From: Kordia sp.
GTDB taxonomy: Bacteria > Bacteroidota > Bacteroidia > Flavobacteriales > Flavobacteriaceae
NCBI RefSeq assembly: GCF_022447245.1
Contig: NZ_JAKVBC010000004.1
Coordinates: forward strand, 1-64,000
Reading direction: 5' to 3'
DNA: 64,000 bases
Position numbers and translations under genes: made by a program. Shown here piece by piece: positions 1 through 64,000 of the stretch; the stretch's first letter is position 1; the number at the start of each line of letters is the position of its first letter. The notes beneath the pieces were generated by a model. That model saw nothing but the letters and a program-made list of their open reading frames with translations, was not told the DNA's origin and ran no database searches.

Positions 1-575
1 CCTGCTATGGCTTGCCCCTTATCATTGGCATCTTCTGTGCTCTCTGAAATTTGTGAAGGCTCTTTATCATCCGTACTCGTCTCCATATCATTAGTACTTG
101 CAACTTCATCCTTTGCAGTAGCTTCCGCTAAATCAAATGAAAAGTCAACACTTGTCGGAGGTAAGCAGCGCTCGCTATCGCAAGTCATAAACTCTAGATA
201 ACCTACAATCGGCTTAGAAGCATCTGTTACTTTTACTCTTTGAGAAAACTTAACAGGGCTTTTGATGTACTTAATCACCACCACATTGTCAAATAATGGA
301 TCTGGACCTTCCTTCTTTTTACCAGATTCTGCTACTTTACCTTCCTTTGTAAAGTGGTCACCTGCATCAAATTCAAAATAAGTTGGTACAGGACCATTAT
401 CGTCTGTAAACTGTGAATAAATCGTCCATCCTTTTTCCATGGTAGCGGTAAAGACGAGATCATATTCAGTGTCACTAACTTTTTCAGAAGTCATTTTCCA
501 AGTGACGGGGTCATAAATTTGTGCATTTAGACCTACTGCAAAGAGGATAGCACAGAGTAAAAACTTGAATCGCAT
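1..575 (-). CDS. DsbD-family thiol:disulfide interchange protein, N-terminal part (runs off the left edge)
   Basis: The gene starts at an ATG at 575 and is open to the window edge, giving 191 residues with no stop. Residues 1-19 form a signal peptide ending in Leu-Asn-Ala. Residues 20-150 resemble the immunoglobulin-like DsbD alpha domain, with the motif FMTCDSERCLPP carrying the cysteine pair C132 and C137. An acidic Ser/Thr/Glu/Asp-rich linker follows (about 150-191). In the family, this periplasmic domain passes electrons, received through a transmembrane domain, to oxidised periplasmic partners; the transmembrane and thioredoxin parts would lie beyond position 1. The neighbouring gene at 948-1400 is a free-standing paralogue of the same domain. 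Family assignment is good; full-length architecture is inferred. Confidence 0.75.
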   Translation of the reverse strand, partial: MRFKFLLCAILFAVGLNAQIYDPVTWKMTSEKVSDTEYDLVFTATMEKGWTIYSQFTDDNGPVPTYFEFDAGDHFTKEGKVAESGKKKEGPDPLFDNVVVIKYIKSPVKFSQRVKVTDASKPIVGYLEFMTCDSERCLPPTSVDFSFDLAEATAKDEVASTNDMETSTDDKEPSQISESTEDANDKGQAIA

Positions 576-947
576 AATCAACTACTGTTTTATGTCCATT
601 TAAAGCCCTGATGAAATTACTTTAAATGGTTAAAGTATTCGTTTTTAATTTCATACATATCAACGACTATCGTTCAGCCTTTGGGAAAATGATTGTATAT
701 ATTCTATTATCAGATGATTCTTAGGAAGAGAAAGCTGTCTACAATTTTTCACTACTAGTCTACAGCAATTTGCAATAGCTTCTTTAATCAATAAAAAAGT
801 CTTTATCCATCACTTAAGCATTGTGAGATCAAAAATAGTAGAACACTTTTTTCTGTCCAAGTATAAGCTCAAATTTGGTCGGGTAATTAACCGATTTAGC
901 ATGAAAAAAGGTTCATATTTAAATATTTAGTACTTACACTTCATGCT
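576..947. other. Intergenic region without a supported gene
   Basis: This AT-rich gap lies between the stop of the upstream DsbD-alpha paralogue and the start of the dsbD-like gene. It presumably carries the dsbD promoter, but I see no convincing TTG/TAnnTTTG pair, no repeat copy and no coding potential. Confidence 0.5.
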
Positions 948-1400
948 TTAGTTTAGTTCAAAAGCGAAATCAATCGCCTTAGGAGGCAAACATTGCGCAT
1001 TGTCGCAAGTCATAAACTCTAAATAGCCTTTTAGATTCGTAGCTCCATTAATCAGTTTGACTTTTTGACGAATGATCATTTTATGGGCAAACTTCACTAA
1101 TTCCATATCAAACATATTATCATAACCCTCAATTTTTTTTCCTCCTTCCTCCGTCGCTTGTTCTAGAATTGTCACCCCTAGCTTGTCAGCAAAATATAGA
1201 GAAGTAGGAATAGGTCCGTCTTCACCAATATATTGGGAGTATACATACCATCCATCATTGATCTCTGCTTTAAAAACTAATTCATACGTATTCAGATCAA
1301 CTTTTTCAGCGCTGAAATCCCACTTTACTGGATTCAGCTGAGCAGTTAAAGGAGTATTTGCGCAAGCAAAAAAGGCAATCAAAAAAATCCAAATCTTCAT
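948..1400 (-). CDS. Free-standing DsbD alpha-domain protein, exported
   Basis: This 150-residue protein has a signal peptide (about 1-20, ending Leu-Thr-Ala) followed by a single DsbD N-terminal domain. FMTCDNAQCLPP carries C132 and C137, at the same positions as in the adjacent dsbD-like gene. There is no transmembrane or thioredoxin domain, so it cannot act alone as a transmembrane reductase. It may be a soluble periplasmic thiol carrier or an electron acceptor from the full-length neighbour. The two genes are in the same orientation, this one upstream, separated by 372 bp. A good promoter lies just upstream. Domain call is firm; role is inferred. Confidence 0.75.
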   Translation of the reverse strand: MKIWIFLIAFFACANTPLTAQLNPVKWDFSAEKVDLNTYELVFKAEINDGWYVYSQYIGEDGPIPTSLYFADKLGVTILEQATEEGGKKIEGYDNMFDMELVKFAHKMIIRQKVKLINGATNLKGYLEFMTCDNAQCLPPKAIDFAFELN

Positions 1401-1424
1401 GCTATCACTATTGTTGTTGGACTA

Positions 1425-1454
1425 CAAAATTAAATGTACAAACAGGAAAAGCAA
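1425..1454 (-). promoter_or_regulatory. Bacteroidota-type promoter for the DsbD-alpha gene
   Basis: On the minus strand TTG (1452-1454) is followed after 19 bp by TAATTTTG (1425-1432). This matches the Bacteroidota consensus of a TTG -33 element and TAnnTTTG -7 element, 25 bp upstream of the start codon at 1400. Confidence 0.6.
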
Positions 1455-1578
1455 GCTAATCTTTGTACGATAATAAAAGATTAACAATTTGAATTTAACT
1501 TCTTTCTTGTAAGACAAGGAATGTTAAAAAAGATAACTTAGATAAGCTTTGAAAATACTATTTATATTTATTCAATTA

Positions 1579-2289
1579 TTAACCCATCATTACTTTCGAA
1601 GTACTTAATAAAGATTCAAAAAGAATTCTACCGTCAGTATTCCCCAAGATATCTTCAGAGGCACGTTCAGGGTGTGGCATCATACCAAATACATTGCGTT
1701 CTGCATTACAGATTCCTGCAATATTTAGCGTAGAACCATTTGGATTAGCTTCTTCTGTAATTTCTCCGTTTTCGTCGCAGTAGTAGAAAAGAATTTGGTC
1801 ATTATCTTGAAGCTGCTTTATGGTTGCTTCATCTGCATGGAAACGTCCCTCTGCATGTGCGATAGGAATTTTTAGCGCTTTATCTAAATTGATATGTGCT
1901 ACGATAGCAGCATTATTAGTTGGTGATTTTAGGTGAGTATTTTTACAAATGAACTTTTGGTTGTTGTTACGAAGTAATACCCCTGGCAATAGGCCAGTTT
2001 CGCATAAAATTTGGAAGCCATTACAAATCCCCCACACAAAACCACCTTCATTTGCAAATTTCACGACAGACTTCATGATTGGGCTGAATTGTGCAATAGC
2101 GCCTGCACGTAGGTAGTCTCCATATGAGAACCCCCCAGGGAGTACAATACAATCGCCTTTACCAAAGTCAGAGATATCTTCATCTTTATGCCATAACTTC
2201 ACTACTTCTTGCCCCATCACTTCCGAAAGCACATGAACCATGTCATCATCACAATTAGAACCTGGAAAAACGACTACACCAAACTTCAT
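1579..2289 (-). CDS. purQ: Phosphoribosylformylglycinamidine synthase, glutaminase subunit PurQ
   Basis: PurQ is the class I glutamine amidotransferase subunit that supplies ammonia to PurL in the fourth step of purine biosynthesis, in the cytoplasm. The 236 residues match the usual length. The nucleophile is C89 in WGICNGFQ, the oxyanion-hole glycines are in [13 protein letters not shown] (51-63), and the catalytic His and Glu are H206 and E208 in MPHPERA. The separate subunit implies a small PurL plus PurS, neither of which is in the window. The gene appears monocistronic with its own promoter. Confidence 0.95.
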
Positions 2290-2361
2290 AACGTCTATAA
2301 TTTTAAGTAGTTAGGCATAAATTAAAATAAAACATAATATTTTATACCTCTTTGATAGCCG

Positions 2362-2394
2362 CAAAATTAGTTAAAAAAAACTAGGCTTATTCAA
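2362..2394 (-). promoter_or_regulatory. Probable purQ promoter
   Basis: On the minus strand TTG (2392-2394) and TAATTTTG (2362-2369) are separated by 22 bp, a fit to the Bacteroidota housekeeping promoter with a slightly long spacer. This predicts a leader of roughly 65 nt. No purine riboswitch is apparent in it. Confidence 0.5.
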
Positions 2395-2528
2395 TTTTGT
2401 AAAGAGAAGTTGCTGAAATTTTGTTCAGATCATCAATGATCTGGACCGAGCTAGTAGAAAAGTAAGCTGATTACTAAGGATTCGTAAAAATCTTTAGCTT
2501 TCTGAGTCTACGAACATAAAAAGATTTT

Positions 2529-2704
2529 AGAGCATCTTTAATTTTTCTGACACATAGAAATCAAAGCTTTGAGAACTATACCGTTCGATTGGATCAATCA
2601 CATAGCTCGCTAAGCTCCACCACAAATCATTAGCCAAGACCCTTTCTTTAACAGCTGTTGGACTCAAATCGTTGGCTTTCCTTTTGAATAAAAGTTATAC
2701 ATAT
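2529..2704. repeat. Dispersed repeat family B, copy B1 (eroded)
   Basis: This copy is collinear with 25505-25686. Shared blocks in order include GATTGGATCA, GCTCGCTAA, CAAATCATTAGCCAA, CTCAAATCGTTG and TTTTGAATAAAA. The left end AGAGCATCTTTAATTTTT resembles the B2 terminal repeat, while the right end has lost clear complementarity. It abuts the stop codon of the DUF6427 gene at 2707. It looks like an older copy of a small non-autonomous element. Confidence 0.7.
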
Positions 2705-2706
2705 GA

Positions 2707-3687
2707 TCATACCAAATATGGATAATATTGTATTAAAAGGATAGAGAGGATCGCCAGAAAATACCAAGTTTCTGCCCATCTATTGGCAATAGCCGTCAAA
2801 TTAAGCGATAGAAAAATACCAAGCGGAATACCCAAAGCTAAAAGTTGCTCTAAATAAAAGGCTTGATGAAAAGCAAAAATCAATAAACTGCTTAGCAGTA
2901 CCCAATAAAAGATATCAATCTTTTTTTGCACATCGATATTTTTCTTTGCAGTATATACCCTGTAGCTTAATACAGTCAATGCAATAAATAGAACAAAAAG
3001 TAAAATTTTCAAAACTGAAGAAAAACTCAAAGCTAAAGGAAAAAAGCTAATCACTCCAACCCCTGCAAATTGTACCTCCCAAAAATGATGCAAGTCATCC
3101 ATCAAATAGAAGCTTACTCCCAGCAAAAAGTAAGGAATGATAACCCCACTAAAAAAGGCAATTCTTTCCCCCAACCTAAAAGGTCGCAATATCCTAAAGC
3201 CAATCATCATTCCTAAAGTAAAGCCTAAGTATGGAACATAGCAAAAACTTGCGATCGCTAACCAAAACCCGACATTAAAGATGCGATCACTACAGGCTGT
3301 TTTTTTATAGGTTTGCAGCAACTCAAGAATAGCAAGAAGTAAAAACGTATTTGCAATAAGTACTGGAGAAAAAATAAGAAATTCTGGTAGGATACTACAA
3401 AGCGTAATATAAATTAGACCTGGGATCATTGTAACCTCCCTATCTAAACGATGAATCCTCGCCATCATATTGACGATAACAGCCTGAAAGAAAAGGAGAA
3501 TCGAAGCCGACAAATATGCGACAAATGAATTTTGACCAGTAAACTGATAGATATGAGCGGCCAACAAACCATGCTTTGGTGCTTCCCATTCTATAGGGAA
3601 AAAGAAGGGATATGCTCGTAAAATAGCAATAAACAAAAGCAATAAAGCACTTACAAAAAGCTGATTCGTCCGAAATATCGATAACAC
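2707..3687 (-). CDS. DUF6427-type polytopic membrane protein
   Basis: This 326-residue protein is almost wholly hydrophobic, with about nine or ten predicted membrane segments separated by short basic loops (for example RPFRLGER near 170). Length and layout fit the DUF6427 family, which is confined to Bacteroidota and has no established function. The reading frame starts at GTG (3685-3687); a stop lies a few codons upstream and there is no nearby in-frame ATG, so GTG is probably the true start. Its 3' end is bordered by repeat B1 and the region upstream holds repeat A1, so it is not in an obvious operon. Confidence 0.6.
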   Translation of the reverse strand: MLSIFRTNQLFVSALLLLFIAILRAYPFFFPIEWEAPKHGLLAAHIYQFTGQNSFVAYLSASILLFFQAVIVNMMARIHRLDREVTMIPGLIYITLCSILPEFLIFSPVLIANTFLLLAILELLQTYKKTACSDRIFNVGFWLAIASFCYVPYLGFTLGMMIGFRILRPFRLGERIAFFSGVIIPYFLLGVSFYLMDDLHHFWEVQFAGVGVISFFPLALSFSSVLKILLFVLFIALTVLSYRVYTAKKNIDVQKKIDIFYWVLLSSLLIFAFHQAFYLEQLLALGIPLGIFLSLNLTAIANRWAETWYFLAILSILLIQYYPYLV

Positions 3688-3744
3688 GCTAAATAAATTT
3701 CGTTTGCTAAGACATAAGTTAAAAAATAAAACAACTGCTTACCA

Positions 3745-3923
3745 TAAGTGCCTAGACAAAATTGCTTGTTCAATAAAATTGTTCATTCGAAAATGATAAG
3801 TAACTGACGATAGGAAAGTTACGCATGATTTTTGAACGAACATAAAGACCTGTTTGCCTATAGCTGAGTTTTATTGTACCAATCTCAGCCTGCCGGCAGG
3901 CACAGTTTCGGGCAAACTACTTA
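3745..3923 (+). repeat. Dispersed structured repeat family A, copy A1 (full length)
   Basis: This is a 179-bp copy bounded by TAAGTGCCTAG and CTACTTA. It contains an outer arm pair (CAATAAAA near 3771 and TTTTATTG near 3870), a 17-nt hairpin arm pair (3781-3797 with 3825-3841, 15 of 17 paired counting one G-T), an inner stem GTAACT/AGTTAC (3800-3805 with 3817-3822) and a 14-bp palindrome GCCTGCCGGCAGGC (3888-3901). Other copies lie at 39112, 43228, 47131, 54238 and 58176 (reverse). Confidence 0.8.
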
Positions 3924-4020
3924 TTATATAAAGAACGGGTAAACGGTTCATTTTAAATTTCACCTTATGCTAAGAGTATAATACTAGAAATCAAATGTAC
4001 AAAAAGTTTACTTTATTGAT

Positions 4021-4884
4021 TCAGCTATTCGACAGTACTTGCTGAATAAAAGTGATACTATTTTGAACTAGAATCTGAGCATGTGAGGGAAGCCCTTTTT
4101 CAAAATACGGATGGCTTCCACCAAATACATGATTAGCTCCTTTTATCAATTGCATTTGCGCTTTAGAACCAAGCCACTCTTTCAACTCGTATGCAGCCTG
4201 CTCAGTTACTGCTGGATCATTGGTACCGTGAATAATGAGTACTGGTTGTTTTAAGTGAGCAGCCATGTAGGCTGTATCATAAGATCGACCAGCTAACTTA
4301 AAATCTTCATAAAATTGAAAGTACAGCGGCATTTGTTGTTTGGTCCTAGCATTTGAAGCATAATAAACTCCATCATTTTTCCACTGCTCGACAAAACCTT
4401 CTTTGCGCCAAGCATAATCTAAGTGACTTACTGCAGCCCATGTGATTAGGCCAGTGACTCTAGGGTCGGTAGCTGTTTTCACTATACCTAGTCCACCTCC
4501 TCTGCTATGCCCAATATAAAATAATGATAAAGGCATTTGATCAATAAATGCCAATTCTTTGGGCTTATCAAAAAGCCATTCTAATACAGCATCGATATCG
4601 GTAATTTCTTTTGTATAATTATTATTTCCAAAAGCTACTAGGTCATTAAATTGTGAAGGACTCTTAAGTGTCGTACCGTTATGGGAAAAATTAAACTTGA
4701 CAAACAAAAAACCTGCATTTGCAAAATACCGCGCAATGGCATCCCACATTCCCCAATCCTTAAAACCTTTAAAACCATGTACAAAAAGAACCGTTGACAG
4801 AGGTTTGGCCGTTTTGCAATAGCAATCAAGTAAAAAGGAACGCTCATCTGCTCCTTTTAATGGAATATTTCTTAAAACACGCAT
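4021..4884 (-). CDS. Alpha/beta-hydrolase
   Basis: This 287-residue cytoplasmic protein (no signal peptide) has an alpha/beta-hydrolase fold. HGFKG (36-40) forms the oxyanion region, GHSRGGG places the nucleophile at S127, D223 in HGTNDPAV is the acid and H252 in GANHVFGG is the base. The family covers S33-type peptidases, esterases and dienelactone-hydrolase-like enzymes; the substrate cannot be read from sequence. It lies 24 bp downstream of the muconolactone-isomerase-like gene on the same strand, so the two are probably co-transcribed. That hints at a small ring-opening or lactone-processing unit, but this is inference. Confidence 0.8.
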   Translation of the reverse strand: MRVLRNIPLKGADERSFLLDCYCKTAKPLSTVLFVHGFKGFKDWGMWDAIARYFANAGFLFVKFNFSHNGTTLKSPSQFNDLVAFGNNNYTKEITDIDAVLEWLFDKPKELAFIDQMPLSLFYIGHSRGGGLGIVKTATDPRVTGLITWAAVSHLDYAWRKEGFVEQWKNDGVYYASNARTKQQMPLYFQFYEDFKLAGRSYDTAYMAAHLKQPVLIIHGTNDPAVTEQAAYELKEWLGSKAQMQLIKGANHVFGGSHPYFEKGLPSHAQILVQNSITFIQQVLSNS

Positions 4885-4908
4885 AAAAATTAAATAATTT
4901 TAATGCAT

Positions 4909-5205
4909 CTAATTTAGTGAAAAAATAGCGGGAGCTTGTTGATAAGCGTAGGCATTAAGTAGAGATACTTCAAATTGAATAAACTTAGCTAGAGGGAAAT
5001 GCAGCATCATTTCGAATACCTCGATTTCGGAATTGGCATTAACAATGGCCCAAAGTTTGGAATTTTCAAGTGAAAGTGCATAATGGATAAGCTTACCTTC
5101 CGTCATATACTTGCCTAGGACTTCTTGCTGAATAGGTAAAAGTCGAATTAGTTCTTCGGGAATATCATTAGGCAGCGTACAATCTACCATAAATTGGTGT
5201 ACCAT
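4909..5205 (-). CDS. Muconolactone delta-isomerase-like small protein
   Basis: This 98-residue protein resembles the ferredoxin-like muconolactone isomerase family. It has an N-terminal beta strand, the SKLWAIVNANSE segment typical of these proteins (about 49-60), and a following helix with FPLAKFIQF. The classical enzyme isomerises muconolactone in the beta-ketoadipate pathway as an oligomer. Many Bacteroidota homologues occur outside that pathway, and no other beta-ketoadipate gene is nearby apart from the downstream alpha/beta hydrolase. Superfamily is likely, reaction unknown. Confidence 0.6.
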   Translation of the reverse strand: MVHQFMVDCTLPNDIPEELIRLLPIQQEVLGKYMTEGKLIHYALSLENSKLWAIVNANSEIEVFEMMLHFPLAKFIQFEVSLLNAYAYQQAPAIFSLN

Positions 5206-5350
5206 ATACTCACTTTTATTTTCATCATATCGATGAAACTAGGATAACATAAAGGTAGGATGAAAACCGATCAAATGCCTTTTTTAGTGCAAATTAGTCT
5301 CGTCAAAATCGTTTTTTGTCAGTAATTAGCCTAAAACCCCTATACTCCAC

Positions 5351-6538
5351 TTAAGAAACCGTTTTCAACATTCGGCCAACAAAAATAGCGACCACACTCA
5401 TGAGCATTGCCAGTAGACCAACGTACAGAAAATTATTTAAACTCCCATCTGTATTCTCTGTAATAATCGAACCTGCAATAAAAGAAGATAAAGCCAACGC
5501 CAATTCATTTATAGAAGAACGCACACTCATAAAACTTCCTCTATTCTCTGTTTTTACAACTGAAGTGATCAAGGTAGTAGCAGGTACATTCCTTCCACTC
5601 GACACGACAAAGTAAGTAGAAGTAACACAGATACCTACCCATACAGCTACTACAGGTAGTGTTGTAATGGCATAAATAGAGCCCAATGCAAGGATACTAG
5701 ACCAAGTAAATATCTTCAAATGCCCAAAGCGATCTGCCAATTTTCCTGCCAAGGGAAGTAAGAAAACCGTCAAAGTACCACCAACAGCATATACATAAGT
5801 CACTTCAAAATCAGTAAATCCGACATTCAATTGCATATAAGGTGCAATAAAAGGGATAATCATAAAGTGGCCAAACATCAAACTAATTGAAAAGAGTAAA
5901 GCCTTTGCTTGATTAGGATTCAGAAAGATATTTAGAATATTCCGAAAGGGATTCGTTCGCTCCATTGAATTCGTCAGATGACCTCGCATTTGCGGAAGCG
6001 TAAAAAACATGACAACTGTAACGATTGCGCTAATAATCCCTACTGCCAAGAAAGGAACGGTCCAACCATACAAAGCTGCTAAGTAAATGCCAACAGGAAC
6101 GCCAACTACCGAAGCAACAGAAAAGGCAGTCATTACAATCCCCATAGCCATACCTCTACGCTCAAAAGGAATGACATCTCCCACAATGGCCAACACCAAT
6201 GCTGCCAAAACACCTCCAAATGCACCAGTGATACATCGCGCCGCTAACAAAGTGTAATAATCTGGAGCAAAAGAACAAGCTAATGTACCTATTGTAAATC
6301 CAATATAATTAAAAAGTAAAGCTGTTTTACGATCAAATCGATCGATAAACATCGCACTGATCAATCCAAAAAACGCTGCACTGAAAGCATAAGTTGATAC
6401 GATCAAACTGAATTGCTTTGGCGTAATATTAAAAATAGACATGAACTGGGAGCCCAATGGCATGATGATCATGAAATCGATAATATGAGTAAACTGTACA
6501 ATAGCAAGGATCAACAACAGAAGGCGCTCGTTCTTCAT
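5351..6538 (-). CDS. MFS transporter (efflux type)
   Basis: This 395-residue protein has 12 predicted transmembrane segments and the hallmark major facilitator loop between TM2 and TM3, FIDRFDRKTALL (about 64-75). A second degenerate copy, GKLADRFGHLKIF, starts the C-terminal half near residue 260. Length and the short cytoplasmic middle loop fit the drug/sugar efflux (AraJ/CmlA-like) branch of proton-driven exporters. The substrate is not predictable. It is 104 bp downstream of the HD-domain gene on the same strand, possibly but not clearly co-transcribed. Confidence 0.8.
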   Translation of the reverse strand: MKNERLLLLILAIVQFTHIIDFMIIMPLGSQFMSIFNITPKQFSLIVSTYAFSAAFFGLISAMFIDRFDRKTALLFNYIGFTIGTLACSFAPDYYTLLAARCITGAFGGVLAALVLAIVGDVIPFERRGMAMGIVMTAFSVASVVGVPVGIYLAALYGWTVPFLAVGIISAIVTVVMFFTLPQMRGHLTNSMERTNPFRNILNIFLNPNQAKALLFSISLMFGHFMIIPFIAPYMQLNVGFTDFEVTYVYAVGGTLTVFLLPLAGKLADRFGHLKIFTWSSILALGSIYAITTLPVVAVWVGICVTSTYFVVSSGRNVPATTLITSVVKTENRGSFMSVRSSINELALALSSFIAGSIITENTDGSLNNFLYVGLLAMLMSVVAIFVGRMLKTVS

Positions 6539-6642
6539 CTAAGTGACAATTATTTCTTCAAAAATCCGATCAAATAATTAGGACTACTTGTTAACCCTTT
6601 TATCCCAACAATAGTTGTATTGAATGAAAATTAGGTAATTAT

Positions 6643-7890
6643 TTAGTGTAAGCTCTTAATCTTTGAGGCTTTCAAAATTTCTTTGGGATAACATAGATAA
6701 TGTTTTACAAAATTCTTGGATTGAATACCATAGTCCATAGAATCAGACATAGGTTTTACCATACCATTTTTAAATAAAATTTTGATTTCGTCTTTGGATG
6801 TGCTGTATGCGCTATTGGACTCCTGGCCCTCTATAAACAAAAAAGGAAAAACTTCCTCATTAAAAGGGTTCCAGTTTGCTATTTTTTCCTTTAGCGTGGT
6901 TTTGTAAGAAGGTTCAAAAGGAAGATTGCTGAAATCTAATCGATAAAGTTGTCGATCCACTATCTTTTTGGATAAAAAGGCAAGAAACGGGTCCTCCGCA
7001 CCTACCCATGTTTTTATACTTGAAATAATATCAATATCATCTAATTCAGCAAAATAGCTTAAAAGTATATCAGGATTACTTTCTAAATAGGAAGAATCTA
7101 ATGTATTTTCTAGAAAAAAACGCATAGCAGGAGATGCAATCATTGGATCCCAGCCTGCACGAACTAGATACTTTGCCCAATTCAGCACTTGAATAAGCAT
7201 CAACTCCGCAGATAAGACTGTTTTATGTAAATAAACCTGCCAATACATTAGGCGCCGAGCCACTAAAAATTTTTCAATAGAATATATACCTTTTTCTTCG
7301 ATTACCAATTCATCCTTATGTACGGCTAACATCTTAATTAGTCGATGATAACCAATGACACCTTCGTGAACGCCCGTAAAGTAGCTATCCCGATTAAGAT
7401 AATCCATCCGATCCATATCTAGTTGGCTAGAAACCAGTTGATGAAGAAATTTTTTGGGATGATCATTCCTAAAAATGTCTAATGCCATAGACAAAGCACC
7501 ACTAAATTCAACATTTAACTTTTCCATAAACAATACAGAGAGCTCTTCGTGCGTAACATTAATCAAGGTATTTTCTAGCGTATGAGAAAAAGGACCATGC
7601 CCAATGTCATGAAGCAAAATAGCGATAGAAACTGCTTTAGCTTCCTCTTCGGTTATTGCTGTGCCTTTTGAGCGTAGGGTTTCTATTGCTTGTGTCATCA
7701 AGTGTAAGGCGCCAAGCGCATGATGAAAACGAGTATGTAAGGCACCTGGATAAACATAGTGGGTAAGACTAAGTTGTTTGATACGTCTTAGTCTTTGGAA
7801 ATATGGATGCTCCATTAAGTCAAAAATGATACCATAAGGAACATTCACAAAGCCGTATACAGGATCATTCAAAATTTTCTTCTTGTTCAT
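6643..7890 (-). CDS. HD-domain phosphohydrolase (dGTPase/SAMHD1-like)
   Basis: This 415-residue cytoplasmic protein has an N-terminal HD domain. Metal ligands are visible as H56/H57 in RFHHALG, the H94-D95 pair in LLHDIGHGPFSH, and an aspartate in the QLDMDRMDYLNRDSY segment (about 156-170). This combination is typical of the YdhJ/SAMHD1-like branch that hydrolyses deoxynucleoside triphosphates or related nucleotides. The C-terminal half is helical and less conserved. The gene is divergent from porX. A TATTTTTG -7-like box lies on the minus strand at 7993-8000 without a clear -33 partner. Substrate is inferred from family only. Confidence 0.8.
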   Translation of the reverse strand: MNKKKILNDPVYGFVNVPYGIIFDLMEHPYFQRLRRIKQLSLTHYVYPGALHTRFHHALGALHLMTQAIETLRSKGTAITEEEAKAVSIAILLHDIGHGPFSHTLENTLINVTHEELSVLFMEKLNVEFSGALSMALDIFRNDHPKKFLHQLVSSQLDMDRMDYLNRDSYFTGVHEGVIGYHRLIKMLAVHKDELVIEEKGIYSIEKFLVARRLMYWQVYLHKTVLSAELMLIQVLNWAKYLVRAGWDPMIASPAMRFFLENTLDSSYLESNPDILLSYFAELDDIDIISSIKTWVGAEDPFLAFLSKKIVDRQLYRLDFSNLPFEPSYKTTLKEKIANWNPFNEEVFPFLFIEGQESNSAYSTSKDEIKILFKNGMVKPMSDSMDYGIQSKNFVKHYLCYPKEILKASKIKSLH

Positions 7891-8071
7891 AAGGCTTGGT
7901 CAAACTTTCTTTCTATATTCAGAGAACTTACCATTCTCGTAGCTTTAACATCGGAATACAGTTAAATTGTTTGTATTCAGTTCATTCAAATACAAAAATA
8001 ACTGATTTTCAGATGTGAATCGTTAAGTGAAAGATAAGAATACAATTACTTCAACATTATTATTAATATAA

Positions 8072-9625
8072 ATGGAAAAAATTACAATTCTTTGGGCCGA
8101 TGATGAAATCGATTTATTAAAGCCTCAATTGATGTTCCTTCGCAAGAGGGGATATGAAGTTATTGAAGTAACCAATGGCTATGACGCCATTGAAGAATGT
8201 GAAGAGAATAATGATATTGATGTAATATTCTTGGACGAAAGTATGCCCGGTATTACCGGTTTGGAAACTTTAGCCAAAATTAAAAGTGAATTCCCACAAA
8301 TCCCCGTGGTGATGATCACAAAAAATGAAGCAGAAAATGTAATGGAAGAGGCCATCGGAGCACAAATCTCGGATTACCTTATCAAGCCTGTTAATCCTAA
8401 TCAGATCCTACTAAGCCTCAAAAAAATCATAAAGACGGATACTCTAGTCAGAGAAAAAACGGCTAATGACTATCAGCAAGACTTTCGTCAAATCTTTATG
8501 GAAATCAACAGTGGCTTAGATTTTGAACAGTGGGCAGATGTTTATCGGAAGATTATCAATTGGGAAATCCGTATTGATGAGGCCAATTCGACAGAAATGG
8601 CCGATATCTTATCCATGCAAAAGAGTGAAGCCAATACAGAGTTTTCAAAATACATTGTAAAAAACTACTTACGCTGGTTAGAAAAAGATAATGGCCCAGT
8701 CATGTCAAATAATCTGATGCGCCAGAAGATTTTTACAAAAATGGATCATGAAATTCCCACCGTTTTCTTATTGCTGGACAACTTGCGTTATGATCAATGG
8801 AAAATCCTAGAGCCCATTGTTAATGAACTATTTAAAACTGAAGAGGAAGACTACTTTTACAGTATATTACCTACTTCTACCCAGTACAGCCGGAATGCTA
8901 TCTTCGCAGGAATGATGCCTAGCGAAATTGAAAGGCACTATAAAAAATGGTGGAAAAACGACCACGAAGAAGGTGGAAAAAATCTTCACGAAAAAGATTT
9001 ATTAGACGAACAGATCAGACGTACTTTCCGCCATCCGATTCGTTTTGACTATATAAAAGTTACGAATGTTCACCATGCAAAGCTATTGAACGATAATATC
9101 TTAGATTACCTGCACAATGATTTGACTGTAGTGGTCTATAATTTTATCGATATGCTTTCTCATGCTCGTACAGAGATGGAAGTACTAAAGGAATTGGCAG
9201 GTGATGAAAAAGCGTATCGCTCGCTTACACTATCTTGGTTCAAAAATTCACCCCTCTGGTCTGCTTTACAAAAAATAGCAGAACGCGATGTACAACTCTT
9301 TATTTCTACAGATCATGGTACGATTAGAGTAAACCATCCATCAAAAGTGATCGGTGATCGCGAAACAACAACTAATCTACGCTACAAGGTGGGACGTAAC
9401 CTTAACTATAAAAGAAATGATGTCTTGGAAGTAAGAAATCCACATAAAGCTTTCTTACCTAGACCGAATGTCAGCTCGACTTTCATTTTTGCTAAGGAAG
9501 ATAAGTTCTTCTTATACCCTAACAATTATAATTATTACAATAACTATTACAGAAATACTTTCCAACACGGAGGAATTTCTCTGGAAGAGATGATTTGCCC
9601 TGTCGTGAAGTTGCGCTCTAAGTAA
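8072..9625 (+). CDS. porX: PorX-type two-component regulator with PglZ/alkaline-phosphatase-like domain
   Basis: This 517-residue protein joins a CheY-like receiver to a PglZ domain. In the receiver the acidic pocket is D10-D11-E12, the phospho-acceptor D55 (VIFLDES), T83 and K105 (IKPVNP). A helical linker covers about 120-200. The PglZ domain (about 200-510) shows LLDNLRYDQW, the STQYSRNAIFAGMMP segment and STDHGT, as expected for a zinc-dependent phosphatase/phosphodiesterase fold. In Bacteroidota PorX acts with the kinase PorY and a sigma factor to control the type IX secretion system; the PKD protein at 28982-33178 is a likely cargo of that system. PorY is not in the window. The Asn/Tyr-rich segment near 478-492 also occurs in PorX homologues. 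Confidence 0.93.
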   Translation: MEKITILWADDEIDLLKPQLMFLRKRGYEVIEVTNGYDAIEECEENNDIDVIFLDESMPGITGLETLAKIKSEFPQIPVVMITKNEAENVMEEAIGAQISDYLIKPVNPNQILLSLKKIIKTDTLVREKTANDYQQDFRQIFMEINSGLDFEQWADVYRKIINWEIRIDEANSTEMADILSMQKSEANTEFSKYIVKNYLRWLEKDNGPVMSNNLMRQKIFTKMDHEIPTVFLLLDNLRYDQWKILEPIVNELFKTEEEDYFYSILPTSTQYSRNAIFAGMMPSEIERHYKKWWKNDHEEGGKNLHEKDLLDEQIRRTFRHPIRFDYIKVTNVHHAKLLNDNILDYLHNDLTVVVYNFIDMLSHARTEMEVLKELAGDEKAYRSLTLSWFKNSPLWSALQKIAERDVQLFISTDHGTIRVNHPSKVIGDRETTTNLRYKVGRNLNYKRNDVLEVRNPHKAFLPRPNVSSTFIFAKEDKFFLYPNNYNYYNNYYRNTFQHGGISLEEMICPVVKLRSK

Positions 9626-9689
9626 GGAGTTTGGGACAGTGTAATTTTATGAGGGGGAGAAATTGTGACAGTGCGAGTTTATAACTTGG

Positions 9690-9729
9690 GAGTGAGAGTG
9701 GATGATTTTATGATCAAGCACTCTCTCTC
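9690..9729. terminator. Hairpin between convergent porX and lnt
   Basis: GAGTGAGAGTG (9690-9700) pairs with CACTCTCTCTC (9719-9729) with one mismatch and an 18-nt loop. It sits between two convergent genes. There is no strong T-run, so a transcription-barrier role is inferred from position. Confidence 0.4.
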
Positions 9730-9741
9730 TTGTATACAGCT

Positions 9742-11529
9742 TTACTGCTCTTCTTTCATTCTACTCTTTACAAATAAGTTTACGAGTAATAACATGGAAA
9801 GGAAAAGGGCTATTCTTGCTATCGCATCACCCCATTGAACATAGATCGTGATCTTTTTATTTTTCTTTAAATTTTGACGGATGACTGCTGCCTCGTCATA
9901 ATTAGTTGCTTGTAACACATCTCCTCTTTGATTGATAAAGCAAGAAATTCCGGTATTGGCAGAGCGTGCAATAGCTCTTCTTGTTTCAATTGCTCGTAAC
10001 GCACCAAATAACAAATGCTGACGATGACCTGCGGTATTATCCCACCATCCATCATTTGTCATGATGAATGCCAAATCAGCTCCTGCTAAAATATAACCTC
10101 TGAAGTAATCCCCAAAAACGGATTCATAGCAAATAACAGGTGCTGCCTTTCCACTCGTACTTTCGAAGGCATCTCTATTTTCTTGCGAGCCTACGCCAGC
10201 GGTTGTACCACCCAATTTTTTCACAAGTGGCTTCATAAAGAATAAAAGTGCTTGGAAAGGGAAATTTTCTGGACCAGGTACCAATTTTGACTTTTTATAA
10301 ATAGGAATAGTATCTGATGCAGCATTAATTTGAATGCCACAGTTGAGTGTTTCGTAAAATATGGTTTTGCTTCCACTTTTACGTCCTCTTACAGCATCTG
10401 AAAATGCTTCATTAGGACCAAAATCATAGTAGGCATTGATCCCCGAAACAATATTCAGCTGGGGGTATTTCGCTACAAACTCTTTTAAAGTACGAATCGA
10501 ACGATGACGGTCAATGGTATTAATTCGAACATACCTAGACGTACCGAAACTACTCTCTGGAAAAACTAGATAATCCGTATTCTCATCTAGTTTTTGCTCC
10601 GACAGATTCAGAAAATGCTGGACTTGATCCTTTTCACGTATCTTAAATTTCACATAATGTGGTTCGTAGTTGGGCTGTACGACCACCACACTTGCATCTT
10701 CCCCTTGTTCCTCATAGTTATAATACATTACTAATGAAATAACCATAGGTAAGATGAGGGTAATACCAATACGTGAAGCCAATCCTCTAGCTATTTGCCG
10801 CTCTACTTTATAGTGTTGATACAATTGATAGCCCCACACATTAATTGCCAAAATCCATAAACCACCCCCAAAAACACCCGTAAACTCATACCACTGCACC
10901 AAAGAAGGATATTCTGCAAAGCTATTACCAAGGGTCAACCAAGGCCAAGTCAGGTCCCAATTCAAATGTATGTATTCAAAACTAAACCAATAGGCAATAA
11001 AAGAAATGTTTGCCAACTTTGGTGTGGCTCTTTTTGTCAAGTGAAATAACAAAAAAGGAATACACATCAAGGCTGCATTCACCCATATAGCAAAAAAACC
11101 ACCGCCTAGTGCTGCATTTCCCACCCAATAGGTACTGATGATATTCCAAACCACAAATGTGTGAAAGGCAAATTTGGTAACTTGCCAGCCCGCTCGTTTC
11201 GGTTGTTGTTTACTAATTTCATCTTCAACCAGCAAGAGCGGAATAAAGCCTATGAACATCAAAAAAGGAACAGGGATAAGATCTGGAAAACCAACGCCCA
11301 ATAATACACCACTGAGTGTTGAAAGTCCAAGGAGACGGGCCTTATTGGGCAATTTTGACAAATAGGAATAACCTATACTCATAATTAATCCCCAAAGAGA
11401 CAAGAAAAAGAACAAAGGTCGATAAGCCCACAATAGCTCCTCTTGTGAGCGAAGATACATGCTCGTCGTAGTTATTCCTAAAACAATCAAAAAACCAAGC
11501 CCAAGAATATATGGTAAGCGTTTTTTCAC
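9742..11529 (-). CDS. lnt: Apolipoprotein N-acyltransferase
   Basis: Lnt transfers the third acyl chain onto the N-terminal cysteine of lipoproteins at the outer face of the inner membrane. The 595-residue protein has about eight N-terminal membrane segments (1-270), a nitrilase-like domain (about 280-560) and a final membrane helix. The catalytic triad is visible: E325 in VFPESSFG, K413 in IYKKSKLVPG and C467 in VICYESVFGD. It is somewhat longer than proteobacterial Lnt (about 510), normal for Bacteroidota. The start is GTG at 11529 followed by KKRLPY; no ATG is better placed. It lies 163 bp downstream of metG on the same strand. Confidence 0.92.
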   Translation of the reverse strand: MKKRLPYILGLGFLIVLGITTTSMYLRSQEELLWAYRPLFFFLSLWGLIMSIGYSYLSKLPNKARLLGLSTLSGVLLGVGFPDLIPVPFLMFIGFIPLLLVEDEISKQQPKRAGWQVTKFAFHTFVVWNIISTYWVGNAALGGGFFAIWVNAALMCIPFLLFHLTKRATPKLANISFIAYWFSFEYIHLNWDLTWPWLTLGNSFAEYPSLVQWYEFTGVFGGGLWILAINVWGYQLYQHYKVERQIARGLASRIGITLILPMVISLVMYYNYEEQGEDASVVVVQPNYEPHYVKFKIREKDQVQHFLNLSEQKLDENTDYLVFPESSFGTSRYVRINTIDRHRSIRTLKEFVAKYPQLNIVSGINAYYDFGPNEAFSDAVRGRKSGSKTIFYETLNCGIQINAASDTIPIYKKSKLVPGPENFPFQALLFFMKPLVKKLGGTTAGVGSQENRDAFESTSGKAAPVICYESVFGDYFRGYILAGADLAFIMTNDGWWDNTAGHRQHLLFGALRAIETRRAIARSANTGISCFINQRGDVLQATNYDEAAVIRQNLKKNKKITIYVQWGDAIARIALFLSMLLLVNLFVKSRMKEEQ

Positions 11530-11692
11530 CAGAAACCGAATTAATGAACGGCAAAAATATTTAAAGATGCATAAATAAAAGAATCTATTGCAGAATTAAC
11601 CTTCTATTTACGCTTATTAGAGCCAATTGAGTAATGAATGTAAATAAGGCAGCCTTCAATCATTGACACTGCCCAAAAAAAGTAATCCAGTT

Positions 11693-13810
11693 TTATTTTA
11701 CAACAAAGCCATTTCCCATTCCTTCTTGCGGGCTTACAAAACCCAGCTCTCCTTTTTCATTCTCTGCCATTAAGATCATTCCTTGTGATTCTACCCCTCT
11801 CAGCTTTCTTGGAGCAAGATTGGCAACCAGTACTACTTGGGTTCCAACTACTTCTTCTGCTTTAAAAAAGGCTGCAATACCAGAAACCACCGTGCGTTCT
11901 TCTATACCCAAATCAACGGTTAGTTTCAGCAGTTTTTTCGCCTTAGGAATTTTCTCGGCAGCTGTGATAGTACCCGTACGTAGATCCAATTTTGTAAAAT
12001 CGTCAAACTGGATCGTATCCTTAATGGGTTCGCGTTCATTTGCTTTTTCTTGGGCCAAAATAGCTTCCAATTTAGCTCTTTGGCGATCAACAATTTCCTT
12101 TCTACTATGGTCTTTACGGTCATTAATTTGCGCAAATAATAACTCGGGTTTATTCATCTGATGTCCCGCTTCTATGATGGCTTCATTTGCTTTCGCTTTC
12201 GCTAAAACCACTGCTAAATCCCCATTTTCAGTACTACCAAGATTTAGAATCCTGCGAATTTTTGGTGCGGTGAATGGAAGGAACGGTTCTGAAAGTATAC
12301 TTAACAGCCCTACGACCTGTGCACATACGAACATGCATTCCTTAATTTTTTCACTTTCAGGGTCGGTCTTCCATATTTTCCATGGAGAAACGTCTTGTAA
12401 GTAAGTATTCCCCCAAGATGATAATTCCATTAAGCTCAAAATAGCCGCTTTGAAGCCAAAGGTCTCCACTTCTGAGCTTATACGCTGAGCAATCTGATAA
12501 GCTTCGGCTAGCTTATCCGTAGGAATGTTAGTTGGAGAAGGAATGACTCCTTCGTAATATTTATTGGTCAATACGACTACCCTATTTAGGAAGTTACCTA
12601 AATTTCCTACTAACTCTTTATCGTGATGGTCTTCAAAATCATCCCATCTAAAATCACTATCCTTATTTTCTGGAAGATTCCGAATAAGTGTATAACGTAA
12701 AGCATCTTCTTTGTTAGGAAAATCAGCAAATTCTTCCAAATACTTATGTTGCTCAATTCCCCAACCACGAGATTTAGAGAATTTCTGGCCTTCAAAGTTT
12801 AAAAACTGATTTGCCGGAACATTCTTAGGTAATGCGAAGTCGCCATAAGCCTTTAGCATTGCAGGAAATACAATACAGTGAAAAACAATATTATCCTTAC
12901 CAATAAAGTGAATCAATTCTACATCATCTCCTTTCCAGTAAGCCTCCCAATCTTTGCCATTATCTAATGCCCATTGCTTGGTAGAAGAGATATAACCAAT
13001 GGGTGCATCAAACCAAACATATAATACCTTGCCTGCTCCACCTTCCACAGGTACTGGAATCCCCCAGCTTAGGTCTCTAGTGATCGCTCTTGGTTGCAAG
13101 CCATTGTCCAACCAGGAAAGACACTGTCCTACCACATGCTTTTTCCATTCTTTAGCATCATGGTGTTGCACGCCATCCAATTGACCTTCATCAATCCATT
13201 GGCGCAGCCAATCTTCATGCTTATTTAATTTGAAATACCAGTGTTTGGTAGTTCTAAGAACAGGTGATTTCCCGCTAAGGGTAGAACGAGGATTAATTAA
13301 TTCGGTTGGCGATAAATCAGAACCACAATTTTCGCATTGATCACCATAAGCTTCGTCATGACCACAACGTGGGCAAGTACCAACAATATAACGATCTGCT
13401 AAAAACTGATCAAAGCCTTCATCATAGTATTGATCAATACTTTGCTCTTCAAACTCATCCCCTTTCTCATACAGCTTAGTGAAAAATTCTTGAGCAGTTT
13501 CATGGTGTAATTGTGCACTCGTACGATGATAATGATCAAAAGAAATACCTAGTCGTTCAAAGCTACTTTTGTTTAACTCGTGGTATTTATCAATAATTTC
13601 TTTAGGAGAAATACCTTCTTTTTTTGCTCTAATCGTTATGGCAGCGCCATGTTCATCCGAACCACAAACCCAAACAACATCTTTACCTAATAGTCGAAGA
13701 TAGCGCACATAAATATCAGCGGGTAAATAAGCACCTGAAAGGTGCCCCAGGTGTAATGGCCCATTGGCATACGGCAGTGCTGATGTTATTAAATATTTCT
13801 TTTCACTCAT
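11693..13810 (-). CDS. metG: Methionyl-tRNA synthetase
   Basis: This 705-residue class I synthetase charges tRNA-Met. The HIGH signature is H20-L-G-H23 in PLHLGHLSG and the KMSKS-type loop is KFSKSRGW (about residue 343). A two-knuckle zinc-binding insertion shows CPRCG and CENCG (about 145-165). The C-terminal 100 residues form an EMAP/Trbp111-type tRNA-binding and dimerisation domain (FDDFTKLDLRTGTI through GFVSPQEG). Length and domain order are standard for a full-length bacterial MetG. No T-box or other leader element is evident upstream. Confidence 0.96.
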   Translation of the reverse strand: MSEKKYLITSALPYANGPLHLGHLSGAYLPADIYVRYLRLLGKDVVWVCGSDEHGAAITIRAKKEGISPKEIIDKYHELNKSSFERLGISFDHYHRTSAQLHHETAQEFFTKLYEKGDEFEEQSIDQYYDEGFDQFLADRYIVGTCPRCGHDEAYGDQCENCGSDLSPTELINPRSTLSGKSPVLRTTKHWYFKLNKHEDWLRQWIDEGQLDGVQHHDAKEWKKHVVGQCLSWLDNGLQPRAITRDLSWGIPVPVEGGAGKVLYVWFDAPIGYISSTKQWALDNGKDWEAYWKGDDVELIHFIGKDNIVFHCIVFPAMLKAYGDFALPKNVPANQFLNFEGQKFSKSRGWGIEQHKYLEEFADFPNKEDALRYTLIRNLPENKDSDFRWDDFEDHHDKELVGNLGNFLNRVVVLTNKYYEGVIPSPTNIPTDKLAEAYQIAQRISSEVETFGFKAAILSLMELSSWGNTYLQDVSPWKIWKTDPESEKIKECMFVCAQVVGLLSILSEPFLPFTAPKIRRILNLGSTENGDLAVVLAKAKANEAIIEAGHQMNKPELLFAQINDRKDHSRKEIVDRQRAKLEAILAQEKANEREPIKDTIQFDDFTKLDLRTGTITAAEKIPKAKKLLKLTVDLGIEERTVVSGIAAFFKAEEVVGTQVVLVANLAPRKLRGVESQGMILMAENEKGELGFVSPQEGMGNGFVVK

Positions 13811-14008
13811 ATCTCTTTATTTTAACTCACGAAAGGAGTTGCACTCATTTTCCGCGAAGATAATGAACAATGACGTTATGTGGCATGGCTAACGAAGGCT
13901 AATTCAAAATAGTTCGATTATAACACAAGAATGTCATACTTCATTTTGATAGATGTCCGTAACAAATGATATTAACCAATTAAAAACTGGAAAACAAAAG
14001 TACTTCAA

Positions 14009-14016
14009 TATATTTG
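14009..14016 (+). promoter_or_regulatory. Possible -7 element of the PIG-L gene
   Basis: TATATTTG matches TAnnTTTG and lies 59 bp before the start codon. The matching -33 TTG is not clear at the expected distance, so this is a partial promoter match only. Confidence 0.35.
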
Positions 14017-14075
14017 TAGTCACTTTGAACTAAGCTTACTGTTTAGGCTTTTAATGGAAAAGAAAACCTTGCTCT

Positions 14076-16589
14076 ATGAAAATCAGTTACAAGATATTTT
14101 GGATGGTTTTGTGTTTGGGATTCCTTACAACGGCTGTAGCACAACAGCCTGAAAAACCCAATGCCGCCGAAATTTATCACTCTATTCAAAAATTAAACTT
14201 CTTAGGTTCTGCACTATATGTGGCCGCTCACCCTGATGACGAAAATACTAGATTAATTGCTTATTTAGCAAATGAAGTGAAAGCCAATACCGCTTACCTC
14301 TCTCTAACTCGAGGGGATGGAGGCCAAAACCTAGTTGGGCCTGAAATCCGCGAATTATTGGGTGTCATTCGTACCCAAGAGCTTCTGGCAGCTCGTCATA
14401 CAGATGGTGGTTCTCAAATGTTTTCGCGTGCCAATGACTTTGGTTATTCCAAACATCCTGATGAAACACTAAAAATTTGGAATGAAAAAGAAGTAATGGC
14501 TGATGTGATCTGGGCAATCCGCAAATGGCAACCAGACATTATTGTCAATCGCTTCGACCATCGCACACCAGGTAGAACGCATGGCCATCATACTGCATCT
14601 GCAATGCTTTCTGAGCGCGCATTCAATATGGCTGGTGATCGTTCTGTTTATCCTGAACAACTTCAATGGCTTGATGAATGGCAACCACGTCGTCAGTTTT
14701 TTAATACTTCTTGGTGGTTTTACGGAAGTAGAGAAAATTTTGCAAAAGCAGATAAGTCTAAATTGATGAGTGTAGATATTGGCGTTTACTACCCATTACT
14801 TGGTCAATCAAATACAGAAATTGCTGCTGCAAGCCGCAGTATGCACAAATCGCAAGGTTTTGGTTCTACAGGGACAAGAGGTTCTCAATCGGAGTACCTT
14901 GAATTAATCAATGGTGACCTACCAGAAGATAAAGAGAATTTATTCGATGGTATTAATACGACTTGGACTCGAGTAGAAGGGGGAGCAGCGATCGGCAAAA
15001 TTTTAAAAGCAGTAGAAGAGCAGTATAATTTCTCTGATCCTGCAGCGAGTGTACCTCAATTGGTTAAAGCCTACCAACTCATTAAACAACTACCTGAGGG
15101 TTACTGGAAGAGGGTGAAGCAAGAAGAAGTGGAAGAGGTGATTTCTCATTGTATGGCACTATATCTTGAAGTAGTAGCAGATGATTATTCCGCAACACCT
15201 GGAGAGGAAGTAGAACTTGCATTCGAGCTTATTAATCGCTCTAATATCGCTGCTCAACTCTTGGAAGCTAAGGTACCAGGTGTAAGTTTCGATACCACAC
15301 TGAGTCTAGATTTAGAAGATAATCAATCTTACAAATTTTATAAAAAAGTAACATTACCTGAGGATATAGGAACCACTAATTCTTACTGGCTAAATAAAAA
15401 GTGGGAATTAGGTATGTATACGGTAGATGATCAACTTCAAAGGGGGCTTCCTGAAACTCCGCGCCAGCTCAGGGTGGTGTTTAGCTTAAATATACTTGGA
15501 GAAGATATGACGCTAACAAAAGACGTGGTTTTCAAACGCAATGATCCCGTTGATGCAGAAGTTTATCGTCCATTTGAAATTACACCTCCTGTGTTCACCA
15601 ATCTGAATGAAAAAATCTATGTCTATGCAGATGGAAAACCACAAGAAATTGAAGTACTCGTTAAATCAGGTAAACCTAATGTAAGTGGAACTTTAGAATT
15701 GTGTCATAGCGAAGGCTGGAAAGCAGAACCAGCCAACATTGATTTTGAATTAAAACGAAAAGGGGAAGAACAAAAATTCACTTTTACCTTATATCCACCT
15801 AAAGAGCAAAGCGAGGATTTCATTGTACCACTCGCAAAAGTAGATGGTAAGTCTTATACGAACGAACTAATTATTATTGAATATGATCATATTCCTACCC
15901 AAACAGTGGTAAGAGACGCTTCTGCAAAAGTGGTAAATATTGACCTTAAAAAGGCAGGGTACAGAATTGGTTATATCATGGGAGCCGGAGATGATATTCC
16001 TTCTAGCTTGGAGCAAATGGGTTATGAGGTAACTATCCTGGAGGATAAAGATATAACAACTGGAAATTTGGCCACTTTTGACGCAGTAGTAATGGGCGTA
16101 CGTGCTTACAACACGATAGATCGCCTAAAATTTCAACAATCCAAATTGATGGATTATGTCAAAAATGGTGGGACCATGCTGGTACAGTATAATACTTCTT
16201 TCCGTTTGAAAGTACCCATGAATGAATTAGCGCCTTATCCTATTAAATTGTCACGTGATCGGGTGTCTGTTGAAGAGGCAGAGGTAAGATTTTTGAAGCC
16301 TAATCATGCCGTTTTGAACTGGCCAAACAAAATCACACAAAAAGATTTTGAAGGATGGGTACAAGAACGTGGTTTGTATTTCCCAAATGAGTGGGACGAT
16401 CAATATGAAGCTATCCTCTCAGCCAATGACCCTGGCGAACCTCCAAGAAATGGTGGCTTGCTAGTTGCACAATATGGAAAAGGATATTATATCTATTCAG
16501 GATACAGTTGGTTTAGAGAATTACCAGCTGGAGTTCCTGGCGCTTATCGTATTTTTGCCAATCTCGTTTCTATTGGCCAGCGGCCATAA
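14076..16589 (+). CDS. Secreted PIG-L family deacetylase
   Basis: This 837-residue protein begins with a signal peptide (about 1-22, ending TAVAQ). The PIG-L/LmbE zinc-dependent N-deacetylase domain follows, with AAHPDDENTR near residue 50 giving the His-Pro-Asp-Asp metal site and the later HGHHTA supplying a second His motif. The middle section (about 370-620) is beta-rich and probably immunoglobulin-like. The C-terminal 200 residues look like a glutamine-amidotransferase-like fold without an obvious catalytic cysteine (GAGDDIPSSLEQMGYEV through GVRAYN). Family members remove acetyl groups from N-acetylglucosamine-type sugars; this secreted multidomain form may act on environmental glycans. 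The exact substrate is unknown. Confidence 0.82.
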   Translation: MKISYKIFWMVLCLGFLTTAVAQQPEKPNAAEIYHSIQKLNFLGSALYVAAHPDDENTRLIAYLANEVKANTAYLSLTRGDGGQNLVGPEIRELLGVIRTQELLAARHTDGGSQMFSRANDFGYSKHPDETLKIWNEKEVMADVIWAIRKWQPDIIVNRFDHRTPGRTHGHHTASAMLSERAFNMAGDRSVYPEQLQWLDEWQPRRQFFNTSWWFYGSRENFAKADKSKLMSVDIGVYYPLLGQSNTEIAAASRSMHKSQGFGSTGTRGSQSEYLELINGDLPEDKENLFDGINTTWTRVEGGAAIGKILKAVEEQYNFSDPAASVPQLVKAYQLIKQLPEGYWKRVKQEEVEEVISHCMALYLEVVADDYSATPGEEVELAFELINRSNIAAQLLEAKVPGVSFDTTLSLDLEDNQSYKFYKKVTLPEDIGTTNSYWLNKKWELGMYTVDDQLQRGLPETPRQLRVVFSLNILGEDMTLTKDVVFKRNDPVDAEVYRPFEITPPVFTNLNEKIYVYADGKPQEIEVLVKSGKPNVSGTLELCHSEGWKAEPANIDFELKRKGEEQKFTFTLYPPKEQSEDFIVPLAKVDGKSYTNELIIIEYDHIPTQTVVRDASAKVVNIDLKKAGYRIGYIMGAGDDIPSSLEQMGYEVTILEDKDITTGNLATFDAVVMGVRAYNTIDRLKFQQSKLMDYVKNGGTMLVQYNTSFRLKVPMNELAPYPIKLSRDRVSVEEAEVRFLKPNHAVLNWPNKITQKDFEGWVQERGLYFPNEWDDQYEAILSANDPGEPPRNGGLLVAQYGKGYYIYSGYSWFRELPAGVPGAYRIFANLVSIGQRP

Positions 16590-16593
16590 TATA

Positions 16594-16636
16594 AAAACCT
16601 TAAGCGGTTTGCCTTCGGCAAATCGCTTAAGGTTTT
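16594..16636. terminator. Strong bidirectional terminator hairpin
   Basis: AAAACCTTAAGCGGTTTGCC and its near-perfect reverse complement enclose a TTC loop (stem 16594-16613 with 16617-16636, one mismatch). The A-run and T-run at the two ends allow it to serve both the PIG-L gene and the convergent DoxX gene at 16640. Confidence 0.85.
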
Positions 16637-16639
16637 CTT

Positions 16640-17041
16640 TTATTCTTTGAATAGCCCTCCAATAAAAGGAATATCTTTTCGATAAACCCATGCTACCATA
16701 GCGCAGCATACAAAAGTAATAACGGCCAATCCAAATAAGCTCCCTCCATCATTATTGACAACTATACCTAATTGTGTAAGGTGAGAAAAAATAGCACCGC
16801 TAATAACACCTAAGCCCCCAATAGCGCCTAGATGCCTTGTTTTCGGAACCAATAAAAGGATTGCAATGATCAATTCTGCTACACCAATTCCAACTCTACC
16901 GACTGGCTCCAATCCAAGTTGAGAAAAGATATACACACTATCAGGATGTGCCGTAAACTTGAAATATAAGGTTTGCAATAAAATGATTGCTGCGATAATC
17001 GCTGCCACTCTAGCGATCATGTCTTGTTGTTTGCTTCGCAT
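16640..17041 (-). CDS. DoxX-family membrane protein
   Basis: This 133-residue protein has four predicted transmembrane helices with the layout of DoxX/DoxD-like proteins: a first helix ending in LYFKFTAHPDSVYIF, a glycine-rich second segment (VGRVGIGVAELIIA), and a third with GAIFSHLTQLG. The DoxX family is associated with quinone-linked or redox functions, but most members are uncharacterised. It is monocistronic, converging on the PIG-L gene across a shared terminator. The short hydrophilic tail faces the cytoplasm if the N-terminus is inside. Confidence 0.7.
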   Translation of the reverse strand: MRSKQQDMIARVAAIIAAIILLQTLYFKFTAHPDSVYIFSQLGLEPVGRVGIGVAELIIAILLLVPKTRHLGAIGGLGVISGAIFSHLTQLGIVVNNDGGSLFGLAVITFVCCAMVAWVYRKDIPFIGGLFKE

Positions 17042-17179
17042 GACTTGTCGTTTTGATTAATGCTTTAGGGAATACTAAAGTACAATTTTTCAAAAACGGC
17101 TAGCCATGCTTGAAAATTCTAGAAAAAGTGCTTACTAGTTGTAGCGGCTAAGACAGTTTAGGAGGATACTCCCAAATAT

Positions 17180-17800
17180 TTATTTCATTTTTGGTCTTCT
17201 GCGCTTAGATTTCCCACTGCGGGTCATAGCGCCTCCTTTTCCTCCCATTCGATTGGCTGCTTTCATTTGTCCGCGCTGTGCCAATGCTTTTTCAAACTGC
17301 AATAATTGTTCTTTAATCATGGGCTCCGATACATTACATGCTTTAGCTGTCCGATAGTGCATTTGCGCCTGTTTCCACTTATTCTTAGAAGCAGCGATAT
17401 TACCCAACTGGAGCTGGAGCATAGCTTTTTCATTATCACTAGGCACCTCTATCTCATTTGCCATATTCAACCACTTCTCACCTTCTTCCGTATTGCGATT
17501 AGCTAAAGCAATTGAACCTTTAATCATATAATAATAAGCCCGATTAGTTACATATAGCCATTTTGGATTTAGCGTGAGATTTAAACGCTTTTCACAAGCA
17601 TCAAAATCTTGTACTTGCATAAACTCTGCTGCCGACTGCACCGTACCCAATAAAACATACCCTATTAAAAGGATCAATCCGATTAATATAAATGGAAGTG
17701 CATACCAGAATCCAAAACCTGAAACAAACGATAAAACAATTCCTCCCACCAAAAACACCCCTATCAAGGCAAATCGTAAATAAATATTAATTGAAAACAT
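17180..17800 (-). CDS. Membrane-anchored TPR-like protein
   Basis: This 206-residue protein has two N-terminal membrane helices (about 8-55), then a helical segment resembling two or three tetratricopeptide units (DACEKRLNLTLNPKWLY, AYYYMIKGSIALANRN, AMLQLQLGNIAASKNKWKQA). The tail is strongly basic (GGKGGAMTRSGKSKRRRPKMK region, 186-206), unlike the rest of the protein, and may contact nucleic acid or anionic lipid. A conserved but unnamed protein is likely; no function is assigned. A TACCTTTG -7-like element lies immediately upstream (17821-17828 on the minus strand). Confidence 0.55.
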   Translation of the reverse strand: MFSINIYLRFALIGVFLVGGIVLSFVSGFGFWYALPFILIGLILLIGYVLLGTVQSAAEFMQVQDFDACEKRLNLTLNPKWLYVTNRAYYYMIKGSIALANRNTEEGEKWLNMANEIEVPSDNEKAMLQLQLGNIAASKNKWKQAQMHYRTAKACNVSEPMIKEQLLQFEKALAQRGQMKAANRMGGKGGAMTRSGKSKRRRPKMK

Positions 17801-17820
17801 CTAATCTTTTTTTAGTCTCG

Positions 17821-17828
17821 CAAAGGTA
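17821..17828 (-). promoter_or_regulatory. Possible -7 element of the TPR-protein gene
   Basis: On the minus strand TACCTTTG, followed by CG, fits the TAnnTTTG(C) box, 21 bp before the start codon. No clear TTG partner is seen, so the leader would be very short. Confidence 0.35.
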
Positions 17829-18328
17829 AGGTATGAAGTAGAAATAAAATAAACATCCTTCCTTAAAAATTCTGCGCAAGATATACATTTTATTTTTCAA
17901 CACTAACTACCTTAAACTGCTTTACTACTCAACAGTAGGTCCTGTAAATAAGTTGACCAACAATAGAGTATGCTTTTGTCTGTTTCCTTTTCAAAAATGG
18001 TCACAAGTCCTAACTAGAGCCAATATTGACAGTATTTTTCAGGCTTTCTAAAGTCACAAATAGGTGGATATAATTAAAGGATAACTACATCATTACACTT
18101 ACCAAATGATGAAACACCTAATTCTAGCTCCGGGAAGAACCTCCTATCCCATAACAGTGTAAATAGAAAAAGATGTCTGTCCTTAAAAAATAGAGATACC
18201 ATCATGCCTTTCCAAATAATTTTATTCTCCTTTTTTATGGAATGGAATGATTGTTTGCTAAATTGTTATTATAGAAGTTGTTTAAAAAAATTTCAAAGTC
18301 TTCCATTCATTAGAAATAATAATTGGCA
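17829..18328. other. Divergent intergenic region without a supported gene
   Basis: This half-kilobase AT-rich stretch separates the minus-strand TPR gene from the plus-strand oxidoreductase cluster. It should contain the cluster's promoter, but I found no full consensus match, no repeat copy and no convincing reading frame. Confidence 0.4.
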
Positions 18329-19951
18329 ATGGCAACCGTAGATTATATCATTATTGGGGCGGGCTCTGCTGGCTGCCTTTTGGCAAATCGCCTTTCGGCA
18401 AATAAAAAGCATCAGGTAATCCTCCTAGAAGCAGGTGGTAGGGATAAAAATCCTAATATTCATATCCCTGCAGCATTTAGTAAGTTATTTAAGGCAAAAG
18501 AGGATTGGAATTACAGCACTGTTCCTCAGAAATACATGAATGGTCGTCAGATGTTCCAACCAAGAGGTAAAGTATTAGGAGGTAGTAGCAGTACCAATGC
18601 GATGATCTACATTCGTGGGCACCGCTACGACTATGATCAATGGGCAAAACTAGGTAACAAGGGTTGGTCTTATGAGGAAGTACTTCCTTACTTCAAATCA
18701 TTTGAGCACAATACTCGATTGAAGGATGAATTTCATGGCCAGAAAGGAGAACTCAATGTTACCGATCAGCCTTGGCGTCACCCTTTCGGGAAAAGACTCT
18801 TAGATGCTGCGAAAGCAGCAGGATACGATTGGAATGAAGATTTTAATGGTGCAGCACAAGAGGGTTTTGGCTATTATCAAGTTACTCAAAAAGAAGGCCG
18901 ACGCCATAGTGGCGCAGCCGCTTTCTTAAGCCCCGTATTACACCGCTCAAACTTAAATGTGGAGATCAATGCATTAGTGCATAAAATCATCGTAGAAAAT
19001 GGCGAAGCCAAAGCAGTACTATTTGAACAAAATGGCACTGTACGTACCATTCACGCACAAAAGGAAGTTATTCTTTGTGCAGGTGCCTTTGGCAGTCCAC
19101 ATCTTTTAATGCTTTCCGGTATCGGTCACGAAGCAGAGCTTCGTCAACATGGCATAAAAGTAGAACATCACTTGCCTGGAGTAGGTAAAAACTTACAAGA
19201 CCACCTGATCGGTGGTATGGCCATTAGCACGCATGATAAAACGACCTTGGATGGTGTAGAAAGATTCCCGCAAGTATTCAAAAATCTTTGGCAATATTTT
19301 GTAAACAAAGGAGGCCCACTAAGCTCTAATGTTGCAGAGCTAGGGGGATTTTTAAAATCTGATCCGGCTATTCCAGCACCAGATTTACAGTTTTTGTTCG
19401 CCGCTGCCTACTTCGTAGAGCATGGATTCCAAAACCCTAAAACTGGAAATGGCTATAGCTTTGGACCAACCCTAATTGCTCCATTCAGTAAAGGTGAAGT
19501 ACGATTAGCTTCCAAAAATCCTCATGATTATATAGCCATTGATCCTAATTATTTTAGCGATGAAAGGGATGTACAAGTCATGCTGAAGGGATCCCATATT
19601 GTACAAAAGATTTTGGATCAGGCCCCTTTCGATCGTGTAAGAGGCAAAACGTTTATGCCCAATAAAGAGATTCAAAATGATGATGAAATGGCTTACTTTT
19701 TACGGCAGTATTGCGAAACGCTTTATCATCCCGTCGGCACCTGTAAAATGGGCAGCGATGATCAGGCTGTAGTAGATGAACAACTGCGTGTTCATGGCGT
19801 TCGAAAGCTACGAGTAGTAGATGCTTCCATTATGCCCATTATCATACGAGGGAATACCAATGCACCAACTATGATGATTGCAGAAAAAGCATCAAGTATG
19901 ATATTACAACAAAGCTCAAAAAGTACCCAAACCATTCGTCAAGAAGCATAA
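18329..19951 (+). CDS. GMC-family FAD-dependent oxidoreductase (choline dehydrogenase-like)
   Basis: This 540-residue flavoprotein of the glucose-methanol-choline family starts at an ATG at 18329; an in-frame TTG two codons upstream is less likely. The FAD-binding Rossmann motif IIIGAGSAGCLLA starts at residue 7, the GMC signature is GGSSSTNAMIYIRG (about 86-99), and the active-site histidine lies in YHPVGTCKMG (about 470). The C-terminal block GNTNAPTMMIAEKAS closes the FAD domain. Family members oxidise alcohols to aldehydes. It leads a plus-strand cluster; the next gene starts 3 bp after its stop, so the two are translationally close. The alcohol substrate is unknown. Confidence 0.88.
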   Translation: MATVDYIIIGAGSAGCLLANRLSANKKHQVILLEAGGRDKNPNIHIPAAFSKLFKAKEDWNYSTVPQKYMNGRQMFQPRGKVLGGSSSTNAMIYIRGHRYDYDQWAKLGNKGWSYEEVLPYFKSFEHNTRLKDEFHGQKGELNVTDQPWRHPFGKRLLDAAKAAGYDWNEDFNGAAQEGFGYYQVTQKEGRRHSGAAAFLSPVLHRSNLNVEINALVHKIIVENGEAKAVLFEQNGTVRTIHAQKEVILCAGAFGSPHLLMLSGIGHEAELRQHGIKVEHHLPGVGKNLQDHLIGGMAISTHDKTTLDGVERFPQVFKNLWQYFVNKGGPLSSNVAELGGFLKSDPAIPAPDLQFLFAAAYFVEHGFQNPKTGNGYSFGPTLIAPFSKGEVRLASKNPHDYIAIDPNYFSDERDVQVMLKGSHIVQKILDQAPFDRVRGKTFMPNKEIQNDDEMAYFLRQYCETLYHPVGTCKMGSDDQAVVDEQLRVHGVRKLRVVDASIMPIIIRGNTNAPTMMIAEKASSMILQQSSKSTQTIRQEA

Positions 19952-19954
19952 AGA

Positions 19955-21094
19955 ATGAAACAAACAGATGTATTAATTGTAGGGGCTGGACCTGCAGGAC
20001 TAGCCATGGCAGCTCATTTGCGAAAGCGAAATATAGACTTCCATATCATCGAAAAAAGTGATCGAGTAGGTAATGCATGGCATAAACATTATGATCGATT
20101 ACACTTACATACAGTAAAGCAGTTATCCCATCTCCCATTCAAACCATTTCCAGAGCACTACCCACTGTATGTCTCCAAACAACTGCTAACGGATTATTTC
20201 TACGAATACGCTACTACCTTTGGTATTCAGCCACAATTGAATACAGCAGCAAAGAAAATGACCAAAAATTCAAATGGTTGGACGGTAGAAACAGAAAATG
20301 GTGAAACCATTGAAACCAAGCAGTTAATTATAGCCTCAGGTGTAAACAGGCATCCTGTACATCCTTACTTTCAAGATGAAGAAGATTTCCAAGGCGAAAT
20401 CATTCATAGTCGTTTTTATAAAAACGCACTAGCATACAAAGGGAAAAAAGTACTGGTCATTGGTATGGGCAATACTGGAGCAGAAATTGCACTCGATCTG
20501 TGTGAGAATGGTGCAGAATCGTTCATCTCTGTAAGAAGTCCCATCAACATCGTGCCCAGAGATATCATGGGCCGCCCTACGCAGCTTACTGCCAAAAAAT
20601 TGCAAAAATTACCGAATTGGCTCAGTGATTGGATTGCAGTACAATTAAGAAAATTTACGGTCGGTGATATCAGTAGATACGGCATCCAAACGCCTAAAAT
20701 GCCGCCAATGAAACAGCTCCGGGTCACAGGCAAGACCCCAGTTATAGACATTGGAACATTAGAACAAATAAAAAAGGGAAATATCAAAGTCGTACCGGCC
20801 ATTGATCGATTTACTACTTCTGGAGTCTTATTCAAAAATGGGGATGAATACCCATTTGATGCGATCATTTTAGCTACAGGCTATCGTTCTGGTATTCAAG
20901 ACTTTTTTGATCATACCGAAGATTTGCTCGATGATTATGATATTCCTAAACAGGTCATCGGCAAAGATAATTTTGAAAATGTTTATTTCTTAGGTTATGA
21001 TAATTACACACCAGGAGGTATCTTGGGTGTCATCAATAGAGATTCTGCTATCATTGCAGAGCATATTGCGAAAGTTAATAGTGTAACGGTATAG
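19955..21094 (+). CDS. Flavin-containing monooxygenase-like protein
   Basis: This 379-residue protein has two dinucleotide-binding motifs: GAGPAGLA (about 10-17) for FAD and GMGNTGAE (about 170-177) for NADPH. Segments such as HYDRLHLHTVKQLSHLPF and LATGYRSGIQ are typical of the bacterial relatives of plant YUCCA and other N- or Baeyer-Villiger-type monooxygenases. The product probably inserts oxygen into a nitrogen, sulfur or carbonyl centre, but the substrate cannot be predicted. It is 3 bp downstream of the GMC oxidoreductase, so coupled expression is likely. Confidence 0.8.
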   Translation: MKQTDVLIVGAGPAGLAMAAHLRKRNIDFHIIEKSDRVGNAWHKHYDRLHLHTVKQLSHLPFKPFPEHYPLYVSKQLLTDYFYEYATTFGIQPQLNTAAKKMTKNSNGWTVETENGETIETKQLIIASGVNRHPVHPYFQDEEDFQGEIIHSRFYKNALAYKGKKVLVIGMGNTGAEIALDLCENGAESFISVRSPINIVPRDIMGRPTQLTAKKLQKLPNWLSDWIAVQLRKFTVGDISRYGIQTPKMPPMKQLRVTGKTPVIDIGTLEQIKKGNIKVVPAIDRFTTSGVLFKNGDEYPFDAIILATGYRSGIQDFFDHTEDLLDDYDIPKQVIGKDNFENVYFLGYDNYTPGGILGVINRDSAIIAEHIAKVNSVTV

Positions 21095-21226
21095 TGTTTA
21101 ATAGTATAAGCGTATTATAGTTAATGGTAGTACTATTTCACTGTAAACCAATATCCATTATTCTATTAAGCATTAACTTTCCCCCTGAAACCATTAACCA
21201 AAACTAGCGACTGAAACCAACAAAAC

Positions 21227-22624
21227 ATGAATCCACTTATTCAAAACGATGCTACTATTTTGGGGCTATTGATCATTACACTAGCCTTTGTTTTTGTTAC
21301 TTCTAGTAGTAAAAATCCTGGATGGAAGAAGTTTTATACTTACGTTCCACCATTATTATTGTGTTATTTCCTACCTGCATTATTACATTGGCCTTTAGGT
21401 ATTATTGCACCAGTTTGGTATAAAGATATGGATGCAGTACGTAGTTTCTTGCAAGAAAGTATCTTACCCAACTTGCCAAATGATGCTAGCCTTGGAACGA
21501 TCAAGGAATTATTAAAAGAACAGGGGTTGACAGAAGATGCTATTGGTGCATATGCGACCAAGTCTAAGCTCTACTTTATGGCATCTCGTTACTTATTACC
21601 AGCTAGTTTAGTTTTGCTTTGTATTGGCATCGACTTTAAAGGCTTAATGAACTTGGGTTGGAAACCAATCGTTATGTTCTTAGCAGCAACTGTTGGTATT
21701 ATCCTAGGTGGGCCAGTAGCATTACTTTTCATTTCTACGATTGCTCCAGATATTATTTCTGCAGAACCTGATCAGGTTTGGAGAGGGCTTTCGACGGTTG
21801 CAGGAAGTTGGATTGGTGGTGGCGCTAATCAAACCGCCATGAAGGAAATCTTTGAGGTGCGAGATAATCTCTTTGCTTCCATGATTGTCGTGGACGTTGT
21901 CGTAGCTAATATTTGGATGGGCTTCTTGCTTTATGGGGCAAGTATTTCCAATAAAGTGGATGGTTGGTTAAAAGCGGATAACACGGCTATTACTGACCTA
22001 AAAGAAAGAATCCAAAATTTCCGCGCAGGTATCGAGGTGATCCCAAATACCACTCAAGTTTTTGTATTACTTGCCGTAGCATTTGGTGGCGTAGCCGTAG
22101 CCCACTTTGGCTCAGATATCATTACACCTGCCATGAGTTCTTTTAAAGAGACCTTAAATGATTTAGGACTAAACTCTCTAATGTCTGGCTTCTTCTGGTT
22201 AGTGGTTATTGCGACTACGCTTGGTTTAGGTTTATCTTTCACCAAAGCAAGAAATTTAGAAGGGGTAGGAGCTTCTAGATGGGGAAGTGTTTTCATCTAT
22301 ATTTTAGTAGCTACCATTGGTATGAAAATGAACCTCGGTGAGGTACTAGATAATCTTGGTCTTTTCGCAGTTGGTATTATATGGATGTTGATCCACGTTA
22401 TCATTCTACTTTTTGTAGCTTATTTGATAAAAGCGCCATTCTTCTTCGTAGCTGTGGGTAGCCAAGCCAATGTTGGTGGCGCCGCTTCTGCACCGATTGT
22501 CGCCTCTGCATTTAGTCCAGCACTTGCCCCTGTTGGGGTGCTTATGGCTGTTCTAGGTTATGCATTGGGTACTTATGGTGCCCTGATTTGTGCATACATG
22601 ATGCAAGCGGTTGCGGGAGGATAA
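21227..22624 (+). CDS. DUF819-family membrane permease
   Basis: This 465-residue protein has about eleven transmembrane segments and the DUF819 (YjcL-like) signatures SWIGGGANQTAMKEIF (about 196-211) and GSQANVGGAASAPIVASAF (about 415-433). These two glycine/alanine-rich, Asn- and Gln-containing loops occur at pseudo-symmetric positions in the two halves, as in inverted-repeat secondary carriers. The transported compound is not established for the family. It follows the monooxygenase by 132 bp on the same strand and ends in a long hairpin. A role in importing the substrate of the surrounding oxidoreductases is inference from position. Confidence 0.75.
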   Translation: MNPLIQNDATILGLLIITLAFVFVTSSSKNPGWKKFYTYVPPLLLCYFLPALLHWPLGIIAPVWYKDMDAVRSFLQESILPNLPNDASLGTIKELLKEQGLTEDAIGAYATKSKLYFMASRYLLPASLVLLCIGIDFKGLMNLGWKPIVMFLAATVGIILGGPVALLFISTIAPDIISAEPDQVWRGLSTVAGSWIGGGANQTAMKEIFEVRDNLFASMIVVDVVVANIWMGFLLYGASISNKVDGWLKADNTAITDLKERIQNFRAGIEVIPNTTQVFVLLAVAFGGVAVAHFGSDIITPAMSSFKETLNDLGLNSLMSGFFWLVVIATTLGLGLSFTKARNLEGVGASRWGSVFIYILVATIGMKMNLGEVLDNLGLFAVGIIWMLIHVIILLFVAYLIKAPFFFVAVGSQANVGGAASAPIVASAFSPALAPVGVLMAVLGYALGTYGALICAYMMQAVAGG

Positions 22625-22630
22625 GAGTTG

Positions 22631-22668
22631 TTTTTAGTTACCTCAATAGTTATTGGGGTAACTAAAAA
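22631..22668. terminator. Long hairpin after the DUF819 gene
   Basis: TTTTTAGTTACC (22631-22642) pairs perfectly with GGTAACTAAAAA (22657-22668). The inner CAATA/TATTG pairing extends the stem to 18 bp including one G-T pair, with a 2-nt loop. It lies 7 bp after the stop. No T-run follows on the plus strand, so it may be a processing or attenuation stem rather than a classic terminator. Confidence 0.55.
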
Positions 22669-22709
22669 CCATTCCCCTCTTCTACTGTTGTGATTCAAAA
22701 TAAACAAAC

Positions 22710-23327
22710 ATGAATCGTACAATTACAATAGAAGAGATTTTGGATATGGAGCGCTTTCAGCGCTTGCACTTGATCAATACCATTGTTGGTTATAAAAATT
22801 TGAACTTAATTGGTACTATTGGACATCGAAAAGTCACGAATCTTGGGCTTTTTAACTCTTTTGTCCACGTGGGAGCAAATCCACCTCACTTAGGCTTTAT
22901 GATCCGCCAGTTGACGGTGCCTCGTCACACTTACCACAATATTAAAGCTAATAAATACTTTACCGTTAATCACATTCATGAGGAGATTTTGGCGAAAGCC
23001 CACCAAAGCTCTGCCAATTATCCAGAGAATATATCTGAATTTGCTGCTACTGGATTGACAGAAGAATATACCGACCGCCATCCAGCACCTTATGTCAAAG
23101 AAAGCCGTGTAAAAATAGGTTGCGAATACGCTGAAGAACATCACATGAAACTAAATGGAATGATCTTCCTTGTTGGGAAAATTGTAGAAATCATCTTGCC
23201 AGAAGATGGAATCGATGAAAGCGGACATCTTAAACTTCCAGAATTAGGTACCTTAGCCTGTACTGGATTAGATACTTATTTTGAAGGCAAACAAATCGAA
23301 CGTTTGCCCTACGCAAGAGTAAAGTGA
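22710..23327 (+). CDS. Flavin reductase-like FMN-binding protein
   Basis: This 205-residue protein has the split-barrel flavin reductase fold. The segment GHRKVTNLGLFNSFVHVGAN (about 37-56) is the FMN-contacting strand, followed by GFMIRQLTVPRHTYHNI and FTVNHIHEE. Proteins of this family supply reduced flavin to monooxygenases or act directly as FMN-dependent reductases. The gap to the nitrilase gene downstream is only 6 bp, so the two form a translationally close pair. It could serve the upstream monooxygenase, though that enzyme has its own NADPH site, so the partner is uncertain. Confidence 0.75.
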   Translation: MNRTITIEEILDMERFQRLHLINTIVGYKNLNLIGTIGHRKVTNLGLFNSFVHVGANPPHLGFMIRQLTVPRHTYHNIKANKYFTVNHIHEEILAKAHQSSANYPENISEFAATGLTEEYTDRHPAPYVKESRVKIGCEYAEEHHMKLNGMIFLVGKIVEIILPEDGIDESGHLKLPELGTLACTGLDTYFEGKQIERLPYARVK

Positions 23328-23333
23328 TAAATC

Positions 23334-24230
23334 ATGAAGACCAAAGTCGCTGTCGTTCAGGCTACGCCTGCCCTTTTTGATAAAAATCGAACGCTAAATA
23401 TTGTTGCAGACTGGACAAAAAAGGTAGCGCAAGAAGGTGCCCAGTTAGTACTTTTCCCGGAGGCATTTATCCCTTGTTATCCAAGAGGCTTAAGTTTTGG
23501 GGCAGTGGTTGGTAGCCGCAAAGCTGAAGGAAGAGAACATTGGTTAAAATATAATAGCGAAAGTGTAGTTGTACCCAGTACCGATACAGAACGCTTGGCG
23601 CAAATAGCAAAAGAACATCAAGTATATTTGATCATCGGTATCATTGAAAAAGATCAAACAAGCAGTCTTTATTGCACGATGCTTTACTTTTCGCCTGACG
23701 GCAAATTGATGGGCAAGCATCGCAAACTCAAACCAACAGGCTCGGAGCGGATTATCTGGGGAGAAGGCGATGGCAGTGATTTGCACGTATTCGATACCCC
23801 TTTCGGGAAATTAGGAGGCTTGATTTGCTGGGAAAACTATATGCCATTGGCAAGATTTGCCCTTTACCAACAAAATATCCAAATCTACCTCGCCCCTACT
23901 GCTGATCATCGGGAGTCTTGGACAGCAAGTATGCAGCATATTGCTTGTGAAGGTCGTTGCTTTGTGTTGGGATGTAATCAGTATGTTGAAAAAAGTGATT
24001 ATCCAGAAGCTTTTCAAGCAGAGATTACTGATCAACCAGACATCATGAGTAAGGGAGGTAGTGTAATTGTCGATCCATTAGGAAATATCATTGCAGGCCC
24101 ATTATGGGATCAGGAAGGTATACTTTTCGCAGACATTGATGTGGAAGATACGGTCCGAGGAAAATTAGACTTTGATGCTACTGGTCATTATAATAGACCT
24201 GATGTTTTTGAGTTTCGTGTTAAGACCTAA
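23334..24230 (+). CDS. Nitrilase-family carbon-nitrogen hydrolase
   Basis: This 298-residue cytoplasmic enzyme has the complete nitrilase triad: E43 in LFPEAFIPCYPRG, K131 in HRKLKPTGSER and C165 in GGLICWENYMPLAR. The CWENYMPLAR context around the cysteine is that of true nitrilases (nitrile to carboxylic acid plus ammonia) rather than amidases or carbamoylases. Lengths of 300-340 are usual for the family. It is the last gene of the plus-strand oxidoreductase/transport set and starts 6 bp after the flavin reductase. An organic nitrile is therefore a plausible intermediate of the pathway, but which one is unknown. Confidence 0.85.
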   Translation: MKTKVAVVQATPALFDKNRTLNIVADWTKKVAQEGAQLVLFPEAFIPCYPRGLSFGAVVGSRKAEGREHWLKYNSESVVVPSTDTERLAQIAKEHQVYLIIGIIEKDQTSSLYCTMLYFSPDGKLMGKHRKLKPTGSERIIWGEGDGSDLHVFDTPFGKLGGLICWENYMPLARFALYQQNIQIYLAPTADHRESWTASMQHIACEGRCFVLGCNQYVEKSDYPEAFQAEITDQPDIMSKGGSVIVDPLGNIIAGPLWDQEGILFADIDVEDTVRGKLDFDATGHYNRPDVFEFRVKT

Positions 24231-24299
24231 AAAGCCATCATAGGAGCTTATAGATTAGACGAATAATTGGGTTCAAACGTAGATCATTCTTCCATAAAT

Positions 24300-24352
24300 A
24301 AAGAGCAATCTCCATTTTGCAGAAAAACGAAACAAAATGAGGATTGCTCTTT
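24300..24352 (+). promoter_or_regulatory. Hairpin enclosing the start codon of the serine hydrolase gene
   Basis: AAAGAGCAATC (24300-24310) pairs with GATTGCTCTTT (24342-24352), and CATTTTG (24313-24319) pairs with CAAAATG (24333-24339), with a two-base mismatch between the two blocks. The loop is 13 nt and A-rich. The ATG at 24337-24339 is fully inside the stem, so translation initiation should depend on opening it. Confidence 0.6.
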
Positions 24353-25461
24353 ACATTTTTTTAGCGCTTGTAGCTCTAGCATTAGGCAGTTTTACATGGG
24401 CCTATTTTTACGTCACCAATATTCCTACACTAGAAATTAGTGAAAATGCATCTCTAGAAAATAAAATCGAACAGATTGATGCTTACCTTCAAGATTTACA
24501 AGAAAAAGGTCGATTTAATGGTGCTATCTTGATTGCTAAAGACCATCAACCTTTACTCATGAAAGGCTATGGTTGGCATGGGATGAAAAAAGAAAAAGCA
24601 CTCACCCCACAGTCTTCTTTCCGACTAGCATCGGTTTCTAAGCAATTTACGGCTACTGGCATTCTAATTCTAAAAGAAAAAGGATTGTTAGACCTAGACG
24701 CCCCCGTAATAACTTACTTAAAAGATTATCCTTATCCAGAAGTGAAAGTTAGACATCTACTTAACCAGACTTCTGGAACGCCAGATAACTATATGTCTTT
24801 ATTCGAGAAACATAAAGAGAAAAAAGGGGATACTCTGAGTATTCAAGGGATGGTGCAATTAGTCAGTCAACACCCAGAGGAAGTTTTAGCGAAAGCGGGA
24901 ACTACTTACCAATACTCTAATACCAATTATGTTCTATTAGCAGGAATTGTTGAAACAGTATCTGGCCAAACCTTCGAAGCATTTATGCAATCAGAACTTT
25001 TCGAACCTATGGGTATGAAAAATTCGAGAGTATGGAACCTCTTTTCTGCTGATGAAACCTTCCCCAACAAGACCGATGACTTCGACGGTATGCTAAAAAA
25101 GACCTTAAAACCTACTTTGCTTGATGGTGTAGCAGGAGATGGTGCAGTGTTCTGTAGTGTAGAAGATTTTTTGATTTGGGATAAATTCTGGTATGGTAAT
25201 GATATTATCAGCCAAGAAAGTATCAATGAAGCTTTTACTCCTCCTAGTTTACCTGATGGGAAAGAAACGAACTATGGTTTCGGTTGGGTCATACAAGGGA
25301 ATATGATTTGGCATAATGGTAGCTGGCTAGGTGCAAGGACCTTCTTTGGTCGCAACGTAAAAGAAAAAACTTGTATCGCACTTTTAGACAACTCTTCAAA
25401 TCTTAATTCAGAAGGAATTCTAAGAGAGATTCAAAAGGCAGGTATCCTAAAAGATAAATAG
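24337..25461 (+). CDS. Membrane-anchored serine hydrolase of the class C beta-lactamase/PBP fold
   Basis: This 374-residue protein has an N-terminal signal-anchor (about 3-28) and a beta-lactamase-related domain outside the inner membrane. Catalytic motifs are all present: S99-V-S-K102 (SxxK), Y193-S-N195 (YxN) and HNGS near residue 320 (HxG, replacing KTG). Relatives include D-alanyl carboxypeptidases, esterases and aminopeptidases; the HxG form is common in esterase- and peptidase-like members, so beta-lactam resistance should not be assumed. The start codon sits in a long hairpin and the gene ends in a 13-bp terminator stem. It appears monocistronic. Confidence 0.82.
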   Translation: MRIALYIFLALVALALGSFTWAYFYVTNIPTLEISENASLENKIEQIDAYLQDLQEKGRFNGAILIAKDHQPLLMKGYGWHGMKKEKALTPQSSFRLASVSKQFTATGILILKEKGLLDLDAPVITYLKDYPYPEVKVRHLLNQTSGTPDNYMSLFEKHKEKKGDTLSIQGMVQLVSQHPEEVLAKAGTTYQYSNTNYVLLAGIVETVSGQTFEAFMQSELFEPMGMKNSRVWNLFSADETFPNKTDDFDGMLKKTLKPTLLDGVAGDGAVFCSVEDFLIWDKFWYGNDIISQESINEAFTPPSLPDGKETNYGFGWVIQGNMIWHNGSWLGARTFFGRNVKEKTCIALLDNSSNLNSEGILREIQKAGILKDK

Positions 25462-25463
25462 TG

Positions 25464-25499
25464 CTTTGGGGAATAATTATGGAAAGTTATTCCCCAAAG
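25464..25499 (+). terminator. Terminator hairpin after the serine hydrolase gene
   Basis: CTTTGGGGAATAA (25464-25476) pairs perfectly over 13 bp with TTATTCCCCAAAG (25487-25499), starting 2 bp after the stop codon. The loop is 10 nt. No long T-run follows. Confidence 0.65.
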
Positions 25500-25504
25500 A
25501 ATCT

Positions 25505-25686
25505 AAGAGCATGTTTAAATTTTCTACTGCCTGAAAACCAAAGTTTTGAGAACTTTGGCGTCCGATTGGATCAGTTATTTAGCTCGCTAAACGCCTTCAC
25601 AAATCGTTAGCCAAAACCCTACCTTGACTGGTAGGCAAGCTCAAATCGTTGATTATCAGTTTGAATAAAATTTAAACACACTCTTA
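25505..25686. repeat. Dispersed repeat family B, copy B2 (intact termini)
   Basis: This is a 182-bp element with 19-bp terminal inverted repeats: AAGAGCATGTTTAAATTTT (25505-25523) and AAAATTTAAACACACTCTT (25668-25686), 17 of 19 complementary. The interior has short hairpins such as CAAAGTT/AACTTTG and shares ordered blocks with copy B1 at 2529. It has no coding capacity, so it resembles a MITE. It ends 19 bp before the helicase start codon. Confidence 0.8.
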
Positions 25687-25705
25687 ATTTCAGAAGTGGA
25701 AATAT

Positions 25706-28700
25706 ATGCAATTAAGAATTATATCGGCTGGAGCAGGAAGTGGAAAAACTTATCGATTAACCAGTGAGATGGTTGAGCTATTAAAGTCAGGTGTGCGAGC
25801 GAATGGAATTATTGCGACTACCTTTACTAAAAAAGCTGCTGCAGAGTTGCAAGAGCGGGTAAGGGTGCGCTTGCTAGAGGAGGGCTTAAATGAGCAGGCT
25901 GATGCTTTGTCTAATGCACTCATAGGCACAGTGCATGGTCTTGGTGTGAAGTTATTGCAGCGATTTGCATTTGAGGCTGGGGTTTCTCCACAGGTGGATA
26001 TCATTGCAGATGAAGATTCGCAGGTTTTATTTAATCAGTCTTTATCGATGGTACTGACGAATGAGCGGGTGGAGCGAATGGAGGATTTGTGTAATAAGTT
26101 GGGCCTAAGTAAAAAGCAACATTATGATTGGCGTCGAGAGATCAAGTATTTGACAGATGTCGCAAGAGCCAATGATTTTGATAAAGAGATACTAGAGGAA
26201 AGCAAGCAAAAGTCATTCAGCAGCTTTGCTGTCTTTTTAGGCGATGTAAAAGATCAAAATTCCACAAGCTTTAATCAGCGTTTGCAGTTGGCTTTAAGCC
26301 AAACGATTCGAGCTTTGGAAGACAATGAGGATGAAACAAAAACAACTAGATCAGCGATTGATGATTTAAAAGCCTTTTTAAAGACTTTGGAGCTAAGAGG
26401 CGAATTGTTTTGGCATCAATGGGTAAAGATTTCAAAGATAAAGGTAGGAGCGAAGAGCAAGGATGACACAACAAATTTGCGGGAAACCGCGAATTTGCAT
26501 TTGGTTAATCCAGCTTTTCAAAAGGATATCAAAGACTATATTGATTTGGTATTTGATATCTCTATTGCTGCTTTGGAGGAGTATGATCAATATAAGAAGA
26601 ACCGTGGATTGATTGATTACACAGATATGGAGGTGCTGATTAAGCGCTTGTTGGAGAAGGAGCGTGTTCGTACCGTATTAGAAGAGGAGTTGGATTTATT
26701 GATGGTCGATGAGTTTCAAGATACCAGTCCTTTACAATTAGAAATCTTTTTGAAGCTTTCGCAGATGGCAAAGTATTCCATCTGGGTTGGAGACCCCAAA
26801 CAATCTATTTATGGTTTTAGAGGGGCAGAGCCGCGATTGATGAAAGCAGTAATGGAAAAGACAGGTGGTGTACGTCCAGAAGATATTCAAAAGTATTCAT
26901 GGCGATCTAGAGAAGAGGTGGTATTTACGACAAATGCTTTGTTCTGTAAAGCATTTGATCATTTACCAGAAGAGCAGGTAGCGCTCATTCCAAAGCGTAA
27001 AAAAATAGCAGACCCGGAGAGTGTCAATAAGGCTAATGAACCTATAGAAATGGGCGAAGCTTTGGTCCATTGGCATTTTCAAACGGAAGATGGTGGAAAA
27101 AGAGTACCTGGGAAACCATGGATGGAAAACTGCATTGCTAATTCCCTCCGCACTATGCTAGATGAAGGCGTAACGATTTTGCCGAAAGGCGAAAAGGAGG
27201 CCCGTTTAGCGAAAGCGGGAGATGTAGCTATTCTATGCCGGTCAAATGCCGAATGTGCTACCGTAGCGGAGTCTTTGTATCAAGCAGGTTTTAAAGTAGC
27301 TATTGCTAGAAATGGCCTATTGCAAACGGCAGAAGTAGTTTTGCTTATGGCTTGTTTGAAGTATATTTTAAATAGGCGTGATTCGCTCTCTGTTGCCGAG
27401 ATTTTATTGTTGGCTGGCCGAATACCAATTGAAGATATTATCGAAGATCGTTTAGCTTTTTTGAAGGAATTGCAGGTGCAAGGAATGGGCACATGGGCTG
27501 TACAATATCCGATTATCAAACAATTGAATGAGCTGAGAGAACGGGTATTAGAGTACTCTAGTTCGGAAACTTTAGATTTGGTTTTGGAGGAGTTGAACTT
27601 GAGAGCAGTTATCCGAGCTTGGGGGAATACAGATCGCCGTTTAGATAATGTAGAGGTGATTCGAAAGCTATCATTACAGTATGAAGAAGCTTGTAATCGA
27701 ATGCACTCCTCAGCATCTTTGGGTGGCTTTTTGTTGTGGCTAAATGATTTGCAGAATGATCAAAAAGATATGCAAGCATCGGGAGAAGGTCCTGATGCAG
27801 TGAATGTATTGACCTATCATAAGAGTAAAGGTTTGGAATGGCCGATTGTAATTTGCCATAGCCTGGAAACGAATTTGCGTGCTGATGTTTGGGGTATCCA
27901 TATTATTTCTGAAAAGGAAGAAGTGGATCTGGATCATGTCCTTGGAAATCGCTGGCTACGTTATTGGGTCAATCCTTATGCCGATCAAATTCGGAATACC
28001 CATTTGGAAAATCAATTAAAGGATAGTGAGGCGAAGGCTAGGGTAGTAGAAGATGCTTTGCAAGAGGAAGCCCGATTGTTGTATGTCGGAATCACTCGGG
28101 CTAGAGATTACTTGGTGTTTCCTACGCGTGCCAAATCTCCTAAATGGCTCAATAGAGTATGGCATAAAGGCCAAGAAGATTACCCCACCTTAGATGCAGA
28201 TACTTTTGAATCTCCTTGGGAGTGGAACGGAAATATACTGTATAAAAAGACAGAAGTCCAGGTGTATCCAAAAACTTTCCCACATGAAGAACAGGCCGTC
28301 GAGCAGATTGAACAATGGGAAGAACGAAATGGAAAGCAAAAACATGAAATGGCGGTCATTGATTTGAGAAAGAAGAGACTGGGTAGTGAAGTGGATGCCA
28401 AATGCGATACTCCGACGCATTTACCTAAGAGGATCATACTTCAAGCGGAACAAGACCAATACGTTGTTGCAAAGGCCATAAAGTCATATCTAGCCGCTGA
28501 TCGTAAATCTTTTGATTCAGCTCTAAAACTTAAGATTAGTCAAGGATTATTAGATCGATTTAAAGTATCAGACTTGGTAGATGCTCCTGCCGTTGTCCAT
28601 TATGGAGATGCCTTTCAGCAGTATCTGGATAGGCAATATGTGGTCAAGCAAGATTTTGTGAAATTTTCCATTCGACTTTTCTACAAAGGCCAATTATTTG

Positions 28701-28921
28701 AGACCATGATTGATCGTCTGTTAGAAACCGACCAAGGTTGGATTATTATTCAAAATAGTGGTTTTGCTGGTGAGCAAAAGAAACTAAAATCAAAGGCTTT
28801 AAGTGATCTTGGAGACTGGTGCTTTTTGTGTCGATTAGGCGTGAAGGAAGTCTTTCAGACAGAGGAGGTGCGTTCTTTTGTCCATTTTGTGATGAAGGGC
28901 GTGGTTTTGGAGATTTTGTGA
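25706..28921 (+). CDS. AddA/RecB-like UvrD-family helicase with a degenerate nuclease domain
   Basis: This 1071-residue superfamily 1A helicase shows Walker A AGAGSGKT (8-15, K14), Walker B LLMVDEFQDTSPLQ (about 330-343), WVGDPKQSIYGFRGAEP, and motif VI LLYVGITRARDYLVF (about 790). The overall layout is that of AddA in recombination and repair of double-strand breaks. The C-terminal region (about 960-1071) resembles the RecB-type PD-(D/E)XK nuclease. However, where active relatives have an Asp-x-Lys core after G-W-x-I-I, this protein reads GWIIIQNSG (near residue 1010), so the metal-binding Asp and the catalytic Lys are missing. It probably unwinds DNA without cutting. An AddB partner is not in the window. 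Confidence 0.85.
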   Translation: MQLRIISAGAGSGKTYRLTSEMVELLKSGVRANGIIATTFTKKAAAELQERVRVRLLEEGLNEQADALSNALIGTVHGLGVKLLQRFAFEAGVSPQVDIIADEDSQVLFNQSLSMVLTNERVERMEDLCNKLGLSKKQHYDWRREIKYLTDVARANDFDKEILEESKQKSFSSFAVFLGDVKDQNSTSFNQRLQLALSQTIRALEDNEDETKTTRSAIDDLKAFLKTLELRGELFWHQWVKISKIKVGAKSKDDTTNLRETANLHLVNPAFQKDIKDYIDLVFDISIAALEEYDQYKKNRGLIDYTDMEVLIKRLLEKERVRTVLEEELDLLMVDEFQDTSPLQLEIFLKLSQMAKYSIWVGDPKQSIYGFRGAEPRLMKAVMEKTGGVRPEDIQKYSWRSREEVVFTTNALFCKAFDHLPEEQVALIPKRKKIADPESVNKANEPIEMGEALVHWHFQTEDGGKRVPGKPWMENCIANSLRTMLDEGVTILPKGEKEARLAKAGDVAILCRSNAECATVAESLYQAGFKVAIARNGLLQTAEVVLLMACLKYILNRRDSLSVAEILLLAGRIPIEDIIEDRLAFLKELQVQGMGTWAVQYPIIKQLNELRERVLEYSSSETLDLVLEELNLRAVIRAWGNTDRRLDNVEVIRKLSLQYEEACNRMHSSASLGGFLLWLNDLQNDQKDMQASGEGPDAVNVLTYHKSKGLEWPIVICHSLETNLRADVWGIHIISEKEEVDLDHVLGNRWLRYWVNPYADQIRNTHLENQLKDSEAKARVVEDALQEEARLLYVGITRARDYLVFPTRAKSPKWLNRVWHKGQEDYPTLDADTFESPWEWNGNILYKKTEVQVYPKTFPHEEQAVEQIEQWEERNGKQKHEMAVIDLRKKRLGSEVDAKCDTPTHLPKRIILQAEQDQYVVAKAIKSYLAADRKSFDSALKLKISQGLLDRFKVSDLVDAPAVVHYGDAFQQYLDRQYVVKQDFVKFSIRLFYKGQLFETMIDRLLETDQGWIIIQNSGFAGEQKKLKSKALSDLGDWCFLCRLGVKEVFQTEEVRSFVHFVMKGVVLEIL

Positions 28922-28927
28922 GTGGGT

Positions 28928-28970
28928 GTGACTGTGTGATGGGGTAGAATTCTCCTTCTCACACAGTCAC
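28928..28970. terminator. Hairpin between convergent helicase and PKD-protein genes
   Basis: GTGACTGTGTGA (28928-28939) pairs perfectly with TCACACAGTCAC (28959-28970), loop 19 nt. It sits in the 60-bp gap between two convergent genes and most likely ends transcription from both sides. No U-tract is evident. Confidence 0.6.
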
Positions 28971-28981
28971 GTAGTTAAGAA

Positions 28982-31900
28982 TTATCTTACCAGGCTCACG
29001 TCACCTTTGCTTTCAAAAGTGATATTTCTAGTCTCGGTTCCAATAAGGAGTAGCATTTTATAAACGTAAACATCAGATGGTGCTGGATTGCCATTATATT
29101 GACCATCCCACCCATTGAGTGGATCATTATTATCGTAAACTAGTTGTCCCCAACGATTGAATATCTTCAATTCAATTACGGTGACATCGCCATCTTCTGG
29201 AATACCATTCGTTACGTAGTTAAAGAAATCATTTCGGCTGTCGCCATTAGGTGTAAAGACATTTGGTACGGCCACATCTATACATTCTGTTAATGGGAAT
29301 ACAGGGACAGTAACCAATATATCACCCGTACAGCCGGTTGGATCAGTGATAGTTACACTAAGTTCGATATCTTCATCTGTTACTGCCACTACTTCAGGCG
29401 TCGCTAAGGTGTCATCTGATATCGTAGCGGAAGAAGGAGAGATGACGTTCCATTGGAAAGTATATCCCATTAGTTCTTCTGGTGTAAGATCAATGATATC
29501 CTCATCTATTTCCAAGGGGAAGGTATCCCTTTTACAGATCGTATCTACTTCATAACCAAAAATTGGGGTACTATTTACGAAGATATCTCTCATGGTTTCA
29601 TCGTTACAACCAGATTCGGTATCTGTTGCTAATAGGCTGACCGTATATACACCTTCTGCATCATAAACAATAGTGGGGTTTCCGACTGAGGAGGTCTCAT
29701 CATTGCCAAAGTCCCAATCAAATTCATTGGCATCTACAGAGGTATTGACTAGGTTAACCTCCGAGTTGACACAAATTTCAAAATCTCCTGATTCGGAGGT
29801 AAAATCTGCTACTACTTTAGTGATATCAATTGTTTTACTAATGGCACTTTCACAAGCATCATCTGCACCACGAATAGTTAAGACAACGGTTCTTAGTCCA
29901 CTAGCGTCTACTATATATTGGTGATCAATAGGTGTAATATTTTCTTCTATCGCACCATCACCGAAGTCCCATATGTAAGAGGAAACATCAGATGTATCTA
30001 CTAAGGTGAATGTAATGATATCGCCATCACAGATTACTTCATCAGAGAGTTCAAAATCACCTTGAGGGCCAACTAATGTAATTTGCTTCGTAATCGTATC
30101 TGCACAACCACTAGGAATGGTAGAAACGATAAAATCAACATCAAATGTGCCTAAATCGAATGCAAGTTCAACATCCTCAGTAAAGCCTGTTTCACCATTA
30201 CTTGCATTCCAATTGTAAGTTACAGGAAATTCGGATTCTACATTTCCAAAGAAGTTGATTTGGCCAGGACCACAAATAATAGGATCATTTTCACCATCGA
30301 AAGTGAAATCGATGTTAGGGGGTTCTTGTACATTCACTTCAGTTGTTCGTTGGCCGCTACAACCCGAAACATCCTCCGTGAAAGTCATAAGCACATTGTA
30401 TGTACCCGTTTCATTGTAGGTGGCCATAACAGGAGAGCCAGTAGCAACAGTTTCATTTCCAAAGTCCCATTCAAAATTGAGGAATGACCCACCACCAGTA
30501 AAGTCAGTTGCAAGGAAGTCAACTTCTTCGCCAATACAGATATTGGCAGGAAATGGTTCAGCAATAATGGCACTAAATGGCTGATAAACTCTTACAAAAC
30601 CTTCTACCGTGCCTGGACATCCAAAGACATCGGAAGCGACTAAAGTGAACCTTATCGTATCCATAAAGTCTCCAGTAAAAATGTTAGAAGGATTCTGTTC
30701 ATCAGAACCAAATGACCAACTCCAAGTGACAATAGTTGTATCCCCAACACTGGTATCAATAAAATCAACAGGTACGGTACCATTTAAACAAATAGAAGTA
30801 TCCGATTGTATAAATGAAGCGTCCACTCCATATACTGTAGCATCTAATGTAGTAGTATCTGTACAACCGTTTATATCTTCTACCACTAGTTGGATAATTT
30901 CATCACCACTAGTTGGGAAGTTAAAAGGAATCGTATCATCTTGGGTCGTAATTGGACGACCAGATATCTCAAAATCCCATTCATAACCTTTCCAGCAATC
31001 TGCGTGTACATCTTGAGAACCACCCGCAATCAATTGATATTCTTGTCCACGGCACAGAATGGTATCTAATTCAATATCTGCTATTACTTCGCGAATGCAT
31101 ACTAATGCGGTGTCCATCGATGCAGGGCAACCTGAACCAGCATTTTCTGCTGTAAGTATAACCGTGTAATCACCGCGTTCTAAGTAAGTATGTGTTTCGT
31201 CATTATTCATGCTTGTTGTCATATCTCCAAAGTCCCAACTTACAGAGGTCGCATCATAGCTGCTATCTCTAAACATCACATCGTATGGGCTTTCACATTC
31301 AATGAGGTAATCAATTCGAGCAATTGGGCCATTGACTGTGATATAATCTTCTTCGGTAATGACGGTTTGACAACCGTTATATTCAAGGGTTAGTGATACA
31401 TCCATTGCACCTGTTTCGGTGTCAAATATCCAGCTAAGTGAATCTTCTTGGAAACAATGGAAGGATCGACCGTTATCGGTTTCGAAATGATAAGCATCTA
31501 CATCTTCCAAATCATCTGGATTGACCATACTCTCAAGGGTGACGGTATCACCGGGGCATATTTCGAGAGGGCCAGGGCCATTAAAACTTACGTCTATTGG
31601 GCCACCAACTTCTATGAGTAAAACATAGGATGTATCAACACAACCAGCTTCATTTTGAATATTCAGCACTGTTTCATAAACACCAGGTTCGGTATAAGTA
31701 TGTGTGTGATCATCATCATTGGTAAAGGTGTCCATTGTGCCATCGCCATAATCAAATTCCCATAGAATGATCTCTTCCCTAGAGTCACTTGAATCGGCGA
31801 AGGTTACTGTTAGCGGTGCACAGCCATCAATGACATCAGGCATGTATAAAGCATTAGGCTGATAAATGGTATCGAACCTGATTAAAGTATCTCGACATCC

Positions 31901-33178
31901 AGATGGATTTGTAACAACTAAAGTTGTAGGAATTTCAATTCTACCATTTTTAGAGTAGATGGTTGAATCTGGATTAGTATAGGTGACCATTGAGGTGGGG
32001 CCCTGTGCAATAGAATCATTATAAAATATCCAATCCCATGCTACAGCATCAGGAGAAGTAGCTTCAAAGTTGATATCAAATGGATCAGAACAACTATAGT
32101 TAGGGTCAGAGACGAAAGATGGATCAGGATCGTCTACAAAAATGGTAATGGTGGTATCTCCTGTACAAGAACCATCAGTTGTTATTACTGAAAGGCTAAC
32201 TTCTTGTGGTCCAGGTATTCTAAATCGAACAGAAGGAGAAGAAGTTGTACTTGTAGAAGGAGAAGAAGTTTCCCCAAAATTCCAGTTGTAGAAGCCATTG
32301 TCTGAAAGGTTAGTAATAGTTACTAATTCATCCAAACAAACCGTATCAGGAATATTGAAATTAGCTAATGGTTCTCCAATAGATACATCCTGTGTGAAAG
32401 TTACGGCACAACCATTTTCGTCTGTTGCTGTAAGACTGATTGGGAAATTACCATCTGAATCATAGTTTTGTGCTGGTGGATTAATACCTGCGAAGGTATT
32501 GCCATTTCCAAAGTCCCACTCATAAGTCACGGACAGGTCACTGTCAGTGGTATTGTTGATCGTAACGTTTAAAGGAGGAACGCAGGCCGATGGCGGACTA
32601 GGATTAGTTGTAAACATAGTATTTGGACCATCACTTACGTCAATAAGATTAGTTTCAATGATTATTGAATTTGAATTACAACTTTCAATGCTTGATATGA
32701 TTTGAAGGGAAACATTATAAACTCCCCCTTCCTGATAGGTATAAGCTGGATTCTCTTCTTCTACAGAACCACCATCACCAAAAGTCCAGTTGTAAGCTAT
32801 TATATCTAGCCCATCAGGAATAATGGAATTATTAGTAAAGTTTACTAAGAAAGGTGCGCAGCCTATTGTGGTATCTGCTTCAAAGCTCAGGATGGGCGTT
32901 TCGAAAACAGTTATGGTAATGGTACCTATAATAGGTCCACCTTGACTTTCACTAAAAGATACATCATAGGTTCCTGCTTCTGTAAAAGTCGTAGAAGCAT
33001 TTTCCAGCACAGAAGTGCCACCATTATCAAAATCCCAGAAGTAAGTGGATGAACCCGTAGGCGGTGTAAAAGTTACAAATAGAGGTGCACAACCTTGTGT
33101 TTCTGAGGCAGTTTGGCCATGTAATAGGTTAAAAAAGCTAAAACTAAGCGCAAAAGAGAGGAGCAGAGCAATTCTCAT
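28982..33178 (-). CDS. Giant PKD-repeat protein with T9SS/gliding-motility C-terminal domain
   Basis: This is a 1398-residue exported protein if translated from the ATG at 33178 (MRIALLLSF); an in-frame GTG at 33211 would add 11 residues before the signal peptide. After the signal peptide (ending LLHGQ) come about a dozen PKD-like immunoglobulin domains, recognised by recurring WDFGDG-type turns (for example YNWTFGDGG, YEWDFGNGN, VSWDFGDM, YIWDFGDGA, FDWDFGND). The last 100 residues contain VPNVFTPNGDSRNDFF and FNRWGQLVYDN, the type B T9SS sorting tail (TIGR04131-like). The product should be exported through the type IX secretion system as a long adhesin-like surface or matrix protein. PorX (8072-9625) is the expected pathway regulator. 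Confidence 0.9.
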   Translation of the reverse strand: MRIALLLSFALSFSFFNLLHGQTASETQGCAPLFVTFTPPTGSSTYFWDFDNGGTSVLENASTTFTEAGTYDVSFSESQGGPIIGTITITVFETPILSFEADTTIGCAPFLVNFTNNSIIPDGLDIIAYNWTFGDGGSVEEENPAYTYQEGGVYNVSLQIISSIESCNSNSIIIETNLIDVSDGPNTMFTTNPSPPSACVPPLNVTINNTTDSDLSVTYEWDFGNGNTFAGINPPAQNYDSDGNFPISLTATDENGCAVTFTQDVSIGEPLANFNIPDTVCLDELVTITNLSDNGFYNWNFGETSSPSTSTTSSPSVRFRIPGPQEVSLSVITTDGSCTGDTTITIFVDDPDPSFVSDPNYSCSDPFDINFEATSPDAVAWDWIFYNDSIAQGPTSMVTYTNPDSTIYSKNGRIEIPTTLVVTNPSGCRDTLIRFDTIYQPNALYMPDVIDGCAPLTVTFADSSDSREEIILWEFDYGDGTMDTFTNDDDHTHTYTEPGVYETVLNIQNEAGCVDTSYVLLIEVGGPIDVSFNGPGPLEICPGDTVTLESMVNPDDLEDVDAYHFETDNGRSFHCFQEDSLSWIFDTETGAMDVSLTLEYNGCQTVITEEDYITVNGPIARIDYLIECESPYDVMFRDSSYDATSVSWDFGDMTTSMNNDETHTYLERGDYTVILTAENAGSGCPASMDTALVCIREVIADIELDTILCRGQEYQLIAGGSQDVHADCWKGYEWDFEISGRPITTQDDTIPFNFPTSGDEIIQLVVEDINGCTDTTTLDATVYGVDASFIQSDTSICLNGTVPVDFIDTSVGDTTIVTWSWSFGSDEQNPSNIFTGDFMDTIRFTLVASDVFGCPGTVEGFVRVYQPFSAIIAEPFPANICIGEEVDFLATDFTGGGSFLNFEWDFGNETVATGSPVMATYNETGTYNVLMTFTEDVSGCSGQRTTEVNVQEPPNIDFTFDGENDPIICGPGQINFFGNVESEFPVTYNWNASNGETGFTEDVELAFDLGTFDVDFIVSTIPSGCADTITKQITLVGPQGDFELSDEVICDGDIITFTLVDTSDVSSYIWDFGDGAIEENITPIDHQYIVDASGLRTVVLTIRGADDACESAISKTIDITKVVADFTSESGDFEICVNSEVNLVNTSVDANEFDWDFGNDETSSVGNPTIVYDAEGVYTVSLLATDTESGCNDETMRDIFVNSTPIFGYEVDTICKRDTFPLEIDEDIIDLTPEELMGYTFQWNVISPSSATISDDTLATPEVVAVTDEDIELSVTITDPTGCTGDILVTVPVFPLTECIDVAVPNVFTPNGDSRNDFFNYVTNGIPEDGDVTVIELKIFNRWGQLVYDNNDPLNGWDGQYNGNPAPSDVYVYKMLLLIGTETRNITFESKGDVSLVR

Positions 33179-33222
33179 AAATTGGAATTTTTTAAGCAAA
33201 TTAATCTTCACAGCTTCAAGCC

Positions 33223-33258
33223 TTTAAGTCTTGGGAAAAGAGCTTTCCAAGACTTAAA
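33223..33258. promoter_or_regulatory. Perfect 12-bp stem in the divergent region between PKD protein and protease homologue
   Basis: TTTAAGTCTTGG (33223-33234) and CCAAGACTTAAA (33247-33258) form a perfect inverted repeat with a 12-nt loop that can extend the pairing (GAAAA/TTTC). It lies about 45 bp before the PKD-protein ATG, in a divergent intergenic region, so it is not a terminator by position. It may be a leader hairpin or an operator. Confidence 0.45.
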
Positions 33259-33386
33259 AGTTGGAACTTATAAATTCGTCTTTCGGTTGCTATTTTCCAT
33301 AAAAAAAGTAGGAGTAGCAGAAATTATTTATTGAAATATATATATTGCAATATAAATAGTTATTTCATTGTTTACCAACAAAAGTT

Positions 33387-34193
33387 ATGAAAACAATAAT
33401 CGCTACCATTTTTTCTTTATTGTTTGTTTGCTCGATTGCTTTTGCTCAGCCTTACCATACTAAGCAAGCTCCTTTGCCATGCCTTAATAAGAAGGTAAGT
33501 GTCGTAGCGCATATTGTTCGAGATTCTTTTGGAAATACCGGGATTACAGAGGAAGAAATACTTGCTGTAATGGATACCACAAATAGCTTTTTTTCGCCCA
33601 TTTGTTTATCATTCGAAATTTGTGAATTTAGAATGATTGATAACTTCCAATATGATTCACTCATGTCTGAAAATCATTGGGAAGAGATGCAAGTAAAATA
33701 TCATCAAAATAATCGGTTTAATTTATTCTTCGTGACAGATATTATATATCTTCCTTTTGACTGTGGCTATGCGGATATTGGTGGGATACAAGATGTTACT
33801 GCCTTAGGTGCCTTAGTTAAAAAAGAGTGTGTCTTTGAAGATACTAAATGGATTGCCCATGAAATAGGTGCCTATATGGGATTGTTCAATACTTTCGAAG
33901 GGAATGGCATTGAGCTCGTAAATGGCGATAACTGTGAAACAGATGGCGATCAAATCTGTGATACGCCCTCAGATCCTTACGTCTTAGGAGAAGCCATCAT
34001 TCCTTCTTATTTATCGCCTCAAGATTCCTGTCGTTTTATCAGTACGAAGACAGATGCCAACGGAGAATTTTATAAACCTCATGTAGCCAATGTTATGTCC
34101 CAATATCCAAGCTATTGCGCTTGTGGATTTACGTATGAGCAACTGCTCAAAATGGCAAATAACTATCTTGAGGCAGAGGATAAAATGTGGTAA
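33387..34193 (+). CDS. Secreted M43 (pappalysin-like) metalloprotease homologue lacking zinc ligands
   Basis: This 268-residue protein has a signal peptide (1-20, ending SIAFA). The region around residue 157 reads AHEIGAYMGLFNTFEG, followed by CETDGDQICDTPSDP and the Met-turn segment VANVMSQY (M237). This is collinear with M43B pappalysin-type proteases, whose zinc site is HExxHxxGxxH. Here the first His and Glu (H158, E159) are kept, but the second His is A162 and the third is N168. Classical zinc hydrolysis should therefore be lost, leaving a pseudo-enzyme, perhaps a binding or inhibitory protein. Nine cysteines from residue 32 onward would allow disulfides in the exported form. Its 3' end is duplicated at 39374-39520. 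Confidence 0.75.
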   Translation: MKTIIATIFSLLFVCSIAFAQPYHTKQAPLPCLNKKVSVVAHIVRDSFGNTGITEEEILAVMDTTNSFFSPICLSFEICEFRMIDNFQYDSLMSENHWEEMQVKYHQNNRFNLFFVTDIIYLPFDCGYADIGGIQDVTALGALVKKECVFEDTKWIAHEIGAYMGLFNTFEGNGIELVNGDNCETDGDQICDTPSDPYVLGEAIIPSYLSPQDSCRFISTKTDANGEFYKPHVANVMSQYPSYCACGFTYEQLLKMANNYLEAEDKMW

Positions 34194-34211
34194 TCACCAC
34201 CTAGCACCTTA

Positions 34212-35753
34212 CTATTGTCTTCCTGTTTTGTTTTCTTTATAAAATTTGTTCTCTAACGAATTTAAGGCCATTTCCCAGAGGGTTTCATAGGGAATGATTT
34301 CTACTTCGTGTGGTTGATTAGCAACTTCTAGCGGGACTTCACTCAGCTGTTTGGTGTATTTCTTTGCTTTTCTTGTTACGGCAGCCTTGTGGAAGCTACA
34401 AGAAGGGATAAGTAGTAATAATTTGATAAAACAGTTGCTTCGGAAAGAATCATCTTTTCGGAGATATCTATAGCAATATTTGTCTACGGCCTCAATACGA
34501 TCAATAGCGTCATTGTATCTCTTTTGGAGGATGAGGAAGAGGACTTGCACAATGAGAATTGGAATATTTCTACGTCTTTTTTCTTTGGAGAAAGAGGTGA
34601 CTTCATTCAGGAAGCGGCCTAGTTTAAACTTATTAAAACGATTATCGTCTCTTCTAGGTTTAACATTTCCGAGAATGACTAAATAATGGACATAGGCTTC
34701 ATTAATTTTCCATGTTTCCACTATACTTTTAGGTTGGAATTTTAGTAGTTTATGGTTGATAACCTGATCGAAAACTTCATAAGCTTCTTGATATTTTTGG
34801 GTATGCAGACAAAGAATAAAAAATAACTCTAAGTTTTTGAACCAGTTGAATTTACCTTCCTGTATAATACTGTTGCTCCTCATAGCAGCATCTCTTCCTG
34901 CTTCATACTCTTTGAGTTGTGTGTAACAAATGAGCTTTTGATTGAGAAATGTTTGTAAAGCCAATACTGAGACATAACTTTTACCTTCAAAAAAATCTAT
35001 TGCGTCGTCGCATGCCTTGACTGTATTTACGTAATCATTGATACTCATATATATGGCCATGTGAATTAGACGGCCACAAAGGTGAATTTTGTAGGTATCA
35101 AACTCATCCATGATGGGCTTTAGTTCCTCGTAATAAGCTTTGGCTGTTTCGTGAATTTCTTGTTTAGAGAAATTGGCCCTGTGGTAAAGGCTAATGAGTC
35201 GACAGTATAATTCTTCACTTTTACCTACTGCTAGCCACATTTGTGTATAATATTGAAAGCGTTCGTTATATAGCTCAAAGTTCTTTTCATCTCTTTCAAT
35301 CGTAGCAGCATTACTGCGAAGCAAGCGAAATATTTCAACTAATAAATCGGTAAATTCGTACTTGACGGCAGGAGAAAGAATATTTTTACATAGCTCATTA
35401 GCGGATACCTTTGCAGATTTGCCTGTAAGTATTTTTACCGCTGCCCATTCTTTCCAGCAATGGTAATATGCCTTTTGTTGATCATTGTAATAAGGTTGTT
35501 TGAGATCGATAAAAAATACTGTATTAATCAATCGCTTCTTGAGGGTGTTTTTTAAATTTCTATAAGCGGAAGACTTTTCATCTTGATTGAAAAAATGAGT
35601 TGCTGCTTCTTGGTCTGACTTGAATTGACCAGCAAGGACACCTTCATATAACTGATTTACTTTGGTGTCCTTATTATATTGATTGCCAATCACTTCTATT
35701 TGGCGGACTTTATTTTTATTGATGATCGTTACTAGTTCTTGTAGTATTCGCAT
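34212..35753 (-). CDS. Unrecognised ~513-residue helical protein, paralogue 1
   Basis: I do not recognise a named family. The 513 residues have no signal peptide or membrane segment and appear all-helical, with Tyr/Lys/Leu-rich stretches reminiscent of tetratricopeptide-type solenoids. It is homologous end to end with the 515-residue protein at 39542-41089. The N-terminus (LQELVTIINKNKVRQIEVIG), a block SSAYRNLKNTLKKRLINTVF (about 61-80), and above all the last ~115 residues (from IPILIVQVLFLILQKRYN to NKFYKENKTGRQ) are shared, while the middle has drifted. It ends 18 bp from the convergent protease homologue, and the pair's junction was duplicated together. Confidence 0.6.
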   Translation of the reverse strand: MRILQELVTIINKNKVRQIEVIGNQYNKDTKVNQLYEGVLAGQFKSDQEAATHFFNQDEKSSAYRNLKNTLKKRLINTVFFIDLKQPYYNDQQKAYYHCWKEWAAVKILTGKSAKVSANELCKNILSPAVKYEFTDLLVEIFRLLRSNAATIERDEKNFELYNERFQYYTQMWLAVGKSEELYCRLISLYHRANFSKQEIHETAKAYYEELKPIMDEFDTYKIHLCGRLIHMAIYMSINDYVNTVKACDDAIDFFEGKSYVSVLALQTFLNQKLICYTQLKEYEAGRDAAMRSNSIIQEGKFNWFKNLELFFILCLHTQKYQEAYEVFDQVINHKLLKFQPKSIVETWKINEAYVHYLVILGNVKPRRDDNRFNKFKLGRFLNEVTSFSKEKRRRNIPILIVQVLFLILQKRYNDAIDRIEAVDKYCYRYLRKDDSFRSNCFIKLLLLIPSCSFHKAAVTRKAKKYTKQLSEVPLEVANQPHEVEIIPYETLWEMALNSLENKFYKENKTGRQ

Positions 35754-36405
35754 ACCGTTAATTTTTACTTCGTTAGCGACGAATAGATCTGAAAATAAAA
35801 GTTCTTCTTAGTCAAATTTTGCGTGTTCATGCAAAGCTATCGTCTAAACTTAATTACGAATAAGTACTTCTCTCGGGCGATGTGTAAGCTTATGTTTAAA
35901 TGCGTAATTATAATTTATTTTGCTGAAGTGAATCAGGAAAGTAAAGTAATGAGTTGTTAAGCTTCCGTTTAAGTCTTAAGGCTGTAGTGTAATTACTCTC
36001 AATGAAAGTACTAATGCAATGAATAAATATTGGTTTAAAGTTGAATGTGCTGTAGAACTAGTTTGCTAAAGAGTAGCGAATGTTTGAAGGGCAGTGATCA
36101 TTTTACTTCGCAGTTGCTCATTAGCTATTCGATATCATACAAATTTAAATAAGTATTCAACAAAGTCAAGTAAATACTTTGTTTTTTGATCGGTCCAACC
36201 ATTTTCCTCTTTGAAAAAAGAATGCCTATATTTTAGTATAAGGTAGTCATTTAAAATATTGATTTTCAATAATTTATTGATTTGGAATCGAAGGTAGTAT
36301 GGATAACAGTAATTGTCGGTATAAGTCTAGCTGTCTGAGGAATTGGAGCGAAATGCATGCAAGTTTGTAGCATAAGAATGAACAAACTTAAAATCAAGAA
36401 TCATT
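35754..36405. other. Long AT-rich divergent intergenic region
   Basis: The region separates the helical-protein gene from the beta-barrel gene. I see no repeat-family copy, no structured RNA and no reading frame worth calling. Its length is unusual for this window and matches the equally long upstream region of the paralogue (41090-42265), although the two do not align visibly. Confidence 0.4.
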
Positions 36406-38817
36406 ATGCGTTTGAATTATTGCATAACAGGTACCCTATGCCTGTTACTGAACATTTTCGTGCATTCTATATCATTCGGGCAGGATGCAAAAGCGTATCG
36501 CTTTATCATTCAAGATGAAACAGAAAGCCCCGTCCCAAATGCGACAGTACAAGTCTTTGAGGGAGAAGATTTGTGGATGGCGGGTTATACCGATACATTA
36601 GGTGTTTTCTCTTTTGAAAAAGGTAAAACGGATCAAATCCAAGTTGAAATTAGTTATCTAGGATATGAAATTTGGAAGAGTCCTTATGATTTATCAAAAG
36701 AATCAAATGATATTAAAGTCCAACTGATTCCTGATGCTAAATGGATTGATTTAGTAACAGTAAAAGCAGATCGAAAGATCATCAAGCAAGAAGCAGACCG
36801 CCTAGTACTACAGATAGATGGTAAAAATACCCTTGGGAATAATGCTATTGAGATTTTGGAAAATGCACCTGGCGTTTTAGTGCAAGAAAACGATATTTCC
36901 TATCTTGGGAAAGGTGTAAAAATATTGATCGATGGTCGTCCCACTAAATTAAGTCCAACCCAGATTGGTAATTATCTGAATAAAAAAGGGGCTTATGCCA
37001 TTAAACGAATTGAGTTAATTGCAGATCCAGGTGCTGCTCAGGATGCATCCTTCGATGGCCGAGTGATAAATATCATTACGCAAAGACGTGAAGGGGACGG
37101 TTATACAGCAGGCCTATCCACGACAGCTATACAACGCTCTGAGTTTCTTTCTGGAACAAGCGGTGTGGATTTTCATATGCAATATGGAAACCTTAGTCTT
37201 TTTGCGGATGCTGGTTATTATAATGATCGTCGTACAGAAAGATCTATTAATAATAGAGCCATTGATTTTGATAGTGGAAATACCGAAATCAATGAATCCA
37301 GTAAGGTACGCCCAGAAGGCACTGGTTACAATTATACTGTAGGGGTGGATTATGATCTGCATCCTAAATCTATCTTGGGTTTTAAATATGTCGGTTCTCA
37401 AGATGAAGCCAATCGATCACTTCGAGGTTTATCCAATATTTTTAATAATGGACAATTAGATTCATTGGTAAGTATTGATGATGAAACGACTGGAGATTAT
37501 TCATCTAATACTTTTAACTTAAATAATAAAACAATCCTTGACTCTACAGGAGCATTTATCAATCTAGATATTGACTATGATATTATTGATAATACTTCTG
37601 CTAGTGATCAAATCTTTAATACACTGAATACCAGCATGGAACCTTTGCATGCGCCAGATAAACGGTTCCAAGACATTGGAAGTCGAAACCGCTTATTTGG
37701 TGTAAAGCTAGATTATCAAAAGAAGTTTACAACTTGGAAGATAGATGCTGGTTTGAAATACTCACAATCGAATATTGACCAGACTTTAAATCAACTGTTT
37801 GACAATGGAACCAATACACTGAGTTTATTAGATACACTCAATTATCGAGAGGATATCTATGCAGCTTATGTAGATATTAGAGGAAAGAGCAAGTTTTTTA
37901 ATTATCGAGTGAGTCTTCGTTCTGAATTAACAGATTACGAGGGTAGTGCTAGCAGCCTTTTTGCTTCCATTGGCGATCGATATTTGAATGTTTTTCCAAG
38001 TGTATTTTTGGCGAAAAGCCTAAGTGAAAAGCATTATGTGGTATTGGCTTACCAAAAGAAAATTAGACGTCCTCGATTTGGACAATTGATTCCATTTAGA
38101 AGATATACTAGTGCATTCTTTTATTATGTGGGGAATCCTCAATTACAACCGTTTTTCCCGCATAGTGTAGAGGCTAGATATTTTTATAATGACAAATACT
38201 TTATTAGTGCACGATACGAAAAAGCCAACAATCGAATCCTAGGTTTTAGCCAAGTTGAATCAAATTCAAATGTAGTAGCAGGAATTAAACAGAATAATGG
38301 AAGCTACGAAAAATTTGTATGGATTGCGGGCTATAATGGAAAGATAAAGAAATGGTTCTCATTGAATGCCAACTTTGTTTATTCCTTTGGAAGTCAATCG
38401 CTTGTAAGCGAAGGTGTAGAGGAAGTGTTTGAATATGATACTTACAATATTTCCTTAAATCCAAGTTTCAAAATCAGTAAGGCTCTACGGGCTAATCTGA
38501 ATTTATATTACAGCTCAAATGTTTATTACGATGTATCTCAGACCTTAAATTACTGGAATTTAGGATTCCGTATTAGCCAGACGGTACTGAAAGGAGCAGC
38601 TTATATTTCGCTTTCAGGCAGTGACCTTTTCCTGAAGAATATCACAAGAAGAAAAGCAGATTATACAAACATCTCTTCTTATGTCGAAAATAACTGGGAT
38701 AGTCGCATTTTCCGTCTGTCATTCTCTTATAATTTTGGACAAGACGATGTACGTAAACAAAGAAAAAGAGCTAAAACGGCTAATAATGATGTGCGTCGTA
38801 GAGTAGGGGGTAATTAG
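36406..38817 (+). CDS. Outer-membrane beta-barrel protein with CarboxypepD_reg-like N-terminus (TonB-dependent receptor-like)
   Basis: This 803-residue protein has a signal peptide (about 1-25, ending SISFGQ). A carboxypeptidase-regulatory-like beta sandwich follows (about 30-112), then a plug-like region with NNAIEILENAPGVLVQ and IKRIELIADPGAAQDAS (about 140-215). The C-terminal two-thirds is a beta-barrel rich in alternating aromatic strands and ends in a strand with RLSFSYNFGQ shortly before a basic tail. The order matches the Bacteroidota outer membrane beta-barrel family proteins related to TonB-dependent receptors. No SusD-like partner is adjacent, so glycan uptake is not indicated; the ligand is unknown. 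Confidence 0.8.
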   Translation: MRLNYCITGTLCLLLNIFVHSISFGQDAKAYRFIIQDETESPVPNATVQVFEGEDLWMAGYTDTLGVFSFEKGKTDQIQVEISYLGYEIWKSPYDLSKESNDIKVQLIPDAKWIDLVTVKADRKIIKQEADRLVLQIDGKNTLGNNAIEILENAPGVLVQENDISYLGKGVKILIDGRPTKLSPTQIGNYLNKKGAYAIKRIELIADPGAAQDASFDGRVINIITQRREGDGYTAGLSTTAIQRSEFLSGTSGVDFHMQYGNLSLFADAGYYNDRRTERSINNRAIDFDSGNTEINESSKVRPEGTGYNYTVGVDYDLHPKSILGFKYVGSQDEANRSLRGLSNIFNNGQLDSLVSIDDETTGDYSSNTFNLNNKTILDSTGAFINLDIDYDIIDNTSASDQIFNTLNTSMEPLHAPDKRFQDIGSRNRLFGVKLDYQKKFTTWKIDAGLKYSQSNIDQTLNQLFDNGTNTLSLLDTLNYREDIYAAYVDIRGKSKFFNYRVSLRSELTDYEGSASSLFASIGDRYLNVFPSVFLAKSLSEKHYVVLAYQKKIRRPRFGQLIPFRRYTSAFFYYVGNPQLQPFFPHSVEARYFYNDKYFISARYEKANNRILGFSQVESNSNVVAGIKQNNGSYEKFVWIAGYNGKIKKWFSLNANFVYSFGSQSLVSEGVEEVFEYDTYNISLNPSFKISKALRANLNLYYSSNVYYDVSQTLNYWNLGFRISQTVLKGAAYISLSGSDLFLKNITRRKADYTNISSYVENNWDSRIFRLSFSYNFGQDDVRKQRKRAKTANNDVRRRVGGN

Positions 38818-39111
38818 GATATCCTCAAAAAAAGAAGCTATTGATTGCAAGATATTGGCAGTTTGTTGGGTGAGTGTTGAAAGGTTTTATCCTTACCAGC
38901 TGCGAATAACCTAAAGAATCACATTGGGGTAATCGTCTTTCTAAAACTACCTTACCTTATTGTCTGTAGGGATGATCAAGAAAACATTCTGCGAATAGCG
39001 CAGTCTTAATTTAGCAAGTCTATAGCTACTTTAATTGCATCCTCTTTTTTTACCCCTAGAATGTATTAAATATCAGTATTTTTATTCCCATATCTATTGG
39101 AAACTTCCGCA

Positions 39112-39259
39112 TAAGCGGCTAGTCAAAATTGCTTGTATAATAAAATTGTTTGCTTAGAAATTATAAGTAGCTGACTACATGGAAGCTACGCATGATTGGC
39201 TGAATTTTATTATGCCAATTCCAGCCTGCTGGCAGACATGGTCTCGGGCAAACTACTTA
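39112..39259 (+). repeat. Dispersed structured repeat family A, copy A2
   Basis: This 148-bp copy runs from TAAGCGGCTAG to CTACTTA. It keeps the outer arms (ATAATAAAATTG and GAATTTTATTAT) and an inner stem GTAGCT/AGCTAC (39167-39172 with 39184-39189). In copy A1 the inner stem is GTAACT/AGTTAC, so a G-C pair here replaces an A-T pair there. Part of the right middle section is deleted. Confidence 0.75.
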
Positions 39260-39373
39260 ATATATAACCCTTCATTTAATCTTGAAATTTTCGTTTTACG
39301 TCAACTCCAACAACCTAATAGGCCCGATGGATGAATTGTGCTTTATTATCAGCAATTTTGAAGATTCATCAAT

Positions 39374-39520
39374 ATGAAAGTGGATGCCAATGGAGAATTT
39401 TATAAACCTCATGTAGCCAATGTTATGTCTCAATATCCAAGCTATCCCGCTTGTAGATTTACGTATGAGCAACTGCTCAAAATGGCAAATAGCTACTTTG
39501 AGACGGAGGATAAAATGTGA
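39374..39520 (+). pseudogene. Duplicated 3' fragment of the M43 protease homologue
   Basis: About 49 codons correspond to residues 222-268 of the protein at 33387-34193, from DANGEFYKPHVANVMSQY to the stop. By eye there are about 11 differences over some 148 nt. Here the terminal Trp codon is TGA, and one conserved Cys is Pro. Weak similarity can be followed a further 30-40 bp upstream and then stops, so the catalytic region and signal peptide are absent. The fragment is convergent with the second helical-protein gene exactly as in the parental locus. Confidence 0.8.
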
Positions 39521-39541
39521 TAATCACCACCTAGCACCTTA

Positions 39542-41089
39542 CTATTGTCTTCCTGTTTTCCTTTCTTTATAAAATTTGTTTTCTAACGAATTTAAGGCCA
39601 TTTCCCAGAGGATTTCATAGGGAATAATTTCTACTTCGTGTGGTTGATTAGCAACTTCTAAAGGCGTTTTCTTCAGCTGAGTTAAGTACTTCATTGCTTT
39701 TCTTTCAATGGCTGCTTTGTGAAAGCTAGAACTTGGAATAAGTAATAACATTTTAATAAAGCAGTTACTCCTAAACGTATCATTTCTTCTGAGGTATCGA
39801 TAGCAATATTTATCAATCGCTTCAATTCTATCGATCGCATGATTATATCTTTTTTGGAGGATCAAGAAGAGAATTTGAATAATAAGGATTGGGATATTGT
39901 ATTTTCTTTTATCCTTTGATAATGAAGGTACCTCATTGATAAACTTACCTAGTTTAAATTTGCTTAATGCCATCTCATCATTTACAGTTGGAATTTTCTT
40001 TAGTTTGATGAGATAATGAATATAAGCCTCATAAATTTTCCATGATTCTTTGACACTATTAGGTTGATATTTAAGGAATTTATGGTTTTTTGCTAGTTGA
40101 AAATATTGATAGGCTTTATTAAATTTTTTACTGTGAACTGCTAAAATAAATATCAGTTCAATAGTCTTAAACCAATTGTATTTATCTTCTTTTGATATCA
40201 AGTCTAAACAACGCTTTGCTATTCGTTCACCATTATCGTATTGTTTCAGCTGTGTGTGGCAAACAAGCTGTTGGTGATAAAATACCAACATTGGTGTTCG
40301 TGCTACATACTCCTTGCTTTCAAAAAAACGGATAGCTCTTTTACAAACTTGAATGGTAGAGTGATAATCATTGATACTCATGTAAATGAAAATCCGGATC
40401 ATATTGCCAAACAAGTGTAGTTTTTGAGAGCAATAATTTTCCATATAATCTTTTATTTGCCTGTAGCTTTCCTTGGCAAAAAGATGTATTTCTTCTTTTT
40501 TGGCGTTTTTATTGGTGTATTTCGCAACTAGTTTTAAGTAATACTCATTGGCTTCATCTTCTGTATTCAGGATTTCATTGTATTTTTTGAATAAGCAATT
40601 GTAATGATCAAATAACTCTGGTTTTTGACTAAAATGGCTGTAATGTTTGCGAAGGAAGCGAAGGATGTCTACAGATAAATCTGTAAACTCATAGTAAATA
40701 GATTGTTGTAAAATCTTTTCAGCAATTTCTAAGGGGGCCAATCTAGCTGCTTTTCCAATTAGAATTTTGGCTGCAGCCCAATTTTTCCAACAATTTAAAT
40801 AAGCTTTTTGGTTTTCGTTAAATTGACTTTGACTAACATCGATAAAAAAGACTGTATTGAGCAATCTATTTTTTAAAGTGTTTTTGAGGTTTCTAAAGCT
40901 AGAGGAAGTTGCAGGTTTATTAAAAAAATAAATAGCAGCATCTTCTTCAGATTCAAATTCGTTATAAGCTATTTTTTCGTATAGCTCTTGTATTTTGGTA
41001 GCATTCTCTGCCGCAGTTTGTCCAATAATTTCAATTTGGCGTGTTTTATTTTTAGTTATTATAGCAATTAGCTCTTGGAGTACTTTCAT
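39542..41089 (-). CDS. Unrecognised ~515-residue helical protein, paralogue 2
   Basis: This cytoplasmic, all-helical protein of unknown function is the second copy of the family at 34212-35753. Both begin with a Leu-Gln-Glu-Leu helix followed by NKxRQIEVIG/NKTRQIEIIG, share an RNLKNTLK(K/N)RL(I/L)NTVFFID block, and have nearly the same last ~115 residues ending KTGRQ. The central 300 residues have diverged much more, with many substitutions but almost no length change. The region around its stop codon is nearly identical at DNA level to the first locus. The upstream gap is long (over 1.1 kb). No enzymatic motif is visible. Confidence 0.6.
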   Translation of the reverse strand: MKVLQELIAIITKNKTRQIEIIGQTAAENATKIQELYEKIAYNEFESEEDAAIYFFNKPATSSSFRNLKNTLKNRLLNTVFFIDVSQSQFNENQKAYLNCWKNWAAAKILIGKAARLAPLEIAEKILQQSIYYEFTDLSVDILRFLRKHYSHFSQKPELFDHYNCLFKKYNEILNTEDEANEYYLKLVAKYTNKNAKKEEIHLFAKESYRQIKDYMENYCSQKLHLFGNMIRIFIYMSINDYHSTIQVCKRAIRFFESKEYVARTPMLVFYHQQLVCHTQLKQYDNGERIAKRCLDLISKEDKYNWFKTIELIFILAVHSKKFNKAYQYFQLAKNHKFLKYQPNSVKESWKIYEAYIHYLIKLKKIPTVNDEMALSKFKLGKFINEVPSLSKDKRKYNIPILIIQILFLILQKRYNHAIDRIEAIDKYCYRYLRRNDTFRSNCFIKMLLLIPSSSFHKAAIERKAMKYLTQLKKTPLEVANQPHEVEIIPYEILWEMALNSLENKFYKERKTGRQ

Positions 41090-42265
41090 AGCCTGTTTAG
41101 TTTTCCTTTAATAAATAGATATATATTCATTTTCTTATTGAGCAGGACATCATCCTAACGCATAAAAAATGAGAAGTAGTTTACTTCGTTGAGATTTCAA
41201 ATCAAAAGGTATATTTCAACTTGTAAATAACTGAAGGACAGTCCGTGTAGAACAAATTAATTCGCGTGTATATTAATACTCTCCTTAGTAAAAGATATGG
41301 AGTTAGAGGTGAATATCTTAGATTGATATTTTCTTTAATATTTGTGTCCAATATAATGCTTACTCAAAATGAAAGCAAGTTTCAATAGTCTTATTTAGAA
41401 TATTATGTACTTAAGTTTATGATAATCAATATTTTGTATAGGTTGATTGAAATTGAGTAGATGTCAAACTGGCAATCTTTGTCTACAACTTAGTCATTTG
41501 AATAGATGAAATTTGAAACATAATATTTCTTTCATGACTTAACCTTTATTACGTATAACAGCCTTTTTATCCCTAGGAATTATTAGCTCTCCAGAGGATA
41601 TGGATAATTTAACTCCTGAACAATCTAAGCAGGTTGCGATTGTTATTGTAGATTACGGCATACCTTGATTTTGTTTAGTTGTTATTAGGTTAAAATATTG
41701 ATTTATAAGTACTTGTGTTTTTACTTGTTTTTTTATTGTAAAATTAGTTCTTGTCACTTTTAGCTTTTTTGTCAAAATTATTGCTGCTTTAAACTATTAA
41801 CTTGTGACTGTATTTAGAGAGAAAATGGTTATTGAAAACATGACCATAGCAAAATACTAACAGTTTTTCGATTGCTACTCACAATTTAGAGCGCATTATT
41901 TGATTTTCCAGAATGGAAATAATCCGATAATTTCTCTAACAATACAAAGTCTTTCAATAGTTGCAAGTCCAATTTATCAGCTAAATATTACCTTAAGAAG
42001 TCTGTTAAATTAAAGCTGGATTACAGTATTCTGACGGAATTTGAGGATTGCTACTTATTTTACAAGTAGAAGTGTAGTGAGAGATTATAACAGTATTTGG
42101 ATAGGATATCCTAATTTGAAAAATGATTTGTACCATAGTTTAAAGCTTAATTTTTATTCATTAAATCTATACAGTTTTACAAACATTTATGGTATTGCAT
42201 CAGTGCAAAGAAGATATCAAAGTGTAAATAATCAAGTTCAGTTTATCAATTTGAATAACATAAAT
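41090..42265. other. 1.2-kb AT-rich intergenic region
   Basis: No supported gene lies here. A 41-codon stop-free stretch near 41545-41668 lacks a convincing start. No tRNA, repeat-family copy or inverted repeat of note was seen. An upstream extension of the lipoprotein frame from a TTG at 42041 crosses part of this region but lacks coding character. Confidence 0.4.
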
Positions 42266-43225
42266 ATGCCTTTTAAGAAAAAGCAGTTTGGAATGAGCTT
42301 AAGTACAAGATTGATCTTATTATTAATAGTAATTAGTTGTTCATCTGAAACAATGTCGCAGCAAACAGCATATTATCCACCTCATAAAGCAAGTGTTTCA
42401 AAAGCTGATTTTGAGCATGGTACGAAAGTCTTGAAAAATACTTACAGTAGGATTAAGCGAAGAAACGGTCGAATACAATGTATAGATTATTGGAATATTG
42501 CAGTAGGTTATACCTATTTGCAAGAAAATAAGGATACTATTAGAGGTTTAATATTGCGTAGTTACCAAAAAAATCCGGAACTATTCTTAATGGCGTTAAA
42601 TCCAGAATCTAATGCTATTAATCTGTGGCGAGATATATTGCCAAAAGAAGAGTTTTCTTCATTATTTGGTAGTGTAGATGCTGAAAATTACAGACTCTAT
42701 CATGGTGCTGAACAGAAAACAGCTGAAGAGGGGATTAGCCAAAATGCTTTGATTCAAGGGCAGCCAAAAACCGTTCAAAAAAAGAAGTATCAATATGATG
42801 AGGAGCTGAAACAATTGATGAAAAAAATCGATGCAGCAGATCAAGCAGTCAGAGGAGATTGGGATAATCCTGATCTAGAGCAAATGAGGATAGTTGATGA
42901 ACGCAATTTGAAGACCATTGATTCATTATACAATATTTATCAAACCTATATCGGAAAGACGATGGTAGGGGATGATTATGAACATGTAATGTGGTTAGTG
43001 ATACAGCACGCGGATCTTGCTACAATGGAAAGATATCTGCCAGTCTTACATACTGCCATTCAAGAAGATGAGTTGTCTGTAGGAGCTTTTAAGATGACTT
43101 TAGATAGAATTTATGCTATTAAATTTAATTACCAAATTTATGGTTCACAATATGCAGTTCCCGCAATTCCAATTGCACCTGATCATATTGTAAAAGAAGT
43201 AAAGCAGAAATATCAATTAGATTAA
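42266..43225 (+). CDS. Probable lipoprotein with a DUF6624-like domain
   Basis: I start this at the ATG at 42266 (319 residues), because the residues just after it (LSTRLILLLIVISC) make a lipoprotein signal with the cysteine in VISC. Translation from the TTG at 42041 would bury this signal 75 residues deep. The C-terminal part (about 190-319) shows RIVDERNLKTIDSLYNIYQ, a MWLVIQHADLATMERYLPVL block and YQIYGSQY, the pattern of DUF6624 proteins, whose function is unknown. The mature protein would be anchored in the outer or inner membrane. Repeat copy A3 begins 2 bp after the stop codon. Confidence 0.6.
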   Translation: MPFKKKQFGMSLSTRLILLLIVISCSSETMSQQTAYYPPHKASVSKADFEHGTKVLKNTYSRIKRRNGRIQCIDYWNIAVGYTYLQENKDTIRGLILRSYQKNPELFLMALNPESNAINLWRDILPKEEFSSLFGSVDAENYRLYHGAEQKTAEEGISQNALIQGQPKTVQKKKYQYDEELKQLMKKIDAADQAVRGDWDNPDLEQMRIVDERNLKTIDSLYNIYQTYIGKTMVGDDYEHVMWLVIQHADLATMERYLPVLHTAIQEDELSVGAFKMTLDRIYAIKFNYQIYGSQYAVPAIPIAPDHIVKEVKQKYQLD

Positions 43226-43227
43226 GG

Positions 43228-43350
43228 TAAGCGGCTAGTCAAAATTGCTTGTATAATAAAATTGTCTCTACGAAAATCATAAGAAACTGACGATAGTAAA
43301 GTTACGCATGATTTTTGTAGGGACGCTAAAACCTGTCTGCTTTCTATGGT
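43228..43350 (+). repeat. Dispersed structured repeat family A, copy A3 (3' part missing)
   Basis: It runs from TAAGCGGCTAG to about 43350. The main hairpin is the best in the family: GTCTCTACGAAAATCAT (43264-43280) pairs over all 17 positions with ATGATTTTTGTAGGGAC (43308-43324), two of them G-T. The inner AACT/AGTT pairing is also kept. The right-hand TTTTATT arm and CTACTTA end are not present. Confidence 0.75.
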
Positions 43351-43547
43351 TAATCCAAGCAAATGTTTAAATTTTTTTCATATATAACTTGATTTCTTAC
43401 GACAGCAAAAACGCGAAGAATGATTTTATTTCTCAAAGCATTGATAACACTCAAGAATGGTTTACCTCAGCTAAAAAATCGTGCTCAATCTTATTATCCT
43501 TAGTTGCTTGGAATTTTTGCACTGACCATCCAGTTACTATGCTTGTT

Positions 43548-44006
43548 TTATTTTTGTAAAAAAATTGCTTTTAAGCAATTCCAGAGAGCGGCAGATTTAA
43601 CTTTTCCCCCTGCTTTACGTTCTTTAAGAATAATGGATAAGTCATCGGCGAATATAAAACGAATATTGTTAAGTAGAAAAGGCTGATATAACTTGATAGA
43701 TATGTTAAGGCCAATTTCTTGCGGCTTGCGCCCAAACACCAATACGTATTTAATACTATTTGAGCAAGTAATCTGAGCGAGTGAAAAGCTTGGTATATTT
43801 TCGGCAGGGAGCCAAAGAGTATCTTGCTCTATATCTATTTTAGCAGCAGCTAGAATTTTAGCTAAAAAAGCTTGTAATTCATTTGCTGAATCTAAAACAT
43901 TATAAGTTATAAAAATACCTTTTGTATTTTTACCTTTTAATTGTGATTTCCACTTTGTGGGTTCTGAAACAGAGAATATTTGAAAATCTCTAAAGCTAGG
44001 ACTCAA
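43548..44006 (-). CDS. Unrecognised 152-residue protein with an uncertain start
   Basis: I do not recognise the family. The protein is soluble, with alternating strands and helices, including FSLAQITCSNSIKYVLVFG (about 73-91) and a C-terminal GGKVKSAALWNCLKAIFL helix. The layout faintly recalls small accessory subunits with a Rossmann-like core, but I cannot name one. The frame opens at TTG (44004-44006), with a stop five codons upstream and no ATG. An ATG at 44029 lies in another frame and hits a stop after eight codons, which would be explained by a one-base frameshift. The 5' end may therefore be damaged or wrongly read. Confidence 0.45.
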   Translation of the reverse strand: MSPSFRDFQIFSVSEPTKWKSQLKGKNTKGIFITYNVLDSANELQAFLAKILAAAKIDIEQDTLWLPAENIPSFSLAQITCSNSIKYVLVFGRKPQEIGLNISIKLYQPFLLNNIRFIFADDLSIILKERKAGGKVKSAALWNCLKAIFLQK

Positions 44007-44123
44007 AATAAAATAATTTTATAAGGCATTTCAGCCAAATTATAGTTTAAAAAAAATGACTTATATTAACCAATATAAAATTTATTTATTATTTCGTGAA
44101 TAAATCATTAAATTTTCTTGCCT

Positions 44124-45206
44124 ATGAAATATAATATCACAGTAAGTAAGACCGAAGCTTCTCGACTTTCTTCGGTTGACTTCGACAACATTCCTTTCGG
44201 GAGAGTATTCTCTGACCACATGTTTGTGGCAGACTACCAAGACGGAGAATGGCAAGATTTAAGAATTGTTCCTTTCGGGAATTTTGAGATGCATCCAGCA
44301 GCCATGGTATTGCACTATGGTCAAGCTATTTTTGAAGGCATGAAAGCTTCCAAGACAGTTGATGGTAAGGCAATGCTTCTACGTCCTGAAATGCATGCCA
44401 AAAGGATTAATGCATCAGCTGCACGAATGTGTATGCCAGCTGTACCTGAAGATTTATTTTTAGAGGCCTTACATGCACTAATTGATTTAGACCAAGCTTG
44501 GATTCCACCACAGCTAGGGAGTGCGTTATATATCCGTCCATATATGTTTGCTACGGATGAATTCATTGGTGTCAAACCTTCACAGAGGTATAAGTTTATC
44601 ATTTTTACTGGCCCTGTAGGCCCATATTATCCTAAGCCTGTTAGTTTAATTGCAGAGCAAAAATATGTTAGAGCAGTCAATGGCGGTACTGGTGAAGCAA
44701 AAGCAGCGGGTAATTATGCTGGTTCATTGCTTCCTGCAAAAATCGCTAATGAAAAAGGATATGATCAGGTAATGTGGATGGATGGCAGTGAATTTAAGTA
44801 CATTCAGGAAGTAGGTACCATGAATATCTTTTTTGTAATTGATGGCAAAGTAATTACTCCAGCTACAGATGGGGCGATACTGAAAGGAATTACAAGAGAT
44901 TCTATTTTAAATATTCTTAAGGATAAAGGATACCAAATAGAAGAACGTCCACTAGCAATTGATGAAGTAGTAAAGGCCCATGAAGCGGGGAAATTGGAAG
45001 AAGTTTTTGGTTCAGGTACCGCAGCAGTAATTGCTCATGTAGCAAAAATTGCTTACCAGGATAAGGAGATGGTACTTCCACCAATGGAGGAAAGAAAAAT
45101 AGGTGCTATGATTAAGGAAGAGATTGATGGATTAAGAGCTGGCACAATTGAAGATGAAAGAGGATGGGTTGTAGCTGTGCAATCAGATATTTTAGTAAAT
45201 ATATAA
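44124..45206 (+). CDS. ilvE: Branched-chain amino-acid aminotransferase
   Basis: This PLP-dependent enzyme performs the last step of valine, leucine and isoleucine synthesis and the first step of their degradation. I start at the ATG at 44124 (MKYNITVSK, 360 residues); an in-frame TTG lies two codons upstream. Family features include HYGQAIFEGMKA (about 72-83), the RPEMHAKRI substrate segment, the PLP lysine in GEAKAAGNYAGS (about 190-201), and QEVGTMNIFFV. The length matches the 350-370-residue class of BCATs common in Bacteroidota. It is monocistronic with a clean terminator. Confidence 0.95.
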   Translation: MKYNITVSKTEASRLSSVDFDNIPFGRVFSDHMFVADYQDGEWQDLRIVPFGNFEMHPAAMVLHYGQAIFEGMKASKTVDGKAMLLRPEMHAKRINASAARMCMPAVPEDLFLEALHALIDLDQAWIPPQLGSALYIRPYMFATDEFIGVKPSQRYKFIIFTGPVGPYYPKPVSLIAEQKYVRAVNGGTGEAKAAGNYAGSLLPAKIANEKGYDQVMWMDGSEFKYIQEVGTMNIFFVIDGKVITPATDGAILKGITRDSILNILKDKGYQIEERPLAIDEVVKAHEAGKLEEVFGSGTAAVIAHVAKIAYQDKEMVLPPMEERKIGAMIKEEIDGLRAGTIEDERGWVVAVQSDILVNI

Positions 45207-45210
45207 AAGA

Positions 45211-45242
45211 AAAAGAGGCTGATCTGTAGATGAGCCTCTTTT
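45211..45242. terminator. Rho-independent terminator of ilvE (bidirectional)
   Basis: AAAAGAGGCT (45211-45220) pairs with AGCCTCTTTT (45233-45242) around a 12-nt loop, followed by further T-rich sequence. It lies between ilvE and the convergent gene at 45253 and can serve both. Confidence 0.85.
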
Positions 45243-45252
45243 ATTTTATTTC

Positions 45253-45879
45253 TTAACGTGAAAATTTCTTCTTTAATTTTCCGTCTTTAGAAGTCCATTC
45301 TGGTAAAGCATATGAAAATCCACGCCCTTCATATCTTAGTTTGAGGATATCTCCTCGGCGATTAGCTAATTTGTGGATACTTCGGTTCAATTTGATTTTA
45401 AAATCATCAAGATCAAATTTTTCACCTTTTGTTTTAGCATCCTCTTCTGCCAAATATATAATTTCAGCAGCGATTAATGGCTTTTGAAAATGGTTTAGTT
45501 GCCCCATGACGAAATTATCCGTTTCTGACAATTTGTATCCTCTTCTCTGGCTGCTGGATTGCAAAATGCTTTTCTTTTTATCTGAGCGATTCTCATTTTC
45601 GGAAGGGCGTCCTTTTTTTCTTTTTTTTGTTCCTTCAGTAATAACTTCTGCATTCGAATCTGTTCCAGATTTATGATTTTCTGTTCCTTTTGTGGTAGAA
45701 GTAATAGAAACGATTGGTGCATCTGGAATATCAAATACTGGTTTTTGATTGAGTTCAGATTGTAATTCCTGAATGGTTTTCTGAGTTTTCTGTAATTGAT
45801 AACTCAATTTTCTGACTTCGGAGTAATACCTACCAATTAACTCTTGAAGTTCAGATCGGCTTAAACTTAACTTGTTCAT
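45253..45879 (-). CDS. Coiled-coil protein with a probable winged-helix C-terminus
   Basis: This 208-residue protein is in three parts. Residues 1-48 form a coiled coil with leucine heptads (LSRSELQELIGRYYSEVRKL onward). A polar, basic low-complexity linker (about 50-115, with KKRKKGRPSENENRSDKKK) looks like an AT-hook-like or flexible nucleic-acid contact. The C-terminal part (about 120-208) resembles a winged helix, with SIHKLANRRGDILKLRYEGRG as recognition helix and wing. A dimeric DNA-binding protein is the natural reading, but I know of no characterised homologue. It precedes a second DNA-binding-type gene on the same strand. Confidence 0.5.
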   Translation of the reverse strand: MNKLSLSRSELQELIGRYYSEVRKLSYQLQKTQKTIQELQSELNQKPVFDIPDAPIVSITSTTKGTENHKSGTDSNAEVITEGTKKRKKGRPSENENRSDKKKSILQSSSQRRGYKLSETDNFVMGQLNHFQKPLIAAEIIYLAEEDAKTKGEKFDLDDFKIKLNRSIHKLANRRGDILKLRYEGRGFSYALPEWTSKDGKLKKKFSR

Positions 45880-46027
45880 TTAACTCTCAAAATTTTGTTA
45901 TTGAATCACTACCAAAAATCAAAGCATTTAAATTCAAATTTGGTCTTTATTTTCGGGCAGTTTTTACGCTGAGAGTTTTAGGTGTAACTTAATGTGATTG
46001 ACTGATTAAAGAGAATACTGGTGAATT

Positions 46028-46627
46028 CTAGGAAGCTGCTTCCACTTCTGCCCAGTTCTCTTGTCTTTCGATTCTTTTAATTTGTGTGACACTTACATTG
46101 AATTTTTTCGCAATAATTTTGGTCTTTGTCTTGTTATTCTTCAGCCATTTTTTGATAATGGCTACTTTAGTTTCTGTAAGTTTATTATTAGTTATAGGTT
46201 TAGGTTTATCCTTTGGTATTAATCCATGCCTTTTCTTATATTCTACTCTACCCTCCAAGTGATGTTTCCATTCTTTTTCAGTAGCCCATATTAGATTAGA
46301 GGTTCTGTTATCTAAGGTATCATGATTTTTGTGTAAAATGTAAGTATGTTTTTCTGAGGGCTTACGGACAAAATTTTCTGCTATGGCTTTGTGTATGAAT
46401 AAGGATTGGTATCCTTCCACTAGTCTAATATTAATAGACTTGTAGCCTCGTCTTCCGAGACTTCCTTTCAATTCCATTTCAGTATTTATTTTCCTATTAA
46501 AAGCTTTCGCTCTGCCATAGGTACTTACATAATAATCTTTTTGCTTGGTTGGCCCTTTCAGTATTACTTTGACCCATATTTCTCCTGCCTTATCTTCGAC
46601 AAGTTTTACTTGCTTAGCCTTACTCAT
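46028..46627 (-). CDS. NUMOD4/HNH-like protein, possible free-standing homing-endonuclease relative
   Basis: This 199-residue protein begins with a NUMOD4-type motif (EIWVKVILKG, then DYYVSTYGRAKAFN, about 15-55). An HNH-like segment follows, YILHKNHDTLDNRTSNLIWAT (about 95-115), preceded by FIHKAIAENFV. The C-terminal ~50 residues form a helix-turn-helix (LTETKVAIIKKWL then KKFNVSVTQIKRIE). The arrangement is that of phage- or intron-type HNH endonucleases, but it is chromosomal and not inside an interrupted gene here. Whether it still cuts DNA or now only binds it cannot be told. It is basic throughout. Confidence 0.65.
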   Translation of the reverse strand: MSKAKQVKLVEDKAGEIWVKVILKGPTKQKDYYVSTYGRAKAFNRKINTEMELKGSLGRRGYKSINIRLVEGYQSLFIHKAIAENFVRKPSEKHTYILHKNHDTLDNRTSNLIWATEKEWKHHLEGRVEYKKRHGLIPKDKPKPITNNKLTETKVAIIKKWLKNNKTKTKIIAKKFNVSVTQIKRIERQENWAEVEAAS

Positions 46628-47130
46628 TTGTTCAGTTTTAATGATGTATCATTTTTCCTATTTTCTGCTAATAGACAGAATAATGGAACAAACTAGCAAT
46701 AGCTTTGTTTTCAAAAATAAAATTTTAAAAAATGAAGTATAGGTTTTGAAGCGTTTTGCAAATATAATAAATCATTACATTTATCAAATATAAATTAATA
46801 AAATATTGCCAACGGAAGCGCATAAAAACAATTTACAGCTTTTTAAAGAAAAAAACAAGTCTTTCGCAATGGCACATAAGTCATGGATTCATAAAGAAAT
46901 ACATAGTATTGCTTATTTCTAGTTATAAGAAATTCGTACAATATTAGTTTGCCTTAAATTATTCAAAAAAAACGTCTGCTATCAAACTGATATTACATCA
47001 TCTACAAAAAGAATTTCTTTTGAAAATTAGATTTATTCCTAAATTTTAAATAGATGTAATTCTATTACCTAAAATTAGCAGTGTATTTGAGTCATAATTT
47101 CGAAAAATTGGCAACCCATATATAAGTTAA
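46628..47130. other. AT-rich intergenic region
   Basis: No supported gene or RNA was found between the HNH-like gene and repeat copy A4. The sequence is very AT-rich with several A and T runs, as in other long gaps of this window. Confidence 0.4.
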
Positions 47131-47293
47131 TGAGCGGCTAGTCAAAATTACTAGTATCATAAAATGGTCAGTTGGAAAATCATGTGGAACTGACGATAGT
47201 AAAGTTAAGCATGATTTTTGAGGGGACGCTAAAATTTGTCTGCCTAGGGCTGAATTTTATTACACCAATTTTCTGACCTAACTCCCTAACTTA
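47131..47293 (+). repeat. Dispersed structured repeat family A, copy A4
   Basis: This 163-bp copy runs from TGAGCGGCTAG to CTAACTTA, about 30 bp before the next start codon. The hairpin arms are 47167-47183 and 47211-47227 (AAAATCAT/ATGATTTT kept; the outer part is partly unpaired). The outer arm GAATTTTATTA is present on the right. It has drifted more than A1 and A3. Confidence 0.7.
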
Positions 47294-47321
47294 TTCTTCT
47301 CAAATAAGTTAGCTTTGCAAC

Positions 47322-48275
47322 ATGATTAGTTATTTAAAAAGAAAAGAAATTAATGACCAACTGTGGAATACTACTGTCCAAAAGGCAAAGAATGGACTAC
47401 CATACTTTTACACATGGCACCTAGATAATTGTTGTAAGCATTGGAGTGCACTTGTATGGGAAGAATACAAATTTATCATGCCGCTTCCATATAACAACAA
47501 ACTTCTCATTACTAAACAACTTTTCCAACCAATATTGACTCAGCAATTAGGTATCATTGGGAATGGCCTTACGGCAAATATTGCGGAACAGTTTTTAAAG
47601 AATATTCCTCCCTATTTTAAATATATTAATATCCAATTACATCACAAAACGCCAACTATCGATACTAATGATAAAGGAACAACGCTGTGGCCTAATCATA
47701 TTCATACAAAAGATAATTACGTAATACCACTTGATAAAGAGGAAGAAATATTGATAAAAGGACTGAATAGAGAGATTAGAAGAAACCTTAGAAAGTTGGC
47801 GACTAAACACAATATAAAGCCTATCAATTCTGCTCAAATTATTGTTGATTTCTACTTCAAACAATTTGGTAAAAAATTAAATTTATCACTAACAACACGG
47901 CAAACTATATTTAATATTATGGATGCTCACTTAAAGCACAATACTATTGAAATATATGGTTGTTATGATAATGAAGAGCAGCTTTGTTGTGCTACTGCTT
48001 TTTTGCACAGCCACGATCGTTTAATATCTATTTTTGGAGGCCCAAGTGAAGCCGGGAAAAAGATCTATGCTATGCATGCCATTTATGCCCATGTGATAAA
48101 AAAATACGCTAATACTCCTAAAATAGTTGATTTCATGGGTTCAGAGATTAAAGGGGTAGCATTTTGGATGCGTAGTATGGGAGGCATATTACAGCCCTAC
48201 TTCAAATATGAAGTGGATGATTTACCCAGACTAATAAGTTTTATCAAACATCGAAAGTGGAAAGTATCAAACTAA
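47322..48275 (+). CDS. GNAT/FemAB-like acyltransferase-type protein
   Basis: This 317-residue cytoplasmic protein has the tandem GNAT-like layout of the FemAB/Acetyltransf_6 group. The C-terminal half contains NREIRRNLRKLATKHNI (about 148-164), YGCYDNEEQLCCATAFL (about 210-226), RLISIFGGPSEAGKK and KIVDFMGSEIKGVAFWMRSMGG (about 267-288), the last being the FemAB-like signature. Relatives add amino acids to peptidoglycan or acylate small molecules, but many Bacteroidota members are uncharacterised. Its last 9 bp overlap the end of the convergent yjjG-like gene. TAGCTTTG at 47310-47317 resembles a -7 box but is too close to the ATG unless the mRNA is leaderless. Confidence 0.65.
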   Translation: MISYLKRKEINDQLWNTTVQKAKNGLPYFYTWHLDNCCKHWSALVWEEYKFIMPLPYNNKLLITKQLFQPILTQQLGIIGNGLTANIAEQFLKNIPPYFKYINIQLHHKTPTIDTNDKGTTLWPNHIHTKDNYVIPLDKEEEILIKGLNREIRRNLRKLATKHNIKPINSAQIIVDFYFKQFGKKLNLSLTTRQTIFNIMDAHLKHNTIEIYGCYDNEEQLCCATAFLHSHDRLISIFGGPSEAGKKIYAMHAIYAHVIKKYANTPKIVDFMGSEIKGVAFWMRSMGGILQPYFKYEVDDLPRLISFIKHRKWKVSN

Positions 48276-48959
48276 AAATAAAGACCTTAATTCATCCATA
48301 TTTTTAACTTCATATTTTGGCTGTATTTCTGTATCATTTTCCTTTTGCCGATAATTATACCAACAAGTTGAAATACCATAGTTATTTCCACCTTTGATAT
48401 CAGAATTTAAATTATCCCCCACAATGACTACCTTTTTCTTCTCTGGGAAGTTAATTTGTTCAAATGTATACTGAAAAAAATCTTGCGATGGTTTTGCAAA
48501 ACCAATTTCATCAGATACAATAATGGTATCAAATAAGTCGTAAATCCCTGCTTGTCGGAAACGAGGTCTTTGCACTTCTTTTAATCCATTTGTGACTATT
48601 GCTAATCGATATGTCCCTTGCAAGTCCTCTAGTAAATTTTGACTGCCTTCAATCATAAATCCAGCCTCACTCAATCGACCTAAATATTGCTCTTCAAAAG
48701 ATTTGGGAGATACATCTGATCGTCCAATTGCTGATAGAAACAATTCAAATCGTTTCCATCGCAATTCTGATTTGGTCATTTTCCCATTTTCAAAAGCACT
48801 CCAGCACTGATGATTGATTACTTTATAGGTTTGATGCAAAGATGAAGTATAGGGAATTGACTTTTCTTTCAAAGTATGACTAAGAGCAAATAATTCGGCT
48901 TCATCAAAGTCTAATAAAGTATTATCAGCATCAAATAATATCCATTCGTAAGATTGCAT
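48267..48959 (-). CDS. yjjG: HAD-family YjjG-type noncanonical pyrimidine nucleotidase
   Basis: This 230-residue haloacid dehalogenase-type phosphatase has motif I FDADNTLLDFDEAE (D10 and D12), motif II VTNGL, and motif III/IV with GDNLNSDIKGG. YjjG removes the phosphate from noncanonical pyrimidine nucleotides, cleaning the nucleotide pool; the Asp-Ala-Asp motif and the DEAELFALSHTL cap sequence favour this branch. It lies 2 bp downstream of the coaD stop on the same strand and is probably co-transcribed with it. Its 3' end overlaps the convergent FemAB-like gene by 9 bp. Confidence 0.85.
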   Translation of the reverse strand: MQSYEWILFDADNTLLDFDEAELFALSHTLKEKSIPYTSSLHQTYKVINHQCWSAFENGKMTKSELRWKRFELFLSAIGRSDVSPKSFEEQYLGRLSEAGFMIEGSQNLLEDLQGTYRLAIVTNGLKEVQRPRFRQAGIYDLFDTIIVSDEIGFAKPSQDFFQYTFEQINFPEKKKVVIVGDNLNSDIKGGNNYGISTCWYNYRQKENDTEIQPKYEVKNMDELRSLFLV

Positions 48960-48961
48960 AA

Positions 48962-49429
48962 TTAAAATTTTGGGACGATCACTTCTGCAGGAATAAATGG
49001 GCTAGCATCACCATTCCCCTTGATAATTTCTCTGACAATAGTGGAACTAATGTGGGAGTATTCTGGCTGAGAGATCAAAAAGATCGTTTCGATGCCATCA
49101 CCAACAATATGATTTAACTGAGAAATAGTTTTTTCATAATCAAAATCTGAGGCATTTCTCAAACCGCGAAGTAAGTACCTTGCACCTATTTCATTACAAT
49201 AATTAGCTGTTAAACCCTGAAAATGAGCAACTTCTACTTGATTATAATCAGCAAAAACTGCCTCTAACCATTCCTTTCGTTGATCCAGATCAAAAAGGTA
49301 TTTTTTTTGAGAGTTGAGACCGATAGCCACTACAATTTTATCAAATAGTGGCAATCCTCGTTTTACTAGGTCTACATGCCCTACAGTGATTGGATCAAAA
49401 GAACCAGGAAATACAGCAATTTTTGTCAT
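48962..49429 (-). CDS. coaD: Phosphopantetheine adenylyltransferase
   Basis: CoaD transfers AMP from ATP to 4'-phosphopantetheine, the penultimate step of coenzyme A synthesis. I start at the ATG at 49429 (MTKIAVFPGSFDP); an ATG two codons upstream would add Met-Ile. The protein is 155 residues. The nucleotidyltransferase motif is GSFDPITVGHVD with the TxGH signature, and the C-terminal ISSTIVREI (about 127-135) binds ATP. Other landmarks are LLRGLRNASDFDYE and FLISQPEYSHISST. Length is typical (155-165). The downstream yjjG-like gene follows after 2 bp. Confidence 0.95.
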   Translation of the reverse strand: MTKIAVFPGSFDPITVGHVDLVKRGLPLFDKIVVAIGLNSQKKYLFDLDQRKEWLEAVFADYNQVEVAHFQGLTANYCNEIGARYLLRGLRNASDFDYEKTISQLNHIVGDGIETIFLISQPEYSHISSTIVREIIKGNGDASPFIPAEVIVPKF

Positions 49430-49487
49430 GATCATTAGTTTGAGGCCTCAAATTAATCATCTATTCGTTTAATTCAATTTATTTCCT

Positions 49488-50018
49488 TCAAAATGTAGTC
49501 TGATCACCATAGGACGATAAAATACCTTGATAAATTTCAAAATTTTCTTGATCAAAACACACAAAAATAACCTGATCTAAATCTTCACGATCTTCAAAAT
49601 GTTTTACCGTATTTATGGCAATTTGGGCTGCTCTTTTTTTGGGGAAACGATATACACCTGTACTAATATTAGGAAAAGCAATCGTCCTCAATCCATGTTT
49701 CAAAGCTAATTGAATACTATTTATATAACAATTCTCTAGTTTCTGGTCCTGTTTGGTATGGCCATTCCAAATGGGGCCAACTGTGTGAATTACATTCTTC
49801 GAAGGCATATTCCCAGCGGTAGTGATTACGGCTTCTCCAGTTCTGCATTTTCCTTGACGGTTTCTAATTTGCATACATTCCTCTAGGATGGCCTTCCCTC
49901 CTGCCCTGTGAATGGCACCATCAACACCACCACCACCCATTAAAGACGAATTAGCAGCATTTACAATTGCATCAACATGTAAAACAGTAATATCTCCTTG
50001 GATAAGTTCTATTGTCAT
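49488..50018 (-). CDS. Macrodomain protein, O-acetyl-ADP-ribose deacetylase type
   Basis: I start at the ATG at 50018 ([11 protein letters not shown], 176 residues), because homologues begin with this strand and the upstream extension uses a TTG. The macrodomain hallmarks are all present: QGDIT near the start, [20 protein letters not shown] (about 19-38), GEAVITTAG, and [10 protein letters not shown] (about 128-137), which binds the diphosphate. The Asn-Ala-Ala-Asn and Gly-Gly-Gly-Val-Asp motifs indicate the MacroD-like hydrolase class, acting on O-acetyl-ADP-ribose and mono-ADP-ribosylated proteins. It is on the same strand as coaD, 52 bp upstream of it. Confidence 0.9.
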
Positions 50019-50180
50019 TGGTATTTTTCTAAAGTTTACACTTTGGGCATTCAATAAGTTCCAAATTCGCTGATTGCTTTACAAACTTATGATGATAAAC
50101 TTGTCCTTTATTTGGCGAAAGCCTTAATAATATATTTACTTTTCAGGAAATTAATGGCGCCATCTCACAAAGTCACAAAA

Positions 50181-51746
50181 CTACCAACTATCAATCATAC
50201 GATGACTAGCCTTTATCGAATGACTCTCAATCCCTTGTACAATCCAATCTCGGGTATACTTAGGATCAATCACTTCATCAAACTCTAAAAAGGAAGCAGC
50301 ACTTTGAGCCTTTCCCCGATCATATAAGGCTTTTAGGTACTGATCATAAAGCGCTTGTCGTTTTTCTTCATTTGTTTCCGCTTCCAACTCTTTTCTAAAA
50401 CCTAATTTTACGGCACCTTCCAAGCCCATTCCACCAAATTCGCCAGTTGGCCAAGCGATGGTGAAGTAAGATTCGTGTAAACTTCCTCCTGCCATAGCCA
50501 TGGCACCTAGTCCGTATGCTTTTCGCAAAACTACGGTAAAAATAGGCACTTGTAGAGATGCACCAACCATAAACATCCTAGAGGAATGGCGCACCATAGC
50601 CTTCTTTTCAAAAGTTGGTCCAACCATAAATCCTGGAGCATCGCAAAGCGATAGAATCGGGATGCCAAAGGCATCACATAGCTGCATAAAACGTGCAGCC
50701 TTATCTGCAGCATCACTATCAATAGCACCGCCCAAGTGCCGAGTACTATTTGCCATAAGGCCAAGCGGATAACCATTGATCCGGATAAAAGCAGTTACCA
50801 GATTTTTTGCAAACCCACCTCTTAATTCAAGCACAGAGTCTTTGTCTGCTAAGGTGTGGATGACTTTAAATATATCATATGCAAATTTGCGATTAAGCGG
50901 TACGATATCTCGTAATTGATCTTGATCTTCCACTTCAAAATTTGCTTTTTTACCTTGAAAGTAGGACAGGTATTTTTTAGCAGCTTCGACTGCTGCTGCT
51001 TCATCTTGGACTAAAATATCAATGACTCCATTTTTGAATAGTTCTGTTGATGGTCCAATCTGAGTAGGATGAAAATGCCCCAGCCCCCCACCTGCAATCA
51101 TTGCAGGTCCTCCCATTCCAATGGAAGCATTTTCGGTAGCAATAAGGACATCCGAACTGCCTGCAATAGAGGCATTACCCGCAAAACAATACCCCCCGAC
51201 CACGGCTATACGAGGCACCTTCCCGCTCAAGCGTGCATATTCCACGAAAGTGGGAACATCCAGACCTCCCGAATGAATCAATTCAAAATCTACATCCCCT
51301 GGCCGACCGCCGCCGCCCTCTGCAAAGAAGATGATTGGCAAGTTTGCAGAACGAGCCATTTGAATTGCACGATCCGTTTTTTTATGATTAAATGCGCCTT
51401 GCGTTCCAGCCAAAACTGTATAATCATAACTCAAAACCATACACTTGCACTTCGGCAGCTCAAAAAATACACCATTTACTTCCCCTACCCCAGTGATCAA
51501 ACCATCAGCTGGTGTATTTTTGATCAAATCTTCCATTGTTCGGCGCCCACGCTGAGCAGCTACCATTAGTGAGCCAAATTCAGTAAATGATCCCATATCA
51601 CAGAGATGATCAATATTCTCTCGTGCTGTTCTCAGGCCTTTATCATAGCGCTTTTGCACTGCTTCTGCCCTATTTTCATCGAGCAGAAATGATTTTCTGT
51701 CCTCCAGTGACTGTATATCAGGGCGTTGATCTTGATCGTTTTTCAT
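50181..51746 (-). CDS. Acyl-CoA carboxylase carboxyltransferase (beta) subunit
   Basis: I start at the ATG at 51746 (MKNDQDQRP, 521 residues); a GTG immediately before it is also in frame. Two crotonase-like carboxyltransferase lobes are visible. The first has GLITGVGEVNGVF, FFAEGGGGRPGD and GGGLGHFHPTQIGPSTELF; the second has RGGFAKNLVTAFIRINGYPLG, LCDAPGFMVGP and GSLHESYFTIAWPTGEFGGM. The enzyme transfers the carboxyl group from carboxybiotin to propionyl-CoA, methylcrotonyl-CoA or a related acyl-CoA; sequence alone does not decide which. The biotin carboxylase/BCCP subunit is not adjacent. It appears monocistronic. Confidence 0.85.
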   Translation of the reverse strand: MKNDQDQRPDIQSLEDRKSFLLDENRAEAVQKRYDKGLRTARENIDHLCDMGSFTEFGSLMVAAQRGRRTMEDLIKNTPADGLITGVGEVNGVFFELPKCKCMVLSYDYTVLAGTQGAFNHKKTDRAIQMARSANLPIIFFAEGGGGRPGDVDFELIHSGGLDVPTFVEYARLSGKVPRIAVVGGYCFAGNASIAGSSDVLIATENASIGMGGPAMIAGGGLGHFHPTQIGPSTELFKNGVIDILVQDEAAAVEAAKKYLSYFQGKKANFEVEDQDQLRDIVPLNRKFAYDIFKVIHTLADKDSVLELRGGFAKNLVTAFIRINGYPLGLMANSTRHLGGAIDSDAADKAARFMQLCDAFGIPILSLCDAPGFMVGPTFEKKAMVRHSSRMFMVGASLQVPIFTVVLRKAYGLGAMAMAGGSLHESYFTIAWPTGEFGGMGLEGAVKLGFRKELEAETNEEKRQALYDQYLKALYDRGKAQSAASFLEFDEVIDPKYTRDWIVQGIESHSIKASHRMIDSW

Positions 51747-51919
51747 CACTATTAAGTTGGTTGATTAACAGATAATTGGTGTCCTTTGGAGCAAGTTGAT
51801 AACGTAAACATCGAACAAAGCATGTTTGGTACCACTAATGCGTTAATATATCGTCTATATCAACTATTGATCAATTCGGCTGAAAAAATAAATTTCCAAA
51901 CATGAATTTAGATATGATT

Positions 51920-52621
51920 TTACACGAAAGTGATTAAATCTTCAGACAAATGCGGAATTTCATTAAAACTCAACATATTATATTTTCCTTTTGAATACAA
52001 AAAGGTACTGAAAGAAGTATTGCGGATAGAAAAATTCAAATCAGCAATTTTTGATTCTTTACCAACCATCAAAGCATCGCCAACAATGGAGGCAATTGTA
52101 CCTCCTGAAGTAAAAACCGCTATTTTTTCTCCTTTCCCAGTCTGTTCCAAAATTCGTTGAAAACCAATTTTTGTATCCTTTCGGAAAACAGGCCACGGTT
52201 CGACACCTTCTACCTCGACCTCACTTTCTGCCCATAATGCTAAGAATTTCTGGAAGATGAGCATTGTATTTCGACCTAGCAGTTTAGGGTTCTTTTCGAT
52301 TTCTGCTTTCCATTCTCTTAGTTGCGGATATTTATCCATTAGCTGAGGATAAGCCAATTTTATGGCCTCTGTCCCTTGGTGTTCTTTTAACTCAGGAATG
52401 GTGTTGATTTCTTTATCCAGTTGAAGTTGTTCTAACACCAATTGGCAAGTATGCTGTTGGCGTTCTAGAGGTCCTGAAAAAACTTGATCAAATTGGATAT
52501 TCTGCGTTTTTAAATATTGTCCTAATATTTTGGATTGCTGAATTCCCTTTTCAGAAAGTTGATCATAATTATTGGCCATGAAGGAGGCCTGTGCATGTCT
52601 AAAAAAGTAGATTTTACTCAT
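51920..52621 (-). CDS. Histidine phosphatase family protein
   Basis: This 233-residue protein opens with FFRHAQASF, a variant of the RHG phosphatase motif (RHA here) whose histidine (H8) is the phospho-acceptor. SGPLERQQHTCQLV (about 57-70) supplies the second arginine, and VFTSGGTIASIVG near residue 180 carries the C-terminal loop, where the usual catalytic His of the S-H-G-G type is Thr-Ser-Gly-Gly. The substrate may be a sugar phosphate or a protein phosphohistidine, and activity may be altered. It is the last gene of a three-gene minus-strand operon, overlapping its upstream neighbour by 8 bp. Confidence 0.75.
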   Translation of the reverse strand: MSKIYFFRHAQASFMANNYDQLSEKGIQQSKILGQYLKTQNIQFDQVFSGPLERQQHTCQLVLEQLQLDKEINTIPELKEHQGTEAIKLAYPQLMDKYPQLREWKAEIEKNPKLLGRNTMLIFQKFLALWAESEVEVEGVEPWPVFRKDTKIGFQRILEQTGKGEKIAVFTSGGTIASIVGDALMVGKESKIADLNFSIRNTSFSTFLYSKGKYNMLSFNEIPHLSEDLITFV

Positions 52622-53207
52622 TGATTTCTTTTAAATGTTCGATCAATTGATCGTAACCTTTTACCATACCAGATTCAATACCTTGAATATCACCTCCTAA
52701 TATCATAGCAATCGTTAAGGCTTCATTGGTAGGTGTTTCAAAATTCATACTCCACAGTCGATTGATGATAGGTTTAGTAATGTCTTTATATTCTTTTTGA
52801 AAATTATAAACTCTTGAAATTTTACTAACCGTTTCAAAATCAAGACCTTGCAGTAGGTTCCCAATCAAACCACTATCAAATACAGAGCTTTCTAGCGCGG
52901 GTGTATGCACCCCTGTCCAACCAGGGATAAAGGCAAATCCATTATTTTTCATGAATGGTTTAGATAGTTCTTCCTCCCTTGTTACATCCATCAAGCTATC
53001 CATTGTCTCCTTCAATTCCTTGTGATAATTTTCTGCATATTGAACTCTCTTTTTGTTGAGTTCTATCTCTTGAATCAAGTTGGCAATAAATTCTTTTTGA
53101 TTTGCGCGATGGTTCCATTTTTCATTCAAGTTACCTGCAAGAATACCAATATAAACGCCAATAGCAACTGGAACGAGCTGGAATAATAACTCTTTTAATT
53201 TTTTCAT
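52614..53207 (-). CDS. Small membrane-anchored protein, possibly DUF6090-like
   Basis: This 197-residue protein has one N-terminal membrane helix (about 8-27, LFQLVPVAIGVYIGILAGNL), followed at once by NEKWNHRANQKEFIANLIQE. The remainder is helical and polar. The pattern of a short anchor, then Asn-x-x-Trp, then a Glu/Lys-rich helix is seen in the Bacteroidota DUF6090 group, which has no known function; I hold this loosely. It overlaps the GNAT gene upstream by 4 bp and the phosphatase downstream by 8 bp, so the three are translationally coupled. Confidence 0.5.
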   Translation of the reverse strand: MKKLKELLFQLVPVAIGVYIGILAGNLNEKWNHRANQKEFIANLIQEIELNKKRVQYAENYHKELKETMDSLMDVTREEELSKPFMKNNGFAFIPGWTGVHTPALESSVFDSGLIGNLLQGLDFETVSKISRVYNFQKEYKDITKPIINRLWSMNFETPTNEALTIAMILGGDIQGIESGMVKGYDQLIEHLKEINE

Positions 53208-53722
53208 TGGTTTTTCAATTTTGCATAGATATCTACGTCAATCCATTTTCCATTTTTAAATTCTGCTTGACGCATGGTTCCTTCTAATCGAAAATTGATT
53301 TTGGCTAATGCTTTTTTGCATTTACTATTATCGTTTTCTACAAATCCTTCTATTCTATTTAAATCTAATTCTGCAAAACCATACTCTAATAATTTAGGCA
53401 TTACTTCACTCATGATTCCTTTGCCCCAATACTCAGGATATAGCCAAAAGCCAATTTCTGCTTTTTGATGCTCTTTTTCCAAATTGTTGTACCCACCTGC
53501 TCCGCAAAATGCATCATCGACTTTATCATAGATTCCAAACCAAATGCCAGTTCCAGTTTCTTTGAGCATTCCATACCACTCCATTTGTTCTTTGGTAGCT
53601 TCTAAGGTAAGAAATCGAACGCCATAGTATTGATAAACTTGTGGGTCGGATAAACCTTTATAGATGAGTTGAATATCAGTAGGTTGAATTTCTTTGAGGA
53701 AAAATCTTTCGGTTTGAAGCAT
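53204..53722 (-). CDS. GNAT-family N-acetyltransferase (RimJ/RimL type)
   Basis: I start at the ATG at 53722 (MLQTERFFLKEIQ, 172 residues), because RimL-type proteins begin with this strand; a TTG at 53761 would add 13 unrelated residues. The acetyl-CoA fold is seen in GIYDKVDDAFCGAGGYNN, AEIGFWLYPEYWGKGIMSEV (about 92-111; pyrophosphate loop), LNRIEGFVENDNSKCKKALAK and NFRLEGTMR. The family acetylates N-terminal or side-chain amines, including ribosomal proteins, antibiotics and small molecules; this target is unknown. It heads a three-gene overlapping operon. Confidence 0.85.
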   Translation of the reverse strand: MLQTERFFLKEIQPTDIQLIYKGLSDPQVYQYYGVRFLTLEATKEQMEWYGMLKETGTGIWFGIYDKVDDAFCGAGGYNNLEKEHQKAEIGFWLYPEYWGKGIMSEVMPKLLEYGFAELDLNRIEGFVENDNSKCKKALAKINFRLEGTMRQAEFKNGKWIDVDIYAKLKNQ

Positions 53723-53808
53723 ATCGAGTATTTCTTGATTTCTATCGAGTAATCTAATCAATTTACCTCTAAAATTAAATAACTTATTAATAACTATAAG
53801 ACAAAGTT

Positions 53809-54240
53809 ATGAAAACGATTCATCAGAAAATCAAAGCCTACAAGTACATCGACAGAAAGAATGGCTTATATACCACTGTATTCGCCAACCTACTTCTTTT
53901 CCTTTGTATTACATTCGCTTCTACCCTATCATTCAACACACATGCCATGATAAGCATGATTTCGGCTATGGTTATTTTTATGCTGATAAGCGTTTATGAT
54001 TGGAAAAGTCCATCCATCAATCTATTTGTGACGGGTGGTTATTTGGGATTCTTCCTTTGGGAATTCTTCACTTTAGGTACGGCAGGTGTAAGTATTTCTT
54101 ATCAAATGGCAGAATATCAAGTTTCTAAAGGTATTATGTTTGACTTGATGGTATGGACATTGCCAAGTATGTATATGGGAATCCGATTATTAGCAGTAAT
54201 CCCTTTGATTTTAATGACTCACAATAGTTGGAAAAGTTAA
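53809..54240 (+). CDS. Small four-helix membrane protein of unknown function
   Basis: This 143-residue protein has about four hydrophobic segments (about 24-44, 48-64, 70-88, 122-136) and a basic N-terminus (MKTIHQKIKAYKYIDRKNG). I do not recognise a family. The stop codon TAA (54238-54240) is also the first three bases of repeat copy A5, so the present C-terminus (HNSWKS) may have been set by insertion of that repeat, and the original reading frame could have been longer. It is divergent from the GNAT operon, with its own short leader. Confidence 0.5.
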   Translation: MKTIHQKIKAYKYIDRKNGLYTTVFANLLLFLCITFASTLSFNTHAMISMISAMVIFMLISVYDWKSPSINLFVTGGYLGFFLWEFFTLGTAGVSISYQMAEYQVSKGIMFDLMVWTLPSMYMGIRLLAVIPLILMTHNSWKS

Positions 54241-54310
54241 GCGGCTAGTGAAAATTGCTTGTATGAAAAATTTCAGCCATAGGCAGACAGGTTCTAGCCT
54301 AACTACTTAA
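54238..54310 (+). repeat. Dispersed structured repeat family A, copy A5 (internally deleted)
   Basis: This 73-bp copy starts TAAGCGGCTAGTGAAAATTG and ends CTAACTACTTAA. The central hairpin is missing; a short CAGCCATAGGCAGACAGG segment of the right part remains. Its first three bases serve as the stop codon of the membrane-protein gene. Confidence 0.7.
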
Positions 54311-54489
54311 GTCTAATAAGCACTATCGATTATTGCTTCACAAATTTTAGACCAGCAGCAATAGTTACTTTTGATGCAGAGTTTTCCAAGCTCCAAACAA
54401 CCCTAGCTATATGGCTTGTAAGTTTGCTTGAAGCATAAAGTGCACTAGAAGAGCCTTATACCTCTGCATCATAATGGCTATACAAAAAA

Positions 54490-54511
54490 TGCAGGCCTTG
54501 TTCATCCTGCA
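54490..54511. terminator. Terminator of the Gfo/Idh-type gene
   Basis: TGCAGG (54490-54495) pairs with CCTGCA (54506-54511) around a 10-nt loop. On the minus strand the stem is followed by TTTTTTGTA, and on the plus strand by CTTTTTT, so it can act in both directions. Confidence 0.75.
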
Positions 54512-54528
54512 CTTTTTTCTCCATAAAG

Positions 54529-55956
54529 CTATACCTTCAACTCCCAACCATCTCTATAGGGTCGTTTAACAAATTGGTTGGCAGGTTTGAAGTTCGTAAT
54601 TTTCATATTATCGCCATCCCATAACAGTCGCTTTCTTCCTGGGTAGCCTCTTCCATCTTGTATTACTGCACTTCTCAAGGCCAAATTCCCCATAAGTACC
54701 ATTTCGGTAAACGGACCAGCATAATCGAAGCTAGAGCTACATTCTCCACCATTTTTTATAGCATTAATCCAGTTTCTTTGGTGGCTCACCTTAACTCTTT
54801 CGATAAATGGCTCTGGCTGTTTAAAATACTTCATTCGATCAGAAGGTAATAGTCTTGGATTTGCACCATAGGTATCAAACATAATTTTGCCATTATCTCC
54901 AACTAGGATACCGCCACCATCGCCGCTGCCCATAGGTTCCCCCTCTTTCAGTTCGATTGGTCGGCGAGGCATTAGGCCTCCATCATACCAATGAAGAGTA
55001 ACTGGAGGCATGTCGCCCCTTGCAGGAAAATCAAAGTGAATCAAAGAAGCAGGAGGAGCACTTTCCACATTATTTTCTACTGCCCACATTCTGGCATATT
55101 TAGTAACGGTGCTAGACTCTACAGCGATGGGATATTTAAGTTTTAGAGCTTTAAACGCGGGATCAATGATATGGCATGCCATATCGCCCAAAGAGCCTGT
55201 TCCAAAATCCCACCATCCCCTCCATCCGAAGGGTACAAGTCCTGGATGATACTTTTGATCAGGCGCAGGTCCTAGCCACAAATCCCAATCCAAGGTATCA
55301 GGGATGGGAAAATCATCTTGAGGTCGAGCTAAACCTTGAGGCCAAACAGGTCGATTAGTCCAGCAATGCACTTCACGTATATCACCAATAATACCAATCT
55401 CTACCCATTCACAAACCTGACGAATGCCATCCCCGCTACTACCTTGATTCCCCATTTGGGTCACCACATTATATTTGGCTGCTGCTTCCGTGAGCACCCG
55501 TGCTTCATACACATTATGCGTGAGTGGTTTTTCGACATAAACGTGTTTGCCTAGTTGCATAAAAGGCAGGGCAGCTGTTGCATGGCTATGATCGGGTGTT
55601 GAGACAATAACAGCATCGATATCATCCGCCATTTCATTGAGCATCACTCTGAAATCTTTAAACCTTTTTGCCTTTGGAAACCGTTTGAAAGACTCTTTCG
55701 CCATTTTTTGATCGACATCACAAAGGGCGACGATATTCTCTTGTGTTTCACCTGTAGCTCTATTCCACAATGAAGCAGCTCTAATATTGCCATCGCCTTT
55801 ACCGCCAGCCCCCACAGCTGCTATATTTAAGCGATCGCTAGGAGCGGTATAACCCTTCCCACCTAATACATGTCGAGGTACGATCATGATACCGCTAGTT
55901 GCTAGAGCACTATTTTTCAAAAACGACCTCCTATCCATTGATTTATTTTTCCCCAT
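54529..55956 (-). CDS. Tat-exported Gfo/Idh/MocA-family oxidoreductase
   Basis: I start at the ATG at 55956 (MGKNKSMDRRSFLKN, 475 residues); the longer frame begins at a TTG. The twin-arginine motif DRRSFLKNSALATSG predicts folded export to the periplasm. A Rossmann domain follows (IAAVGAGGKGDGN, about 46-58), with the family's EKP motif in YVEKPLTHN and the C-terminal alpha/beta domain covering about 190-450. Many Bacteroidota have such exported NAD(P)-binding sugar or inositol dehydrogenase-like proteins acting on glycosides. Tat export would allow cofactor loading in the cytoplasm. Substrate unknown; monocistronic with a clear terminator. Confidence 0.85.
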   Translation of the reverse strand: MGKNKSMDRRSFLKNSALATSGIMIVPRHVLGGKGYTAPSDRLNIAAVGAGGKGDGNIRAASLWNRATGETQENIVALCDVDQKMAKESFKRFPKAKRFKDFRVMLNEMADDIDAVIVSTPDHSHATAALPFMQLGKHVYVEKPLTHNVYEARVLTEAAAKYNVVTQMGNQGSSGDGIRQVCEWVEIGIIGDIREVHCWTNRPVWPQGLARPQDDFPIPDTLDWDLWLGPAPDQKYHPGLVPFGWRGWWDFGTGSLGDMACHIIDPAFKALKLKYPIAVESSTVTKYARMWAVENNVESAPPASLIHFDFPARGDMPPVTLHWYDGGLMPRRPIELKEGEPMGSGDGGGILVGDNGKIMFDTYGANPRLLPSDRMKYFKQPEPFIERVKVSHQRNWINAIKNGGECSSSFDYAGPFTEMVLMGNLALRSAVIQDGRGYPGRKRLLWDGDNMKITNFKPANQFVKRPYRDGWELKV

Positions 55957-56290
55957 TTTAATTGGTTTTTTCTCCAATTTTAAGTGATTTTTCTCAATTT
56001 TTTTAATTAATTCAAAATTTTAATCTTATTTATTTCATAATTTAAGAATAATGATATTAGGATGATAAAAGTACCTTTAGAAGATTTTGTATTCGTATAA
56101 AGGTTAAGTAAGCGTAAAGAAATTTTCTATTATTACACCTAGGAAAATTATGGCTTAGTTATTCATATTTTTATTGATGCTTCAGAAAACCCAAAATGTC
56201 AAGTCAAGCAAACTATACCATGCCTATTAATTTTTCAAATAATAAATAACCATAAATCTATTTAATTAAGTACCTTCAAAATGAAAGACT
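55957..56290. other. AT-rich divergent intergenic region
   Basis: The region lies between the minus-strand oxidoreductase and the plus-strand DinB-like gene and should hold two promoters. I see long A/T runs, but no clear consensus promoter and no repeat copy. Confidence 0.35.
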
Positions 56291-56767
56291 ATGAATCGAC
56301 ATACAGCTAAGCAAAAGTTTCTACGAGAGGAGTTTTATGCCCTATTAAAAAAGCTTGGGTCTGAACAGATCCCTCATTTTGGTATTATGACAGCACAACA
56401 TATGATAGAACATCTCACTTGGATCATCAAATCTAGTGCTAAGTATCACGAAAACTCTGAAGCTGAACCAAGTAGAAGTCAATTGGGCTTCCAAAAATTC
56501 ATAAAGAAAGGGGCTATTTTCCAACACCGTCCGAGTGGAAAGACCAAGGCAGATTTACCTCCTTTAAAATATGCTACTTATGAAGAGGCTTTAGCACAAA
56601 TTCCAATTGCAATCAATAGATTTTATGATCACTATGAAGCAATGGAAATTCCAAAAGGCTATCACCCTATGATGGGTGAGCTTACCTTTGAGCAAATAGA
56701 ACTATTCCACTACATGCATTGTAGGTATCACTTATGGCAATTTGGTTTATTAGAAAGTTATCCATAA
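56291..56767 (+). CDS. DinB/DUF1569-like protein
   Basis: This 158-residue protein has the four-helix DinB-like layout. The histidines expected to bind metal are in TAQHMIEHLTW (about 35-45) and in the C-terminal ELFHYMHCRYHLWQFG (about 138-153). GYHPMMGELTFEQ is typical of the DUF1569 subgroup. The DinB superfamily includes thiol transferases and metal-dependent hydrolases, but the activity of this subgroup is unproven. The lipoprotein gene follows after 14 bp on the same strand, so the two are probably expressed together. Confidence 0.65.
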   Translation: MNRHTAKQKFLREEFYALLKKLGSEQIPHFGIMTAQHMIEHLTWIIKSSAKYHENSEAEPSRSQLGFQKFIKKGAIFQHRPSGKTKADLPPLKYATYEEALAQIPIAINRFYDHYEAMEIPKGYHPMMGELTFEQIELFHYMHCRYHLWQFGLLESYP

Positions 56768-56781
56768 AATGTTTCTAACTT

Positions 56782-57648
56782 ATGATGAATTCAATTAAAA
56801 ATATTCTATTAATAATGGTGTTGATTATTGGGTTCAATTGTCAGCGAAGCCCAAATTATGTCCTTTCAAAAAACATACCACCTATTGACTCGGAAAGGCC
56901 AATAAAAATCTTATCTGCTTTTTTCGGTTTAGACAATGCCTTACCTAAAACATCGCTTGGTATTTCACTTAAAGCACCAGGAAGTGATGGAATGCCTGTT
57001 GTTTTTTCACACGAGTTAGATCCAAATACATTGGACGCTACTGATTTTCAAATAAGAACCCAAAAGGACCAGGTATATGGAGTAGAGGTAGTCACTCTGA
57101 AACCTGCAAGTGAAGCTTTTGAATTGAGAACGGTATTGTTAATAGGTGATTATGGAAACGCTCCAGAAAATGAACCTAAAGAAGTAGAAATAATAGGTGA
57201 TCTATTAGCACGAAGTGGTCAAAATTTCAAAGGCCAAAAAATAACAGTTACTCCTTTAGACAGAGGACCATTCTTGAGTTATGCAGAATATTTCAAACTG
57301 GATAATGACTATCCTTACGTAGCAGATGGGCGTGGTTGTGATTGCCCTAAAAATAAAACGACAACTGTAGTTCGGACTGTATGGGCTGGTGGTGTTCGCG
57401 CGATAAATGGAGAAGAATTGGGTGAAAAAGCGCTCCAAAACTTTAGTATCATCTTACGAAATGGAAAAGATACCATGACTATTTATCCTTTCCAGATTGC
57501 AGATGTTGGAGATAATGATAATAATATTGATTTATGTATCAAGGAAGTGGGCATACCCCTTTCGGTAAATGTAAAGGCTAATACGGCTATTGACCCCAGA
57601 GATGATGCCAATGAGTTTACCACAATTGAGGTAGTAAGTAGATGGTAA
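56782..57648 (+). CDS. Probable lipoprotein of unknown function
   Basis: This 288-residue protein has a hydrophobic signal followed by a lipobox-like LIIGFNC (cysteine about residue 20). I recognise no named family. A beta-rich segment PVVFSHELDPNTLDATDFQI (about 73-92) resembles the start of an SbsA-like Ig domain, suggesting an extracytoplasmic beta-sandwich. Two cysteines, in GRGCDCPKNKTT, lie near residue 185. It begins 14 bp after the DinB-like gene. A 9-bp inverted repeat (AGGGTGAAA near 57649 and TTTCACCCT near 57714) with a long loop follows the stop and could be part of a terminator. Confidence 0.5.
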   Translation: MMNSIKNILLIMVLIIGFNCQRSPNYVLSKNIPPIDSERPIKILSAFFGLDNALPKTSLGISLKAPGSDGMPVVFSHELDPNTLDATDFQIRTQKDQVYGVEVVTLKPASEAFELRTVLLIGDYGNAPENEPKEVEIIGDLLARSGQNFKGQKITVTPLDRGPFLSYAEYFKLDNDYPYVADGRGCDCPKNKTTTVVRTVWAGGVRAINGEELGEKALQNFSIILRNGKDTMTIYPFQIADVGDNDNNIDLCIKEVGIPLSVNVKANTAIDPRDDANEFTTIEVVSRW

Positions 57649-57989
57649 AGGGTGAAACTTTAAATCAATATTTTTAACCAAAATAGACTATCAAGAAGCA
57701 TAGCTCGGTGGTATTTCACCCTAAAGAGACTATTTTTTACTTCGTATTCCAATAGTTTTACTTGCATTTATGTATTTGTCAAAAATATTTTCATTGAACA
57801 AAAAACTAAAGGGTATAAATATATATAAAATCAGTAGAGTAGAACATATGCTCCGTGATTTGCACCATAATGTCCGGTAGGATTATATGCGAATTGGAAA
57901 AGCAGTAGTCTAATCTATCCTTTAAAATTTTGGCTTAGTCTTTGCTTATTAATACGACATAATAACAGTACTATTCGGTATTTTTCTCC

Positions 57990-58613
57990 CCACTCTTTTT
58001 TCTCTCTGGTTTTGTAAGTCTGTCAAAACATTCAACTAGAATTTAGCCTACTCATTTTCAGACACATACAAACCCAAAAATTACTTATAACGATGTTGAT
58101 CCAAGGCTAAAACGCAGTACATCGCTCTGAGCTCAACTCGGCCATTATGTCTTACTTTACATAGCATCCTTCTACTAAGTAGTTTGTCCGAAAAGTTGGT
58201 ACAATGAAATTTTGTCTAGGCACTTATGGATAGCGATGATTTAATTATCTAAACCAACTCCCAGGCTCGTTTGCCTTTTTCTTACTGCTTGAGGCTAAAA
58301 AGTACTGGCGTGATCTCAGCTGTTTTACAGTTCGATCTCTCCAAATTCAGTCTTGAGTTTTTTGCGATTTTACCATTACGACGATTTGCTCTCAGCGCAG
58401 CTCTTTCTTCTTCTAAGTGTGCATCCAACTCGCCTTCTATCCTCAATTCCATGATCTGCTTAATTAAGGGAATCAAAACTCCATCTTTACCACTCAGCTC
58501 CTCTTCTCTTTGAAGTCCAGCTGCTTGGCGCGCAAAGTCTTCCAAGCTCGCTACTTTTTACTCTTTAGCTGACGTTTTTGTTTAGTTTGATGGAATTTCG
58601 TTAGTTTAGTCAT
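57990..58613 (-). pseudogene. Decayed IS256-family (mutator-type) transposase
   Basis: Reading from 58613 downward, different frames give pieces of one IS256-type transposase in the right order. These are an N-terminal MTKLTKFHQTKQ, then ELSGKDGVLIPLIKQ, ELDAHLEEERAAL and RRNGK, a +1 shift to LKTEFGEIEL, then RKRQTSLGVGLD before repeat A6. Beyond A6 come CKVRHNGRVELRAMYCVL, FLGLYVSEN and LNVLTDLQNQ. At least five in-frame stops interrupt it, one of them TAG where relatives have Trp (AKF-stop-LNVLTDL). About 70 codons including the first catalytic Asp are missing at the A6 junction, and the C-terminal third is gone. The element is dead; no terminal repeats of the IS were identified. Confidence 0.8.
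58176..58226 (-). repeat. Dispersed structured repeat family A, copy A6 (minimal, inside the transposase remnant)
   Basis: The 51-bp copy in reverse orientation reads TAAGTGCCTAGACAAAATTT at one end and, on the other strand, TAAGTAGTTTGTCCG at the other. It consists of the two family ends joined (TTGTACCAA still recognisable) without the central hairpins. It lies exactly where the transposase reading jumps, so it inserted there or marks a deletion endpoint. Confidence 0.7.
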
Positions 58614-59088
58614 TACTCGCATGACAATATTGTATGAACAGTCCCGAACAATATATTGAGAGGTAATTGATTTTCAATGATATTATGCCTGTTCGTAAAA
58701 TCTATGCAATTTTCCAACTATTCTTAATTATAAGTTTATGGAATCAGTGCTTTAAACCTAGATAAATAATTATAATCTTACCGGAATTAATAGGAAAAGT
58801 TTTAAAATTATTTTCTAATACTCCGACTTCATTATTTGTATTATTAAGTTGGTATTCTCAAAGGAATCTGCTGATGTTCCAATTACATTGGTACCCATAA
58901 AAATGTTCTGATAGAAGAAAAATCGTATAATAGTCAATGTCTGCTTTCCCAGCCATATTTAGAAATAAATCCCAATTTTTATGTGCTTCATTTATGGTAA
59001 AGAACCATAAAAATCTTTTACACGGATATAATAATTCAGAAATATTTAAAAAACTATAGTTCAAAAAGTGCAAATTATTAATCAAATT
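58614..59088. other. Intergenic region upstream of the rhamnose operon
   Basis: No supported gene lies here. A 75-codon minus-strand frame at 58858-59085 has no recognisable similarity and odd composition (Tyr, Phe and Trp rich). No transcription-factor gene for the rhamnose operon is present on this side. Confidence 0.4.
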
Positions 59089-59092
59089 GTAT

Positions 59093-59125
59093 TGATAATC
59101 ACACCTAAAACCAGCTTATATTTGT
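59093..59125 (+). promoter_or_regulatory. Promoter of the rhamnose operon
   Basis: TTG (59093-59095) and TATATTTG (59118-59125) are separated by 22 bp, an otherwise perfect Bacteroidota -33/-7 pair with a slightly long spacer. The predicted leader is about 45 nt before the ATG at 59176. No operator could be identified. Confidence 0.6.
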
Positions 59126-59175
59126 AAATACGACTCACTAATTATCAAAATAAATAGAACAAAAGAGATTATATT

Positions 59176-61281
59176 ATGATAACATCTAATAAAACCTTCA
59201 AATACGTAGATTATCTATGGGATTTTGAAAAAGCAGATAGTTTTGGTGATGATCAAATAGCTTTATTTCTCTATCGTTCCAACTTATTAGGAGCCGATTT
59301 AAGAATTACTAATTTTGGAGGTGGAAATACTTCTTGTAAAACCATTGAAAAGGATCCTTTGACTGGTGAGGAAGTTGAGGTGATGTGGGTAAAAGGATCA
59401 GGTGGTGATATAGGCACCTTATCCCGTGATGGTGTTGCTGGCCTTTACACAAAAAGGTTGAGAGCGTTAAAAAATGTTTATAAAGGCCTAGAGTTCGAGG
59501 ATGAAATAGTGCCCCTTTACTACCATTGTTTATTCGATCTAGATAGTCGAGCTCCTTCTATTGATACTGCTTTGCATGCTTTACTACCTTTCAAACACAT
59601 TGATCACTTGCATCCAGATGCATTGATTTCAATAGCTGCGGCTAAAGATAGCCGTGCTATTACCAGAGAGATCTGGGGTGATACAATGGGCTGGATACCC
59701 TGGCAGCGCCCCGGGTTTGATTTAGGCTTACAATTGGAAAAATGTTTAGCAGAAAACCCTCGTATTAGAGGGATTATTCTAGGTGGACATGGTTTGTTTA
59801 CCTGGGGGGATACCGCTTATGAATCCTACATTAACAGCCTAGAAGTAATTGAAATGGCTGCAGAATATATTGCTCAAAGGGAAGGTAAAGAACATCCTGT
59901 TTTCGGTGGTCAAATCATTGAGAGTTTGCCAAAAGAGGAACGTAAGAAACAAGCCGCAAAACTAGCTCCTATACTTAGAGGATTGTGTTCCTCTCATCAA
60001 AGAATGATCGGGCACTTTACAGATGACGACAGAGTTTTAGAGTTTATTAATAGTAATGACTTACCCAAATTGGCCCCGCTAGGCACTTCCTGTCCTGATC
60101 ATTTCTTAAGGACTAAAATCCAACCTTTGGTTCTCCGTCTATCGCCCGATAGCAATTTAGAAGATGCTTCAATTATTAAGGCTACCATTGAACCAGACTT
60201 TGAACAATACCGAAGAGACTATACTAATTATTATGAAAATTGCAAATATGATAATAGCCCCGCCATTCGAGATACCAACCCTGTAGTGATATTATATCCT
60301 GGCGTCGGAATGTTCACCTTCGCCAAAAACAAACAAACAGCTAGAGTAGCTAGCGAGTTTTATATCAACGCCATCAATGTAATGCGAGGAGCAGAGGCTA
60401 TTTCTGAATATACAGCCTTGCCACGCCAAGAGGCTTTTGACATTGAATATTGGTTGTTAGAAGAAGCAAAATTACAGCGCCAACCCAAAGAAAAACCCTT
60501 ATCCCGAAAAGTAGCTATGATAAGTGGTGCAGGAGGTGGCATTGGGAAAGCCATAGCAACTAAGCTGGCAGAAGAAGGAGCAAATGTGATTTTGACAGAT
60601 ATTAATGAAGAACGACTGATAGAAGCTAATGCCGCTTATAAAAGAGATATTTCCACTTATGCCCTTTGTGATGTCACCAATTCCGAGTCTGTTAAACAGG
60701 CTTTTGAAAAAGCCTGTTTGGAGTTTGGAGGTGTAGATATTATTGTTCACTCAGCAGGTTTAGCCATTTCAAAATCCTTAACGGAAACCTCCGAAGATGA
60801 TTGGAACCTACTACAGAATATATTAGTAAAAGGCCAGTTCAATATGGCTAAAGAAGCTGTAAAAATCTTAAGAAAACAGGAGTTGGGAGGTGATATTGTC
60901 CATATTGCTAGCAAGAATGGCCTAGTAGCAGGTAAGAATAATGTGGGCTATGGAACTGCCAAAGCTGGACAACAACATATGACACGTTTGCTAGCTGCAG
61001 AACTAGGTCCTGAGAATATTAGAGTAAATACAGTTAATCCAGATGGCGTTATTATTGGAAGCAAAATATGGGAAGGAGCATGGGCAGAAGGAAGAGCAAA
61101 AGCATATGGCATAACGATAGAAGAATTACCTAATTTTTACGCCAAACGCAACCTGATGAACAAAGTAATTCAACCAGAAGATATTGCTAATGGGGTCTTT
61201 GCATTAGTCGGTATATTGGACAAAAGTACCGGAAACATCATCAATGTAGATGGTGGAATAGCAAATGCATTTGTACGCTAA
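59176..61281 (+). CDS. rhaD: Bifunctional rhamnulose-1-phosphate aldolase / short-chain dehydrogenase
   Basis: This 701-residue fusion has two enzymes. Residues 1-430 form a class II aldolase (GGGNTSCK near 48, KHIDHLHPDALISIA near 135 for the zinc histidines, GGHGLFTWGDTAYES near 205) that splits L-rhamnulose 1-phosphate into dihydroxyacetone phosphate and L-lactaldehyde. Residues 440-701 form a short-chain dehydrogenase (ISGAGGGIGKAIA, Ser-Lys-Asn then YGTAKAGQQH with the catalytic Tyr and Lys, NVDGGIANAF) expected to oxidise the lactaldehyde to lactate. The fusion is known from Bacillus and Bacteroidota rhamnose operons. It is followed after 16 bp by the isomerase gene. Confidence 0.92.
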   Translation: MITSNKTFKYVDYLWDFEKADSFGDDQIALFLYRSNLLGADLRITNFGGGNTSCKTIEKDPLTGEEVEVMWVKGSGGDIGTLSRDGVAGLYTKRLRALKNVYKGLEFEDEIVPLYYHCLFDLDSRAPSIDTALHALLPFKHIDHLHPDALISIAAAKDSRAITREIWGDTMGWIPWQRPGFDLGLQLEKCLAENPRIRGIILGGHGLFTWGDTAYESYINSLEVIEMAAEYIAQREGKEHPVFGGQIIESLPKEERKKQAAKLAPILRGLCSSHQRMIGHFTDDDRVLEFINSNDLPKLAPLGTSCPDHFLRTKIQPLVLRLSPDSNLEDASIIKATIEPDFEQYRRDYTNYYENCKYDNSPAIRDTNPVVILYPGVGMFTFAKNKQTARVASEFYINAINVMRGAEAISEYTALPRQEAFDIEYWLLEEAKLQRQPKEKPLSRKVAMISGAGGGIGKAIATKLAEEGANVILTDINEERLIEANAAYKRDISTYALCDVTNSESVKQAFEKACLEFGGVDIIVHSAGLAISKSLTETSEDDWNLLQNILVKGQFNMAKEAVKILRKQELGGDIVHIASKNGLVAGKNNVGYGTAKAGQQHMTRLLAAELGPENIRVNTVNPDGVIIGSKIWEGAWAEGRAKAYGITIEELPNFYAKRNLMNKVIQPEDIANGVFALVGILDKSTGNIINVDGGIANAFVR

Positions 61282-61297
61282 TCAAGTTCTATGAAAT

Positions 61298-62581
61298 ATG
61301 CAAATTAGAAAAGAACAAATCGAAAATTTCAACCAGCAAAGACTTAGGACGCATCAGGAAAATTGGGATTTCTTCCAAAACCAACTTGTCAAAAGAGGAT
61401 TGGATTGTTCGGCTATCTTGAAACAAATTCAAAATCTTCAGATCGCCATTCCAAGTTGGGCATTGGGTGCAGGAGGAACTCGCTTTGGACGATTTTCTTT
61501 TGGAGGGGAACCTTGTAATTTGGAACAAAAAATTGATGACGTAGGTCTTTTACATGCTCTGACCCAATCTGCCGGTGCTATTTCACTTCATATTCCATGG
61601 GATATTCCTAAGGACGAATTAGCTATTAAACAACAGGCAGCTGAACTTGGTATCCTTTTCGACGCTGTCAATTCCAATACTTTTCAAGATCAGGATAAGC
61701 AAAAACATTCTTATAAATTTGGTTCATTATGTCATACCAATAGAGCAGTAAGGCAACAAGCGATTGAGCATAATATTGAAGTCATTAAATACGGAGAAGC
61801 TATAGGATCAAAATCACTAACTATCTGGTTAGCTGATGGCACTTCTTTTCCTGGGCAACATAATTTCCGTAAAGCATTTCAAAATACTCAAGATTCTTTA
61901 AAAGAAATTTATCAACATATGCCTAGTGATTGGAAGATGTTTATTGAATACAAGCCTTTCGAGCCTAATTTTTATTCTATGGTCATTCCAGACTGGGGAA
62001 CTTCCCTCATGCTAGCAGAAGGATGCGGAGAAAAAGCGTATACCTTAATCGATTTAGGACATCACCTACCCAACACCAATATTGAACAAATTGTATCCAT
62101 CTTGATGATGAAAGGTAAACTCGGGGGATTTCATTTTAACGATAGTAAATATAGTGATGATGATTTGACTTGTGGGGCCATCAAACCCTATCAGTTATTT
62201 TTGATTTTTAATGAATTAGTCGATGGGATGGAAAATAATGAAGCTGCCAACCCTACTCTAGCATGGATGATTGATGCTAGTCACAACCTTAAAGACCCTT
62301 TGGAAGATTTAATGCAAAGTCTTGAAGCTATTCGGGAAGCTTTCGCCAAAGCGCTATTAGTAGACCGAGCAGCCTTGAGTATTGCACAAATGGAAAATGA
62401 TGTTGCTCAATGTCAAGAAATTATACAACAAGCTTATCGGACTGATGTCCGACCTTTATTGGTGGAAGCAAGGCGACTAAGCGGTGGTGCAATTGACCCA
62501 ATTGAATTTTTCAGGCAACATGCAGTAAGGAAGCAATTGATAAGAGATCGTGGGGAAAATGTGGTAGCTACGGGCTTGTGA
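61298..62581 (+). CDS. rhaI: L-rhamnose isomerase-type sugar isomerase
   Basis: This 427-residue TIM-barrel isomerase is of the kind found with the fused aldolase-dehydrogenase (RhaI/COG4952 type). It should convert L-rhamnose to L-rhamnulose. Metal-site segments are FIEYKPFEPNFYS (about 208-220), LIDLGHHLPNTNIE (about 249-262), and GGFHFNDSKYSDDDL (about 275-289). It is not of the classical RhaA length alone, so assignment rests on both sequence and operon context. The kinase gene follows after 145 bp that contain two hairpins beginning within the last codons. Confidence 0.85.
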   Translation: MQIRKEQIENFNQQRLRTHQENWDFFQNQLVKRGLDCSAILKQIQNLQIAIPSWALGAGGTRFGRFSFGGEPCNLEQKIDDVGLLHALTQSAGAISLHIPWDIPKDELAIKQQAAELGILFDAVNSNTFQDQDKQKHSYKFGSLCHTNRAVRQQAIEHNIEVIKYGEAIGSKSLTIWLADGTSFPGQHNFRKAFQNTQDSLKEIYQHMPSDWKMFIEYKPFEPNFYSMVIPDWGTSLMLAEGCGEKAYTLIDLGHHLPNTNIEQIVSILMMKGKLGGFHFNDSKYSDDDLTCGAIKPYQLFLIFNELVDGMENNEAANPTLAWMIDASHNLKDPLEDLMQSLEAIREAFAKALLVDRAALSIAQMENDVAQCQEIIQQAYRTDVRPLLVEARRLSGGAIDPIEFFRQHAVRKQLIRDRGENVVATGL

Positions 62582-62611
62582 TAAAATCACAAGCCACATA
62601 TAAAATATGTG
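62573..62611 (+). promoter_or_regulatory. Tandem hairpins between rhamnose isomerase and kinase genes
   Basis: GGCTTGTG (62573-62580) pairs with CACAAGCC (62588-62595), and CACATAT (62595-62601) pairs with ATATGTG (62605-62611). The first stem includes the stop codon. They may be an mRNA processing or stability element, or partial terminators that lower kinase expression. Confidence 0.45.
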
Positions 62612-62726
62612 AGGAAAATAATTTGGTTTAGGGTTCGACGGGAGACATTTGAATATCCCGCTTCTCTACATTTAAATAGAAAAATGGTCAATTCACTCAA
62701 AATGTAAAGAGCTTAAATGCAAAACA

Positions 62727-64000
62727 ATGTGTCATACAATAATCTTCGACATAGGAAAAACCAATAAAAAGTGCTTTGTTTTTGATGAAGAATATCGGGA
62801 AGTATGGAGAGAATATTTCCGGTTTAAAGAAATTGAAGACGAAGGTGGTTTTCCTTGTGATGATGTATTAGCTATTGGAGAGTGGGTAAAAATGACCACT
62901 AAAAAACTACTTAAGAACAAGAAATTTGATATAAAAGCCATTAACTTTTCCACTTACGGGGCGAGTTTTATGCATATTGATAAAAAAGGATCACCAGTAA
63001 CGCCTTTATATAATTATCTCAAACCTTACCCTAAAGAACTACTTAATTCCTTTTATGAAAAATACGGTTCAGAAGAGCAGATTGCTCGGGAAACTGCATC
63101 TCCGCTTTTAGGTATGCTCAATTCTGGCTTTCAATTATATTGGTTAAAATATACCCAGCCAAAAGTTTATCAAAAAATACATAGGTCTCTTCATTTTCCT
63201 CAGTATTTGAGTTATTTGTTTACAGGTATTCCCATTAGTGAATTCACCAGTATAGGCTGTCATACAAGATTATGGGATTATAGTAAACATGATTATCACC
63301 ATTGGATTTACGAGGAAGATTTTGATAAAAAACTCCCCCCTATTGTAGATACGGATACCAGTATTAATACCAAAATAAACAGAAAATTCATCAAAGTTGG
63401 TGTCGGGATTCACGATAGCTCAGCTGCGCTCCTACCATATATGCGTACAAGTAATAGCACCTTTGTATTAATTTCAACCGGCACCTGGAGTATCACTCTA
63501 AATCCATTTAGTCAAGATATTTTAAGCAAAAAAGAACTTCAAAATGATTGTTTAAATTTTTTACGAATTGATGGAAATACGGTCAGAGCCAGCCGCTTAT
63601 TTTTAGGTAATGAATATGAACTGCAGTTAGAAAAATTACGAAAGCATTTTAATGTTAAAAAAAATATACATAAAAGGATACAATTCAATGAAACTATATT
63701 TAATGAACTGAATAAAGAATTCAAAAAATACTTTGCTTTTGAGTCGTTAAAATCAAAAAGAGAACAACCCGATAAAACCAACTTAAAAGCTTTTCCTACA
63801 TTTGAGATAGCTTATCATCAATTGATGCAGGAAATTGTGAAATTACAAGTTGAATCTACAAAATTAGCCATTGGTAAAACTCCCATCAAAAAAATTTTTA
63901 TCGATGGCGGCTTTGCAGATAACGATTTATTTGTAAAATTAATTAGGCTACATTTTAAAAATTATAAAATTCGAACCACCCAATCTGCCATAGGATCTGC
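62727..64000 (+). CDS. rhaB: FGGY-family carbohydrate kinase, probable rhamnulokinase (runs off the right edge)
   Basis: The gene starts at an ATG at 62727 and is open for 424 codons to the window edge. The N-terminal phosphate-binding segment is FDIGKTNKK (about 7-15), and FSTYGASFM (about 73-81) fits the substrate lobe. The catalytic base of the FGGY family is the Asp in GIHDSSAALLPY (about 234). STGTWS and the C-terminal FIDGGFADNDLFV (phosphate-binding and adenosine region) confirm the fold. In this operon it should phosphorylate L-rhamnulose for the aldolase upstream. Typical length is about 460-500, so roughly 40-70 residues are missing. Confidence 0.85.
   Translation, partial: MCHTIIFDIGKTNKKCFVFDEEYREVWREYFRFKEIEDEGGFPCDDVLAIGEWVKMTTKKLLKNKKFDIKAINFSTYGASFMHIDKKGSPVTPLYNYLKPYPKELLNSFYEKYGSEEQIARETASPLLGMLNSGFQLYWLKYTQPKVYQKIHRSLHFPQYLSYLFTGIPISEFTSIGCHTRLWDYSKHDYHHWIYEEDFDKKLPPIVDTDTSINTKINRKFIKVGVGIHDSSAALLPYMRTSNSTFVLISTGTWSITLNPFSQDILSKKELQNDCLNFLRIDGNTVRASRLFLGNEYELQLEKLRKHFNVKKNIHKRIQFNETIFNELNKEFKKYFAFESLKSKREQPDKTNLKAFPTFEIAYHQLMQEIVKLQVESTKLAIGKTPIKKIFIDGGFADNDLFVKLIRLHFKNYKIRTTQSAIGS

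Follow-up and report, generated by a model that had tools for sequence, protein, structure and literature searches.

Six dispersed copies of a short hairpin repeat, lying on a contig filed under Kordia sp., have arms that appear to change together from copy to copy, which raises the question of whether the pairing is selected and what kind of element would require it. The window (the whole 64,000-nt stretch analysed) comprises positions 1 to 64000 of contig C34 (235 kb) of assembly G000 (5.24 Mb). All six copies of the repeat, termed Family A, are present where the original prediction had placed them, with mutual matches far above chance (E = 6e-26 for A1/A3 and 1e-28 for A3/A4). Most of the copy limits held, with corrections at the ends of A3 (recognisable to 43340), A4 and A5 (Table 1). 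The reported inner-stem change, GTAACT/AGTTAC versus GTAGCT/AGCTAC, is present as quoted, as is the arm change CAATAAAA/TTTTATTG versus TAATAAAA/TTTTATTA. The 17-nt stem, said to stay paired through several changes, pairs throughout in A3, counting G-U pairs, whereas its arms as read show 2 mismatches in A1 and 3 in A4.

Table 1. Family A copies in the 64,000-nt window and hairpin landmarks of copy A1.
Feature	Position	Strand	Description	Folding or search result
A1	3745–3923	+	full length, 179 nt; TA at each end; nested hairpin	single-copy folding z −3.9
A1 hairpin core	3781–3841	+	arms 3781–3797/3825–3841	ungapped alignment, pair counts
A1 inner stem	3801–3805/3817–3821	+	apical loop 3806–3816, 11 nt	ungapped alignment, pair counts
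A2	39112–39259	+	148 nt; TA at each end; internal deletion, 3′ part of hairpin	single-copy folding z −2.4
A3	43228–43340	+	cut short or misjoined in the window, at 43340	single-copy folding z −3.8
A4	47131–47288	+	start TGAG; 3′ end decayed (~47288)	single-copy folding z −1.7
A5	54238–54309	+	short form, 72 nt	weak: R2 26.2 bits, E 0.005; R1 33.4 bits, E 0.0006
A6	58176–58226	−	shortest form, 51 nt; both ends, without central hairpin	weak: R2 27.7 bits, E 0.002; R1 16.8 bits, E 0.64
A7	43435–43549	−	decayed copy, absent from the original prediction	BLAST E 3.5e-5; R2 26.5 bits, E 0.004

Two covariance models each recover A1 to A4 in the window: R1, for which 66 copies were used, A1, A3 and A4 among them, and R2, for which 22 elements were drawn from all five genomes described below, with the window copies left out. 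Rfam gave zero matches at gathering score in the whole window, and for five other loci together with window positions 39000–47400 it returned only matches to miRNA models, far under the gathering score; a promoter and terminator scan of the A2 region gave nothing exceeding shuffles. The window also holds other features. A NUMOD4/HNH endonuclease gene (46028–46627) lies ~500 nt from A4. Positions 34035–34334 and 39365–39664 (300 nt) are 92% identical and overlap the ends of two ~515-aa ORFs (34212–35753 and 39542–41089, the latter without a Pfam match). A second repeat pair, 2519–2701 and 25496–25691, is 76–82% alike, its second copy palindromic; the ends of this pair, of the form AAGAGCATGTTTAAATTT, resemble by eye the ends of an IS5-like insertion sequence (IS) in L174.

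The window copies most likely belong to a different organism from that named on the assembly. The part of the window compared (32495–64000) is ~100% identical overall to the MAG JAKVCU (Saprospiraceae ALOHA_ZT_62; hereafter G464): 32495–43340 is ~99.97% identical to JAKVCU010000126, and 43369–64000, continuing to C34:66963, is identical to G464 contig C194 save 7 differences. A2 with identical flanks is also present in JAKVCU010000126, where the A3 locus (L077) is a full 174-nt copy followed by other sequence; 3′ of A3, at 43341–43368, the two assemblies differ, through a strain difference or a misassembly at the repeat. Identity breaks off at C34:66963 (66963–66964, L023:2963–2964) within a tRNA-Leu gene, which is intact in G464 (62.3 bits) and has a mismatched acceptor stem in C34 (51.1 bits). 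Because the compared part of the window is nearly identical to JAKVCU and this identity ends inside a tRNA gene, the true host of the copies is most likely the JAKVCU species. C34 is probably chimeric between two species, which is the simplest reading of the break, although it may instead record a real recent transfer; the case is a warning that one assembly contig can join the DNA of two species.

The distribution of copies follows the same boundary. No convincing copy lies beyond the break, the rest of C34 contains none by BLAST or R2, and DNA searches and R1 found no convincing further copy in the rest of G000. Weak G000 matches outside the contig start, in C68 (judged by eye), C9, C78, C24 and C25, were rejected; the C9 and C78 places (L032 and L034) scored E = 3e-5 to 2e-4 against a small database, and R2 matched neither of them. 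Among relatives of G000, weak BLAST matches in 7 of 148 other genomes (one of them, L012, by eye a terminator-like hairpin) and pattern matches with 2 mismatches in 9 of 396 genomes, against 4 in the reversed control, were taken as chance. Restriction of the copies to the window, which the original prediction had named as speaking against its own reading, is thus literally true for its own assembly, but C34:32495–66963 matches a copy-rich MAG. A pattern scan of public genomes gave at least 118 stretches, and all matches listed are from this MAG.

G464 contains 287 5′ ends of the family (156 + 131) at up to 3 mismatches, against 0 for the reversed pattern; of 59 relatives searched alongside, 3 had one 3-mismatch match each, taken as chance. 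The 863 kb around the matches hold 170 5′ ends, 132 3′ ends, 107 hairpin apices and 100 complete copies of 49–200 nt, with lengths clustering at 72–77, 138–139, 157–159, 177–180 and 198 nt. The typical element of the family is ~138 nt, short, multi-copy, dispersed and without coding capacity. No autonomous long copy was found among the 170 5′ ends read (of ~287), 36 of which lie at stretch or contig edges, and just 4 others have no 3′ end. Recent movement is indicated by near-identical copies: the nearest copy is ≥97% alike for 16 of 24 G464 copies of 130–145 nt (2 of 44 in the longer class, 3 of 20 in the shorter) and for 23 of 35 copies in the related genome G549, with low median flank likeness (61% and 53%, respectively). 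The arms of 45 of 92 distinct G464 copies could be classed on both sides, 24 being matched and 21 mosaic. The apex is inverted in one of the 77 complete copies with an apex (L097) and likewise in an incomplete copy (L046). Another dispersed repeat of this MAG lies around L145:7659–7763 (TACACTGTAATTTAAGTT...), with relatives in L069, L097, L054 and L176.

A covariance-model search of related genomes, as the original prediction had proposed, recovered the same architecture in quite different sequence. R1, run with stricter filters and 13 candidates scored per genome, picked up related elements in 4 of the 297 additional genomes searched as relatives of G464 (G650, G559, G465 and G549), and R2, at E ≤0.001 with 150 candidates scored per genome, counted at least 43 copies in G549, 45 in G465, 83 in G559 and 64 in G650. 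In these four genomes 97 copies were read, most of them 134–145 nt long. From the ends inwards, the element consists of a foot, outer stems, a 3′-side bulge, a ~17-pair stem, an internal loop, a 6-bp stem and an apical loop. By eye, the foot TAAG/CTTA is kept across genomes (TWAG/CTWA in G549), the bulge of 5–6 nt is kept in all five, the small internal loop has TAA on its left side in most lineages, and the apical loop of ~11 nt begins with GA in most. The terminal arms vary by subfamily and still pair (GCTAAA/TTTAGC, CCTAA/TTAGG, GGCGGA/TCTGCC, GGTCGGA/TCTGACC, GACGGA/TCCGTC). Searches of plasmids with one copy each of G464, G549, G465 and G559, of phages with one G464 copy, and of viral contigs for exact matches to three family patterns gave no match. 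The apparently chimeric window contig and the 5′ ends at sequence edges are what an assembly or contamination artefact could produce; such an origin is nonetheless extremely improbable, given that the copies occur in five genomes, one of which is a single 7.5-Mb contig from which 35 copies with different flanks were read.

Use of TA as the target, suggested originally by the element ends, is borne out by neighbouring copies, empty sites and duplications. TA starts and ends 87 of 100 complete G464 copies, and 13 of 15 facing neighbour pairs <60 nt apart share exactly two bases, TA; the G650 list adds two further two-base overlaps, again between copies on the same strand. At the two G464 empty sites the target is a single TA and the filled site has two, one insertion being nested in a family copy and the other in an L145-type repeat; a third nested case was seen by eye in G650 (L304:10582). 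The flanks of 70 isolated G464 copies show a weak symmetric preference, CT|TA|AG. The duplication in G549 is 3 bp, TWA, in 26 of 35 copies (TAA/TAA 16, TTA/TTA 10); of the remainder, one is TAA/TTA and eight are unequal in that register, 4 of the 6 TGAG-type copies among these matching by eye with the left triplet one base earlier. End dinucleotides are equal in 22 of 23 copies in G650, 21 of 26 in G559 and 8 of 13 in G465, where (in G650, for most copies) the terminal TA also lies within the paired foot and by itself does not prove duplication. TA is the target used by Correia elements. The ends of Family A are inverted repeats, with 86.9% of cells paired in the TAAG/CTTA foot and 81.8% in the first outer stem. 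The elements are thus short (<~500 nt), non-coding, multi-copy and dispersed, with inverted termini and target duplication, as in MITEs. The mode of spread is MITE-like transposition with insertion at TA, or at TWA in one genome, since copies are intergenic, insert with target duplication, nest in one another and share TA where they abut.

Of the 13 TA-sharing pairs, 12 are head-to-tail and one is tail-to-tail (p 0.003), an excess unexpected under random insertion at a symmetric TA. This orientation, the strand-specific fold described below and left flanks biased towards the nucleotides found at the 3′ end of the element could reflect single-stranded DNA transposition by a Y1 HUH enzyme of the IS200/IS605 or RAYT-REP type reading the plus-strand hairpin. 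Y1 HUH enzymes are not known to duplicate their target, and insertion of that kind is not what G549 displays. Furthermore, the flanks show a weak preference that is symmetric around TA, and no more than 24 of 36 G549 copies have their plus strand on the strand of positive skew (p 0.07, not significant; tallied by hand with switch points at 2.2 and 5.9 Mb and three copies in unsampled gaps), so we regard Y1 HUH transposition as improbable.

The original prediction held that the pairing is selected, and covariation across the five genomes agrees, being far above controls with shuffled columns (500 shuffles) and slid structures. For the 22 elements of the five genomes (53 pairs), two-sided cells number 174 versus 67.6 ± 7.1 shuffled, the covariation score is 0.403 versus 0.186 ± 0.011 (slid structures ≤0.146), pairs with two-sided change number 31 versus 24.7 (2/500 shuffles) and further pair types 79 versus 75.1 (63/500); RNAalifold predicts 26 pairs, 19 of them with two-sided changes. 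For 90 distinct elements, in an alignment fitted to the covariance model, two-sided cells rise to 1037 versus 335 ± 18.3, a count that, like the others here, exceeds the number of independent events because copies share descent, and the score to 0.564 versus 0.193 ± 0.006 (slid ≤0.113); two weaker measures give 43 versus 39.6 pairs with two-sided change (12/500 shuffles) and 131 versus 125.9 further pair types (38/500). The signal within G464 is smaller: 66 copies (22 pairs) have a score of 0.235 versus 0.157 ± 0.007, 95 versus 42.3 two-sided cells and 10 versus 8.1 pairs with two-sided change (74 of 500 shuffles reach 10), and 92 distinct copies have 1081 Watson-Crick cells versus 987 ± 13 permuted. 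RNAalifold found no consensus structure in the 66-copy alignment of this MAG and the window. What stands of the claim is therefore pairing kept by lineages of the element but not by each inserted copy, because 21 of 45 classable G464 copies are mosaic, RNAalifold gives no consensus and G-T and A-C cells there stand at 25 and 24.

The two strands of the element are not equivalent. By prediction the plus strand folds more stably than its complement in every one of the 97 copies tested outside G464 (G549 35/35, G650 23/23, G559 26/26, G465 13/13), whereas the figure is only 47 of 74 in G464 and 57 of 100 in a symmetric-change control (mean bias −1.4 kcal/mol). Of 15 subfamilies, grouped by us, 14 have a median favouring the plus strand. 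Over the 53 pairs, G-T outnumbers A-C by 267 to 110, with an excess in G650 (66:18), G465 (37:2), G559 (86:56) and G549 (53:10) but not in G464. Relative to column shuffles both are depleted, in the 22 elements (G-T 64 versus 113.5, A-C 39 versus 88.4) and in the 92 G464 copies (160 versus 179 and 83 versus 114), so it is chiefly Watson-Crick pairs that maintain the pairing. G-T is a milder mismatch than A-C in RNA and single-stranded DNA alike, and G-T counts accordingly do not separate the two molecules. Since the plus strand folds better in 97 of 97 copies and G-T outnumbers A-C in four genomes, the modelled folds and pair counts suggest that the single-stranded plus strand, as RNA or DNA, is probably under selection.

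Paired arms could also arise without selection on folding, if the element were a pure DNA palindrome whose arms template one another when the DNA is replicated or recombined. The inverted apices of L097 and L046 are a signature of palindrome rearrangement, the arms come as modules, and the even G-T and A-C counts of G464 fit such copying. Strand-symmetric arm copying should, however, erase one-sided bulges and loops, which are kept in five genomes, and should leave the two strands about as balanced as in the symmetric control. We consider such an origin of the pairing unlikely.

Copies rarely lie within genes: those >90% inside an ORF call number 0 of 78 in G464 (ORFs ≥100 aa, complete copies with enough flank), 4 of 35 in G549 and 0 of 56 in G650, G559 and G465 together. 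Some sit exactly at a stop codon, as at 54238–54240, where the first TAA of A5 is the stop codon of ORF 53809–54240, and likewise in G464, G549, G650, G559 and G465; the element's TAA can act as a stop because a gene entering from either side reads TAAG. The intergenic placement, the positions at stop codons and the plus-strand fold bias are all compatible with a role mainly for the host, in which the copies act in cis as mRNA hairpins (RNase III sites, attenuators or 3′-end protectors, uses that have been reported for Correia elements and considered for BOX elements), the fold being kept by selection at each locus. Between codirectional genes, however, the plus strand runs along both neighbours in 56 of 93 places (p 0.06) and antisense to both in the other 37, divergent places outnumber convergent ones by 40 to 20 across the five genomes, and many G464 copies are mosaic, which makes a primary host role rather unlikely. 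The fold can instead be inferred to serve the mobility of the element, because copies in the host MAG decay and mix, lineages keep the fold, and the codirectional bias toward the plus strand is so slight.

We therefore judge it likely that Family A is a MITE-like transposable element of the Saprospiraceae species and its relatives, with a folded plus strand that probably serves propagation. A transposase acting in trans would insert the non-autonomous element at TA or TWA and duplicate the target; the driver may be a TA/TWA-specific DDE enzyme of the IS630- or IS5-like type, an assignment based on the target sizes of these groups. Subfamilies have changed most stem pairs with pairing retained, and the element probably requires its folded single plus strand, an RNA transcript or single-stranded DNA, in order to propagate, because pairing is kept through the stem changes and the plus strand folds better than the minus strand. 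DDE transposition of double-stranded DNA by itself needs no folded single strand. The six IS630-type loci of G464, several of them interrupted by the end of a contig, yielded no transposase with family-matching ends: family ends are absent from four, while L178 contains one ordinary copy and L179 two weak 3′-end matches, none of them framing the gene. An IS630 copy of G464 inspected as a partner ends, by eye, in AATAATCGACACTT-like repeats, not in family ends, and was rejected. More tentatively, these may be SINE-like or ssDNA-like bacterial elements, shared by several related genomes, whose mobility uses the folded ~138-nt plus strand itself as substrate or signal. Spreading would then select an elaborate covarying fold, unlike in ordinary MITEs, whose pairing consists of inverted repeats only.

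Several known systems share parts of this description. REP and REPIN sequences with RAYT transposases are high-copy extragenic palindromes, from which Family A differs by its ~138-nt length and the duplicated TWA in G549. Integron attC sites keep a fold while their letters vary; most Family A copies, by contrast, stand alone at dispersed sites, insertion is at TA/TWA, and by eye the attC end consensus is absent from them. According to PMC10969869, the Correia elements (CREE/NEMIS) of Neisseria are short, present in >120 copies, intergenic and transcribed as stem-loops, with inversion reported. To that extent Family A resembles them, being short, multi-copy and intergenic with cases of an inverted apex; compared by description only, it differs in that the fold persists from genome to genome although most stem pairs have been replaced. 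In Streptococcus pneumoniae, RUP and BOX are short mobile repeats with a predicted RNA fold, RUP having ends that resemble IS630-Spn1 and BOX being modular (PMC3049150). Family A is like BOX in its modular and shortened forms, unlike RUP in that no IS with family ends was found among the six IS630-type loci of G464, and unlike both in forming one continuous hairpin of 134–145 nt in most copies from four genomes. The MITEs reviewed in these sources match Family A in size, intergenic placement and hairpin transcripts (PMC10969869, PMC3049150).

A literature search that covered the matching literature in part found no earlier description of the family. Hairpins in bacterial MITEs are usually taken as a by-product of inverted repeats; with hundreds of natural copies, the five genomes permit hairpin selection in such an element to be tested directly. 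Collectively, covariation, kept one-sided loops and strand bias make it probable that selection acts on the folded single strand of a mobile element; if so, the spread of a TA/TWA-targeting element would include an RNA or single-stranded DNA step still to be found. That the fold is kept across lineages with differing letters suggests that the fold itself matters for spread.
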